This document shows positions 1 to 64,000 of a stretch of 64,000 nucleotides of DNA, piece after piece. Every line of letters starts with the position of its first letter. The stretch's first letter is position 1. Below the pieces are notes generated by a model. The model ran no database searches, was not told where the DNA came from, and saw only the letters and a program-made list of their open reading frames with translations. A program made the translations under genes and the position numbers. This stretch comes from Isoetes taiwanensis. Lineage: Eukaryota > Streptophyta > Lycopodiopsida > Isoetales > Isoetaceae. Location of the stretch: contig JAJEKV010000307.1 of assembly GCA_021234155.1 (NCBI GenBank), forward strand, positions 124,001-188,000. Direction: 5' to 3'.

Positions 1-1208
1 GAGCCTATGGATAGATATCATTCCACCGTCATGCCTTTATTGTTTTGTAAGCGATGAACTGCAGAAGCAATGTAGGAGTACTAGGAGCAATGATGGATGC
101 AATTAGAGATACAGATCAGTTGTTGAATTGTAAGAATGAATGGCAGGGAGCAATACGATGAATGGGAAGAGCTGAAAAGTAGGAAAACTTCAGAATGAAA
201 ATTTGGGCAGTAAAAACATGGCATGTAATGTACGTTTGCATGTCCGCACATCGCCTCGCCTTTGTCGCTTAACTCTATGCTCGCCTCTCATCGATGCTAT
301 AACATACTCACCCATGAACCTTTGGAGACATAACCTCCTACTTCTTGACCTTGAGTGTTCTGTAAATGGGGCAAAAACACAGACACTATTGGAGACTTGG
401 ATTCCAAATAAAGAGTGAAGGTGGAGAGGATGCACGTAGCGGCGCTAATGTGAACAATGGAAATCTTGGTGCCAAAATTTGATAAAGTGGTTGGTGGATG
501 TGGGCATGTGCACAGTAGGCGGAAAAAGTAGCCATTATTTTGGTCCGCGATAGGATTTTCGAAAAATGCGGGCCATTAATGTGGTTGCAATGAATGCACA
601 AATATGTCCTATGAAATTTTGCCATGTGGATGCCAAGTAAGCCTGCTCCTCTTTCTACTTGCCAACTAATACTGACTTTGGAAAAAAATGTGCAAACATC
701 ATTGGTCGCGAGAAACATGACGTGGAATTCTGGCATCCAAGTTATGGGCCATTTTGAGACCCCAAATCCGCCCTAATGCAAAGGTTTTCACAACTTGTCC
801 AACTTTTGTTTCAACCTTAGTATTGTTCACGACAATTTTTTTTTCCATATTTTCGACATTTATATTGTCCACTTTTATATTGTTCACATTTATATCTCCA
901 CATTTATATCGTTCACACCCGCAGAACAAATATCAAAAACATCAAAAACCTTTACATCAAAACATGTACATCAAAAACATCTGAAACCCTTTACATCTGA
1001 AACATCGAACCCTTTTCCGGATTTTCTGATACCAAGCCGGCTACCATTAGCGGAGCTTACAGCCGGCTACCAGTAACGGAGCTTATAGGCGGCAGACAGT
1101 TTCGGGCTTCCAATATCCGGCATAAATCATGCTCCCATGACAATCTTTGTTAGATCCGGCTTCAAGCACTGTAAGTATTACAAATACTGTTCATTTTTCA
1201 TTGGAAGT
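1..1208. other. non-coding, no gene recognised
   Basis: No ORF here resembles a protein family I know. Two small low-complexity patches are visible: four T-rich units related to TATATTGTTCACATT at about 825-920, and a two-copy repeat of about 27 bp (CCGGCTACCA..AGCGGAGCTTA) at 1028-1085. Confidence 0.6.
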
Positions 1209-1690
1209 TAGTAGGGGATGGCACCGTTGCCTCTGTTTTGGTCTCATCAGGAAGACTTAAAATGTGATTGATTCCAAGGGGACGGCACCGTTGCCTTATA
1301 TTTTATCTGATTTTAAATCCGAAAATGACAGCCGTTGCTTTTTTGTCTTCTTCTAGAGCACATTAAATGTGCTTGAACATATTGTCTTATTCTAGCACAT
1401 TTGATTCTAGATTTTATCACTTTCAAATCACTGAAATGCCAGCCAATGCAAGGGGACGACACTGCTGCTTAACATTTGTCTGATTGTAGAACACATACTA
1501 TTCAAATAAGCTGATATTAATAGGGGACGGCACCGTTGCCTCAGTTTTGGTCTCAGTGGAAGATCTGATATGTGCTTCATCCCAAGGGGACGGTACCGTT
1601 GCCATAGATTACATAACATTTTAAATCACTGAAATGCCAGATGTTGCAAGGGGATGGCACCATTGCTTAAATTTTGTCTTATTCTAGAAC
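1209..1690 (+). repeat. interspersed AGGGGACGGCACCGTTGCC repeats in presumed 5' intron of locus 1
   Basis: The motif AGGGGACGGCACCGTTGCC or a close variant occurs about seven times (near 1213, 1276, 1330, 1452, 1531, 1585 and 1648), with related spacer text such as ATTTTGTCTTATTCTAGAACACA and AAATCACTGAAATGCCAG recurring between copies. The motif is partly self-complementary (GGCA..TGCC, and ACGGTACCGT in one copy). The array ends about 80 bp before a good 3' splice site at 1774, so it probably lies in an intron. Confidence 0.7.
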
Positions 1691-1774
1691 ACAGAATGTT
1701 AAACAACTGATGTTAGTCCCTTGTCGCTAATCAAATGAATTGTGTTTTCTTATCTTATGTTGTATTTCTTGCAG

Positions 1775-2645
1775 TGTGGCCTCTGTTATGGTAGAAACAA
1801 GAAACAATCAACCAGATTTGCAGCCTACTAGACTCGTCACTCCTAAAAGAAAGCCAAGAGGTCGCCACACACATCGAAGTTTGGCAATGTCGTTTGAATC
1901 TAGTGCAGATCCATTAGAGACAATAGAAGGGCTTGCAGATACGATTGTTGACATAGACAAAGTGGCAGGAAGTATTGCTATGCAGTTGGATGAAAGTACA
2001 ACTGTTATGGAAGAAGAAGAGAGAGCAGCACTTAATGAGAAAGATAACAATGCTACAAATAATACTAAAGCAAACAGAAAAGAAAAAGGTCAGAAAAAAG
2101 GGCAAAGTTCAGGATCTGATGATGATGTTCTTGGTGATTTATATGCATCTTTTACTATGGAAGTGATTTCAGAAACCTTGGATGCACTAGCATTAAAGAG
2201 GGATACAGAACCACCCATGATTCTTTTATGTCGGATTAGGATAAATGAGAAGGTTCGCAAAGTGGGTTCAAGAGCACAAATACTAAGAGATACCTTTAGA
2301 CAGGATGGCTATGTGAAATCGAAGGGGAACTTCATTTTATCTATATGGCTACAGCAAAAGGTGATGTTATTCCAGTGACTGATGAAGACATTGATGGTTG
2401 GGACCCGTATTGGCAAGAAGTGAATAAGGCATTTGAAGAGTCATTGGTAAATAACAAGGACTGATCAGATTTGCGTGGTAGAATGTTTCTTTGCTGGGAT
2501 GGTAACCATCGAACTGAGACATGGATAAAATCAACGGTACATACAAACATGTCAAATCCAAACATATTTGTGTTCGTGCTGATTTTATAAACATCGACGA
2601 GCCGAACGAGACAATACTAGTTGCTGCAATGAACAGAATAAACTT
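1775..2645 (+). pseudogene. ParB-like/methyltransferase gene, locus 1, 5' part (broken)
   Basis: A T-rich tract ending in TTGCAG (1769-1774) is a convincing 3' splice site; the first ATG of the exon is at 1788. The encoded protein has a basic, then acidic and low-complexity N-terminus (about residues 1-130), followed by a conserved-looking block containing ILLCRIRINEKVRKVGSR, RDTFRQDGY and FLCWDGNHRTETW. That layout (short strand, R.GS, helix, G, strand, then a GNHR-type signature) resembles ParB/sulfiredoxin-like domains, where the last motif is GEHR or GxHR. The frame is broken by shifts near 2325 and 2560 and by TGA at 2462-2464. The reading continues beyond the transposon at 2648-7222: removing it with one TA duplicate leaves the frame open across the join. 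Domain assignment is from motif layout only. Confidence 0.5.
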
Positions 2646-2647
2646 TA

Positions 2648-2673
2648 AAAGTCGTATTTAATTAAAGTGGGAC
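2648..2673 (+). repeat. left terminal inverted repeat of the 4.6-kb transposon
   Basis: This is the reverse complement of 7197-7222 except for the outermost base. It is preceded by TA at 2646-2647. Confidence 0.85.
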
Positions 2674-2752
2674 AAATCTCGAATTTTAGGACTCGGACTG
2701 AAAATGGGACTCATACCCCAGAAAAAAATTTCTGAATTGATTGCTTGATTAC

Positions 2753-2753
<1 letters not shown>

Positions 2754-2790
<37 letters not shown>

Positions 2791-3090
2791 GGAGGGAGAG
2801 GGGGCACACCTTGATAAGGAGAAGGGTAGGAGGAGAAGGAGGGAGGGGCCACAGGTTGAAGAGGGGAAGGGGATAAGTTGGAAGAAGGGGCGAGGACGGG
2901 GGAGAGGAGAGCAAAAGGGCAAAGGGAGAGGGAATAGTTGGAAGAAGGGGGAGGGAAAGGGGCGGGGAGGAGGGAGGGAGAGCAAAGAAGCAAAAGAGGA
3001 GGGGGAGGGGATAAGTTGGAAGAACGGATGGTGAGGGAGGGGAGAGGAGAGCAGGGGCAAAGGAGGAGCGGGAGGGGCAAAGGGGGCAAG
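2754..3090 (+). repeat. purine-only tract and GA-rich minisatellite
   Basis: The + strand is almost purely A/G for over 300 bp, starting with an A31 run and continuing as an irregular repeat of about 65 bp that includes GGGGATAAGTTGGAAGAAGG (three copies near 2868, 2928 and 3008). Apparent Pro/Ser-rich and Lys/Arg/Gly-rich ORFs here are only translations of the repeat. Confidence 0.85.
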
Positions 3091-3535
3091 GGTCCCCCTC
3101 TCGAAAAGTGTTAATTATTAATATATAATCAATAATTAATTAAACTAATTAGATAATTAATTAAATAATAATTTAAATTAATCTAATGACGAAGTTAAAT
3201 GACTAAATTAAATAAATGTAATGAGAGTGACATGGTAGTCTAGACAATTAGATAATAATATTTTTCTCGCCTCACTAGGCGAGAATGTAAAACTTCACCA
3301 CTATGCAAAGCCTCACCACTGTTTGTTGGGAGGCTGTTAATGCTGATGACATGGCTATTCCTGACCTTAAACATCCTCAGCCTCGTGATCGGGATCTTCA
3401 GTCCTACTCCGCCGATGTCAGCTCCTTCGTCTTCATACTCGGCTGGCTCCCTTCCGCCATCATGTTCCTGTTTCTTCATGGTCAAGCAGCTCCCTGACCA
3501 TCACAAATCAAATGCCCAAATGCGACTCTCCTTCG
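3091..3535. other. AT-rich spacer inside the transposon
   Basis: Positions 3110-3240 are over 80 percent A+T with many TTAATTAA-type words. Positions 3300-3530 are more GC-rich and may hold degraded 5' sequence of the captured GT47 gene, but no motif supports this. Confidence 0.5.
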
Positions 3536-3536
3536 C

Positions 3537-3885
3537 CGGAGGCAAAGAAATGGCGGTTTGGATCATTTTATCATGCTAGGAAGAATTACCTGGGATTTTA
3601 GAAGGGGTAAAGATTTAGAATGGGGAAGCAGCATTCTAAACATGCCAGAAATGAAAAATCTGACGAGGTTAGTGATAGAAAAAAATCCTTGGGATAGTCA
3701 AGATGTTGGCGTGCCATATCCGACCGGATTTCATCCAAGAAACGAGCAAGAACTAGCAGATTGGCAAGAATTTGTGCAGAAAAGAGAGAAAATACTTGTT
3801 TTCTTTTGTCGGGGCTCCAAGAAGATCGATCAAGAACGATTTCCGCAAAATTTTAAGGCAGCAGTGTCAAGAATCAATCAGGTGC
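3537..3885 (+). pseudogene. captured GT47 exostosin (xyloglucan galactosyltransferase KATAMARI1/MUR3-type) fragment 1
   Basis: The frame holds RQRNGGLDHF, GRITWDFRR, EWGSSILNMPEMKNLTRLVIE and GVPYPTGFHP, then WQ.F...RE...FF. These match, in order, the plant GT47 exostosin core of MUR3-like enzymes (NGGRDHF, GRxxWDFRR, WGSxLLxLPExKNMTxLxIE, GIPYPTxFHP). In those Golgi enzymes this region transfers galactose to xyloglucan. Here only about 115 residues remain, without the membrane anchor. The frame is open to a stop near 3956, with non-homologous sequence after about 3885. As a fragment inside a transposon it cannot make a working enzyme. Confidence 0.85.
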
Positions 3886-4264
3886 AAGTCTTGCGATTGT
3901 TCTTAGGGCGGATCCCCATTAGGGTGGCACCTGTGTTTCCCACCTGCGCCATGTAAGCGATTTACAGCACCAGCAAAAGCCACCATTCCCGTTTGAACCC
4001 TGTGCCACGTTTCCATTGCTCCCGCTTTTCTTACCTGTTGGCTTCCGGTGATCGAGGATTGAACGCAGAGGATTGAACGCCAGTTTTGATACGCCATAAA
4101 CGACAAACTCCAGGATCACTTCAGTTTTTCAGATGCAGTGATGGTGCATCTGAAAAAAGTCCCGGATGCGGTGCCATGTCATTCGAAATCAGTTGGGTGA
4201 AAGTAATGGGAACGGCAAAACGTGCCGGTGGAAGTGTCATGTGGCACTGAATTTCCGGTAAAAT

Positions 4265-4392
4265 ACGCTAATGGAGATGGACCCTAAAGAAGTGATGGAA
4301 ATTTTTCTGGATTCTGTGTTCTGTTTGCAGCCTAGAGGGGATAGTTTTACACGCAGGTCTATTTTTGATGCCATGGTTGCAGGATGCCGGTT
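4265..4392 (+). pseudogene. captured GT47 exostosin fragment 2
   Basis: The frame reads [20 protein letters not shown] followed by [15 protein letters not shown], which is the signature of the exostosin C-terminal half (FCLQPPGDSYTRRSxFDSMxAGC). In an intact MUR3-type protein this lies after fragment 1, so both pieces probably come from the same gene. About 380 bp of non-homologous sequence separates them (a residual intron or deletion). Homology ends at the GC before the usual IPVFF stretch. Confidence 0.85.
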
Positions 4393-4884
4393 CCATGCTC
4401 CTCCTCTTCCTTCCAATTCCGATCATCCTGTATTCTCAGCGCACCTCTTCATTTCCTGCAGATCTATTCTCCATTTCATAAGAGATTGAAACTCCAGAGT
4501 AAAAAGTGTCCTTTAGATCCGGCCAGAGCCTCCGGAAGCCCTCCTGTCTCATGAATCAACTGGAAAAGCTCGTCTTCATGAAGGGAACAAAGGCAAGAAA
4601 GCCATGGCTGCAGAAGATCTTCGTTGAAAGACAGCCTCAAATGAAGATTAAGGGAAAGCAGACTGAAAGCTATGGCCGCTGCCGACCTTTGAGGCAGTCT
4701 TTGCGGATTGGGAGGCCTTGGTTCAGAGGCAGCCCCTGTAGATCGAAAGGCCTTGGTTCAGCCATAGCCAACTGGCTCAGCTCAGGAAATCCGGCTCTGG
4801 AAATCTGTGCTGCCGGATCTTGTTCAAGAAGCTATGGCTAATCCCCTATTCCTGATAGAAACTCGCAGGCTTCAGCCTCCAGCT
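4393..4884. other. transposon-internal sequence, unassigned
   Basis: No recognised coding region. Short imperfect repeats such as AGGCCTTGGTTCAG (about 4712 and 4750) are present. Confidence 0.5.
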
Positions 4885-4950
4885 TCAGAATCGATAGTAT
4901 TTGCTCAGGGTCTTAGAACGGAAGTCAGAATCGATAGTATTTGCTCAGGG
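4885..4950 (+). repeat. two-copy tandem duplication, 40-bp period
   Basis: TCAGAATCGATAGTATTTGC followed by TCAGGG occurs at 4885 and again at 4925. The second copy abuts the GDSL-lipase fragment. Confidence 0.85.
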
Positions 4951-5030
4951 TTTTTGTGTTTGGGGATTCCCTTGTTGATGCCGGAAATAACAAATACTTG
5001 GCTTCGCTTTCTCAGGCTTGCCGGCAGTTC
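4944..5030 (+). pseudogene. captured GDSL esterase/lipase fragment
   Basis: The frame gives LRVFVFGDSLVDAGNNKYLA then SLSQACRQ. FVFGDSLVDxGNNxYL is block I of plant GDSL esterases/lipases and contains the catalytic serine in GDSL. Only about 28 residues are recognisable and the other catalytic blocks are absent. The fragment lies on the same strand as the GT47 pieces, which suggests a second, independent capture by the transposon. Confidence 0.8.
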
Positions 5031-5559
5031 TTTCTCACAGATCCGACCTTGCACGACACACTTCTTGGGCATGGCTGGATGAAGCAGCCTGTGTTACTGC
5101 CAGAAAGAGCTTCGAGGAGTAAAGAGAGGCTGCCATAGCCATAGCCATCGCCATAGCCGGGTCTTCAGCAGGGGATTAGAGCCATCGTGGGAAAGAGCAG
5201 GACCAAAAAATATGTACCAAATTCAAATTTCGAAAATGAGGGGGAAAGAAAAGCGGGGTAGAGTAAAAAGAACAATAAAGATTCCAAAAAAGAAATAGAG
5301 GATTTATTCGATTGAAGCTTTAATAAAAATAGGCGAGGTACATTAATAATAGGCGGAAAAAAAAATAGGCGGGGGTTCAAATAATACATTAAAAAAAACT
5401 ATTCATAAACATAAGATATATAGTATCCATTAAAAAATACATAAGATTTGTATTTCAGTTGTTATAATGTGCATTATAGGTGCATATGATGTCCATTACA
5501 TAAATACATGGGGAGGGTCTATTTATCATAGAAAATACATAGGAAATTTATGGGGAGGG
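5031..5559. other. transposon-internal, A-rich, no gene
   Basis: Short GCCATAGCC repeats occur at about 5130-5160, then A-rich sequence with repeated AAAATACATA words. No coding region is supported. Confidence 0.5.
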
Positions 5560-5935
5560 TAATTTTTCATAGAAAATACATAAAATATTGTGTTTATTAA
5601 AAAATACATAGTATAGTATAGTATAGTGTGTGCTAATACTAATGTGTGCTAGTATAAAATGCGAATGTGTGCTAATACTAATGTGTGCTAAAACTAATGT
5701 GTACTAATGTATAAAAATGCTAATGTGTGCTAATACTAATTGTGGTAGTATAAAGTACTAATTGTGTGCTAATTGTGTGCTAATTGTGGTAGTATAAAGT
5801 ACTAATGTGTGCTAATTAAGGTGTGCTAGTATAAAAATGCTAATGTGTGCTAATACTAATGTGTGCTAGTATAAAAACAATTGTTAAATACTAATGTGTG
5901 CTAAATACTAATGTGCTGTGAGAAAAACAATAAAC
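5560..5935 (+). repeat. AT-rich minisatellite, TAATGTGTGCTAATACTA units
   Basis: Variants of AATGTGTGCTAATACTAATG and AGTATAAAAATGC alternate through about 370 bp. There are more than ten irregular units of 17-35 bp. Confidence 0.85.
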
Positions 5936-6044
5936 TATGGTGTGATAGAATAATAAACTATGGTGGAAAATTAGATGGATAGATAGATAAAATGATGCTC
6001 CGCAAAAATAATCTCTGGCCCTTGAAATTGCCTTTTTTTACTCT

Positions 6045-6480
6045 GAGCTGCCTTTCTTGACTCGCGAGTCGAGAAAGGCCCTAAAACCTGTGTTTTTCGC
6101 CTTGAGCTATCTTTCTCGACTCGCGAGTCGAGAAAGGCCTTCTGACCCCTAAAACCTGCGTTTTTGCTTTGGACGCCTTTTCGACTCGAGCGAGTCGAAA
6201 GGCCTACCTCGACCCCTAAAACTGCATTTTTTAAACTTTGTTTGCCTTTCTCGACTTCGCTGAGTCGAGAAAGGCCTTCGACCCCTAAAAAGCTGGTTTT
6301 TAAGCTTTGGCTGCCTTTTCGACTCGCGAGTCGAGAAAGGCCTTTCTCGACCCCTAAAACTTGCGTTTTTAAGCTTTGGTAGCCTTTTCGACTGGGCGAG
6401 TCGAGAAAGGCCTTCTCGACCCCTAAAACTTGCGTTTTTTCGCTTTTACGCCTTTCTCGACTTCTGAGTCGAGAAAGGTC
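6045..6480. repeat. tandem array of about seven palindromes (TTTCTCGACTCGCGAGTCGA family)
   Basis: A unit of roughly 65-75 bp is repeated about seven times. Each contains an inverted repeat that in the best copies is the perfect 28-bp palindrome centred on CGACTCGCGAGTCG with CCTTTCTC/GAGAAAGG arms, followed by a spacer like GACCCCTAAAACCTGCGTTT. Centres are near 6062, 6124, 6187, 6257, 6323, 6391 and 6463. Some copies are imperfect in the loop. It lies in the right-hand third of the 4.6-kb transposon. Confidence 0.9.
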
Positions 6481-6576
6481 TCAGCCTGTATTTTCAAAAA
6501 TGGCCCTAAGAACCGTGTTTTATTTTATTTTTTGCCCTGTAGAATCACTTGACTAACTTGATTTTGTCTTTTGCAG

Positions 6577-6738
6577 TCCTTATCTCGACCAGATAGTACA
6601 TGCTTGGGAGCAATGAAAAGACCAGTTCATTGAAGAAAGATGCCGAGAAGAGGGTGGTGACATCAGTTGGACATACAAGCACGTGGCCTATGAAGGAACT
6701 CCTCATACAAATTTCTATCGTCTGCAAGTTGCTCCGTG
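6577..6738 (+). pseudogene. unassigned terminal-exon-like fragment in the transposon
   Basis: TTGATTTTGTCTTTTGCAG (6558-6576) is a good 3' splice site. The following frame reads PYLDQIVHAWEQ, an in-frame TGA, then KDQFIEERCREEGGD and YEGTPHTNFYRLQVAP before a stop at 6736-6738. The sequence is protein-like (mixed polar and hydrophobic, no low complexity), but I do not recognise the family. It could be another captured exon or the last exon of a lost transposon gene. Confidence 0.4.
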
Positions 6739-7196
6739 ACTTGGACAGAGCTCCACGCGCCGTTTGCACTAGGTGGTTCATGTGTGAAGAGGGTGTAATC
6801 ATTGTGATAATACGGCCACTATGGTCGCTTCACCCACTGTAATATATATTGTAATAAGCCCATTTATAAATATAAGGTATCTCAAAACTAGTATTTTTTG
6901 GTGATTAAGTAAACAATTTGCTTAATTTTTGTTGAAATTTGTGATCTCTTGTCTACCCACCTAAGAAAATAGAGCCAAAATGTCTTGGTAAAGGAATTCA
7001 CCCTCACGCGAAAAACTCTTATTTTGAATGACAAATAAGCCCCAAAATAGGGACTCGACTCGCTATCCGAGAAAACTGGGAGAAAGCTTGGATGCACAGT
7101 AACAGAAAAAAATTCGAATTAAGGATAGTTTTCGGGTCGGGGTGCTCCTTTTTGTGTAAAATAACAGGGTTCCGAAAAAAAGTGGGAATGGAATGA

Positions 7197-7222
7197 GTCC
7201 CACTTTAATTAAATACGACTTG
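7197..7222 (-). repeat. right terminal inverted repeat of the 4.6-kb transposon
   Basis: This is the inverted partner of 2648-2673 and is followed by TA at 7223-7224. Confidence 0.85.
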
Positions 7223-7224
7223 TA

Positions 7225-9145
7225 AGGTTTTTAGCTTTTCTATTTTTATATGCAAATCAGCTTGTTGTAGACTAAACGAGATTGGTGTTGTTCGTACAAG
7301 TCTACAAGATACACTAATGATTGTGCACAGAGTTGCTATTGCCAAACCAGATAAGTATATGAAGGAATTATTTCCTAGTGAGTTAAAAGCACAGAGGACA
7401 AGGGAAATGATTGGGTCAAACGAACCTTGGTATCCTCTCACAAGATTGGCCTATGCAAAGATATTATATAAGGTAAGTTTAATGTTGTTTCTGCTGTGAT
7501 ATTTCTTTTGCTGTTTAAGATTCAATAACTAATTACTAAGAATCCATTGATGCAGGCTTCAATGGTTAAGGACATTGAGGATTACATAAAATCAAATCAT
7601 GAAAACATTTCAGAAGTTGATGTCTTGAAGGCAAATGCTGAAAGGGAAGTGAGACGAAAGTGGGCAACTAAAATGCAAAAATATCTAGCCATTGTGAATC
7701 CTAGTCTTGGGAATGTTTGGTTACGCCATGTCACAACCAAGGATTTAGAATCTAAAGGAGTTAATGTGACAGTGGAAAAGCTTTTGTTTATGGTCAGATC
7801 AAAGGTGCAGAACAATGTGAGAGATAATTGGATTAAGACAATGACTAGCACATCTCAGTTTGGTAAATATCAGAAGATGCCAACTAATGACAAGAGCTTC
7901 AATTCTTGGGTAAAGAAAGAAACATGGCTAGAGCATTTACTGACCAGATCATGTGACTTGGTGAAGGGAGCAATTGAACAACATAATTTGCAGTTGTTAA
8001 TACCCCGGGACTGTGATGTGGAGACTTGGTACAGAACATTCAAAGCTAGAAATCGAGTTGAAATGTTTAAGCATTGGAAGAGACATATGCAATCTACAGT
8101 CAATGTTTCTGAAGCTTTTGAAGTGCAAAGGATAGCCATGCGAGTTGCATATAGATATTTCAAATATTTGGTTCATATTAAGTGCATGGAATCAATGCAT
8201 CCACAGATACAGATATGGGTGTCTCAAACAGGTGCTGACTGTATTTATAGTCCAAAAGGTAATCTAGACAGGGGAGGTGGAATGCATAAATGGGAAAGAG
8301 AAAATTGTCCCTGGTGGATTGATTTCCCTTTAGGGTCTTATCCAGAAGAAGAAGAGTCAGATTACAATAGGATCCGGGGAGGGCAGAAAATTAAGGTGGA
8401 TTCAAATGAGGAAAAAGTGGATGTTGACAAAAGAAAGCGAAGCAGGAGAGACAAGCCAAAATTATCTGATGCAATTAATGAGGAAAATGAGGAAGACGAC
8501 AATATTGTCGATTATCAAACACCTCCATGAAAGCATATGCCTGATGTTGTACAACTTCAAAAAGAATGCCATACTGAATTTCGAGTTGTCCAAGCAGATA
8601 TATATATGATCTCCAGGGCTGTAATATTAGGCGGCCATGAAGTGTTCACATCATTGAGAAATTTAGGAAAGGAAGTTAAGAAATCATCCATGTACTACAG
8701 GAATGGAAAAGTCAGAGATTGGGGTGCTAACTTGGTTCTTGTTGATCTGCCAACAAATGAGCCTACAAGAAGTGACCCAAATGAAACACCGTACTGGAAC
8801 AAACTTGACACACAACTAGTAGATGGATGTTTCAGTTTGGGTGAACTCTGTTTGGATTACAGTGGATGGTTGGTGTGCATTAGCAGTTTTGAGTTTCAAA
8901 AGATGATAGACATGGTAGCCAGAAAAAAGAACCTTGAACTAGGAAGATCATACAAATTAATAGGGGACAGACCATTCAGTTTTCATAAAGATAAATACGG
9001 TACTCTATCAAGAAATGTGCTTATAGTATCTCTCTACAAAAGAGCTGGCACAAATCCGACATTTAAATCCAATGAGGTATTTAGTCAACATGAGTTGGAC
9101 TATATTGACTTCTGGAGACCCAAGCCGTCAGTCACTCCCCCTTGA
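7225..9145 (+). pseudogene. ParB-like/methyltransferase gene, locus 1, 3' part
   Basis: This continues the locus-1 reading frame past the transposon. The first piece ends at 7472 (AYAKILYK), followed by an 83-bp GT-AG intron (7473-7555), then a long frame from ASMVKDIEDY to DYQTPP, an in-frame TGA (8528-8530), and KHMPDVVQLQ to the stop at 9143-9145. The middle part is helical and rich in K, E and W. The C-terminal 200 residues have GANLVLVDLPTNEPTRSDPN, then YW, an acidic stretch, LDYSGWLVCISS and SRNVLIVSLYKRAG. That order matches the beta-class N4-cytosine/N6-adenine methyltransferase layout (DLVVTDPPY, LKPGGxLVV, EHILVFxK), but the catalytic DPPY is DLPT, so activity is doubtful. No motif I (FxGxG) follows. 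Confidence 0.5.
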
Positions 9146-9154
9146 GTCTGAGCC

Positions 9155-9453
9155 TTGGGTAGGATTCCCCCTATGTTGATGGTATTGATGTTGTTATATA
9201 TGTCATGTTATGATGTGATCACCCCTCAGGGTGATTTGTTGATATATTGATGTTATGTTTATTCGCACTTCCACAGCTAGGTCGAGCCCGAAGGAAGACG
9301 GGGCAAATGACCCATCCACTCTTCCTTACTGATCCAGTCCTTGGGATTGGCGCCAAGTGGATGGCCCCTGCCAGTTTGGCTGTCAGGGGGATGAACTCCG
9401 CCTTCTGATACGATGGGAGCATCGTAGAGGAAGTAGGGGACGTCACAGAGTCA
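9155..9453 (+). repeat. LTR-like fragment ending GGGGACGTCACA
   Basis: Its last 50 bp, including the hairpin TACGATG..CATCGTA and the terminal GACGTCACA, match in inverted orientation the inner end of the gypsy LTR at 16522. It is probably a truncated or solo LTR of a related element on the + strand. The left boundary is not resolved. Confidence 0.5.
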
Positions 9454-9537
9454 TTGTATTTATTGATCAGTCTCATCAATGGAACACCGCTTCACTTCAT
9501 GCATGGATGGCAAAAGTTTGTTACACAACCACAAATT

Positions 9538-9720
9538 AATATCCGGCCAAATTTATTGCCCGCTGTCGGAAATTTTATTGCCTAGTGAAAATTATTGCCT
9601 GTCGGAAATTAATGGCCCACAAATTTAATGCCCTTGCAAAAATTGATTGCATGGCGGAATTTATTGCCCGCACTAATTGCAGCTACTGCAATAAAATTTA
9701 GCCGCAGACATTAATAGCTT
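9538..9720. repeat. short TTATTGCC/TGTCGGAAATT repeats
   Basis: AATTTATTGCC or TTTATTGCC words recur about seven times and TGTCGGAAATT three times in 180 bp. No gene is seen. Confidence 0.65.
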
Positions 9721-9792
9721 CCTCTTTACGAAAAAAAAAATGTAGCTTAGACCTTAAAAATTGTTTTTGCGTCAAGGAAAAAATTGGTGCGA

Positions 9793-10480
9793 CTAAAAAG
9801 TGGAAAATCTAAGAGCTTCTATTTTTCCAGCAGCTTTGACTGAGAACCCCAATCCATTAGCACGACGATCAATATTTTTCTCTAAAGCCCAGACCTCTAA
9901 ACACTTCTTGGCATTGAGTCCAATACTAGATATCATCTCAAAATCAATCAATATCTCATGGAAAGACTGAAAGCTTCCATCGTCATACCCGAGGAACATA
10001 AAGGTGTCATTCGCATATTGCATAATTGTAAGTTTTTCCTCTTAACCTAGCAAAACCAAGCCATTGACGCCTCCTTCTGGAACTTTGAGGTTAACTATCT
10101 CTGTGAGAAGGTGCGCCCATAATTAGAAAGAGGTAAGGAGCAAGTGGGCAACCTTGCCTTATACCTTTACTAAGATTAAAAAAAAAGGACCAAAAGTCTC
10201 TCCATTTACCAAGACTGATGTTGAGGTAAGTTTATGCATTCTCATTGAGACATCGATAAACTACTTATGGAATTCCGTATGACTCATTATTTCTCGCAGA
10301 CTATCCCATCTAAGAGAGTCAAAGGCCTTTCTAAGGGCCAAGAACCTTACCAGAAGCCAAAGAGCATAATATTATATATACTTCTCCAGTTGATGTAGTA
10401 GAGTCTGATTGTCATCTGTAGTAATCTTCTCAGTTCAATCAATATTAGTCAACCACTAAGAAATTTGAGATTCATACAAG
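9793..10480 (-). pseudogene. LINE reverse transcriptase fragment
   Basis: In reverse orientation the sequence encodes ARKAFDSLRWDSLREIMSH, then after several stops MQYANDTFMFLGYDDGSFQS and LNAKKCLEVW. These correspond to the non-LTR RT motifs KAFDSxxW and QYADDT, with the catalytic YADD changed to YAND, followed by GLxxNxxKC. It is heavily mutated and abuts the truncated end of the gypsy element. Confidence 0.75.
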
Positions 10481-10599
10481 GACAGAAGAGGATCTTCTTT
10501 GAATTTAGCTTGGAAGCTCTCCCTTACAAATGTTTTGATACTCTAGATCAACAAGTCTATTTTGGCGAGTATCCTTCATTAATCTGATACTATTTTCTG

Positions 10600-12046
10600 T
10601 TAGTCTAGCACTGGCGTCGTCAAGGGGTGTCGAAACAACGCGTCCGTTTTCTGGGCTTGTATGATATCTCAAAAGCATATTCTTCCAAGAACTCTATCCA
10701 TCTCCACTGCCTCAAATTGAGGTGTGGTTGCTTAAATATATACTGGTGGTCGGTATCTAACTAAACCTTCGTCCCAGCAAATAATGCCTCTATACCTTTA
10801 AAGCTCTTACTATTTCTAGAATTGGCTATGCATTGAATAGCGTGTTTCGACATCGTTCGTCTTACGAGGGTCGTAAGCAACTACTCGTTCTTCTTGCATC
10901 AAGATCGTGCCGGTTGCAATATGACTTGCATCTGTCACTACCAATGTATCCTTTTCTAGATCTGGGGGGGTGAGCACTGGTGCCGTCGTCCAGACTTCCT
11001 TGAGCTTGTCGAAGCTTTCATGAACTTTGCATTCCCAATGATCCTTCCAATCCTTGATCTTCTACAATTTGGTGAGGTCTGTGAGCAGTGCCGCGACTTT
11101 GGAGAAGTCCTTCACGAACTTTCTATAGTGGCCGACTAGACCAAGGAAGCTCCTTACGTCGTGGATGTTCTTTGGGGTCAGTCATTCTACTAATCCTTGG
11201 ATCTTTGCCACGGTCGATTGAAATACCTTCCAGTGAAATGATTATATCCCAAATACTCGACTCTGCATGTTGCAAAATGGCACTTAGTCAACTTAGCATA
11301 GAGTTTATGCCATCTCAACTTTCCAAGAACTTTCCTCAAATGTAGGACATGCTCATCCAAGGTTCTACTGTAGACAAAGATGTCGTCGAAGAAGACAATC
11401 ACAAAGTCGTCGAGGAACTCACAAAACATATCATTCATAAGTCTCATGAATGTTGTTGAAGCATTGATCAATCCAAAAGGCATGACCGTGAATTTATAAT
11501 GTCTATATCTTGTCCTAAAAGCCGTCTTATGGACATCTTCCTCATTGGTCTGAATTTGATGATAACCTGACCTTAAATCGATTTTGGAGAAGAACTTTGC
11601 TCCTTGGAGTTGGTCCATGAGGTCATCCACTCTAGATAAGGCATACCTATTCTTAATGGTGTACTTATTCAATTGACGATAGTCAATGCACATCCATAGG
11701 CTCTTATCTTTCTTCTTTACAAATAAGATGGGTGCTTCAATTGACGATAGTCAATGCACATTCGTAGGCTCTTATCTTTCTTCTTAACAAATAAGATGGG
11801 GGCTCCGAAGGGAGAGACACTAGGTCTAATGGAACCTAGGTCTAAGAGCTCTTGGAGTTGTTTCTTTAACTCTGACAATTCAGGGGTGTTCATCATGTAT
11901 GGCGCCTTACTTGTCGGCTTAGTGCCCCGTTCAAGTGCAATCTCACACTCTACTCCTCTATAAGGCGAAAGTTTTCTAAGTTCCTCTAGAAACAACTCAT
12001 GGAACTCCTTAATAAGCCTTGCAGCTTGCTTGGGCAGCTTACTCAA
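10600..12046 (-). pseudogene. gypsy pol: reverse transcriptase and RNase H
   Basis: Visible RT motifs, in order, are [73 protein letters not shown] and GYNHFTG (a degraded LGHxI). FFDD stands where gypsy RTs have Y/FxDD. RNase H follows at about 11060-10700 as VTDASHIATG..LMQEERVVAY. A 68-bp tandem duplication at 11669-11804 repeats the CIDYRQL codons and shifts the frame, and several further stops occur in RNase H. In an intact element this enzyme would copy the RNA into DNA; this copy cannot. Confidence 0.9.
11669..11804. repeat. 68-bp tandem duplication inside RT
   Basis: TCAATTGACGATAGTCAATG starts at 11669 and again at 11737, and the two copies differ at only a few sites. It disrupts the RT reading frame. 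Confidence 0.95.
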
Positions 12047-12207
12047 GGTCTCATACCAATTCCAACTTGAAGATATAAGCTATTGCATCTCTCTTTATGC
12101 ATAGCCTCCTCTTAATGCACTCATCGCATTTCTCCTTTGGTATGGACTCCAATATCTACTTCATCAAGGTCACTTGCTTCTTTCCTTCCTACTTGCTATA
12201 GCCCCCA

Positions 12208-12900
12208 CTACTGTAGTTGCTCTTTGCTGCCTGGGCTAGCTGGTCTCGGACTATAAGTTCCTGCATTCTTAGCCTTGTCATAACCTTGTTTTTGAGCTGG
12301 AATTATTGGTGTTGTCGGGGCTTCTAAGCTATGTGCCTTATCTTCCACCTCGGCCACAGAGCACGAGTTTATTGCTCGCATGAGCTTCTTGATGTTCTCA
12401 TTGAGTCCCTCAATGTAACCTTCTGTTAATCGCTTCTCGCCAATTTTCAGCACATAGAGCTATAAGCGCGTGACCTTTACCGTGTAGGATGTGAGTGACT
12501 TGTTTCCCTGCTCTAGCCTATAGAAAGCATGCATCATCTGGCACATGTGGGACCTTGGCACATAATGAAGTTTGAAGGCTTTCACAAACTTCTTGAATCT
12601 GCAATTGTTACGGCTCAAGCCGTGAGCATGAGAGTACCCTTTCCATAATATGCGGGTGGCACCATTAAGGTTTGCAGTAGCTACTCTTCTTTTGTCGTTG
12701 TCCTTCATCCCATAAGCATTGCCATACTCTTTCATCTCATTGAGCTATGCCTCTACCTTCATGCCCGACCTTTTTGTGCCTTCCGAACTGTTCCAATTTT
12801 TTAGCCTTCCCATATATTGCTCATGCTTGAGTCCACTTTCTTACGATAATCCACTCCTATATCAGCCTTGGCCTTAGCCCGAGTCCTAGATTGCCTATTA
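12208..12900 (-). pseudogene. gypsy gag remnant
   Basis: Reverse-strand frames include NLNGATRILWKGY, FKKFVKAFKLHYVP, MMHAFYRLEQGNKSLTSYT and, after a break, a segment with KLMRAINSCSVAEVEDKAHS. The W..F...F...YVP..H..Q....F..L.QG..S...Y pattern is typical of the retrotransposon gag capsid domain. A protease domain between gag and RT was not seen. Confidence 0.75.
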
Positions 12901-14568
12901 GCAGATGGGGCTACCGCTCTTAACTCCTTCTAACTCAGCTTCCTCTTCATCCTCTGTTTCGATTCCTCCTCTGACTTTGATGATTCAGAGCTATCTTCCA
13001 AGCTAGGTGACTTATGGTGCCTCCTCTTCTTTTCTTTCTCTTTGCCTTTTGCGGGGGGGTGGCACAGGCTGATTCACCTCATTGCTTTACTTCGGTGTTC
13101 ACATTCCTTGGAGGTGGTGGAGGAACTCCTATTGTGAGGATTTGCCATAGCTCTTGGATATCCGACCTTAGCTGGGTCATTTCTTGTTGGGACTCTGCCT
13201 GACGGGGTCTAGAAATAAAATTCTTGGGTGCCAATCCACTCCTTGAGATTGGTTAATGTGTGGCACTCTGATATGCTCGTGCGTCCTTGTTGCATACATT
13301 GCATTATACTAACTTATTGTGAGCTTAATTGTTTGTTTAGTTGTTGTCAATAATGATACCAACAAACATTTATAAAACAAGACCAGCCATAATTTTATTC
13401 CAGATATAATCAATACATAGATAATAGATTGTCAATAATACATCTGAGCGCCGATGATCCAGATGATCTCAAAGAAATTTCTTCACTTAGGTTGTGCCGA
13501 CTCTTCGCCCTAAGTTTCGAAGAATGTCCTTGGAGGAACCTCCATGGATGGCTGACACTAGGTCTTCAACTCTTCTATATGTCGTGTGTGCCGCTGTCAC
13601 TGCTAATCTTTCTTGGCAGAGATGTGGAACCGCGAGGTCGAAGATGTTGAGGGCCATGGACCTCTTCACTAACATTACGTGGTCGAACCCGTCGGCCAGC
13701 CTTGCATGTCTCCTGAAACTTGTGAGTGTCGCCCATCCCTATTGGAGCAGCCATTTTTAGTGTCTGCTAATCCTGATTGAAGCGCTCCAATTCTCGATCT
13801 GCAATCTTTCGTTCCTCTTGGGGATCTACGTCGATGAAGTCTTCGACTTCGTCACTCCGTTCTTCCTCTAGGACATCTCCATATTCCAAAAGCATTTGTC
13901 ATTCACCCCTGGAAGCTAAAGGATCAGCGTTGATTGGTTGTATGGATGGTTCACCTACATTATTCTGGGCTCTATTAGATAAAGCCTTGTCAATGTTGGG
14001 AACATGACTCAGAGCTGCCTGGAGGGAGTGCTTTGGTACAAAATATCATATGCAAGGGGGCAGTTGACATAGACTGGAACCTACTTTTTGTTGGAATTCT
14101 AGCAAAATAGGCTAGTAGAAGGGGTTTGCAGCTAAGGTTGCTTGGACATCAAGTTCCAGATTATAGACTAGGTTGACGTCTACCTGGAATATGTGAGCTG
14201 ATGCGTTGTACTTTTCGATGAAGAAGCTGGTGGCTATGTTGATCTAGCAGCTAGGGTTACGAAATGATGAGTGAAGCGCCCTGGGACTTGAAAAATTAGC
14301 TTGAGAACTAAGAGCAAACTTGTGAGGATGTATGCGTGGGGAACCATATGGCATTTCTAGGCTAATTAGATGTCATAAACATGTTCTAAATAATCTAAGG
14401 TTTCTAATACAATAAATTACCGGTCATTTGGAGTTGTCTAGCTCAAGTTACCAAAATGAAGCCAAAATGAGAAAGTAAGGGCACAACCTATTCTGCTCCT
14501 CCTACTTAGCCTAGATACCCACTTTATTTCTAAAATTTCATCATCAAACTTATGAAATCATGTCAATT
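12901..14568 (-). other. degraded region between gag and the H3-like ORF
   Basis: On the minus strand there are short gag-like frames interrupted by many stops. One example near 14230-14100 is ATSFFIEKYNASAHIFQVDV; others are acidic stretches near 13870. No domain could be named. Confidence 0.45.
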
Positions 14569-14637
14569 GCTCTAGAGTTGCGGGAGGAGGCATTTTGGCC
14601 TCCCTAAAAGTGGTCCTAGCGCAATTCTGATGCAATT
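14569..14637. repeat. CTCTAGAGTTGC repeat, copy downstream of the H3-like ORF
   Basis: This is one of three copies of a roughly 65-bp block (the others are at 16092 and 16290) sharing GCTCTAGAGTTG, GGAGGCATTTTGG and AAAAGTGG.CCT..CGCAA. Confidence 0.85.
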
Positions 14638-14967
14638 TCTAGTCGTGTCGATTTCTCCTTTGATTTTTCGATCTTTTGGATCTACCACCAATTTGACAGT
14701 GATGAAGATAAATCCTCTAGATGATCCGAATATCTTAATCTTCCTCTTCTAGACACTCTGTTTTCCCGTGCAAATGCTTCTCTAGCTTTTTTTATTTCAT
14801 CACGAGCCTTTTCATATAATTAATGCCATTGCAATTAAAACAAATTACAAAGTGATGTATCACACAAAATAAGACAATTACATACCTAAATTTAGACTTC
14901 ATATTTACAAAAGGTCTTTTATACAAAGATCAAAATTTTATACACAGTTTACAAAATTGGTTTATAC

Positions 14968-15868
14968 TTAATATCTAGCTTCATTTAACGTGTCAACTGC
15001 ATGTCTCTTGGCATGCATGTGACCATCTTGCATGTAAGGCGCGTGCTAAGGTGTCCTTGAAGTGCTGGACGATCTCCATTTCGGCTGCCTCCTCTAGTGC
15101 CAGCAACATATCATTGGTCACCCGCTTCTTCTTGTTGAACTCGGCCAGGATCTCCTCAACAAATCTTGCAACTGCATTCGCGAGATGAGAAAGCACTAGC
15201 TTCGTTGGTAATGTCGAATCTCCTTCAAAGCTCGGGAGTATGACGAGTTCCTCCCATGCTTTGCCGGCTTCCTAGGTGGCTCCGGCCCTCGGGTGGCTCT
15301 TCCAGGGCATTTTCTCTGGTGTACCACGACTTATAAGTGTTTTAGCACTTCTTATAAGCGACGTACATCTCCTGTACTGCTCGTGTGTCACAATCTTCTT
15401 CTTATATACATTGTCTTCATTCATGATGTAGGCACCCTTAAATTTCTTGCCTCCCTTCTTCCTCTCCGGCTCGGGCCATGCTGGATAAGTTGGTGGTACT
15501 GGCAACTCCCCTTCTTCTGCTCGCTCTTCTTCAGGATCTCTAGCAGGTACGGGTTTCTTGGGCGTTCCAGAAAGAAGGTCTCTCTGCAGCTTGTACATGT
15601 TATCCAACTTGGAGTAAGTCGAGTCGGATGACGAGGGTGGGCCGTTTTCCAGGTTTCGCTCCACTACGACGATGTTGCCCTGGTCTTGGTTCTCTTCATC
15701 TTCTTGCGGGGCTGATGCATGTTCGATCTCCTCCTCCACCTCTATTTTTGTCTCCTCATCTTCATTTATGTCTCGAACCTCCTTGGCTTTTTGCTTCATG
15801 ACACGGACTTGGGTGCTCTCCTGTTGCTTGTTCAAAGGCATTCTGTTGGTCTGTTTGGTGCGGGCCAT
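14968..15868 (-). pseudogene. histone H3-like ORF of the gypsy element
   Basis: The ATG at 15868 starts MARTKQTNRMPLNK. ARTKQT equals residues 1-6 of histone H3. A linker of roughly 150 residues follows that is acidic (DINEDEETKIEVEEEIEH) and then Pro/Lys-rich. One in-frame TAG (15274-15272) precedes the C-terminal part, where RFVEEILAEFNKKKRV and LALEEAAEMEIVQHFKDT and ALHAR align without gaps to the H3 stretch RLVREIAQDFK..LR..ALQEAAEAYLVGLFEDT..AIHAK (about 18 of 52 identical by eye). That covers the alpha1 end, L1, alpha2 and L2 of the histone fold. The frame ends at 14993. One base over, HAKRHAVDTLNEARY (15015-14971) looks like the missing H3 end, so a small frameshift is likely. It is in sense with, and upstream of, gag/pol. 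Confidence 0.7.
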
Positions 15869-16091
15869 ATCAAACGAAACTGGATTTTGACATCGGACAC
15901 CAAAAAATTGGCTAGGAGGTGGGAGCAAGACAAGGAAAAATAATGAAACCCTAATTTTAGAAGGTGATATCTCTATTTACAGGCTTGGCAAAGGTTCCCT
16001 ATGGTAATTTCCATATTATCTAAAGTTTTCCCATAAATGGGGTATCTTTGTCTTAAATATTATATTTGTTAAAAGGTGTTATGCTATTTTT

Positions 16092-16160
16092 ACTCTAGAG
16101 TTGTGCCAGGAGGCATTTTGGGCTCTCCAAAAGTGGCTCTGGCGCAAGTCTGGAGTAATT
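16092..16160. repeat. CTCTAGAGTTGC repeat, first copy upstream of the H3-like ORF
   Basis: Same block as 14569-14637: ACTCTAGAGTTGTGCCAGGA, then GGCATTTTGGG, AAAAGTGGCTCTGGCGCAA. Confidence 0.85.
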
Positions 16161-16289
16161 GGCCCTAATTTCCAAGTCCCTTAGATATTTTAAAATTTCA
16201 AATATGTTATCCTAGCTAAGTTCATGTTTTTAAGCTCGATTCCACTATTAGTTTTTCATTTTGGAGTCATTAAGGGTCTAAAAAAGGGC

Positions 16290-16361
16290 TTTGCTCTAGA
16301 ATTGCACCTGGGGGCATTTTCGGGTTGCCAAAAGTGGCTCTGGCGCAACTCTAGAGCAATG
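16290..16361. repeat. CTCTAGAGTTGC repeat, hairpin copy near the PBS
   Basis: The best-preserved copy is an inverted repeat: GCTCTAGAATTGC (16293-16305) faces GCAACTCTAGAGC (16345-16357), with AAAAGTGGCTCTGG in the loop. It lies between the PBS and the H3-like ORF, in the leader RNA of the element, where dimerisation or packaging hairpins would be expected. Confidence 0.85.
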
Positions 16362-16508
16362 GTCCAATTTGGCCAAGAAAAAAGTTTATCTTCCTCAAAA
16401 ATTCTATTCAATTTCCTTCCAACTATTTAACCGTTATCTAACTACTTATTCTAGGGATTATCACTTTTTACAATTCCAGTGCTCTAATCTTGGTCTACCA
16501 AAATCATT

Positions 16509-16519
16509 GCTCTGATACA
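16509..16519 (-). other. primer-binding site (tRNA-Met type)
   Basis: On the minus strand TTGTATCAGAGC begins directly after the LTR end. It matches 11 of 12 bases of the TGGTATCAGAGC PBS, complementary to initiator tRNA-Met, that plant LTR elements commonly use. Confidence 0.8.
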
Positions 16520-16521
16520 AT

Positions 16522-18180
16522 TGTGACGTCCCCCTAACCTATACGATGCTCCCATCGTATAAGCTATGGAGATCCCCTCCTACCAGCCCTACAGATTAAC
16601 AAGAGGTTGTTTATGCATCATCAGCTATTGGTGGTGCTCCAGAGTTGATGCAGAAGCACGTATCTTCCCCATCTCCCCCGGGGTTTACCTCCCTAGGGAA
16701 GCGTGTAAATGTAAGCACAAACAACATACATCATAATCAATATATATGCTCACCATGAAGGGTGAAGCACCATCAACAGCATAGCATCGTCATCATAGTA
16801 CAACATCACCATAGCATCACATGGAAGTCCTAACCCAAGCTTACACTCTGTGAGGTAGGACTGATGGTTTGGGCCACAAGATAACAGTAGACGGAAGTTG
16901 TAACACACTGGAGTTCGTTGACAATAGAATAATGGCAAGGGTAGTCCACTCCATCCGCCCCTCCTGTGCATACTTTGCAGGTAGATCGAAAAGCTTCGAG
17001 TCTCGACTGTAGCCTACCAAAGATGTAACCCTAATGCTACTCCAAGGTTGCATCTCCCTTGGTCCGATGAGAAGGCTGCTCCTTCTAAGAGGTATCTTGC
17101 CGTAGCAGGCAGCTAGAGAGACGAAGTTGCCCCGCTTGTACTCAACCTAACCTCACTGAGATGACGCATCACCTAGGAGGGGTCAAACCCATACCTTGCC
17201 CTCATGCAGTGACAAGGTATTAGGCCTAGCTTGCTATGGATCCTTGGCAGACAAGCACACCCTGGATCTCTCTGCAATTGGAACAAGTCCCCTATTCTAA
17301 GCTAGTCAAGGCCTTAGACCCACGATCAGGGTGCTCTCTATGCATAGGCCGCATTGTAATGGGAATTACAGAGGTCCAATTATTAGAATCATGCTACACA
17401 TGGCTGTGTTCTTTGGTCAGTAACGTTCTAGGGTTACTGGTCTATGAGCATGTAACACTAAACTGGAGGTGCCCCATAACTTAAATCCTACTGCTAAGCT
17501 AGGATTAACAACCTAAACTATAACCAACATGCTCCACCCAACTCTCCACTGAAACTGCCTGACATAGCGCTCTCCACCAAATACGAAGGTGCTGGGGCAG
17601 CGCCTTAGATATGTGAGCTCTATTCGAGCTTTGAGATTGCCTTCTGCCCTTCAAAGCCCAAAATGACCTTCGAAAGCTCCTCAACCCACTTCTAGCCCAA
17701 AAACCTAAAATGTTTTAGGGTTTATGCTCTCTCCCTTATATAGGCCTTGAAATTGGGGCCTTGGTCTGCGACTGGGCCACTTGGTCCAATGATGCCTTGC
17801 CACATGGCAAGTGGGGCCACTAGCACCTTCATGGCAAATAGTGGTGGGGTGCTCTTCCTTTGACATGTGTCACACATGCAATGGGGCATGTGCCACACAT
17901 GTGGGCTTTAATGACTCGCACTTAACATGTTATATTGGAATAACATGTTGGGTGTTTGCCACTAGGGTGAAATATTATGTGACTCACATAATATATTTAA
18001 GGTTCATTGGTGGTATTATACTATTAGTATAATATACCAATTTCCCTCATGATTTCTATGCACCATCATACCTATAGTATGATTGTGATCTACCCTTGTA
18101 CATGTCATCTTGGTGACGTGTACTATGATGTGGCAGTATAATACACGTATTCTTAGCGTATATTATACTGGAATGTCACA
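16522..18180 (-). repeat. 5' LTR of the gypsy element (1.66 kb)
   Basis: On the minus strand it starts TGTGACATTCC at 18180 and ends GGGGGACGTCACA at 16522, giving the TG..CA ends within a longer TGTGAC/GTCACA inverted repeat. The PBS follows at once. The second LTR is absent, so its length rests on the end motifs alone. Confidence 0.75.
17735..17742 (-). promoter_or_regulatory. TATA box of the LTR promoter
   Basis: On the minus strand the sequence is GGCCTATATAAGGGAGAGAG. TATATAAG in the first third of the LTR is the likely start of element transcription toward lower coordinates. Confidence 0.65.
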
Positions 18181-18908
18181 GCAACCCAAAAACAAAGACT
18201 CTCACTTTACACACAAGAGTACGATGAAGAGATGTCCCAAGGCCGCATGCAATTTCTTGCAACAATGTAACTGTAATGCCAATGTTTTGCATAATCACAT
18301 GTTTAATGGGCCCATCTACTTTTTTGGAATGAGAAATGTTCACCTTGTTAAGAAAGGCGAGTGGTTGTAAAAACGGCAAGTGGTCATGAGTGGCGCATGT
18401 AAAAGAGTGGGCACATGGGCGTTGGTTTGGTGAAATCTTTGAGCAGGGATTTAAAATCAAACTTGCCTAATTTTGTGTTAAACTTCTTCCTTGATATTTG
18501 GATCACTATTAAGAGATACTCCTTACGTCTTAATCAATGATGATCATGAACATGTCAAAGGACATGAAGGTATCATTCCTTGATGTAGCATTACTATAGA
18601 TCATCAATGTCGTCGTTTATAAGGTTAGAAGCCTTTACTACCTAATTCATAGGTACTGTAACTCGAAAGCTGATCCATTCTTAGCATCTCTTTGATATGT
18701 TGACTGCTCTTAAGTTGAAGTCCCCCATAATTTTAGTTTGGCAACTACAAGTGTTGATCTCGTTGGAGAAAATTTCCTTTTGTTAGATTGCGCAAATTAT
18801 ATATTTGCATGTCTGTATATGGTCTAGGATGACCATTAACCTTCTGTGAACTGGTGTTCGCTGTTTTCCTTCATGATCTTATACTACCAAAATATTGTTC
18901 GATCTATC
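18181..18908. other. spacer and PPR 3' flank
   Basis: No gene is supported. This includes the 3' untranslated side of the minus-strand PPR gene, which is A/T-rich. Confidence 0.55.
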
Positions 18909-21368
18909 TCAATTTCCTTGAGCAGAATATAAAGAGGTAAAGAGGGAGATCCTTACATTAATCGTCTCCTGATATGGCATTTGTGTTGCAAGTTCTCCTC
19001 CTGTCTCGCGACATCCAGTACTGCAAAGAAGATCAACCATACATGCATAATGGTGTAACGTTGGTGTGACGTTGTGCAATTCACTCATCAAAATAAAATG
19101 ATGAAAACCTTCGTCTATAAATGCTACATGGCTGCAGACAGAAAGCAATGAAATAAATGTGATATCATCTGGCTGGATGCTTTTTAATTGCATTTGTTTG
19201 TATAAAATTAATGTTTCTCTGCCATGCCCATGTTGTGCATATCCTGCAATCAGCACATTCCATGATACGATATTGGGTTCAACTAGACTATCGAATACAA
19301 TTTGTGCTTCAAGTATACTCCCACATTTGAAATACATATCAATGAGGGTGCTACCAATAAACACTTCTGAATAAATTCCACCCTTCAATATACCTGCATG
19401 GATCCATCTCCCTTGTTGAACAACTGCAATGCAAGCACATGCATTTAGGGCAGTGATATAAGAGATATCAGTAGGAATAAAGCCTTTCCTTTGCATCTCT
19501 ACAAATAGCTCAAGGGAATGTACACCATTACCATGTTGAATATAGACTGCAAGCATTGCATTACATGAAACTATATCTTTCATGGGCATATCATTGAATT
19601 CTCGTCTTGCACTCTCTATACATCCACATTCAGCATACATGCCAATAAGTGTGTTGCACACAGATGGATCTGACCCAAGCCCCGAACCTAGCACAGCAGC
19701 ATGAACCATTTTTGCCCTCCCCAAAGAAGATGGCGCAGCACACGCACTCAAGGTGCTCATAAAAGTTATTCTGTCTGGCTTGATCCCTTCCTGCTCCATT
19801 TGTTTCAGAAGTTTAATAAGAATCTTATCCTCTTGCCTGTGTGAATATTGACCAATCATTATGTTCCACACTACAAAACTCCTTGTGGCAATCCTGTCAA
19901 ACACTTGCTGAGCATAATTCATGTTGCCAACATTTGCATACATGGTAACAAGGGCGCTAAGAACATAGAGATCTGTCTGAAATTCAGTGCCCAAGATGAT
20001 GGCATGAAGCAACTTTCCCTGTCCCGGTGAAATATCATAAGCACACAGAATGCTAACAAAGGTGACTGTATCAAGTGTTATATCCTTATGTTGTTGCATA
20101 TTCCAAAATAAAATCAAAGCCTCTTTAGCATTTCCGTGCTGTACATATCCTCCTATCATTGTGTTCCATGACACAACATCTTGCACATGCATCCTACGAA
20201 AGACCATAAAGGCATCTATTATGCTTCCACATTTAGCATACATGTCCATGATAGTATTGTTGGCAATAACATCTGTCTGCCAACCATGACTGAGAATACT
20301 TGCATGAACTATTTTTCCATATTCCAGAGATGCTAGAGCAGTACATGCAGAAAGAATGATAACAAGACTTGCTTTATGCAGTTCCAAGTCCGCCTCTTGC
20401 ATCTGCCTGAATAAATTGAGGGCTTCTTTTCCATTACTATGTTGGCAAAGCCCTTCAAGCATTGCATTACACAATACAACGTTTTGGTATGGAACCATAT
20501 TGAATACTTGGCAAGATTCACCTATACTGCCACAGGTGGCATACATACTCACTAAGGTAGTACAGATATAAAAATCTGGCACTAATTCTTCCTCAAGAAG
20601 GATTGCATGGATTAGCTTGCCCTGTGCCAGAGCCCTTATGCATTTACAGGCGGTTAGAACACATACGTAAGTAACCTTATTTGGCTTCTTGCCTTCTTGA
20701 AGCATTTGATTATACATTTTAAGAGCAGCATTTCCATCTCCATGCTGCACATATGCGCCAATTATCGTATTCCATGAGACAGTATTTCTACTGATCCACG
20801 AGCTGAAGACCTTTTCTGCAAATTCGATCTCCTCACATTTGGCATACATATCAACAAGGCTACTGCCAACAAAGACATTTGATCTAAACCTATCTTCTTT
20901 CAGGATATTAGCATGTATACATTTCCCTTGTTCTAAAAATGATGTACTTGCACATGCAGCAAGAATACTTACAAAGGTGACCTTGTCTGGCTTCAGCCCT
21001 TCTTCACGCATTTCAATGAAAAGCCTAATCGCTGATTCTCCATAGCCATGATGAGCATATCCGGAAATTATTGTGGTCCAGGAGTACACATTCCGAACTG
21101 GGATCACCTCAAATATTTCCACTGCGTTCTCTAGGCCACAAAGCTTGATGTACATGTTGATGAATTTGTTGCTTAGAAGGGTACTTTGCTTCAATTTGAA
21201 TTTGATGATACAGGAGTGAAGCTGTTTTCCTAGTGGCAACGATCCTACCTTGATGCAGCCCTCCAAGAGATCTAAATTGTGAGTGCCCGGTTTGTCCATA
21301 ATGTTCTGCTTCAGCCATTCAGCTGAATAATACTCGAAGCTTGGTATTGCCAGCGAAAATTTGCCCAT
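18909..21368 (-). CDS. PLS-class pentatricopeptide repeat protein
   Basis: A single uninterrupted frame of 819 residues encodes about seven PLS triplets with a period near 101 residues. Recurrent signatures are VSWNTIIGAYVQHGDGNAAL, MREEGLKPDKVTFVSILAAC, GKLIHA and LVDMYAKCG. PPR helices bind RNA base by base, and plant family members act in mitochondria or plastids in editing, splicing or RNA stability. The C-terminus stops soon after the last repeats (HYACMVDLLCSTGCRETGGE, then about 27 residues). It lacks the E and DYW domains that usually follow this point in PLS proteins, so it would need a partner for editing or act otherwise. The first ATG is used; no clear targeting peptide is visible by eye (N-terminus MGKFSLAIPSFEYYSAEW). 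Intronless, as is common for PPR genes. Confidence 0.92.
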   Translation of the reverse strand: MGKFSLAIPSFEYYSAEWLKQNIMDKPGTHNLDLLEGCIKVGSLPLGKQLHSCIIKFKLKQSTLLSNKFINMYIKLCGLENAVEIFEVIPVRNVYSWTTIISGYAHHGYGESAIRLFIEMREEGLKPDKVTFVSILAACASTSFLEQGKCIHANILKEDRFRSNVFVGSSLVDMYAKCEEIEFAEKVFSSWISRNTVSWNTIIGAYVQHGDGNAALKMYNQMLQEGKKPNKVTYVCVLTACKCIRALAQGKLIHAILLEEELVPDFYICTTLVSMYATCGSIGESCQVFNMVPYQNVVLCNAMLEGLCQHSNGKEALNLFRQMQEADLELHKASLVIILSACTALASLEYGKIVHASILSHGWQTDVIANNTIMDMYAKCGSIIDAFMVFRRMHVQDVVSWNTMIGGYVQHGNAKEALILFWNMQQHKDITLDTVTFVSILCAYDISPGQGKLLHAIILGTEFQTDLYVLSALVTMYANVGNMNYAQQVFDRIATRSFVVWNIMIGQYSHRQEDKILIKLLKQMEQEGIKPDRITFMSTLSACAAPSSLGRAKMVHAAVLGSGLGSDPSVCNTLIGMYAECGCIESARREFNDMPMKDIVSCNAMLAVYIQHGNGVHSLELFVEMQRKGFIPTDISYITALNACACIAVVQQGRWIHAGILKGGIYSEVFIGSTLIDMYFKCGSILEAQIVFDSLVEPNIVSWNVLIAGYAQHGHGRETLILYKQMQLKSIQPDDITFISLLSVCSHVAFIDEGFHHFILMSELHNVTPTLHHYACMVDLLCSTGCRETGGELATQMPYQETINVRISLFTSLYSAQGN

Positions 21369-21730
21369 ACCATACTCAAGGTTTTCGTGTTGATTGCTTT
21401 GTATGGCTTATCCTGTTGCAATATTCAAATAATGCAGTGCAATACTTAGGTTCAACACAGTTTAGTCTCTTAACACGGTTTATCTTCTTTTGTATTTTGG
21501 TTAGGAGATTTAGCATAAACGTTGGATTATGTAAGGGAATGATGGTGTTTTCTTTCCTTGCCTGCCCTCTTTTTATGATGTCAAAATTGTTTTCTTCCCT
21601 CGGCTCGTTCAGCTTCTTAAGTTGCGGCTTATTGTCATCCATATGCTTGCTAGTAGGGTATCATCATGCTCGTCACCTAGGCCTTCTTAGTTTCTGCACT
21701 ATTGCAATGTAAATGCCCAGGCTCGTCGTG

Positions 21731-21926
21731 GAAACTATACATTTTAATTTTCTACCATGTCTCTTTTCCACCTAGTTACTCCAGCTCCATTATCTCTCTT
21801 CTTGGTTCATATAAAGTGATCTCTCATGGAAACTATACATTTTGATTTTCTACCATGTCTCTTTTCCGCCTAGTTAGTCCACTTCCATTATCTCTCTTCT
21901 TGGTTCATATGAAGTGATCTCTGAGC
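21731..21926. repeat. 98-bp tandem duplication
   Basis: GAAACTATACATTTTAATTT at 21731 recurs at 21829 as GAAACTATACATTTTGATTT. The two units are about 93 percent identical by eye. Confidence 0.95.
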
Positions 21927-22180
21927 CTGCATTAAGCTAAGACGACAGGCAGTATTGCGATGGGATGTCGAAGTTCGGCCAGGTATATGTCTACTAACTT
22001 TCCTTGGCTCCTTGGCTCATAATGACCACTAGATTAGCTTTGCTTAGCACTAAGGTTTGAGTTCTGGCGTTCGTCTGGCGATGGGAAAAAATGTAGACAA
22101 AGGCCTACGCACAGGCCAAAATAATGCACAATCCTAACTGACCAGAAACTTTACATATCAACATTGCAAGAACGATTGTT

Positions 22181-22306
22181 CACTTATGCTTTCCCTTGAA
22201 CTCATTTCATGTTCCATTTATAAGAATTTGTAATTGCTTTGTCCACTTATGCTTTCTCTTGGACTCATTTCATGTTCCATTTATAAGACTTTGTAATTGC
22301 TTTAGT
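22181..22306. repeat. 63-bp tandem duplication
   Basis: CACTTATGCTTTCCCTTGAA at 22181 recurs at 22244 as CACTTATGCTTTCTCTTGGA, with matching text through TTTGTAATTGCTTT. Confidence 0.95.
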
Positions 22307-24143
22307 TCATCGGTGATGACCAGGTTTCACCAAAAGTGATAAAAAGAAACTGAAATTTTGTAGGTTCCGATTTATTATTTATTTGTTTTATCAAACCCAA
22401 CCTTTTCAACACTTAATTTGATTTTAGGTAGCAATGAAGTAGAAAGTACAACCATGAATTTAAGAAAAAATATTGCGCAACTGGAATCTTCCTATGAAGA
22501 ATCACGTCATTTAATTCAGAAGATGACAACCATTAAGTTTACAAGTAGGGCCTTTCTAAAAGTTTCAAAAACATCCCAATGTGAATAAAACGTTCTTTAA
22601 CCTATTGCAATAATCCAAGTATGAGAATGGAAGGGAAGGGAATTGTATTTTTAAGTTACAAGGGAGACTAACTAGACGCCACACTATTATTGCTTATGGA
22701 TATTGCTTTGTTGATCAAGTGAACCAACCAATCTCCCCACCTTCAATTAGATTAAATGGATTGTTGAGTTAGAACACCAAAAATGTGGGTTCAAAAAAAA
22801 TATAAAACTGTAACAATTATAAAACCTTTGTTACATCACATGAGCTAAGATAATTGCCAATTTCAAAATCTTCGGACTACTCCCAATGTTTAATATGACT
22901 TGTCGCTTCATTGATCATTCTAATGAGTGTAATCTAGAAGCACATATACACCAATAAAAAACGATAATTATTATTTATGAAGATGCCCATGGGCAGTATA
23001 TATGACAAGTTGTAGATAAAAATAAAAAACATATATAAACTCAAGGGATGTAACATATATAAATGATGTAACATATGTAAATCTAGGGATGATTGTTGTA
23101 ATTGACGACCCTGGATCATCCCCAAGTGAATATGTGCCCAAATAGATGCATGTGTCGGCCTTCAACATGGGTGAGGGGTCTCGAGCATAGGCCTAGGTGC
23201 GGCGCTCTTTACCTCCCCAATTCTGACCTAACTACCTAACTAATGTTAGGAGCAATCTTCCTATTTGGACCAACGAAATCATGATCGATTCTGAGCCTCG
23301 AGACTATCCTCAAGACCCTACTTGTAGGTCGAAAGACCCACAATCTTCAAAGCCAAGATAATCTCAGAGATAATCTCGTTATAGCATTCGCAGTTCCCTC
23401 CATTTTGACTCCTCCACTTTGGTCTACTTTGATGCCCAGCGGCCACCTCTACTAAACTATGACAGGTGCCACATTCATGCTAGACCAAATGATATAGGTA
23501 GGTTTTGGATGAAAAGATCCAAACTATAGACACCTTCCAGATACTAGGCTTTAGAAACTGCCTATTTGCAGGCATAAAAGTCAGGTTTGCTAATTGTTAG
23601 GTAAATTATCGCTCTAGTAGGGAAATTCATCTTACCTAATCACTCCTAGTGAACTTCATAACCCGACTGGTCGTTTTACAAATTGAAACTACAAAAATTG
23701 CAAATCCTAAAAGAACATTTGAAAAATCTGGTTAAAAGAGAGATTCTAACCCTTATAAAGAGCATTGAAAATTATACAGCCATGACAGTACAATTACATT
23801 AGTGCCATGGCTGGTTTAGAAGTTGTTCTACAGGTTGGGAGTACGACCCTAGACCTAATGTGTAGCCATGGCGCTACTATCTGTACCTTATAATGCTATT
23901 TCTAAACTATAATTTCACTTCATAACAGATCCCCAAAATAAAACTATTTTAAACATGAATGCATGCCTACATTGGAGTCTAAAGTTGCCTTGCAGTCTTC
24001 AGGTAGTCGATCATACGAAACTGAGATGAGAGCTTCTTGATAAATTTCTTTATGCTAAAACAAGATAATGCCTTTGTTTCTCTGCTCTGAAAATAATGAA
24101 CTGTCCATAGCTCCTCAACATGTCATAATGAGATAAGCAATGC

Positions 24144-24480
24144 TCAATACTGCGCATATAACACATCCTGCAAAACAACTGTCATTGCCAATTTTCTTGT
24201 TGCAACGTCCAGGCCATAAACTGATTCCTGTGTGCTCGTTTCCACCTTAAGACCTTGAGGCTGATCCATGTGATCGTCATTCATGAAGGCTGACTTAACA
24301 TCCATCGTGTATACTAGCCATACACTCATATGGCAGGTGCCATCCTTGATACAGGAGCAAAGACTTCTTCTTTGTCAGCCCCTTGGGTCTTAAAGACAAC
24401 TTGTAGTTTTCTATACCATACTCCTCTTGCATTACCTGAACCCATCCTCATGCTATACCTAAATTGATGGTGTTAAGAGG
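24144..24480 (-). pseudogene. Ty1/copia reverse transcriptase fragment
   Basis: The reverse-strand frame has VYTMDVKSAFMNDD and QPQGLKVE, which match the copia RT motifs QMDVKSAFLNG and EQPxGF. Upstream (24330-24480), degraded frames read VQVMQEEYGIENYKLSLRPK, like the copia stretch before that motif. No LTRs are seen nearby. Confidence 0.75.
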
Positions 24481-25227
24481 TCACAAAAGTCTGGGGCATT
24501 TTAGCACGTAGAATTTGTTTCTCAAGTTGTCTGTTCTTTGACATGCAAGAGATTCAAGGAGTGAGAAATTTTGTTTGTTTTGTTTGATGTTTTTATCTGA
24601 TTTTTTCCTGTTCCGGAGGTATCCTCATAACCAATAAAAGACAATAACCCACATTCAATCATTTACGTGTAGCACAGATGTCCAAAGACAGGAACCAAAC
24701 AATGGGCACCTCACGTAGATGAGTGGGCGACTTCTTTTACTGCTTTTCCCTCTGTTAGGTGCTGTAACTGTCTACAAATGACATGGCACAATCTTTCAGA
24801 AAAAACAACTTTTTCCACTCTAAAACTGCTTAATGAAGTTCCTCATGTTTTGTTGGCCTTTCGTACGTGCTTTTGCCTTATGCTGCTGCACCAAATAAAG
24901 CTTTACATGCAATCAAGTGTCCTTGTCTCACTGTGAACGCAACATATAGCTGGGCAATTCACATGAACGTAGCTACTGCCACAATCCATCAACAGACGAA
25001 GTTGTCACAGTCATTAAACTTATTTCGCTCATAAATCGACCTGAGAACCATCCCAAGCTTGTAGGGGCCATGACCAATCAGCTTGGAATTAAAGCAGGTA
25101 AAATCAGAACACTTGGAATCAAAGTGGTCAGAACCATGTTTCTGTAGGTGCTGATGAGAATTGTGATCAGATACTTGATTTTCTCAGCAAGTAATAAGAA
25201 ACTGCCGCTATTAGGCCAAGATTCATC
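24481..25227. other. no gene seen
   Basis: AT-rich sequence downstream of the HPAT gene. No supported feature. Confidence 0.55.
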
Positions 25228-27389
25228 TCAGCAATCTATCCTTTTAATCAGCCAGAACTTTCTCCTAAAATTAAAATTATGAGGCAGTGGCTGATTTGTA
25301 CAAAGAGGAAAGCTCTGAAGAATTACAGATTTCTCACATACCTTACGATTGTGACTACCTGCACACACCCCCACCCAAAAAAAAAAAAAAAAAAACAAAA
25401 AAAACAAACCACCAATCTGATCCACTCTAGGATTGGCTCATGGTTGCATAACTGGAATTGCTTTTAAAAATCATGGGCAGCTTAAGAACACAACAACAAG
25501 ACCAAAAGCTTTGGTACCTGTCCTCTTTAAGTCAGTACCGGTAGATTCCTATAGCCGCATGTTATCATATTTGGATCTGTAAATATTTAGACCCTACTAG
25601 AAACCTATTTTTGTATACATGTGCAGACATGGACTATTAGGTGACACATCAGCACATAGTCTTACCATGTTGTCACAATGACAACAAATACTACAAAGCA
25701 TTGGCACAAAAAATAAGCAACAGGGACAAGTAATTAATCTTACCACTGTCTCTGGCACTCCAACAGGCGGAAGAGGAAGATTTGTTGGAAGGCTATTAAC
25801 TGTATAGTCCTCCTTGCTAAATCTCCAGTCCCCATGCTGACCATATGTTAAGACGCCCTGCAGATCATGCTCCCGTAACTTCATTTCAAATTGAATAAAT
25901 ATAAATCCTTAAACAGATGGAGTTTTCACTTACCTTTTCTGTGTAGTCGCAGCCATAAGTGTACTGTAGGATATACTTGTCATCCATCTCCCGATCCCAT
26001 GGAGGCTGAGAATAAAAAATCAGAATACTTATGTCTGACGGTCTGGAAGTCCGAACGAGAGATCACAATAAAAAGTAATGCACATCCTGTGCACTAAGCT
26101 CCATGCTCTAAATTATAGGCACCAACTAAAGTGTTCCACTGTTAGGATACATCAAAATACAATAAAGATAAATAGATCTGGAAGAAATGGAAAATCTTTT
26201 GTAAAATTGCTACAAACTTTACAGGACCTTGAAAAGATTTATAATAACATACCTGTACTACAAGTTTTTTTTGCAAATTGAAACGCACATTTAGTACTGT
26301 GGATGCAATTGAGAAACCGTACCTGCATATACGAGGTGAAAAGTATCAAAGGCATCAAATGGTTATTATTTAACAAGCTGAACCGCAAAGTGAGCACAAC
26401 ATGCGTGATACTACATGCACATTCCCTTGGAGATCAGTTTAAGCCTTACATTTGCAACACCCATTGAGCTTCCTCGTCAACATCTGGATTAGCTTCCATT
26501 TCCGTTGAGAGGTTGTACCACTTGGGCACGATCTTCAAAAACTGTGACTGCATAAAGAGCGGAAAATTGTGACTTCGATAAGATAGGTATTAATTCAGAG
26601 AGTGATAATACCTTCTGAATAATAAGAGGCGAAAAACTAATGGGATTAATCTTTGAAAGAGGCCCTCTTTCTTTGGGAAAATATTTGCGAAGAAGCTCCC
26701 TGTATTTTCTTAACGGAACAGAGAAAAATGGAAAAGCAGCCCCAAGCTCTACAGATGCTAGGTTAGGTAGGGGCTTAACAATTATCTGGTCCGCCTGTGC
26801 TACAAAAATGTAGCTGCATATAACCAACAACATGTAAGTGGTATAACAAAGCCAACCCGTTAAGCATTCGTCATAAGCTAGAAATTTGCTCACTTTTCTT
26901 CTATATCGCGCTTCTTTATCCATTGCAAAAAACCCCAGGGTTTTTCCGAAATTGAACTGTTCTGCAAAAATAAAGAGGCAAATAAACTAGGCAAACCCAT
27001 TATTTCACCTTCCAGTTTGAATGAGCAGAAATAAGCAACACCTGTGAAATTGGATCCGCTAGAAAAGTAGGAATTTCGTCCATTAGATGATCCGGTGTCT
27101 TGGATAGCAGAATCCTGGTAAAACCTCCCATCTCGGAATCTGGGTGATTCTTCAATTTGTTGTACCAATAATACAGAATACGACATTGCCATCTCGAATA
27201 TGGAGTGGAGTCGGATACAATTACCGTGTGAAAAAATCTTTTGTGTATTAGTGAGATGCTGGCAGCGCTGGATCCAAAACCATTTCTACCGACTGCCCTA
27301 AAAGCTATGAGCAAAAGCGCAGCTCCTAAAATAGTGAGGAAAAGCAACAAGGCTGGATTGTTCTTGTAGCTAGCCATATACATTTGCAT
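25228..27389 (-). CDS. HPAT: hydroxyproline O-arabinosyltransferase (HPAT/RDN1 family)
   Basis: Nine exons join into 348 codons plus stop: 27389-27042, 26961-26894, 26813-26612, 26547-26450, 26322-26253, 26005-25934, 25878-25744, 25358-25342 and 25264-25228. All junctions are GT-AG and the phases fit. Residues about 10-30 form a single membrane anchor (PALLLFLTILGAALLLIAF), as in type II Golgi enzymes. Family blocks follow: FHTVIVSDSTPYSRWQCRIL, YYWY, GGFTRILLS, DEIPTF, PWGFLQWIKKRDIEE, PLPNLA, PKERGPLSKINPI, PWD, YTYGCDY, LTYGQHGDWRF and LPPVGVPETVVTIV. HPATs add the first arabinose to hydroxyproline in CLE peptides and extensins. The family's AEPDH stretch reads AQADQ here, which might alter donor or metal binding. 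Length matches the family (about 350-360 residues). Confidence 0.9.
25377..25404 (+). repeat. A-rich tract in HPAT intron 7
   Basis: A run of A with a few C lies just upstream (in gene sense) of the 17-nt exon. On the coding strand it is a T-rich tract followed by GGGTGGGGGTGTGTGCAG, and probably serves as the polypyrimidine tract. Confidence 0.7.
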
Positions 27390-27485
27390 CTGCTGCTCCC
27401 TTCACACATTCCACCCTTCAGACCCTTTTTAAAGAAGGAACTAGTAAACGTGTGCCCATCTTGTTATTCGCAAAAATGGACATAG

Positions 27486-27622
27486 TATTTTTGTTAGTAA
27501 AATTGTCTCATCACAGTATTATCAATACAAGAAATTTATCGCGGCGGCCTTGTAAGTATTTTTTTAGTAAAATTGTCTCATGACAGTATTATCAATACAA
27601 AAAATTTATCGCGGCGGCCTTG
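27486..27622. repeat. 70-bp tandem duplication upstream of HPAT
   Basis: The segment with TAGTAAAATTGTCTCAT, ACAGTATTATCAATACAA and AATTTATCGCGGCGGCCTTG occurs twice (27486 and 27556). The last motif recurs at 40755-40781, upstream of another minus-strand transcription unit. It lies 137 and 207 bp from the HPAT start codon, so it may be a promoter element or a repeat remnant. Confidence 0.9.
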
Positions 27623-28488
27623 CCTACCCAGTAGTAAATTATTACTAATGTCTTAACATTTGATAAATTTCTAAACTAGATTTGCACGTGAAGTGGTTTG
27701 TGGGTACCCAAATGTTATAGTAAAACCGTAGAGATCGAGGGCCAAAATTTTCAAGCGGGCTTTCAACCTTCATTTAACCAAAATGGACTGGAAGATGAGA
27801 AGACAATCAGAATCTCTCGCTAACCGTGACTTCATGATCAGAATGCATCAAAGTACCAATGCCTTTTGTAACTTACTTGAATTCTACCCATGTTATTGGT
27901 AAAACACATAGTGCTATAATATCAGCCTTTAAAGTCCTGACGAGTTTCTGCTTGTGTTACATTTTGCATGTGGCAACATAAACAAAATTAATCTAGAGGA
28001 GTCTGTTTTTAACATATATAATTATGCAGCATTTTTAATGTCATTAGATTCAGGAGCTTGTTGCTCAAAAGAACAAATTTGTTGCCATATTTTGCTCCAT
28101 TTTATCAAGTCTAGCCTCAAATTGAGAATGGTCGAAATAGTGCAGAGCACAAAAACACATGAAAACGACTGTAACTTACCTGATAAATATGCTACTAAGT
28201 TTGCCTCTTCCCCAGTAGAGCTTCTATATCAATGCAGAGAAGCCTATCTGCATGTAGGTTGTGACAAAATGTCCAAGAGATTTTCAAAGCTCAAAGGCAT
28301 ATAGGCAACGCTTCAAAATTGTTAGAAATGGTATCTATCAAAAATGCATTTAAGTCATGACGTGGCATTAGAAAAGACGGCGTCGTTAGAGATTATGGTT
28401 TTTTTGCAACAGGCTGGCCGGGAAAAGTTCGAAAAGGGGTTGCGAAGTTACGAAATTGCTTTAGAAAGCAGCGTGATTTTGCTGTTGA

Positions 28489-28573
28489 GGATCTCGGCAA
28501 AGCCATTGTCGATTTGGATTGAACTTGAAGGATCCTCAACAAAGCCATTGTCGATTTGGATTGAACTTGAAGG
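28489..28573. repeat. 42-bp tandem duplication
   Basis: AAAGCCATTGTCGATTTGGA followed by TTGAACTTGAAGG occurs at 28499 and 28541. Confidence 0.95.
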
Positions 28574-30243
28574 CCATTGCTGTGCGCTGAGAATAAACTG
28601 GGAGAAGTGGTATGAAGTGGAGATTTGAGTTTAGTGATTTTTCCCTTGGGTTCAAATATCAAGCTCAATCCTTCCGTTTTCAACAAAAATAAGACCCTAA
28701 ACGAGACCAAATTGTTGAACAAATACACCCCAAGAAATTGATGGCTGCTTGAGAAGAAAACAATTGGGCGGAGTTTTGATATGAACAAATATGGCTGCAC
28801 TCAAAAAACTTACATAGAGCAATACGACAGACGGATATGGAGGGAAGAAATCAAAATAGAAAGTTATACCTAGTGCAACAGAAACTGAACTATATTGGAA
28901 AAAAGGAAGCTCAATTTCTCACAGCTGGGTGTGGAGGTAACTAACATACAGGAATATTAACTTGTCCTTTCTTCCAGAAGAAAAAGCCATGCTTTAAACT
29001 GGAGCTCCTCTGTTCAAAATATAAACAAAGGATTTTTTGCAGCAATCACGCTCTAGATGTAAAATGTAATGGCCAATTCTTACTGGCCAACATTCTTGCA
29101 ATTCGTAGGTTTCTAAGCAAAGAATACAGAACGGCTTTGGCAAAGGTATGCAATAGACCCGGAGTCTAGACCGGAATCTGTTAGGAGGGGAGTGCAAACC
29201 AAAAACTAGCCATTGTTGTGTGCATGTTGATCCACGTAAAAAGCCTCATAAATATCTGTAGTGCATGCAGCAAGAAAGAAGTATACTTGCACTTATCACA
29301 TGAATTCTACACAAGAACATGAATTCCATTTTCTGTATAAGAAGATTTCAAAGAGATGTTGATCTGGAAGAGTAAATATTGCCTTTTATATCCGAGCCAC
29401 ACAAAGGTAAACGTGAGTGTGAAGCACTCTGGCAGACCCACTCTAACCTATCTTTGAAGTAAACCATCAAAAGAACAGATATGTTTTCGATCTATAATAT
29501 CGTCGTAAGGCCATCTCAGAGAAACTTTTTGAGATCTGCATTGAACAGAGCTATGCAATAGAAGCCTGACATCCAAGTGAAGCAAGATATATTGGATTAG
29601 TATTAACGAGCATAATGCTACAAATTGAAGGAGAATCTTTAGTTATTATAAGTACCTGTAATTATCAATCTTTCAAGGATAGATTGGTCTTATTGGAATA
29701 GAATCGTTTTTAATAATTCTCCACAGAAAACAAAAGCGGCAAGCTGACCTTCTAAAACCTCTGCAGCAGTACTTCGACTAAACCAACGAATCCAAAGCTC
29801 TCATTTTTTATTTTTTATTTTGCGCTTTTTATGCCCTACAAATTTAACCTGGACGCATGCCTGCAGACAGCTATAGTCGCACATGTGAGAGAGCAGTTCC
29901 CAGTTGATCGTTGATCTGGCCAAGCACCTAATCTTCAACTCTTTCTTGCATATGATTCATTGCTATGCGTCCCTGTTCTGCCACAGCTAAAGCTTTGATG
30001 AGCATCTAGTAGTCAAGGGTTTCGAAGCCAGCAATGGCGGCAAATACTAAAGAAAATATTTTGCAGACAAAAATAACGGAGGCAATTTGTTGTTATCTTT
30101 CATGGACGACCCAGATCAATGCCTCGGTGATGGAATCTTCTGAGACAATCCGGCTCCACAAACCTGTGAAATCTTCTATAATCTCCGGTTCCTTTCAATA
30201 GAACAATAAAATTCGATTCTGTTGATTGTGCCCATCACCCAAG

Positions 30244-30310
30244 TTCCAGACGAAAACTATTTCAGAGAAACTTTTCCAGACGAAAACTTTTTCAGAGAAA
30301 CTTTTCCAGA
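30244..30310. repeat. 30-bp tandem repeat, 2.2 copies
   Basis: TTCCAGACGAAAACTATTTC then AGAGAAACTT occurs at 30244 and 30274, and a third partial copy starts at 30304. Confidence 0.95.
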
Positions 30311-30556
30311 GATCTGTCATGCCGTTTCGATGAAGGGAGGTGCCGTTCTGATGAAGGCAGATGCGCCCAGACCTGCACATCCGATTCAGAAAGAGTCTAA
30401 ATAGTATCTTTGTTACCCTAAATCGTCACAGCTCCTTGCCTTCCAGATTCCAGTCACAAGTTCATAGTCGTCCCTCTTGAACAGGGTGCCCTCCCTCTTT
30501 TATATAAAGCCAAGGAGAATCTTGGAGAATTCTAGAACCTGTGGCAGAAGCTTCTA

Positions 30557-33500
30557 AGGTAGGGTGACCACAAATGGTGCCCTGTCCTTTATTGGCCCCC
30601 GTCCGTCACAAAAAAAGGCCCTGTTTAGGGCTTATGTTGGCGCCTCTCTGCACCAATGATTTGGCGCCTAGAGACTTGGAACTGCTCCCCTTGCCATTCG
30701 AATTGCTCCCCATGGCATTCAAAGTGAACGTGACATATTGCGGTGGCTGCCCTAGCAAGATTAAATGGTGGCTGCCTAGAAACAACTACTTTTTGTGGTC
30801 TGCAAGAATTCTGGCGCCTCAAACAGCTTGAATCACATCTTTTGGAGGGAGATTTGAAGGCAAATTGAAGATACGTGTTCTAGTCCCCCTATTTAGTGTA
30901 ATTCCCACTGCATTTGGTTGGCTGCTTGCATGCATGATCTGCATCATAACACTGCTCCTGCCAATTGCTTGCTTGCTTGCATGTCATGGAATTGAGGAGA
31001 AGAAGAGTAGTGAGATCAGAACCAGTGGAGCCAGCTCCTAGAAGAAGGAGAAAAGGCAAGGATGCAGAGAATGTTGTGATCTTGGAGAGTGAAGAGGCTC
31101 CAGCAGCATCTAAGCTTGTTGGAAATAAAAGAATTAGGTCTTTGGAGAGAGGTTCATGGACACCTGAAGCTATGGAAGAGGCCCTGGTAGCTATTGAAGA
31201 TGGAACTTTGTCCCTTAAGAAGGCATCAAGGCATTTTATTCCTGAGTCCACCCTTAGAAACTGGCATTATGGGAGAAGCACACAAAAGCAAGGTCCAAAG
31301 CCAAGGTTTTTGTGTGATAAGGAAGAAGAGGAGCTTGTCTCATGGGCCATGAATAGGGTGCAGGCAGGTCATGGTGTTACAGTAGATGAGTTGTGTGCTA
31401 GGGCAGGTGAGATGACTAGTGCAAGGAGTGTGCCATGGAAGAATGGAATTCCAGGAAAAGCATGGTGGAGGAGGTTCAGGCATAGGCATCCTACACTAAC
31501 ATTGAGAAGTCCACAATGTGTAGAGGTGCAAAGAGTTATGGCTTTGAATACTAAAAACCTTGAGGCCTTCTATTCCCAATTGCAAAAAGTGTATGCTGAG
31601 CTTGATCTCACACCAGATCGGGTGTGGAATGTGGATGAAACCGAATACAAGCCGGGAGAGGAAGGGTGTGAAGGTGCTTGTCGCCAAAGGTTCACATGTT
31701 GTGAATGAGACTGTTCCTAATGATAGGGAATGGATGACAAGATGGTTTGTTGTATTAATGCACAAGGGAGCAAGCTACCATCTTTGCTATGTCTTCAGGG
31801 GCAAAAGAATGAGGAACTTGGATCTTATAGCAGGGTGTGAGGCTGGTGCAAGTATGGGATTTCAGAAAAAAGCATGGATGACAAACCAACTTTTTGATAA
31901 GTGGTTGACATCTCACTTCAAGTATAAAGTGCCTGGTGGTGTAAGCAAACAGAGACCTCATCTGCTCATATGTGATGGACATGGATCACATGTCACCATT
32001 GAAGTAATTGAGCATGCAAGGGAGATGGGCCTGCATATTCTTTGTTTGCCTCCTCACACTAGCCATAGATTGCAGCCCTTAGATGTCTCATGCTTTAGAG
32101 CATTTAAAGGTTGCATGTTTAATTTCATTTTATTTGATCAATTTAGTTGTGAACTAACAATATCTATTTGTTGATTTGTAGGCAAATTTAGGAGTGTGAG
32201 GGCTGATTACATGTTGAAGAAGGAGGCCAAGCTCAAGTCTACCAAGTCTGCCAACCTTGCAACTAATACAAATGGAAAAAAGGTAACGAATCCCTTGAAA
32301 GTTACCAAGGAAGACATGGCTGCCATGGTGTGGCAGGCCATGTCTACTGCTCTTACTCCTGATAATATAAAGTCTGGTTTTGAGGCCACTGGAATTTGGC
32401 CCTTTGATTACATGCATGTTAAGGCTGACCCTGCTGCAGCCAACTTTGAGAGTGTAATTGTTGATGAAGATGATAGGGAAGATGAGGAAGATGGGGAAGA
32501 TGTTGGAGAAGAAGGTGAGGAAGAGTTAGCAGCCAACCAGCTGCTTGGTATTGCTGGTCAAGTTCCCTTGCATGCTGAAAATACTTGTGCTGATGCACAA
32601 GAGCGCTTACCTTGTGCTAGACAATCTATGCCTCCACCCCCTAGCTGTCAAGTTGAGCAGCAAGCTGCCACTTCGTGGAATGACCCTTTGGAGGCTGACC
32701 AAGCACTTGCATGTCTCCAATTAGCAACAGACCCAAAAGCACAAAAGCTGCCTGTGAAAAGGAAAACTAGAGCCTTGCCAATTGACTTAGAATCTAGGCT
32801 GCTAGTCACAAGTGATGATGTGCTAGCAGCTAAGGTTGAGGCCCTTAGGAGGAAACAAGAGCTAGAGAAGATGAAGATTGAGAGAATTGAGCAGAGGAAG
32901 AGACTTATAGAGATGAGGAAGAAGGCAAGGATAGATGAGCTTGCAAGTAGGTTGGAAAGAAGGGCTGCTAAGGAGGCTGAGAAGGCAGCAATGCTTGCAT
33001 ATGAGAAGGCAGCTGATGCATGGAGATTAAGAGCATATAACTCAGTTGGAAAGCTGGCCCTAACTGTTGAAGAGATGTTTGGAGCTCCTAGAACTCTAAC
33101 TAGTGAGGTTAGAGATGCAAGAGCACGGTGCATGGCAAGGATAATGAAGAAGAAAGGCTACGTGCAAGTTGCAAATGCCTTGAGATCTGATTTTGCAGGT
33201 TTTCATGATGCACAAGAGGAGTTTAGTGATGGGGACTTTGTTGATGTCCCATGGGATGAGCAAAGAAGGAGCCAAGTGGCTCCATGTGACATTATACTTG
33301 ACAGCCAGGACCCTTTCAATTATGAAGAAGATGATGTGTGCATACCATCGTCAATTGGTGAAGCTGGTCACTCGCAATCAAGAGTTCCATTTGGTGATGT
33401 TACTAACACTTGTCATGGCTTTGTTGCATGTGCTGGTAAGGATCAAGACATGCAAATTGAGGGAATAGTAGATGATAGTGATGAAGAGGTGCATGGCATT

Positions 33501-34442
33501 AGAAAATGCAAGGTGCTAACTTCCTTGTATTGATGCACCAATCTGAGGAGCGGGGAATAGCTTCCAAATTTTGTATACTGCTGCCACATTTTGTATAGTG
33601 CTGCCACATTTTGTATAGTGCTGCTAGTCACTAGAATGCTCACCAGAAAGGGCATCCCATTTTGTACATCCTTTTACTTATAATCCTAACTTGAATTTTG
33701 ATGTTTTAATTGTGTTTCTTACCAATTTCCTTTGCTGCTGTGTGTTGTACAACAGATTAACTTGTATTAACTTGTTTGGGAGATTAACTTAGGTTTCTCT
33801 TGCGAGTTCACTTGCCATTGCATGTTCACTTGTCATGAATGGAGGTAAGTCACACAACCATTTTGCTTTATGCAACCTTTTGTTTTTGGAGGGCAAGTAA
33901 TTGTGGCTCTGCCATGCAAGTGGCTGCTTGCAGTTGCTTGCCCTCCCTTACTAATTGTTTCATGGTTGCTGCAGAGGGGATGTTTGGGAATGGCAATTTT
34001 GTGCCATGAAGGTTCAATTCCTTCCATCCCCTATAACAGGCCTAGGTTCTTTGGTGGCGATTGGCTATAGATTGGAAGACATAGAGGAATGATGGTAAGC
34101 ACCTTCGGGTTGTTAGTGTGTCCATTAGTGCTGCTGTGTATCTCCATTTCATGCTCTAACATACACCAAATGTGGTGTTGCAGGTCACCAAAAGCTACAT
34201 TGAAGGTAGCTATTTAGGGGGGGCCAATCATGGTCACAGGGCACCAAATGGGGTGCTGAACCCCCCTCCACTAGGCAGCTTGTAGCTCTTAGGTTATAGG
34301 GCCTCTGGCTATGAAACCTACATCATTTTGTAGGTTAGCATCTGGCCTACATGTTGATCCAATTTTTTTTACAATTGGACATAATAGCTGCAAGTTATAA
34401 GCATTGGTGCCCTTAAAGGCACCAAACCTGGTCACCGTACCT
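30557..34442 (+). mobile_element. pogo/Tc1-type DNA transposon with TA duplication
   Basis: The left end AGGTAGGGTGACCA (30557) and right end TGGTCACCGTACCT (to 34442) are inverted copies with one mismatch. The similarity continues inward as TGGTGCC..TTTA.. on both sides. Each end is flanked by TA (30555-30556 and 34443-34444), the target duplication of this superfamily. Inside is one transposase gene. After the gene a 20-bp sequence (GCTGCCACATTTTGTATAGT) is repeated about three times at 33570-33622. Confidence 0.85.
30986..33533 (+). pseudogene. pogo-like transposase (HTH_psq, HTH_Tnp_Tc5, DDE_1)
   Basis: The ATG at 30986 opens a frame with a psq-type helix-turn-helix (WTPEAMEEALVAIEDGTLSL..ASRHFIPESTLRNW), a second Tc5-type DNA-binding domain (PGKAWWRRFRHRHPTLTLR) and the start of the DDE domain (DRVWNVDET). 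A one-base shift near 31645 moves the frame to RERKGVKVLVAKGSHVVNET, then LLICDGHGSHVT and SHRLQPLDVSCFRAFK, giving the three catalytic aspartates (VDET, CDGH, PLDV). A 72-bp GT-AG intron at 32111-32182 joins FRAFKG to KFRSVRADY. The tail is acidic, then a lysine/glutamate coiled coil (32850-33000). Only the frameshift stands between this copy and a full-length protein of about 850 residues. Confidence 0.88.
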
Positions 34443-34609
34443 TAGCACCTTCTACACGGTACGAAGAAATTTCTAGGGCAAACTACTTCCTTCTAAAAAT
34501 TTTAAGACGTTACACCTGTCTAATTCTAGCCAATAATATTTAAACAGTCAGCTATGTTTAACCTAGCCCCTTATCCTCCATATTACAATTATATATTACA
34601 ATTCAGAGA

Positions 34610-34965
34610 TGGCTCATGGAGGGCGCTCATGGAGGGCGCTCATGGAGGGCGCTTAGGGTTTCAGCCCTGCTCTTTTGCTCATAACTCGGGATTCCGGTGT
34701 CAGATTCAGGTGTTCTTGGGCTCGTTGGAAAGCTTATCGAACGAGCTTTCCGTCGGTGTATGATTTGTATGGTGTTTCCTCTGTTTTAGTCGACGGAATC
34801 CACCTGCCAGTCCCGGCCCTCTCTTGGCGGCGCTAGGGTTTGGCTGCAATTTTCTTTTGGCCATAACTTCTGAATCTGGTGGCAGTTTTGGGTGTGTTTG
34901 GGCTTGTTGGAAAGCTCTTTGAGCACTCTATCCAATGGTGTTTAAGTTTTTCAGAGATTGGCCTG
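34610..34965 (+). repeat. pair of LTR-U5-like paralogous blocks
   Basis: GAGGGCGCTCATG is repeated three times at 34617-34650. Then two related blocks of about 180 bp follow, both with CATAACT, GGTGT or GGGTGT, GGGCTYGTTGGAAAGCT and a CTTTCCGTCGGTGT/TATCCAATGGTGT ending (34655 and 34830). A similar phrase occurs at about 51590-51660. Such text is common in plant LTR ends, but no retrotransposon genes are present. Confidence 0.55.
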
Positions 34966-35269
34966 TTGGGAAAGACGGTTCAGCTCTGAAACTTCGGCCT
35001 CTGAAACTTTGCACACCGAACCAAACTAACGGCTTTTTCGATAAGTTTTCTGTTTCATTTTGAATCAAGGCAATGACCAATTCTGTTAGCTTGGGGTAGC
35101 ATATATTTTGATTTCAAGACATTGCATTTAGTAAAGACATTTTCTGGCATGTTAGTCACTCTAATTTGCTCTCTACTTTTCTCTGGCTTTGAGATTTCTT
35201 TAGCTCTTAAGTTTATAAGAGAGATCAAATATTTCTAGTTTATATTCAGACACAAATTAGGGAATACAG

Positions 35270-36610
35270 CAGAGGCTAGGGGCTGCATAGGCAAGGCAAA
35301 TGCATTTGAGTAAAAGGTGGACGGAATAAGTTACGGGACAGAGAGGCCCAGCCTCCGCCGTACACCAGGATAGCGAGGGCTGGACCCACCAACTGGTAAT
35401 CGGACCACTATAAACTCCTGCCATAGAATAACAACCAGCATGAAAAGACAGCATGAAAAGACACAATGCATATGTATATAAGTGTGGTATTTGTAGTCAA
35501 AAAGGAGACTGGGATATGCTACGGACTGAGGGGTCTAACCCCCGCCGTAGGCCAGGATAGCGAGGGCACGACCCTCCAACTGGTTCCCGGATCACCAAAA
35601 TGACTGAAGGAGAGCCTAAAGACTTTAATTAATAATAGCTTACAAGTGCTCTTACATCAAGTGCTTGAGGATGTGTTGCAGATTATGTGAAGACATCTAT
35701 AGAATAATCCAAAACCATGGGACTCTACAAGAAGTTTTGCCAATTGCAGAATGTCCAACAAAGTGGAACAGGGAATAGCACAATCAATTATGCTGCAGGC
35801 CTTCAAAAAACTCGAAGATGAGGACTTTCATCTAATCAGGTTTTTTTTCATTTGAATTGAATAACTAGTAACACACAAAACAAGGGAAGGGTGATACCAC
35901 TATCTGCACAATCTGGATGATTGATCTTTTATTTCTTTTATCATCATTAGGTATAAATATAGATTGGCTGTTGTAAGCTATGAAATTGGACGGTTTCTTT
36001 GCACAATGCATCAGTTCTATCAACATAGTATATGCATGCTATGTATGAAATTAGGAAGTTTCTTTAGACGCTTTACACTAATATAAATCTGGACTATTAG
36101 GCAGTGACTACTACATAAGTTGGGGATTGTGTTAACATAGTGTAGTTAGAATATTTCAAGATGGTTTATAAACACGGACCTCTGAACACGTGATGTTATG
36201 TTGACAGTAATTACTACATATTCATAGCTCCGGATTGGAGCTCTAATCAGTACTAATCAGTTTAGTTTAGAGTTTTTGCAGCCTAACAATAATGGCGTGG
36301 GAAAAATCCAAAATCCAGAATGACGAAAAACGGATCTGATAATAATACTGTGCATCAGTGAGCCCATTACTATTAAGGTTTTTCCTCGAAAACCCTTCGG
36401 GGCGGGGTTTTTTAATCCTGATAGTAATCGGCGTCACTAATGTAGTCCAGGCCAGTGCGACTCTGTTTGGACACCACTATTGGGCACCAAGACTATGCAG
36501 AACAATTGTAAAAAAGGAAAGGGACTAAGTGTCGGGTCAGTGAGGGGCCTCCGACCGACCACCAGGATAGAGCGGGTACAACCCACCTGGCTGGTGTTCT
36601 ATTTCCACAT
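35270..36610. repeat. three dispersed copies of an ACCAGGATAGCGAGGG repeat
   Basis: Related blocks of about 100 bp lie at 35325-35410, 35510-35600 and 36520-36605. All share CAGGATAG.G.GGG, ACCCACC or ACCCTCC, and ACTGGT. The spacing is irregular, so this is a dispersed repeat rather than a tandem array. No coding capacity; possibly a small non-autonomous element. Confidence 0.65.
36366..36428 (-). repeat. 63-bp hairpin element, copy 1
   Basis: ATTACTAT and ATAGTAAT flank a 47-nt core that on the minus strand contains GATTAAAAAACCCCGC and GGGTTTTCGAGGAAAAACC. A second 63-bp copy with a different but still self-complementary stem lies at 42297. Confidence 0.85.
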
Positions 36611-36895
36611 TCGAAGTTCTGGTGCGCCAAAAACTTAGGGTTCATAATCCGACCCACTACTAAAGGTGGGACGATTGGAATCCACAATGTGTACAAACTC
36701 AAAGTTGTTGATAGCGAAGCATCACCGCATCGCCACGGCCGGGTAAAAAAAAGCGGGATGCTGGTAATAATAGAAAAAAGTCAGCCTTCAGAAAAGGCTA
36801 CATCATAACAGCGTGATGTGCTAGTAGCGCCCTTTCAGGGAGCTCGCCCATGCTACACAAGTCCAGGGGCCTTACGGCACAAGGGACATAAATGT

Positions 36896-36918
36896 ATTCT
36901 ATTCTATTCTATTCTATT
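36896..36918. repeat. (ATTCT)n microsatellite
   Basis: There are about 4.5 units of ATTCT. Confidence 0.95.
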
Positions 36919-39900
36919 AGAGATATTAACCTTGCGTTTATCGATTTTCGTAGAGAAAAAATGCTTTATAAGGAAGGTGGGAAGTAATTAATTCACCTCT
37001 AAGGACAAAAAATTGAAAGGAAGATCCAAAACTTATGATCAAAATACCACCCTTAGAAATAGTTAAGTATATCAACAAAAAAATAGGTACAGAAATGCAA
37101 AACGCAAAATTTTGTCCTGGTTCCTTGGCGTTGATGGAACTCAAAAAATGCATCTCCACATTGCGCACATCACCAAGGCTCTAATGTTGAACTTTTATGG
37201 ATGATCCCATGATATCTTTACTTCTCCTACAAATAACATCTTAGCTGGGGTAAAAAGCACTACATTATCCAATAGTAAATGTGTACCCGGTGTTTACTTG
37301 CAAACAACCTTTAGTTTACTTGCAAATCATGCTTTAATATAGTGCAAATTGTATGAAGGATGGCCTCTTAAACAAAATGGATAACAACTTCCAAAATGTT
37401 CTTGATGCACACAAATATATTAGACATAGTATTAAAGGTGCAATTTATGCATTGCAACTCTTGATACAAACTTCATTGCTGCTTGAAAAATCTACCGTTT
37501 ACCCATTATAAAGCATGAACCATTTCTAAAGCATGAACCATTTCTAACCTTATCATAACTCCTTGTGGTCCAATATAAACAGCTTTGCAATCTAGCAATG
37601 CAAGATGAAGCCAATAATTTCCTTTCGATTCAATACCAACATGAATAGGATCAAGAAAAGAAAAATGATATGAATAACCAATGGGATGTAACCTTTTCAT
37701 AAAATGGACACATTTATAATTACAACTGGGTGAAACCAACTGCCTTATTTTTTCAGCTCAAGGATCTTCAAAACCTTGAATTCTGACTACAAAGGCATAA
37801 CAAAGAGAGATTGGCAAATGCTAGATAATTAACATCTCATCCAACAGAATAAGAATAAAATATCTTAAAACAAAAATCAAGAATTGGTTTACCCAAAAAT
37901 TCAACATGTAATGGCGAGAGGATTTCTGCAATGGCACTCATAAACAATGTTATGGCACATTTTCTACTCATAAATGTTGTTGTTCTTGCAAGATGGCTTT
38001 TAACATAAAGACCCAGAAAATGTGTCATGTAATACATGTAATACTTGAGAGAACTGTGTGGACTGAACCTTCATTGTTACCTACAACTAAATAATCATCG
38101 TACAACCATGTAAAAAGGCCATGGCTCTATATGGCAAGCTAAATGTTGATTTTGCATATATGCCTGCAAAAACAAATAATACACACAAATGCTATTCAAA
38201 AGCCTGATACATTCAAATGCTATTCAAAATAAAAATAGCATGCTATCAACAGATAAAGCTTGTAAACCTTCTGAAAGCCACCACAAATAGCGACCGATGA
38301 TATCGTCCGGTGACCAGTGTTGACCACAACATACACCAAAACACCAAAGAATCTGTAGAATAGACTTGATTTGAAGGGATCAAAGCTCGGCTTGGAATCT
38401 GTGCTCGGTTTTAGTGCTGATGTTTGTGCTTGGAATCTGCTCTTAGATGTCTCATCAAATAATGTGTTCACTTCCATTGCTATTTGTATCTTCAAATTTA
38501 GAGTACATGAGACCCTCTGTTAGGACCAAGGAAATCACAACAGTAGTACCCTAGATAGCCAATCCTAGAAAACAGAATGGCAATCAAGCATTGGGGATTG
38601 AGATCTTGGGAACGTCAAAATAGCAATGGAGCAGAAAGACGGGAGGGCAGAATATGAACATGTCAAATCATGGAGGGAAAGCATAGAATGGACATGGCAA
38701 TCTCGGAGGGATGGCTACACTTATCATTGTTTATTTAAATGAAAAGCATAATACAAAAAGATGCATAACTGCCATAATATGGCTCAACCCCAAGCATAGA
38801 CTTGTGTGCATGGAGCATTTAAAGGTATTAATGCTCTTCTTCAAAAAAAATCTCCAGCCACCTGCATATGCTGCATGGACTTGAAACAGGAAGAGAAAAT
38901 ATCAATGCTTACCATGTGAAATGCTTAGATGAATGATTTTTATCATTATCTACTCAAAACTCCATAATTCCATACCCCTGTCTACATAATCTCATGAATC
39001 TGTCTGCAGAAGCTTGTTTAGATGGTGATATAAGCTCAAAACAATTTCGGCAAGCTTTCAGCTGGTATCCAGCTTGACTGTTTCAGGAGAGGGAAGAAGG
39101 TTCAGCATCGAGTTTGATAGACCTTATGCCAGCATGCATATGAGGTTATCTAAGACATGAGTTACCTACCCAACGTTATCATGTCTTATTCAGCTCTGCA
39201 ACCAGATTTCCCTGGGTACATTTCTCTGCAGCAACAATAAGTTTTAGAACAGGCATGCAATTCAGTGCACAACAAATTTAACCAAGTAAAGATCATTCAA
39301 GAAACATGATGTACGAACTTCAGTTTAAAAAAAAAAAGCCAATTCAAAGTCTGGCTATAGATTCTGTTAAGAGCATGCATGGAAGATAGAGTTAATCCAG
39401 CAAGTTTTCTACGCTTGATCATGGGTTTTTCATACAGCTGGATCATGGATTTTTCATACAGCTGGTTAGCCCCACGAAAATGAAAAGCTTGTACCTTTGC
39501 TTCAACCGACTCCTATGCTTCAACCGGTTCTATGCTTCAACCGGTTACTATGCCTCAGCTACTCCTTCAAATCCTCTACAAATCTGGAATTCAAATCTAG
39601 ATAAAAATATGGAGCCAATCAATCCGACACATTGTATACTGGTTGGAAAGAAAAATTATCTGCTTACAAATTAAGTGCTGGCAGAGCGTCTTCTCTCCTC
39701 AAGCCCTAAAATGAGACAGATTGAAACCGTGGAACAGACTAAATATTCTTTGCCTTGTCTTTATTAAAAGCCTGGGTATGGACATTCTATTGTTTACGTG
39801 GGTGTTTTGCAAATGCGATTTCACAATTGATAGAGGAAACAACAAATATGCAGGAAATACCATAAGAATTAGAGCTTTTGGAAAGCCAGTGCCTGAAATG

Positions 39901-40076
39901 CCAATGCAGATTTAGATTTTCCAAAAAACTCCATTAAACGTCAGCTTATTTCTTCTATCCACAGTATCATCTATTCTACAGTATCTACTCCATTCTATCT
40001 TGCCACAGCCGGTAACCACAAATGCAAAGAAAGAACGACTTGAAAAGATTGTACCTGTTTCAGCGATTCCTCTGCG
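36919..40076. other. no gene recognised
   Basis: AT-rich sequence with short frames only. A reverse-strand frame at 38220-38495 is protein-like (ending near PSFDPFKSSLFYRFFGVLVYVVV) but has no known signature. Scattered exons of a minus-strand gene cannot be excluded. Confidence 0.4.
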
Positions 40077-40667
40077 TTAAAGCCTGAAAGAAAAAATTTA
40101 CAATAGTTTAACTTACAGCGATGCAAAGGTCCAATTCATGCACACAGAGGAGGTCATCCGCATACCTGCTCCGCCGGGTTTTTCGTTCCAAGAATATGAG
40201 GCTCTGTTGAAAAAACGGTGGTTTGTCTGCAAACAAAGAAGAAAATGAAATAGATTCAATCTTTGGGCAAAGAACATGCATCAAAGAACAGCCTTATATT
40301 CTGAAAACAAACCTTAATCTGAGAACAGCCCGGGGACCAAACTGGTAAGCAAAAATCGAAGCACTTACCCTTATAAGCTTTATCTGGTCGATTCTTTTTC
40401 ATAGCCGAATACTGCACCTGAAAGGAGGAAAAAAGGAAAGATGGTTGTAGCAAAACTGGCAGAAAGATGGATGGATTCAAACTCCAAAACCTTAATCATG
40501 GATGGCGGAGGAGATTGCCGCCCATGATCTTCTCTGCCATCGAGAATAACGCTTCCGTTAGGAGAAAAAAATGAAGGGAAGAATTCTGCCCGAAAAATGA
40601 AGAAATCGGCATAACATTGGCCAGAAAAGGCGTAAGCGCCGGCGTTAGCACTGCCGGAAAGCCACAT
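40077..40667 (-). CDS. hypothetical spliced gene, small protein
   Basis: Four exons with GT-AG junctions can be joined: 40667-40491, 40417-40369, 40226-40166 and from 40083 to a TAA at 40077. Recognisable pieces are SPPPSMIK, VQYSAMKKNRPDKAYK and KPPFFQQSLIFLERKTRR. The phases fit and the acceptors are T-rich, but I do not recognise a family. The gene may continue with alternative exons at about 39700-39660 (GLRREDALPALNL). A motif shared with the HPAT upstream region lies 88 bp before the first ATG. Could be non-coding or part of a larger gene. Confidence 0.3.
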
Positions 40668-41668
40668 TTTAAATAAGTAGATACCTTATTTCTTTTTTCT
40701 ATACTGTTAAGGCCCTTTTTCCACGGTTGGCTTAAAATATGGCTGTCTTATAATTACAAGAAATGTATCGCGGCAGCCTTGAACATTTCTCTTTACCGAC
40801 TAAGTGTGAGTTTCAAAATGCAAGTACTATGAACATGTCTTTGCCACAAAAAAGAGCACGGCGAGGGCATTTCAAGCTGAAACTTTTCAAAAAACAACCC
40901 ATAGATCATTGATTAGTCAAGTTGAATGCATCTAGCAGAACCAAAAGGATATTGAATGATGTTAATGTCCCTCAATAGCATATAGCTTGTGACTGCATAG
41001 AAAACATGTAACATATTATGCGAGTTAAGGCAATTTGTAAAATGAACTCTGAAGTAATGTTTAGTGTTATGGGGTTTTAATAGAGGGTCCTTGATGTGTG
41101 CAACCCTGAAATGCGAAGACCTAGCAAAATGTGTAGACTATTCCGTATATAACGGAGATTATTTACTTGCCTGACTTTACACTTTGAACATCCTCCATGC
41201 AATGTGAAAGTAACAATGCATCTTCAATGATAATATGTTTTGCAACTCTGTTCAAATTCTTCTAGATAATAATGCTTTACATGGTAAATTCAGTCATGCT
41301 TAGATTGTTCACAAATATAGATTGATTGGCCTTCAAGCTCATTAGTTGGCTGAGCTCGTTTGTTAAATCGCAATTAAATTCAAGAACATGTTGTATGCTA
41401 TTGACCACGTGAGTTAGCATATCTACACAAAGCAAGCAGACTCTAACATCTTTTCATTGCATTGGCATGTTTCACATTTTCATTGCATTGGCATCTTTCC
41501 ACCAATAAGTATAGATGTGTTTTGCGTATCTGCAAGTAGAACATTATTTAGTGAATCATATAGTTTTCAATTCGCTTGTAGATATCTTTTATAATTCTTA
41601 CTTGCATGTATATCTGTTAATCAAGCAGGATGGTTAGAATAGCTGTGGATCTGTGCACCGCACTCCGT

Positions 41669-41905
41669 CTATCCATTTCCACTTGCTCGAGCTCTGCTAA
41701 CTGCACGAGCACTTCTAAGCAATGTGTTTGCTACAGTATCTTGAAGGTCCAATCTTACCGCTTTCTCTGCAGATATGATTGCATCTTCAAGTCTGCAAGA
41801 AGAATGTGTTCCTCTGTTAAAACACATGCCAAGGTTTGTTAGAGAAGAGCTTAATATACCAATAGACATACCTTCCTCGTGCCATGGCAAGTTATGCCTA
41901 TACAA
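41669..41905 (-). pseudogene. TPR repeat fragment (CHAT-protein type)
   Basis: The frame includes SSSLTNLGMCFNR and LEDAIISAEKAVRLDLQDTV. The pattern LxNLGxxxxxR..DLEDAIxxxEKAVxL is that of TPR repeats common in CHAT-domain proteins. Only about one and a half repeats remain, and no CHAT domain is seen nearby. Confidence 0.45.
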
Positions 41906-42296
41906 TAAGTAAATATTTGCTAACTGAGGTGAATTTGAACTTTATTAGGGCTACTCGTCAAGCAGCTGCTAAAGCAGTATGTACCTCATTGAACCTGTGG
42001 AGATTGATTAACACTTTTGCTTTTAAAGCAAAGCAAATACCTACACGGGGTGAATCCATCATTAGAGTTTCATATTGAAGTAAAACTCACATTGCGAAAA
42101 CTAGCAAATGTACCTGTGGTGTATGATTGGCTCCAGCTACTATTGTTGCATCTCAGCAGATTTTCTACAATGGTGGATAGTGGGTAGCCGCACACATGCG
42201 AACTACCCAGAAAAATAAAGGGAATATCCAATTATATAATTTGGACCCCATAAAATACAATGCTAATAGATGTTTGGCTGGTGTACCTGCCGAAAT

Positions 42297-42359
42297 CTTA
42301 TCACCGGGATTAAAAAACCCCGCTCTTTTGGGTTTTCGAGGAAAAACCCTAGTGATAAG
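42297..42359 (+). repeat. 63-bp hairpin element, copy 2
   Basis: CTTATCAC and GTGATAAG flank the core GGGATTAAAAAACCCCGC..GGGTTTTCGAGGAAAAACCC. The core matches the reverse complement of copy 1 while the 8-bp arms differ, yet both pairs of arms are perfectly complementary. Confidence 0.85.
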
Positions 42360-44330
42360 CCTTCGGCAAGGGGCTTGGACAAACGTAAGGCAGAGAAATC
42401 GCTCCCAAAACCCACGAATGGAGAAGACAAAACAGATGCCGCTCGCCAACCTGTACCTGCACATCACCAACACAAAAAAACGTGACAAACCAAACCTCCC
42501 AGAGTGGAGGGGCTGATCACGCGTGCCACGCGACAATAAAACAAAAACCTCGTCAAATAGAGGGGCTGGTCACGCGTGCCAGGCGACAAATACAATAAAC
42601 AAAGAAGGGGGGGAGGGTGGGTTCAAAGAAAAGAGAATAAGGTACTGCTGAGAGAGAAGAGGAAGCGCTGATGAGACGTTGATGCAGAACCGCGCCTAAA
42701 ATAGCGAACTCCCAACCAGAAAGGGCATGCGCCGCATGCATGCATACAAGACATGCATGCTCGCCCCATTCTAGAATGGCGATACGATGTCTCGGATCGA
42801 TGGGATTATAAGACTACTCCAATTTTTTGTTCCCAATAACAGCAAGTTGTTTAGCTTTCGTAAAATCATTGTGCCTCGTAGCTTTAAAGTATTCTGCATC
42901 AAAGGCCTCTAATCCTTTCATCTTAGCCTACTACAAAAGCTCATGAGCACCGAAAATAGACTGAACAACTCCGAATTTGCCACACAAAATTTTTTACTAT
43001 CTGGGTTGTGGCGGTAGTGTGCAAGAACATAGCCCGCTAGAATAGAGCAGAGTTGGTCCAAGGAGGGTGCCTGAGGGACAACATTTGATGGATTTTTTTT
43101 TACTGGTTGGCTGAGCTCTGATTGTGGGAAATTGAAGAGTGAAAAAAGCTAATACTGAACAAAAAGCAACGGACTAGAAACACACCTTATTCATCTCCGA
43201 GATCTCTGAACAAACAAAGTAAGAGAAGCCCTGCTTATATAGACAGGAAAGAAACAGATTCCAAAGATTGTGGCTACAGTCATATCGCTACCTGGAGCTT
43301 GAAGTCTTAGATCCGACCACCCGTATTGAAGGAAATAAGGATTGCTCTGAAACGCAAATCCGCCATCGCCAGTTGTGTCGGTGCAGGAATTTCTACGAGA
43401 CTATTTTTTCCTTCCTATTTTTTCCCCACTCGGGAATCTAGAGCATCAAAGAATCAAATCTTGGTGTGAATAATTTATATAAGTGTAGATAAGACAGCAT
43501 TTAAGGTGCCATATCATTCTTGTGACATGTCTTAAAAAAAATACTTTTCCACGGCTCCATTATAAGAGCAGCTCATAATATAAGACATGTCTCATAAAAT
43601 CTGGTTTTCCACTACTCCGTTGTTTCTTGCATGTTTGTCACAGGCAGAATTTCACTTTTGTGAAACCATTTCTTGATGGGTGATGGCTGTTGCTGATGAA
43701 CAATCATTGATGAAAACCTTCTACTTTTCTTAGCTTTCTGCATCAAATGGATGCACAAATTTCGCCTCATGAAGAAAGATTCGGTAACAGCAAAAGATTT
43801 TTTCTATCTACGAATGGCAACTTTGCAAAACAGGAATAGGTAACAGCTTGATTCACTGTTCTGAACAAGGCATCCTATTTTGGATTAGCTGCACAGTTGG
43901 GTACCTTCTTGCTCTAAAAGCCTGTTGGCTCTGCCCTAAAACCTACTCTGTTCAGAAGGCACGATTTGTGCACATTCGAGTTAGTTCAGAGAAAAACTCG
44001 AAGCCCTTAAGGCACGATTTGTGCTGATTCGATGACCTGTTGGCTCTGTTTAGAAGGCACGATTTGATCTGTTCAGAACCCACAGCGGAGTTGGCTCTGT
44101 GCACAGTCGAGTTGGCTCAGAGAAAAAATCGAAGCTATTCCTTATGCATCAGAAGAGATGCTCCTTGGGGCCGCCTTGGGGTAGAAAAGCCAGGCTCTGA
44201 GTTCTTGGAACATGTCGAACCCAGTATGCCAGTGGCAAGGAGTTTCATGGATTCTTACGAATGGATTTGCCCTTAACTGTTCACTCCAGGAGAGTTCTAA
44301 AAACCTCTCTTTGGTCTTAGTGCCATAGCT
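42360..44330. other. no gene seen
   Basis: Non-coding sequence inside the probable TIR element. A repeated GGCACGATTTG phrase occurs at about 43957, 44010 and 44056. Confidence 0.5.
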
Positions 44331-44600
44331 GTGCAGGTGCTTAGCCTCCCATCTCAACATCTTACAGGCTCCGTTCCAAAAGACATTGGCAAACTAACCC
44401 ATCTCCAGAAGCTCAATTTCAGTGGCAACGTATTAACTGGTTCCATTCCTGAAAAGCTTGGAAATGCCTCAGCACTGGCGTCTGTTGATCTTAGTCACAG
44501 TATGCTTGGCGGAGCCATACCTGCTTCAATCTGGAACCTCTGTGGATCCCTAACATACCTTGTTTTAGACCACAATGAGCTAAATTCCCGTCGATTCATT
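44331..44600 (+). pseudogene. leucine-rich repeat fragment (LRR receptor-like)
   Basis: VLSLPSQHLTGSVPKDIGKL, then HLQKLNFSGNVLTGSIPEKL, then LASVDLSHSMLGGAIP and LTYLVLDHNEL follow the plant-specific LRR consensus LxxLxLxxNxLxGxIPxxL. About 3.5 repeats are present. No signal peptide, membrane segment or kinase is adjacent. TGCCATAGCTGTGCAG just before it could be a captured 3' splice site. Confidence 0.8.
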
Positions 44601-44870
44601 CAATCAGGACTTTCCATTCCATTCTAATCAGCCCACTGCCCTGTAGATCAGATCGATTCCATTCCCGTCTGGCTCTTCTGCTTCCATTTACTTTTTTTTA
44701 GGACACCCGTATGATGCGGCAGAGAATAAAATGCTCCTCTCAAGTTGTACGGAACAAATTTAAGACATGTCTTAAAAAGTTCAGTGGAAAAGCTATGGTG
44801 ACTTATTTTCTTATCTGGCCCAATCACATTAAGCTAAATATAAGACATAGGTGCCATGGAAAAAGGGCCT

Positions 44871-47088
44871 AAATGACTGTTTTGGATTGCTCAAGGAGCA
44901 ATTTGTTGGGAACTGATTTGAGTGTGATTTTGGGCATCTTCATGCATATTTAATCTTTTAGTACTAGGTAATTTCCAGCAGGAGGGCCATTGCGCCCTAT
45001 AAAGGCCTGGTGGCACTGCGTCGCCGAGTTTGGCAGCGCCGCCCCCGACTGGTGGAAATTATTAGACGTAATAACCATTTGCAAAATTACGTCCACTAAT
45101 CTGACATGTATGTGGGTTCTCCAAAAAAACCTCTCCTGAAGGATCCGGAATGGCGATATGGCGATATTTGCAAAAGCGGAAACAAAACTGAAGAAAAGCG
45201 GTCGTGTGAAGATCATAGACGATTTTCTCTTGCCATTTGAATCCCTGTTCTGGCTCTTTTATCTGCCATTCATATGCCTGAAACTGTCATTGAATGGAAT
45301 CTGCCATTCATATATCTGAAAACGGATCAATCAAAATAGTATAAATGGCAAGAACATTTCATCCTCCCCTGTGTGTAGAGGAGTCAGCGGCGTCGCTCCC
45401 CCAATGGCGAAGAAGTTTTTACGCCCTATAATAATGGCATAATAACACAGTAATTTCGCCCAAACGGTTATTATGGCATATTTAATGATTTAATGGCTAC
45501 AATTACTTGTTCTTTTTTTTACGGTGGAAATTATTTTTGTATTTTTTCTTGGGAACCACAAAATTTCAAGATCCACAAAAAAACTCGTTCTTCCCTAATT
45601 AGAAGTATCAACTAAATAAACTAAATATAGCCTAACGTTGTGGGAAAAAGAAAAAACAAAGCCTCCCTGAACTTTTTCAACAGTTTCTTGGTTTAGAGCT
45701 TTAAGCTTCTAGTCTTTCTTCTAGATGGTAGTCTATGAGGCTGGAAGAAAACAAAATGCAGATTTCTGAATCCATCATCTCGGACAGGGTTGTTCTTATG
45801 AGATGATTATAGCCCAAATATTCTTAGAATTTATTATGCAAGTTAAGGGTAACTAATTTTTAGTCTCGTCTTCAACACTTTGGATTCCCTCTTTACTAAG
45901 CTCATCGTGCTTTCTTGCACTTAGATGTTGTGTTTCGCCTCCGGTTGTACCAATGTCGTCATCAAATCACCATTCACCTCCCTTTAAATTAGGTAAATCT
46001 TACTAGCATGGTTGTGCCTTCACAAAATCATGATATAGTTTTGATTGGCGACCAATGGTTTGGTTACTCTTTTGCTATATTCTAAGCGAAGTGCACCCTG
46101 GACTACCACAGTCGTCAGATTCATCGATCCTACGGCCTAGATTGTATGTTAGGTACCACAGTCGTCAGATTCATCGATCCTACGGCGTAGATTGTATGTT
46201 AGGTCCTGTGCGCACCTCTCGTTTCGCTTATAGTCATTATTGATGATTGGAGGCGCCTATGATTTTGAAATATGAAATACGATTTCGCCTAAGGTTTTGA
46301 GGGAATATCAAACCTCTATACGACTTTGCCTAAGATTTTAGAATATGAAATACGGGGGCTCGAACCTCTACTAAAATAACTCAATATCCTAATAAGGCTA
46401 GTTTAACCAATATACCTAGTAAGCTAATGTGGTTATTTTTTATCTTGAATCTATGTTTTTTTTTATAACAGTCCATTCAATTGTTTTAGGGATATATGGT
46501 CTATGATTTCAGAAATTGTTATTTTTACATCGATATCAAATCCCCCTGGAACCCCCTGTTATTTTGCTACATATTAATATCTAAGGGATGTTAAAGATTT
46601 ATGACAGTGGATGCAAGAGCAAAGCAAATGAATTCTAGAAAGGTGAGCGTGCAAGATGGCATAGCAAAACCAGCAAACATATCTTATCATTTTTTTCTTT
46701 GCTTCACATCAAAGTGACATATATTTGTTTTGTGAAATGTTGCATTGGATGCACAGTTATTAGAACAATTGTTTCTACTAGTTAGATGGATTTCTTTGAG
46801 CTAATAACAATCTGATAATTTCCTATTGTTAAAATTTCCTTGTGATGTATGCCATTTACGTTCTTTAAATTAAAGATAATCTTATTGGGCCAATGTCTAG
46901 AAATTTAGAATTTGGATTCAAAATGCAGATTCATATTTGATGTTATTTGCAGTTATACTTTTGTTTAGAGTCAGGATACTAAAGTTGAGCTTAACATTAT
47001 TTGCCATAAGATTTTGCGGAATACTCCTATTTGCAAGGTTGGTATGTGACATCTGAATGTTAAGCATAATATAACGATACCGTTTCTT
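44871..47088. other. intergenic, no gene seen
   Basis: AT-rich, with no supported ORF. A 50-bp duplication is listed separately. Confidence 0.55.
46104..46203. repeat. 50-bp tandem duplication
   Basis: TACCACAGTCGTCAGATTCA at 46104 recurs at 46154; the copies differ by one base (CGGCCTAG versus CGGCGTAG). Confidence 0.95.
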
Positions 47089-47269
47089 TTGAAAAAGCTT
47101 AGTTGTGTCGGTATATTGTCTAAGACTGGCCTTGTCTTTTCACCAATGATAATAAAGTACGCTTCTAGAGTAACTTGCTGGATTTTTTTCTTTTTCTTTG
47201 TTTTTGGTCGGCGAGCAACAGAAGACAGTGTTGTAGTTGTAACACATTACAACGTTCACAACGAATTCT

Positions 47270-47605
47270 ATGGTTGGTATCTTTTCTTCACTTTTCCACA
47301 TTCGATCAGAGGCTGAGGAGATTCCCACCAATTTGCAGAGGATCCAGGTGGCCACCGAAGAGAGCCAATCACAGCTTCAAGCCCTGCATAGCAAGGTTGC
47401 CACATTCGAGACGGCTCATTGGCCGTGGACACTGCAGTTACCTAGCTCCCGACTGCAGAAATTGGAGCATAGCTCTATTGCCCGGGATCTGGATGTGCAG
47501 GAGTTGCAGGCAACCATCACCCAACTGGGTAAGGGCCTACATGCAGAGGCTCATGAGCAACTGCAACAGTGCATGCAGGAATTTGCAAGGCAGAAACAAG
47601 TCTAG
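47270..47605 (+). CDS. coiled-coil ORF, possible retrotransposon protein remnant
   Basis: The 111-residue frame is rich in Q, E, L and A with heptad-like spacing (EEIPTNLQRIQVATEESQSQ; LHAEAHEQLQQCMQEFARQK). The frame stays open past the first stop for about 30 more residues. It ends just before the LINE insertion point at 47720. It may be part of the element into which the LINE inserted. I do not recognise a family. Confidence 0.35.
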   Translation: MVGIFSSLFHIRSEAEEIPTNLQRIQVATEESQSQLQALHSKVATFETAHWPWTLQLPSSRLQKLEHSSIARDLDVQELQATITQLGKGLHAEAHEQLQQCMQEFARQKQV

Positions 47606-48158
47606 CAGGAGCTGAGCTCTCAGCTTTGGGAGGGAAAGGCTACTCCACACGATATGGAGGCCCCACATATGCAAATGCCCCATGACGTCAAGTCAGACAT
47701 GTAACCGATGTACCAGCACGTTTTTTTTTTTTTTTTTTTTTTTTCTTTTTTCTTTGAGGGAATGAAGCTTTTTAATCATTAATTATGGAAAATAAGTACA
47801 AAGTAAAGAGAGTGCATGACAAAGGATGTCAGCAGCATTTTCTAGGAACACTTGGACTTAACCATATAAAATGTGAGAGTATGACTAGTAATAACAATGT
47901 TTATGGATAAGAACCACATTGTGTAATAACCTGAAGAGGTTTTTAAGAACATAGAATCCTGTAAGTAGCATAGAGTGATATTGCTATCTAGAACAACAAC
48001 ATCTTTTGGAAAAGCATAAGCTCGAATCATTCATTCTGATGAAGCCAAAACTTATTATGTAGATTCATTGAGCCAATAATCTGCAAAAAGAGCTAATCAT
48101 AAAATAGAGCAAGGTATCAGAAATTGTAGGTGTCAATGAAGTGAAAATGATCTCGGAA

Positions 48159-48710
48159 CTATGGAAACAGAATTGGAGTAAAATGCTTTCCCCAGTCTAC
48201 TATCTCAAGGAGCCTGTTTGAGTTGCATAAGGAATATAAATGAATCAGAGTGCCATAGCAGTCAGCTCTACCTCTGTGATAGTAATAACACTCCCTGTAG
48301 AATTCAAACTGCCTATCTGTCATATCACTGCTATTGGCATTCCTGAACCACCATAGTACATACATTAGCTGAGTTTCCCTGCAGAACTCTTTCGCCCACT
48401 CAACCTCTTGTTTTGGGATCTCATTTATATTCTGACAAAGTTTTTCTTTGACCTGACCTGTCCAAAAGCTGTAGTCAACCTCAGTTTGCACCTGATCCTG
48501 TACCTTATGCTGTTCTGACTGGCCAATGTATTTGGATGCTTCTACATCATCAAATTGAAGATCGAGTTTGAATTTGCAATTCCAGAGGTAATCTAGCCAT
48601 ATCAGAATCTGTGTTAGTAATTTCTTCATGACAATGTAGCCTAAATAAATTAAAAAAGCCAGTAAATTGTCCATGCAAATTCCAATGCTGATCAAAATGT
48701 GCATCATCAT
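48159..48710 (-). CDS. extra ORF in the LINE 3' region
   Basis: This is an open frame of 183 codons downstream of ORF2 and before the A tail. It contains DLQFDDVEASKYIGQSEQHK, FWTGQVKEKLCQNINE and a Tyr/Cys-rich end (FYRECYYYHRGRADCYGTLI). It is mostly acidic and polar. It may be the C-terminal tail of ORF2 after a frameshift, or a separate accessory ORF. No known domain. Confidence 0.45.
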   Translation of the reverse strand: MMMHILISIGICMDNLLAFLIYLGYIVMKKLLTQILIWLDYLWNCKFKLDLQFDDVEASKYIGQSEQHKVQDQVQTEVDYSFWTGQVKEKLCQNINEIPKQEVEWAKEFCRETQLMYVLWWFRNANSSDMTDRQFEFYRECYYYHRGRADCYGTLIHLYSLCNSNRLLEIVDWGKHFTPILFP

Positions 48711-48756
48711 ATTTATTTCTTTGAGCAGTAGCTGTGAACTCTATGTCAAAGATAAC

Positions 48757-51306
48757 CTACAATTTTATCCAAAATACAGCCATGTTGTGACCACCATATA
48801 AGCATCTATTCATGTGTTTCCAAATGTTCCAAAGAGCAATGAAGCATATAGTATTGATAAGAGCATTATTATTCATCATAAAATCAATAATTCTAACAGG
48901 CCTTTGAATATTAAACTTCATTTCAAACCATGACCAAAAGTTGTTTAATTTAGGGCATAAAAAGATATGCTCCATAGATTCTTGAATACCACATCCTAAA
49001 GGACATAGTGGGGAAACCATATTGATAAGAGTATTATTCACCTGGCTGCTTTGGTGTTTGCAGATAGTTTGCAGGTTTGGGACACTTTTGTTTGCAATTA
49101 TCCAATTAAAGTAAGATATTTTGGGAGCACAATAGGAGTTCCAGATATTTCTAAAAAGGTTACTTTCATCCTGCTCAGAAATGTGCCAATAACTAGCTGC
49201 TTTGGATGGCAAATTCGAGTTAAGTAATCATAAATCCGAGATACCTTGTATATTTTTTTCCCTTTTAGGGACCAATCAATTTCACAAATGGCATCCAAAT
49301 TTATGTTGGCCACCTTGCTGGTGATGTGCTTATAAAGCATTCTATCAGTGCTAGATCCCCTGATTTTAGCCTTTAGCATAGTCCAAGAAATCCAATTTCC
49401 ATTGCACCAGAGATCACCTAGCTTGCAGACATTATTGTCAATCCATTTTCTATAAATCTTAGGATGAATTATGGCCAATGGAATATTATCTCTTTTAGAC
49501 AAAACAGGATTCCAAAAAATATTCATAGCTTGATGAGCTTGATTTAGCTTAGTATAAGAAAAAGCTTTGGAGACATTATTCCATGCCATTAATAGATTTC
49601 TCATCAAAGGGGAGGTATTAGCAGCAGGTTTGATATGATAGAAGGCAGAATCAGGGAACTGATGTTCCAAAGAGGGATGTCCCTTAATAACACTTCTAGA
49701 AAGCCAATATTGAAAAAACTCAGTAGCAAGATTGTGCCTATGAAATAAAGTTTTCCAGATATATTTTTCCCCCAGAGCATATGCTTGCAGCAACAAATGT
49801 TTTTAGCCAAGGCCACCTAATGTTTTCTTTCTGGTTACATAGTTCCAGTTTATCAAGTGATTCTTACCCCAAATAAAGTTCCTAATGATCCTCTCTAATT
49901 GTTGATAAATGCATTTTGGAGCAATAAAAGCAGAAGAAAAGTATACATGAGAGCTTGCTATGACAGAGGATGCAATGATGGTCCTGCCAGCTAGAGAAAG
50001 GCAACTGCCATAATTATTAAGCTTCTTCCTAATCCTTTCAACAATGGGACTCCAAAGAGTCTTAATATTTATATCCAAACCTAAAGGCATGCTGAGCAAT
50101 TTTGTGGCAAGAATATCTGTTTGGTTAGAATCACCAATGATGATGGACTTATGAAAATTCAAGTGAATACCTGAAGCTTGACTGAAATTATGAATGATTC
50201 TTAAGAAGAATTCATTATTCTTTACATCATTTTGTAAGAAGGAGAAAGTATCATCTGCATACTGCAATAGAGTCAACTAATTCTGAGTTTTTGGCATAAC
50301 TAAACCTTTGATATTTCCAATATTTTGATGGTGTAAAATAGCTCTGGTTAACTGATCAGCAGCAATGATAAAGAGATAAGGTGCTAGAGGGCAACCTTGT
50401 CTGACTCCCTTTCTGAGGAATAAGAAATTACCTAGAGATCCATTTACAAGAATAGAGGATTGAGCGCGACAATTTAGCCCTATTATCAACTGAATCAACT
50501 TATCAGGGAAATCAATTTTCCTGAGGGCTAATTCTAGAAAATCCCATCTAATAGAGTCAAAGGCCTTTGAGAAGTCAAGATTTAGAAGAATGCAATTTTG
50601 ATTAGAAAATTTAGCCCAATGTAGTCCCTCCATAGCAGCAATGTAATTGTCCAGGATATATCTATTTGGCAAGAAGGCAGACTGATTTATGGAGATGTTA
50701 GTCTGCAAGTAATCTTTAATTCTATTTGCAAGAATTTTGGCACAAACCTTATAGGAGGTATTGGTGAGGGAGATAGGTCTCCAGTCACTAAATACTCAGG
50801 ATTATCAACTTTTGGCACTAAAATATTCAGATCAGAAGCAATGGCATGTAAATGATTATTTATCCAAAAACCATGAATCATTTTTATGAAATCATTTTTA
50901 ATTTCATCCCAGAAGTTTATATAAAACTCTGGGGGTAGGCCATCAGGTCCAGGACTTTTTCCTTTAGCAAGATTCATGAGAGTGGTTTTGATCTCAATTT
51001 CATTGGGCAGATCTGTAATATTATCAGAGATTGGAGCAGTGCCATAATCAGGCAGAGAATTTAAAAGATCAATGAATTCTTTAGCTTGAGAACTCTGCCA
51101 TGATGTGTTGCCACTATCAGAGAAAATTTCCAAGTATTTAGAATAGAAGAAATGACTTATTTCTTTGGCTTCTTCAAGAGAGTCCCCATGATCATTTTTT
51201 ACTGACAGAATTTGATTTCTTGAGACCCTATTCTTTGCCACTCTAAAGGAAAATTTAGAATTGTTATTGTCCATGTTTGACAGATATTTAATCTTACTTT
51301 TGATAG
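48757..51306 (-). pseudogene. LINE ORF2: reverse transcriptase and zf-RVT domain
   Basis: Motifs in order: AKGKSPGPDGLPPEFYINFW (RT start), WRP-type region broken by a frameshift near 50790, NLDFSKAFDSIRWDF, GVRQGCPLAPYLF, QYADDTFSF (catalytic YADD), LAGRTIIASSVIASS, NFIWG and, at the end, ISYFNWIIANKSVPNLQ..CPLGCGIQESMEHIFLCP, the zinc-ribbon zf-RVT domain of plant LINEs. A single TAG (50279-50277) interrupts the frame just before YADD, and at least three frameshifts separate the pieces. An intact protein would nick and copy into target DNA. Confidence 0.92.
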
Positions 51307-51312
51307 CAGCAC

Positions 51313-51412
51313 CGGAGGACATGCAACGTCATCTAGATGCTTTGAACACATTTTGTCAGGCCACTGACATGTGCGTTAATCTAGCCAAGACTAAGGTGTT
51401 GCTCAACTTGTA
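51313..51412 (+). pseudogene. fragment of a second LINE RT
   Basis: The + frame reads PEDMQRHLDALNTFCQATDM then CVNLAKTKVLL, like the region after YADD in another LINE clade (LQxHLDALxxFCxxxxxxVNLxKTKV). It starts exactly at the end of the inserted minus-strand LINE, so it was probably the insertion target. Confidence 0.65.
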
Positions 51413-54400
51413 ACAGATCTGGGCACTTGATGGGCCAGTATACATACTTATGATGTATGCACACATGCATAACATGTATCCAGTATGAGTTCAGGGTTTT
51501 GTCTCTTTGGAAAAAGGATTGTTGCAGTGCATGAAGGCAGAGAACAATTCTGGGCAGTTTTGGAGCCTGAATTTTGAAGCATCATATTTCGGCAACCCGA
51601 GATCCTTTCTAGGTGATTTTTCTTGTGCTAGAAAGGTTTCTGAGTAAGCTTTCCGCATTGGTCTGATGATGCCGATCCGTATGAGAAAGTTATATGACAG
51701 AAAATGTGATGTTGGATCAGAATTGACTGCACCATGTATCTTTTTATGCAGTTTGATCCTTGGAGTCAGAAGGCAATCTTTTGAGGCGCAAGCAACGGGA
51801 AAGGGTCCAGAGATCTCAGGTGGCATTTTGATATTGATCAATTCAGGTGCTATAAACTGTTGTGCTTAGTTTGTACATGACTTTTGGATGTAAATATGAT
51901 AAATTATGAATTTGTTGGAGACTCCTAAGGCTACAGAAAGTAACCAATGAGTGAAAACATCTCTAAAAGGACTGATTCTGAGTCAAGAATGGCCGAATAT
52001 TACGTGAGAAGCACCGATTCAGCATGGAAACTTCAGAAAAGGCAGAATTAAATTGGATCTAGTCGACACCGAGTTCTCCAATGCCATTTTGTGTTCACGT
52101 TATGTTTTTGTCATTTTGTGTTTTGTGCTTTATCTTTTTGGACTTGTATTTGCTGCTTTTATCAATTTATTTGCATGTCATGATATAAAGCTAAATACCC
52201 ATGGATGGGATTGGGTTGCATCCGAACTTAGCAGCAGAGGAGATCGGAGCATGAAGAGCTGGGCAGAATAATCATATATAATAAGAATATGCATTGTTTG
52301 AATAATTGTCTAACTATGCTAAAACTCTAAGGATTGGGATAAAATATCTTCTTAGCTCGTGGAGATGGGGCTAATGCTGAGAAGTAGCCTAGCATAGATA
52401 TAGAGCATCAATGACCCCTCAACATCAAGGATTTCAGCATCAAGTTCGCATGTGGATCTTGAAATGGGAATAAGCAGTCATCTGACATCAAGGATTATTG
52501 AGATTGAGACGGGTCCACATGGGTACAAGGAGAGCCGTGTGAAGCTTGGGGATTTCTGAATGTGGCTATAGCGTGAAGTACTGCTAGCCTAAGTGCATAA
52601 CTGTAAGTTTCTAAGTTGTTGCATTGTATTTTATCGAGAGCATCATAACTAATGGATTCAAAGTATAAACGGTATAGAACGTTGTATTCCTTATGGGAGG
52701 ATGATTTTGAGGTAAGTTTTGCATTATAGAAGATGTTAGTATCTTTTCTTGATCAGTAAAGTACACAGGTATTGGAGCTACATCAATGACGGCCAGGCTC
52801 GTAACTTCCTCCACATGTTTGGATTGTGATCGTGATCTTCACCAATGAGTTAGCTACCTCGGCATGGTTAGATTGTATGGGAAGCCTTGACAATGGCAAT
52901 ATTATCTAGGCACATGTTTAGTGAATATTGTAATGGACATCACATGTTATGATCTTTGCATTGTTCCACTGTTGTCTTGGTATTTTGATGTCTCTTGGAT
53001 TCTCTGGGGTCGGGCTTCTAGGTTCGATGGCCTAGGTTGCTCCGGTATGCTCATGTTCATCTGTGTTTCTTTGTGGTATTCTTGTGCTCTGTGACACCAG
53101 GCGTAGTTCTCCTGGCAGGGATGCTACGTCACCTCCGTGACTCCATGGTAAGAGGTCTTCCTGTGCAGACGTGGGCTGGGGATATGCGCATACGAGGCTC
53201 ACCCCACCACCTCTGCCAACAGGGTTCAGAATGTGAGTTGGCTGGGCATTTCTCTGCTAACAGGGCCTGTATATAGGCTGGTTGAGCTTCCCATTGTCCC
53301 AGATCTATTTTATGATGTTTTGGTACTTTGACTATGTTTCTCTGCTTTTGATGCTCACGTTTGGTATTCCTTGGATTAAGTTGTCATTGTCTAGCACTGT
53401 ACTCATATAGAATCGTTTGTTTTGCTTGTGCTCATGTCTTTGTATCCAAGACTCCATAGTATTTTCATGCATGCAGTGGCAACCAGGGATCCCCACTTAG
53501 TCACGAGGGCTAACCCTAGTGAATATTGTGCAGTGAATTAGCAAGCATAGACAATGGAGCTGGGGAGCATGGTTGCGTTAGAAGATTCTGAGCGGAATTG
53601 CTATATTTTGTTATATTGTATAGTGGATTCGTATTTACTTGATGGATTGAGTTTATAAGTATTTGTCCATTGAATTTGAAGAATGAAAGTTCAATTGCAA
53701 AGGAAGATTCAATTCTTTATCATATTCAACTGTTTGTCATGCCAACCAAGCAAGAGTCTTCGCAAGTTTTGACAAGATCCCAAATTGCCAGAAGGGTCAA
53801 CTCGGCAGGCTCGTCACACATCTCATCCTCACGTTAACCCAGACCTCCTTCATTCCCTTACCAAGGAAAAAATGTGGAGGTGGCATCCATCTACAAGTAT
53901 TTGGAAGCGGAGTTTCCTTCTACCATATATTGGAAAAACTTCCATTTGGTTGCAAGTGATAGGGGGCTGGAAAGCAGTGTATGCGATGCAGAACAACAAT
54001 CACAAAGTAGAGCTATATGATTGAGCCCATTTCACATTTATTTAGGGTCTTGATAGAGCTCCTTTTCTATATGGGGTCAAAGTTTGGGGCCCAATGGCCT
54101 CTCTTACCACCTGAAATGACTTGGAGCAAGTGCAGAAAGCCCTCCTACCATGGGCAAGTGCAGAAAGCCCTCCTACCATGGCAAAGGAGACATGTTTGGT
54201 CAATATAACCTGGCTTACACCATGGCAATGGAACTACAGTGCCTCATGGCCTACGGGATGGAAAAGAGGGCTTAATGGCTAGCCAGATGGAATGTCCAGG
54301 AGCAAGGTACATAAGGTGCAAACAGAAGAAGATTGCCATAGCTTGAGGCATCTGGACGATTGCTTCCTCATCAATCTTTGGGATGTCAGCGACCATGAAC

Positions 54401-54949
54401 AGGTTAAGATGATACATTACTGGCACCACATAATCCCCATAGTGAAATGGGGCCAATAACATATTTGCATATCCATGGGTGAAAACTGAACAAAAGTATA
54501 GGAAGCACATGAAGTATAAAGTATTTGATAGTTAGCTTGGATATATAGGTCTCAGGATGTGCACAAAATTGAGATTATTTCATGCAGTTGAATATCTTGA
54601 AAAGATGCATATGCGAAGCATAAAACTAAATGCCATCTTCTGCAATACAATTATTATAGTATACTTAGAATAGCAAAGCCTCCTAGCTTGGAATTTTTCA
54701 AACTTTCCCAGTTTTGAAGCAGTCAATCTTAGTAGTCGGACGCAAGGGGAATCTTCATTGTAGCAGAGGGGACTAAGGAAGGGCTAGCTATGATATGGAC
54801 CTCGCTACATATTATTCCTTCCTATTGTATTGTTTCTAATAGGTGGCACTATATTGAAGGATAAGATTCTAAGAGTTATCAGCGTGCCTCCAACTGAACC
54901 GTAGGAAATTAATCAATGAATGCCTAACTAAGGAGAAGTCAAGGATTAG
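51413..54949. other. no gene recognised
   Basis: Short chance ORFs only. An LTR-U5-like phrase (51590-51660) resembles 34655-34750. A 28-bp duplication is listed separately. Confidence 0.5.
54126..54181. repeat. 28-bp tandem duplication
   Basis: GCAAGTGCAGAAAGCCCTCC followed by TACCATGG occurs twice in direct succession (54126 and 54154). Confidence 0.95.
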
Positions 54950-55150
54950 ATAATAGCGGGGGATTTTAATAACCACCCCTTGGTAAAATTAGCATGACCA
55001 ACTATGAGAAAGTTAAAGAAAAACCTATTCATGATTGACAAATTCTATAAATTTAACCCCACTGTACAATGCTTAGACATCATTGTTGTCAGTGGTAATG
55101 AATTCAATATTTTACCTGATCACTTTCCCCAAATCTTGGAAACTAAGGAC
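54950..55150 (+). pseudogene. LINE endonuclease (EEP) remnant
   Basis: The frame reads IAGDFNNHPLVKLA, a stop, then MIDKFYKFNPTVQCLDIIVV and a final PDHFPQI. The GDFN, R/LDxI and SDHxP-like order is that of the apurinic endonuclease domain of LINE ORF2, here with the S of SDH changed. No RT follows on this strand. Confidence 0.55.
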
Positions 55151-55210
55151 ACATCCATTAGAGCCATAAACCTAAAATTCTTCCTTCAGACTCAACGGCA
55201 CTCTGCTTAA

Positions 55211-56975
<1,765 letters not shown>

Positions 56976-57146
56976 GTGTTCTCTTTGTAAAATCCCGCGT
57001 GACACTCAGCTAGGATTTCGCTGCTTGATTCAAGGGTCCTCATAGAGGGTTGTCTTGTAGGTGATCCCACACCCAGACCCTAAACACTGTCGCCGCTGCC
57101 GGGTCTTAGTTCTCTTTTCTTCCCTCAAAGATGTCTGCCCGTGCCT

Positions 57147-58785
57147 TCACTCTAGAGGAACATCTCTCAAATGGCCCCAATTGTCTTCGGAAGTGTCCTC
57201 CAGTGTTTTGATAGCATGATTCAAGGAACCAACATGAAAATTTGAATCATCCTTCCAAAGGTCGAGTGAGAAATGTCCCAAGGCACCCGTGCCATGGCCA
57301 TGCATCAGTGCACCAGTCACGCTAACTTTCAAGCGTTCACCTCTCCATACCGATTTAGCTAATTTCTCCAGTCTTGGAATGATAGTCTTGTTTTGGTCCA
57401 TCTTATCGTGTATGATAGTGAGCGCCTGATCCGGTGATCGATGGGACAAAGCTCTCCATGACCAGTACAAGCTCCTACAAGAGATTTGGGCTGTCATGTG
57501 TTCCTTCCTTGCCATCTGCAATTCTCTTCTCTCCCGTGGATCTCTGGTCTTAGCCATTTTCTCTTTTATTACAATACAGGTATTGCACTTGGAGAAAGCT
57601 GTCCTCTTTGCTATTGCAACCTCTGCGTGATTTTGCTTCCACCCACGTGAGAATGAAGAATGAGAGACGTGCTTCCCCGTCATCTCCATCACATTGGCGT
57701 CCACCTCTTGAAGAATATCTTTTTTAGTTAGGACAGAGGGGAGCCTCTTCACATTCTCTCTCACCCCTTCAGTAGTGATTTTCGATCTGTGGGGCATGGT
57801 CTCAGCATTCTCATCTATGTACATAGAAAGCAGGACCTTTCCTGCTAGAGTGTGAGGCCTCGGCTTTTTCGAGCCCGTGTTACCATGTTCAGCAACTCTG
57901 TGACCAGCAAGGAAAAGTCTTCGCCACTTATAGAAAGTGGACATTGGAATGCAATAGGCTCTATGCCATGCTTTCAAGCATACCTGCTTGTTATTTAGCA
58001 TGAGCTTCTGGACCATTCCGTTCTCTGAACAGACGTCTAACATGTTGAAAACAAATGTGGTCCTGTCTGAAGCACTCGGCTGTTGAGAAGTTTGCGCAGC
58101 ATCTTCACATGCAACAAAGTGAAGATTTGAAGTCTAAAATGGAAGCTGCCGTGATCTTTCTCTCAGCCTTAGTGGCCACAGCAGGTGAACGTGGAGTCCG
58201 GTTCACCATTCTGTACATCCTCTTGGGTGCCTTTTCTGCCTTAATTTGCATGGCATAGGGTTCTGCTTCAATGACTGTCTGTTTCACAGTCTTTATGAGT
58301 GTCGACACAGCAACATTGTCTACTAACACCAAAGCAATCGGCCACCTGACCAAGTCGTGCAACTGTGGCATTTCAGCACAAGCTTGGCATCGCATAGTCG
58401 GCCTATCTGGCATAGGTAAAGTCTTCATAATGGTTGCTGCCAAGTAGTCTTCTCCCAATCTCATGTCACCACCTGCCTGATTAGGGTCGATGGAGATGAT
58501 CACACCAAGGGCATACAGCATGTTGCAGCAGTCATGCAAGAGTGTGCAACTTTTCTCTACTAGCTCATCCCTTGAAATGCCTTGAAAATTTTTCCCTGAC
58601 GGACTTTCCGGTTCGTGCAACCCCTTCCAATCAATTTTTTTAATCTGTGTTGGCGATGTGGATATGTCAGGTTCTTGCGTAAGGGTAGCTATCCACCGGG
58701 CTTGCCATAAAATAAAACTCCCTAAAGAATCCGCCAGCATTGTAAATTCCGGTTCAGGATATGGCAAACCAATGCTTGTCGACAA
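57147..58785 (-). pseudogene. transposase-like gene of the DUF7869 type, frameshifted and truncated
   Basis: Two frames are involved. The upstream one (58785-58105) is 226 residues with a Cys pair (MRCQACAEMPQLHDL) and no known domain. The downstream one (58043-57147) has an HTH-like start (IPMSTFYKWRRLFLAGHRV), EHGNTGSKKPRPHT, SFSRGWKQNHAEVAIAK, the FSKCNTCIVIKEKM cysteine motif, IIHDKMDQNKT and TGALMHGHGTGALGHFSLDL. SFxxxW..H...V.I.K...F.KC..C followed by HDKMD..KT..PR resembles a repeated plant and animal family with an RNase H-like (DUF7869) core. The 3' end, with further catalytic residues, is lost next to the (CT)n region. A shift between the two frames lies near 58100-58040. Family name is from memory of motif order. 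Confidence 0.5.
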
Positions 58786-59109
58786 TAACTTCCATAGACA
58801 CTACTATGGTATCTTTCGGCAAGGGCAAGTTGTGGTGCTTGTCGAAGCTATGTACTTTTCCCTCGCCCACTTTGACTCCATCGAATAGTATGGACCTCGA
58901 GCCAGCCATGCCTGCAAGCACAAAGCTCGTTAGTGCTTAGAGAAAACGCCACCGCGATGTCACCGAGCACTTTCTGCTCGTCTAAAGCATAAGTCACAGA
59001 CAAAGCACCTTCAAGCAAGGATCAGTGGTTAGCAGGATCGCGGCCGCGATCTGGTTGAGCAACTGGTGGATTGTGTGGTCTTGAAGAAGACAAACATGTT
59101 AACACCAGA
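58786..59109. other. spacer with one palindrome
   Basis: No gene. GATCGCGGCCGCGATC is at 59036-59051, preceded by TTAGCAG and followed by TGGTTGAGCAACT. Confidence 0.6.
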
Positions 59110-59560
59110 ATCAATAAGACAAGTGTCTATTTATAGGTACCTTAGTCTAGATTATGATGCGAAAGATCGCCTTCGCGATCTGGACGAGTACTAGCTATGC
59201 CGTAAGGATGACCTGCATCAGAGGAAGATTAGTCAATAAGACAAGTGTGTATTTGCCTATACCGGCTACTTACATCCAGAGCATTTATATGCACCTTAGT
59301 CTAGATTATGCTGCGCAAAATCGCCTTCGCAATCTGGATGAGTAATAGATGTGCCGTAAGGATGACCTGCATCAGAGGAAGATGAATCAATAAGACAAGT
59401 ATGTATTTGCATGTACATGCTACTTACATCCAGAGCATTTATACGTACCTTAGTCTTGAATATGTTGGGCAAGATCGCCTTCGCGATCCTGGCGACTACT
59501 CGCTGTTCCGTAAGGATAGCCTGCATCAGAGGAAGATGAATCACATCAACGTCTAAAAAC
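59110..59560. repeat. three tandem units of about 150 bp, each with a GATCGCCTTCGCGATC hairpin
   Basis: Each unit contains CAATAAGACAAGT, ACCTTAGTCT, a hairpin (59165-59180, 59319-59334, 59473-59488), GCCGTAAGGATGACC or a variant, and CTGCATCAGAGGAAGAT. In the reverse sense SSSSDAG is followed by a possible GT donor in each unit. Confidence 0.9.
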
Positions 59561-60002
59561 AGGAACATTTCACGAATTGTTCAGAGAGGCAATCTTAATT
59601 CCCAAATTAAAACGGGAGTTGGTTTAACAGACACAAAGAAGGCGTCCATGCGGTAGATTTAAATGAAAACACAATTTAATGACAGAGCTTGCCTGTATTT
59701 GGCCTTTAATGAGTTCAAGAACGTAAAGTATGATTTGTTGCCTTCAAATTCAGACGAGCACCTTTGGATTCCACCACAGCGCCCTCAATTTCAGTCGACC
59801 GCCAGTATGTTCCCACTCAGGCGCCTCCAGAGACTCCCTCCCAAGCTTTGCTACAATGAAAGTGTTCTAGGGTCTTTCCGCTCCATGAATTGCATTTGAA
59901 TTTGAAAACATTGTCCTTTTGGCGGGCCTTTTTGATTCCTTATTGTCCCTGTCCCTATGCCGTGGGTGATCTGTTGTCCTTTCCGTGAGGCCTGCAGTCC
60001 TC
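59561..60002. other. no gene seen
   Basis: A + frame at 59663-59899 is open but has no family signature. Confidence 0.5.
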
Positions 60003-60229
60003 CTTATATAAACTCACACGAGTCACTTTCCCGTACGTTTTCCACGTGGGCGTGGATATTTGGAGGAATGGGGAATATGCCGCCCGTCATAATGACGCCG
60101 GCCGTCATAATGACGCCGCCTGTCATAAATGCTTGTCATAATTACGGCGTCCGTCATAATTACGCGGCCGGTCATAATTACGCATCCCCTCATAAATGCA
60201 CCGGCCATAATGGCGGTTTCTATAAAAAG
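60003..60229 (+). promoter_or_regulatory. candidate promoter: G-box, as-1-like cluster and TATA box
   Basis: TTATATAAA lies at 60004-60012 and a G-box CACGTG at 60043-60048. Then about eight units of 17-18 bp follow (60085-60213) of the type CCGTCATAATGACGCCGG, where CGTCA and TGACG face each other as in bZIP/TGA-factor as-1 sites. TATAAAAAG (60221-60229) ends the array. A plausible start of transcription for locus 2 on the + strand lies some 30 bp on. A possible first ATG is at 60319, but its splice to the next exon is not resolved. Confidence 0.55.
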
Positions 60230-60426
60230 CGAAACTCTCATTTTCTGATCACATCGTGATTTTGCCGACTTGCGCCTTCGCGAAAATTCGAGTGCCTTCA
60301 ACATCTTCGAGCACCATCATGTCCCGATCCGCAGCCCTCAGAGAAGATATTTCCCGCGATTTCGTTTAGCATAGCTATCATGATAGCTGTTACTATGTCT
60401 TTTTAGGATAGTTAGATGGTCGACAG

Positions 60427-60507
60427 GATCGCGACCGCGATAGTTGCGAGCACGACCTTTCCTCTTTTTTGGAAAATAGTGCTTACAACAATCGCGGTCG
60501 CGATTGT
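60427..60507. repeat. two near-palindromes, ATCGCGACCGCGAT and ACAATCGCGGTCGCGATTGT
   Basis: 60427-60441 and 60488-60507. They share the ATCGCG..CGCGAT arms with the other locus-2 palindromes but have an asymmetric centre. Confidence 0.85.
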
Positions 60508-60539
60508 GGTGACCATTACATGTACAATGTAATAGCCTC

Positions 60540-60579
60540 AGTGTTCGTAAGAAACGCGGCCGCGTTTCTTACGAACACT
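60540..60579. repeat. 40-bp perfect palindrome
   Basis: AGTGTTCGTAAGAAACGCGG and its exact reverse complement abut, with no spacer. The centre is GCGGCCGC, shared with the neighbouring hairpins. Confidence 0.97.
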
Positions 60580-60633
60580 ATGGTCAGATACCGCCGTTTG
60601 CGAGTTAGTTCTTGAGTAGCTACTGCTCATCCG

Positions 60634-60649
60634 GATCGCGGCCGCGATC
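60634..60649. repeat. GATCGCGGCCGCGATC palindrome in presumed intron 1 of locus 2
   Basis: A perfect 16-bp palindrome with outer arms TGCTCATC (60624-60631) and GATGAGCA (60652-60659). It lies 60 bp before the 3' splice site at 60709. Confidence 0.95.
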
Positions 60650-61935
60650 TTGATGAGCAACTTCATCCACTAACTAGCGTATCTAACCCGGGTTCAATTA
60701 CTATTGCAGCGCTGGATCTTTTCCGCGGCCCCAATGTAGAACCGATCAGAATTGTAACACCTGATAGAAGCCGGAAGTGGTGTGTGGAGATTTCGCAAGC
60801 CAAACCACACGTGGCTGGATACCGGCGAAAAGATTTGTGTTTGTTTTTCAGGACGGGCAAGGGTCCAGAAGATTACGAGCAACTAGGAATCGTTATTGCC
60901 ATGTGGGAAGGCACCAAAAATAATGTACAGGATGCAATAATTTGCAGCGTGGAAGATACTCATCAGCTTCAGTTTGTTGAGTATGTGTTGCGGTGGCAGA
61001 ATTATGATCCATCGATTATGATGGCGAGTAAAGTCAACAAACCGGCAAGCGGGAAGGGGATGCCCACCAGTGCAAAAGGATTTGGGTGGATATTGCCATC
61101 ATATGATTAGTTGAGCTTGTCTGGTATAAAGTGTAACAAGGATATTCTTGTTGGATTTAGTATGTGCATAGAGGGTCTTTCTGCTGATAAGAAACCTCCT
61201 TCTGCTGCTTTGAAGGCTACTAAGGACAACAAACTGCCTTCAAGAATGGACACCAACTGGCTCAGGGCTGTTGCAAAGAAGAGATCCGTGGCCCCTCTGC
61301 AGGCTATTGGCGAACCATCCACTCCAAAGGATACTCTGCTACTGATGGACAATATCCCCTCAGCAAATGTTGGTTGTTCTGCTGTAGTCGACCCTTCTGC
61401 TCCCATCATGCTTTTGCCACCTCCCGCCAGAGACTCTGAGGCAGTAGAAGAACAGCCAACAAAGAAGACAAGGACATTCAAGATCAAGCTTCAAAAGCTG
61501 AACACGGATGACAGTGCGCAGCCTTCGACATCTTCTACTCCTTCCTCGTCCACCAAACCAACAGCTACTAGCCTGTCGTTGACCTGGCCAACTACTGCGC
61601 GAGTGCCAGATGAATTAAAGTTTAATACAGACGAAGAAAAGAAACTCGCTCAGGAGACAGCCTCTAAACTCGAGGAGTTCAAAAAGTATTACCCAATAGG
61701 TGTAAACTGGTTCCAGAAGATCAGTATTTTCGATTGCGAGCTAGCTCCCGCCAATATGACACATAGAGTTCGATCGAATGACCATGTTCAGACCCTGATA
61801 AAGAGCTTCAAGAAGTACCCAACGGAGGTTCTTACGCCTGCTGATGTCGTTCCATTCGATCCAGTAACAAGGTCAGTTACATGACACTCATTTCTCTCTT
61901 GGCATCTTGGTTATATATATCAATATGCTCAACTG

Positions 61936-61951
61936 GATCGCGGCCGCGATC
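61936..61951. repeat. GATCGCGGCCGCGATC palindrome in intron 2 of locus 2
   Basis: A perfect 16-bp palindrome, flanked by GCTCAACTG and TTCAAGAGCAACTTCTTCCA. It lies 56 bp before the 3' splice site. The downstream flank GAGCAACTTC.TCCACTAAC is shared with the intron 1 copy. Confidence 0.95.
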
Positions 61952-62383
61952 TTCAAGAGCAACTTCTTCCACTAACCTATGTTCAATTACTATTGCTGTC
62001 TATGCAGGAAGTTAGTCACTTGGTCCCACCCTGAAGAACTGTTAAACAAGAAATTCTTTATTATTTCTGGTAATCACAGCATCTTTGCTGCACCATTTTT
62101 ATGCACTTACATGGGCAATGTCGAACAAAGGCTGGAATTTGCGAAAGCCTATGCAAAAAGAAGAAGCCGTGTGTTAAATGGGAACCTCTCCAACAAGGAA
62201 TACATTCAGATTTCTATACAGTGCAACGATGTAATCACAGAAACAGTATACAAAGAACCACTGATAGAAAAGCTCCAACAACTAAGAAACCAGCACAAGG
62301 CATTCGGATGTCCTCCACAAGGTCCAACATGAACTGCAGTGACATCCGCCTGGAAGGTATGTTTTCGGTTTTTTGCTCAGGAA

Positions 62384-62399
62384 AATCGTCGTCGCGATC
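62384..62399. repeat. degenerate palindrome in intron 3 of locus 2
   Basis: AATCGTCGTCGCGATCC, two changes from ATCGCGGCCGCGAT, within the 64-bp intron and framed by TGCTCAGG and CCAGCA. It takes up a large part of that intron. Confidence 0.7.
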
Positions 62400-64000
62400 C
62401 TAACCAGCACTTCTGTGCAGGATTTTGTCGAGGTGACTACCACAACTTTGAAGGTTAAGGAACTCAAGGATGAGAAGCAGTTCCTATTTATGCAAGAAGA
62501 ATCATGGTCTAAGCTCGTAGATGTTGTCAACAAATGGGCAAGTCGAAAGCTAACTGATGATCAAGGGGAATTACCAGAGAAACCTTCAAAGGAGTTTTTC
62601 AACAAGACATTCCTGAGAAACCTACGAGGAATGAACAATGCTGAGGTAAGCCAATTGATGGACGAAATCTTACAGGGCAAAGTTTTCTTGAAAGTGCAGC
62701 AAGGATATTCAGGACGTTTTGATTGCCGTCAGAGGGCTCTAGACATCAGAACACTTTCTCTCATGCGTCGTGAAGTGTTATCATATGCCAATTCTATTTC
62801 AGATAAGCAATACAAGAATTTTGAGGAGTTGGCTATGTTTTCCAGATCTGTTAGAACAACGACTCCTGGATATAGCAGACACAAATTTGGAATATATTAA
62901 CTATCTAATAAAGAAGCAGTTCAAGGTAATCTTCCAACAGTTTTTTTGGAAGCTATTATTGCTATAATGAGGCCAGAAGAAGCCAAGAAAATGAAAGAGA
63001 AGAGAAACACCGTGCAGCACGTCACAAGAACTGGCATCCTTGTGTCTGCAATGGTGTCTGAAAATGCCACATTAATTTTCGTTGACATGCGTAGTTTTAC
63101 GACGCTGTGGGATGTCAAAAAATATACAGATTTTTTTAGCAGAGTTGCAGGCATGACACAAGCAAAAGTGTACCACATAGTCATGTTCCTCAGGTCATCG
63201 CATTTGCCAAACTGTTTGTACAGTCAGAGTCAGATACAAGGTAGCTCCCATGTTTCCCTTGGGGCTTATGAAGAACAAGGATGGGAGAGCAAAAAAAATA
63301 TAAAAGAATTCCAGTATTATGTCAGCCACGTGACAATAAACAGAAGTGCCGTTCGTGTGCTGCCTGTTAAGCCCAACTTGGAGCTACGACTGACTCAAGT
63401 GACTAAAGCACCGAAAAGCACTCCTCTTCCAAAATATCCTATTACTGGTGACGAGGAGGTAGACATGAAAACAGAAAGAAAATATTTGGAGTTATTTACA
63501 GGTAAACCCAAGTTCTCATGGGCAGCTATGGAAGGCGACTTCATCCTCAAGAGCCAAGCAAAAACTTCTTATGTCTATTACATAGTGAAGGAGCTAGTTC
63601 CATTAGAAGGTTGCGTTCTGGATTTTTTCTCAGGCGGAACTGCATCAAGGGTAGCTTTGATGCAAGGAAAACAGAGTATTGCTTTTGAGTATGACGACAA
63701 GGTTTGCCGGTTCCTTAGATCTTTCTTCGAGGTTCTTGAGAAAATGGGAAGGCCTGACACAGAAGAGCAAGGTGATGGGCTTGAAACACCTGCAGATGAT
63801 AAGCCTATCAGTTCTGACATGCCGGATATTAATATAACACAGGGAACGGATCTCGGTCAGATGGATCGGCTGCTAGACGTCCTGGATCAGAAAAGTTTCG
63901 AAGAGAGGCTGAAGGAAACCCGGGCACTGCTAGAGAAGACTGAGAATGAATCAGCAAAACTTGATCCTACGTTCAAAAAGCTTGAAGCACTGAACAAGAA

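Follow-up and report, generated by a model that had tools for sequence, protein, structure and literature searches.

Host silencing of transposons works largely through histone H3 marks. Gypsy elements with an extra open reading frame (ORF) before or after gag-pol occur in the Tat/Ogre group, and to our knowledge neither these extra ORFs nor any gene of the known plant Ty3/gypsy chromoviruses encodes a histone. Within the H3 family, the start of plant CENH3 resembles MARTK. Capture of H3 by a mobile element has been reported in fungi, where hAT DNA transposons captured and amplified H3 in Pyrenophora tritici-repentis and Pseudocercospora fijiensis (PMC6710886). The literature that we searched, with preprints and most subscription journals outside its coverage, contained no retroelement-encoded histone, and the word "histone" is absent from the main text of the Isoetes taiwanensis genome paper (PMC8566536). 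We analysed the window, a whole stretch of 64,000 nucleotides from I. taiwanensis, which is a lycophyte and not the fern implied by the original prediction. The minus-strand ORF at 15868-14979 was found to be a decayed copy of ORF-A, a leader gene that derives from H3 and belongs to a chromodomain gypsy element.

The decayed element in the window

The sole exact ATG-started MARTKQT within the 64-kb window lies at 15868 on the minus strand, as do all parts of the element described below. It opens a remnant of the H3 tail (15839-15868), which translates as MARTKQTNRM and aligns with MARTKQTARK in the relatives. The ORF begins MARTKQTNRMPLNKQQ and runs for 198 codons to a TAG (codon 199, 15274-15272), followed by the in-frame continuation RFVEEILAEFNKKKRVTNDMLLALEEAAEMEIVQHFKDTLARALHAR. 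Alignment with the linker of the relatives placed the charged linker of ORF-A at 15286-15838. Helix αN of the H3 core is found in frame -2 (15184-15279) as RALKEIRHYQRS, an in-frame stop and CFLI, with 81% identity to one relative (L028) and 52% to another (L042) over 15285-15154. The segment α1-L1-α2-L2 follows in frame -1 (15026-15175) with 72% identity to L042, and a remnant of α3, reading VTCMPRDMQLTR, a stop and MK, lies in frame -3 at about 14979-15038, where positions 430-446 of L012 match at 15038-14988. The H3 core is thus complete in alignment with the relatives but split across three frames, which together with the TAG at codon 199 indicates that the window's ORF-A is a pseudogene, and not the intact 290-residue ORF that had been proposed. 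The gap-free alignment of RFVEEILAEFNKKKRVTNDMLLALEEAAEMEIVQHFKDTLARALHA to H3 α1-L1-α2-L2 was reproduced, together with the MARTKQT start, at about 20 of 46 identical residues counted by eye, close to the roughly 18 of 52 claimed.

Searches with the window copy alone gave weak results. Its core piece matched Pfam Histone (PF00125) with E=0.014 and 16.1 bits, below the cut-off of 26.4, its 198-aa N-terminal piece had no Pfam match, and the AlphaFold model of the 92-aa core piece was poor (pLDDT 55.5). Of the checks suggested in the original prediction, structure prediction gave no confident model for this piece, and the Histone profile search fell short on it but succeeded with the intact relatives, whose matches far exceed the cut-off. 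A core profile built from six H3 cores of the same genome found the window with E=2.4e-17 (profile positions 21-70) and, in another frame, 2.7e-5 (positions 1-27). A window-like group of copies (L017, L024, L027, L028 and L035) starts with MARTKQT.RM or decayed versions of it.

Counterparts of the PBS-like site TTGTATCAGAGC (16520-16509) occupy the equivalent position, in matching surroundings, in L009, L010, L012, L015 and L016, and the site was also seen in L057 and L062. Downstream of ORF-A lies a second leader ORF, ORF-BC, whose decayed first part (13725-14237; 41-42% identity, E 1e-38 to 1e-41) and last part (13448-13726; 56-65% identity, E 1e-27 to 1e-31) were both recognised. A decayed gag (12217-12851) was identified by its match to L012, a relative with a Ty3-type capsid region. 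The reverse transcriptase region of pol (11244-12076) is frameshifted and 70-73% identical to that of L012, and comparison with the same relative revealed an RNase H remnant at 10629-11043. No integrase was found past this remnant, and the window copy retains only gag, reverse transcriptase and RNase H. A search of the window for an LTR pair yielded none, the single match being of 44 nt on the opposite strand. As had been claimed, ORF-A lies between the PBS and gag (12851-12217) in the same sense.

Several other features were observed in the window. A 76-nt sequence occurs three times around ORF-A (14566-14641, 16089-16164 and 16290-16365; 75-80% alike), and one copy has 18-nt inverted arms and is possibly a small MITE-like insert. 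An intact gene for an 819-aa PPR protein (18909-21368, minus strand) lies directly upstream of the element. A DNA transposon at 30983-33533 (plus strand), presumably pogo/Tigger-like, has HTH_psq and DDE_1 domains in overlapping frames, and decayed non-LTR reverse transcriptase frames occupy 48159-51328 (minus strand), with RVT_1 in 50280-50795. Recently formed tandem duplications in direct orientation, 63-98 nt long and with 93-95% identity, were located at 21726-21921, 22176-22301, 27489-27622 and 11668-11803, one of which sits within the reverse transcriptase of the element.

Relatives of ORF-A in the same genome

We searched the 1,658,258,908-base assembly (1110 contigs) for relatives; each search scores the best 150 (or 102) candidates, and the numbers of copies given here are therefore minimum values or tallies of pattern matches. 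With the window core piece, the best 150 of 3991 candidates were scored and a large group was 72% identical over residues 33-82; by our own count, 31 of these 150 lie in frames that stay open, with no stop, for 390 aa or more. All eight fetched loci of the open-frame kind contained a single long ORF, seven starting with MARTKQTARK and one with MARTKHTARK (L043). Across the relatives with a MARTKQTARK start, intact ORF-A is 393-427 aa long. In this first lineage, termed T, it consists of the start, a charged linker of about 250-280 residues and a complete H3 core at the end, terminating in ALREIRHFQRSYGFLIPRAAFQRFVREILWEFDPNKRVTNDMLLALQEAAEMEVVQHFEDSLACTLHAKRVTLQPKDMKLAKYIKR. The three members scanned matched Pfam Histone with E values of 7.4e-22 (L037), 2.2e-21 (L042) and 3.3e-21 (L041), and further lineages matched with 3.9e-27 (L057), 1.4e-24 (L072) and 1.2e-20 (L058). 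Lineages of the same plan carry MARTKQTARKPRR (L057, L062), MARTKQTARKPGP (L059), MARTKQTARIVV (L058), MARTKQTARKYRP (L072), MARTKQTARKVV (L069) and MARTKQTARKFGE (L068, L070). Among the fetched MARTKQTARK copies, L067, L068, L070 and L071 were broken.

Comparison with PDB sequences gave H3.1 as the best chain for L042 (E=5e-20), with residues 301-390 aligned gap-free and the tail MARTKQTARK aligned as well. The elements αN-α1-L1-α2-L2-α3 were colinear with those of H3.1 without gaps. A piece of L059 matched H3.3 with E=5e-25. In sequence, the lineage T core retains C110, H113, R116, D123 and L126, which we take to be H3-H3' and H3-H4 interface residues, and R49, R69, R72 and R83, which we take to contact DNA. 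The tail residues ARTKQTARK (1-9) are kept in T-type ORF-A and are exactly conserved across lineages with differing linkers. The stretch from S10 to about residue 44, however, is swapped for the linker of about 250 residues, so that S10, K14, K27 and K36 are gone and the T type lacks the direct connection between an ARTKQTARKS tail and the core.

A second type of relative, termed L/M, was represented by eight loci (L009-L016) chosen from the Histone search for long open frames. In all eight, a near-canonical H3 core forms the C-terminal end of the leader ORF (Pfam Histone E=2e-43 for L012 and 3.3e-42 for L013), and the part before it looks unrelated and has no free ARTKQT, which indicates that the tail is dispensable in some lineages. 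The loss of S10 and the inserted linker in the T type, and the missing free ARTKQT in the L/M type, show that ORF-A is H3-derived but not canonical H3. Four of the eight L/M loci (L009, L011, L012 and L015) contained gag or gag-pol ORFs; in the fetched stretches of the remaining four, none of gag or gag-pol size was found. The gag-pol of L012 matched Ty3_capsid (2.8e-15), RVP_2 (1.9e-11), RVT_1 (7e-39), RT_RNaseH (6.5e-33), Integrase_H2C2 (1.8e-20) and, above its cut-off, Chromo (2.9e-6), and the rve match (7.9e-7) scored 29.7 bits, under its cut-off of 32.6. L/M elements have a further ORF of about 111-122 aa, ORF D, placed after ORF-C and before gag (L009:2391-2726, L013:6860-7228), which had no Pfam match.

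The exact MARTKQTARK codon pattern occurs 1051 times genome-wide, compared with 0 for the reversed-pattern control; this is a pattern count and not a number of proven element copies or open frames, with the first 100 places listed and 17 loci read. The 17 fetched loci represent 16 places and 15 distinct spellings. A WSN codon follows the pattern in 25 of the 1051 cases (19 serine, TCN; 4 threonine; 2 TGN), and as canonical H3 has serine at this position, at least 1032 of the 1051 starts are not canonical H3. The Histone search of the genome gave 8705 first-look candidates, of which the best 150 were scored and all were above the cut-off. For H4, in contrast, there were 69 candidates, all scored, 16 of them full-length at 98-99%, indicating that H3, and not histones generally, has been amplified.

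The element parts follow the same order in one sense: PBS, ORF-A, ORF-BC and gag-pol. In the relatives, the PBS TGGTATCAGAGC, which presumably pairs with initiator-Met tRNA at its 3' end, comes directly after an LTR ending in ..CGTCACA. It was found in five of eight L/M loci and two of six others (L057 and L062), several of the other stretches ending short of the site. From shared upstream limits, we infer an LTR about 1.6 kb long. In L010, a 2.2-kb direct repeat of 95.5% identity (1-2229 and 5801-8012) covers the region from LTR to leader, as though two elements had an LTR in common or the interior had been deleted.

ORF-BC is about 507 aa long, with intact examples that include L050, L053, L059 and L062, and L/M ORF-B and ORF-C are its distant relatives (22-28% identity, E 4e-7 and 9e-11). 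When loci were picked by ORF-BC alone, the core profile found an H3 core upstream in 15 of 16 (10 + 6 loci), two of these places (C1043 and C1030) having also been fetched on other grounds; in the exception, L061, the core is absent and other sequence is there. A single H3 retrocopy inserted into one element, with related elements lacking the ORF, is excluded by this result. Pfam showed nothing significant in ORF-BC or ORF D, and the best non-histone matches among 13 ORFs of relatives, searched at E up to 10, were far under the cut-off. An IMG/VR scan with ORF-BC returned four pattern stretches and no relative. By eye, segments of ORF-BC recall H2B, H4 and H2A. Profile comparison with typed H2A, H2B, H3 and H4 gave at most 1.4% probability and did not support ORF-BC as further histones, in a weak test, since the canonical families found one another at just 0.5-52% in the same set-up. 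The best result was for B2 with H4 (score 16.5, with 10 shuffles reaching no more than 12.2); B1-H2B, B1-H4 and C-H3 were barely above their shuffles, and the other pairs were within or below them.

Selection on ORF-A and origin of its core

Copies with an intact frame and dN/dS below 1, as sought in the original prediction, were found within the same genome in lineages T and L. Among 21 pairs of seven distinct T copies, dN/dS was 0.02-0.17 for the core and 0.07-0.20 for the linker; L045 was ignored as a repeat of L042, and dS was saturated in the comparisons with L057. The tail had a dN of 0 in 21 of 21 pairs, with dS from 0 to saturated. For lineage L (21 pairs of seven copies), dN/dS was 0.02-0.16 in the H3 part, with one pair identical, and 0.11-0.30 in the N-terminal part, with two pairs saturated. 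The ORF-A comparison omitted L043 (MARTKHTARK start) and L059 and L062 (split frames). Picking copies for open frames and, in T, partly for core likeness favours low dN. The low core values and the tail unchanged despite synonymous change indicate that ORF-A is under selection, and the intact copies show purifying selection. ORF-BC is as conserved as ORF-A (dN/dS 0.11-0.26 within lineages).

In a phylogeny built from 87 residues of the core, the T-type cores formed one clade, separated with support of 100, and the L/M cores lay beside canonical H3 (88 for the clade of canonical H3 and L/M, 71 for L/M). Monophyly of the element H3s was rejected, though weakly (AU p=0.037, SH p=0.053). It is likely that H3 was captured twice, separately for the T and L/M types. 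With CENH3 sequences entered by hand, grouping of T with CENH3 was compatible with the data (AU p=0.31) and grouping of T with canonical H3 and L/M was borderline (AU p=0.054), and CENH3 may be the source of the T-type core. Two patterns used to find the host CENH3 gave 0 matches and 4 matches, respectively, the latter all in element copies by their frames.

Possible roles and comparison with known systems

The central proposal of the original prediction, that a gypsy element carries a leader ORF of H3 origin, is borne out by the Pfam Histone matches of intact relatives, the shared gene order and purifying selection, and the existence of relatives, their gene order and selection exclude a chance likeness to H3. 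ORF-A is almost certainly a selected gene derived from histone H3 and accessory to a large chromodomain gypsy family. That its product functions as an H3 variant within chromatin is an evenly balanced proposal when judged from the sequence. In the best explanation overall, which we favour with some reserve, the ORF-A protein would be an element-encoded H3 variant presenting a K4/K9 tail to host chromatin factors. It would pair with host H4 and enter (H3-H4)2 or nucleosome-like particles. After loss of the initiator Met, the tail would be seen by host H3K4 and H3K9 readers and writers, displayed on a long tether without S10, K14, K27 and K36. The most likely gain would be chromatin control at element copies or integration sites, either through weaker silencing or through steering of the chromodomain integrase. 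By eye, however, the L012 chromodomain is without two of the three cage aromatics, at the positions that we assume to form the cage, which makes direct reading of the methylated tail by the integrase doubtful; the absence of the tail from the L/M type also speaks against a simple loop in which the element reads its own mark. In a more tentative extension, a chromovirus family that acquired H3 at least twice might build element-specific nucleosomes, possibly CENH3-like, as labels on its own copies or on the sites where it integrates, with the tail cut to the minimal K4/K9 epitope and S10 absent.

The tail could also act without a nucleosome, as a soluble decoy in which the tethered free ARTKQTARK titrates silencing factors through H3K4/K9 readers, methyltransferases and demethylases, and the core serves for stability or for binding of H4 or a chaperone. 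Such a role would fit the invariance of residues 1-9 in lineages with dissimilar linkers and the general loss of S10, and viral mimicry of the H3 tail is reportedly seen in influenza NS1. However, the core is constrained as much as the tail, and the L/M type retains a core without the tail, so we regard a decoy as unlikely. Less probable still is a CENH3-like targeting histone that would direct the element into particular chromatin, such as centromeres, or recruit the integrase there. The tree joining the T type with typed plant CENH3 is not rejected (p=0.31), RHFQ..LIP and RVTLMRKD in L057/L059 recall plant CENH3 by eye, and a chromodomain is present in pol. On the other hand, loop 1 of the T-type cores has the canonical H3 length, and the PDB matches of L059 (best 60 of 174) are all named H3 and none CENP-A; moreover, the host CENH3 was not found by the two patterns and the CENH3 sequences in the tree were entered by hand.

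Coating of element RNA or cDNA in the particle by ORF-A as a basic accessory protein appears very improbable: the basic, lysine- and arginine-rich linker and the location 5' of gag would suit it, but the exact ARTKQTARK and the H3-type interface residues would be left unexplained. Passive amplification of a functionless H3 retrocopy along with the element, for which there is a precedent in fungal hAT copies inactivated by RIP (PMC6710886) and in the many decayed Isoetes copies, including that in the window, is hardly tenable, being rejected by a dN/dS far under 1 in intact copies of two lineages, by tail and core kept amid heavy synonymous change and by a fusion restructured yet conserved, unless the selection signal is one of ascertainment.

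If the element-encoded H3 variant is real, an expanded and conserved H3 of its own, with an unaltered K4/K9 tail but no S10, would directly counter host silencing, and the ways in which selfish elements use or construct chromatin would become accessible to experiment. The family shares with the plant Ty3/gypsy chromoviruses the PBS, gag, protease, reverse transcriptase, RNase H and integrase parts and the chromodomain, but two leader ORFs precede gag in Isoetes. Accessory ORFs in gypsy elements are a likeness to the Tat/Ogre group. With CENH3, ORF-A has in common an H3 core with an altered N-terminal part, whereas its loop 1 of canonical length, its 250-residue linker and its encoding by an element set it apart. 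The fungal hAT case is similar in that a mobile element has brought the H3 coding sequence to tens or hundreds of copies (PMC6710886). There, however, the carrier is a DNA transposon and the P. fijiensis copies are RIP-inactivated, whereas the Isoetes carrier is a chromodomain gypsy element with a gene selected beside gag-pol; a tail-linker-core rearrangement is not mentioned in the abstract of that report (PMC6710886). The main text of a review of viral histones uses "transpos" twice, in neither case for a transposon-encoded histone, and "retroelement", "LTR" and "plant" not at all (PMC9145170). The giant-virus histones and the bracovirus H4 treated there likewise represent selfish genomes that encode their own histone, but the carriers are DNA viruses (PMC9145170). 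Retroelements would also join the few selfish genomes known to carry histones, until now those of DNA viruses and of DNA transposons in fungi.
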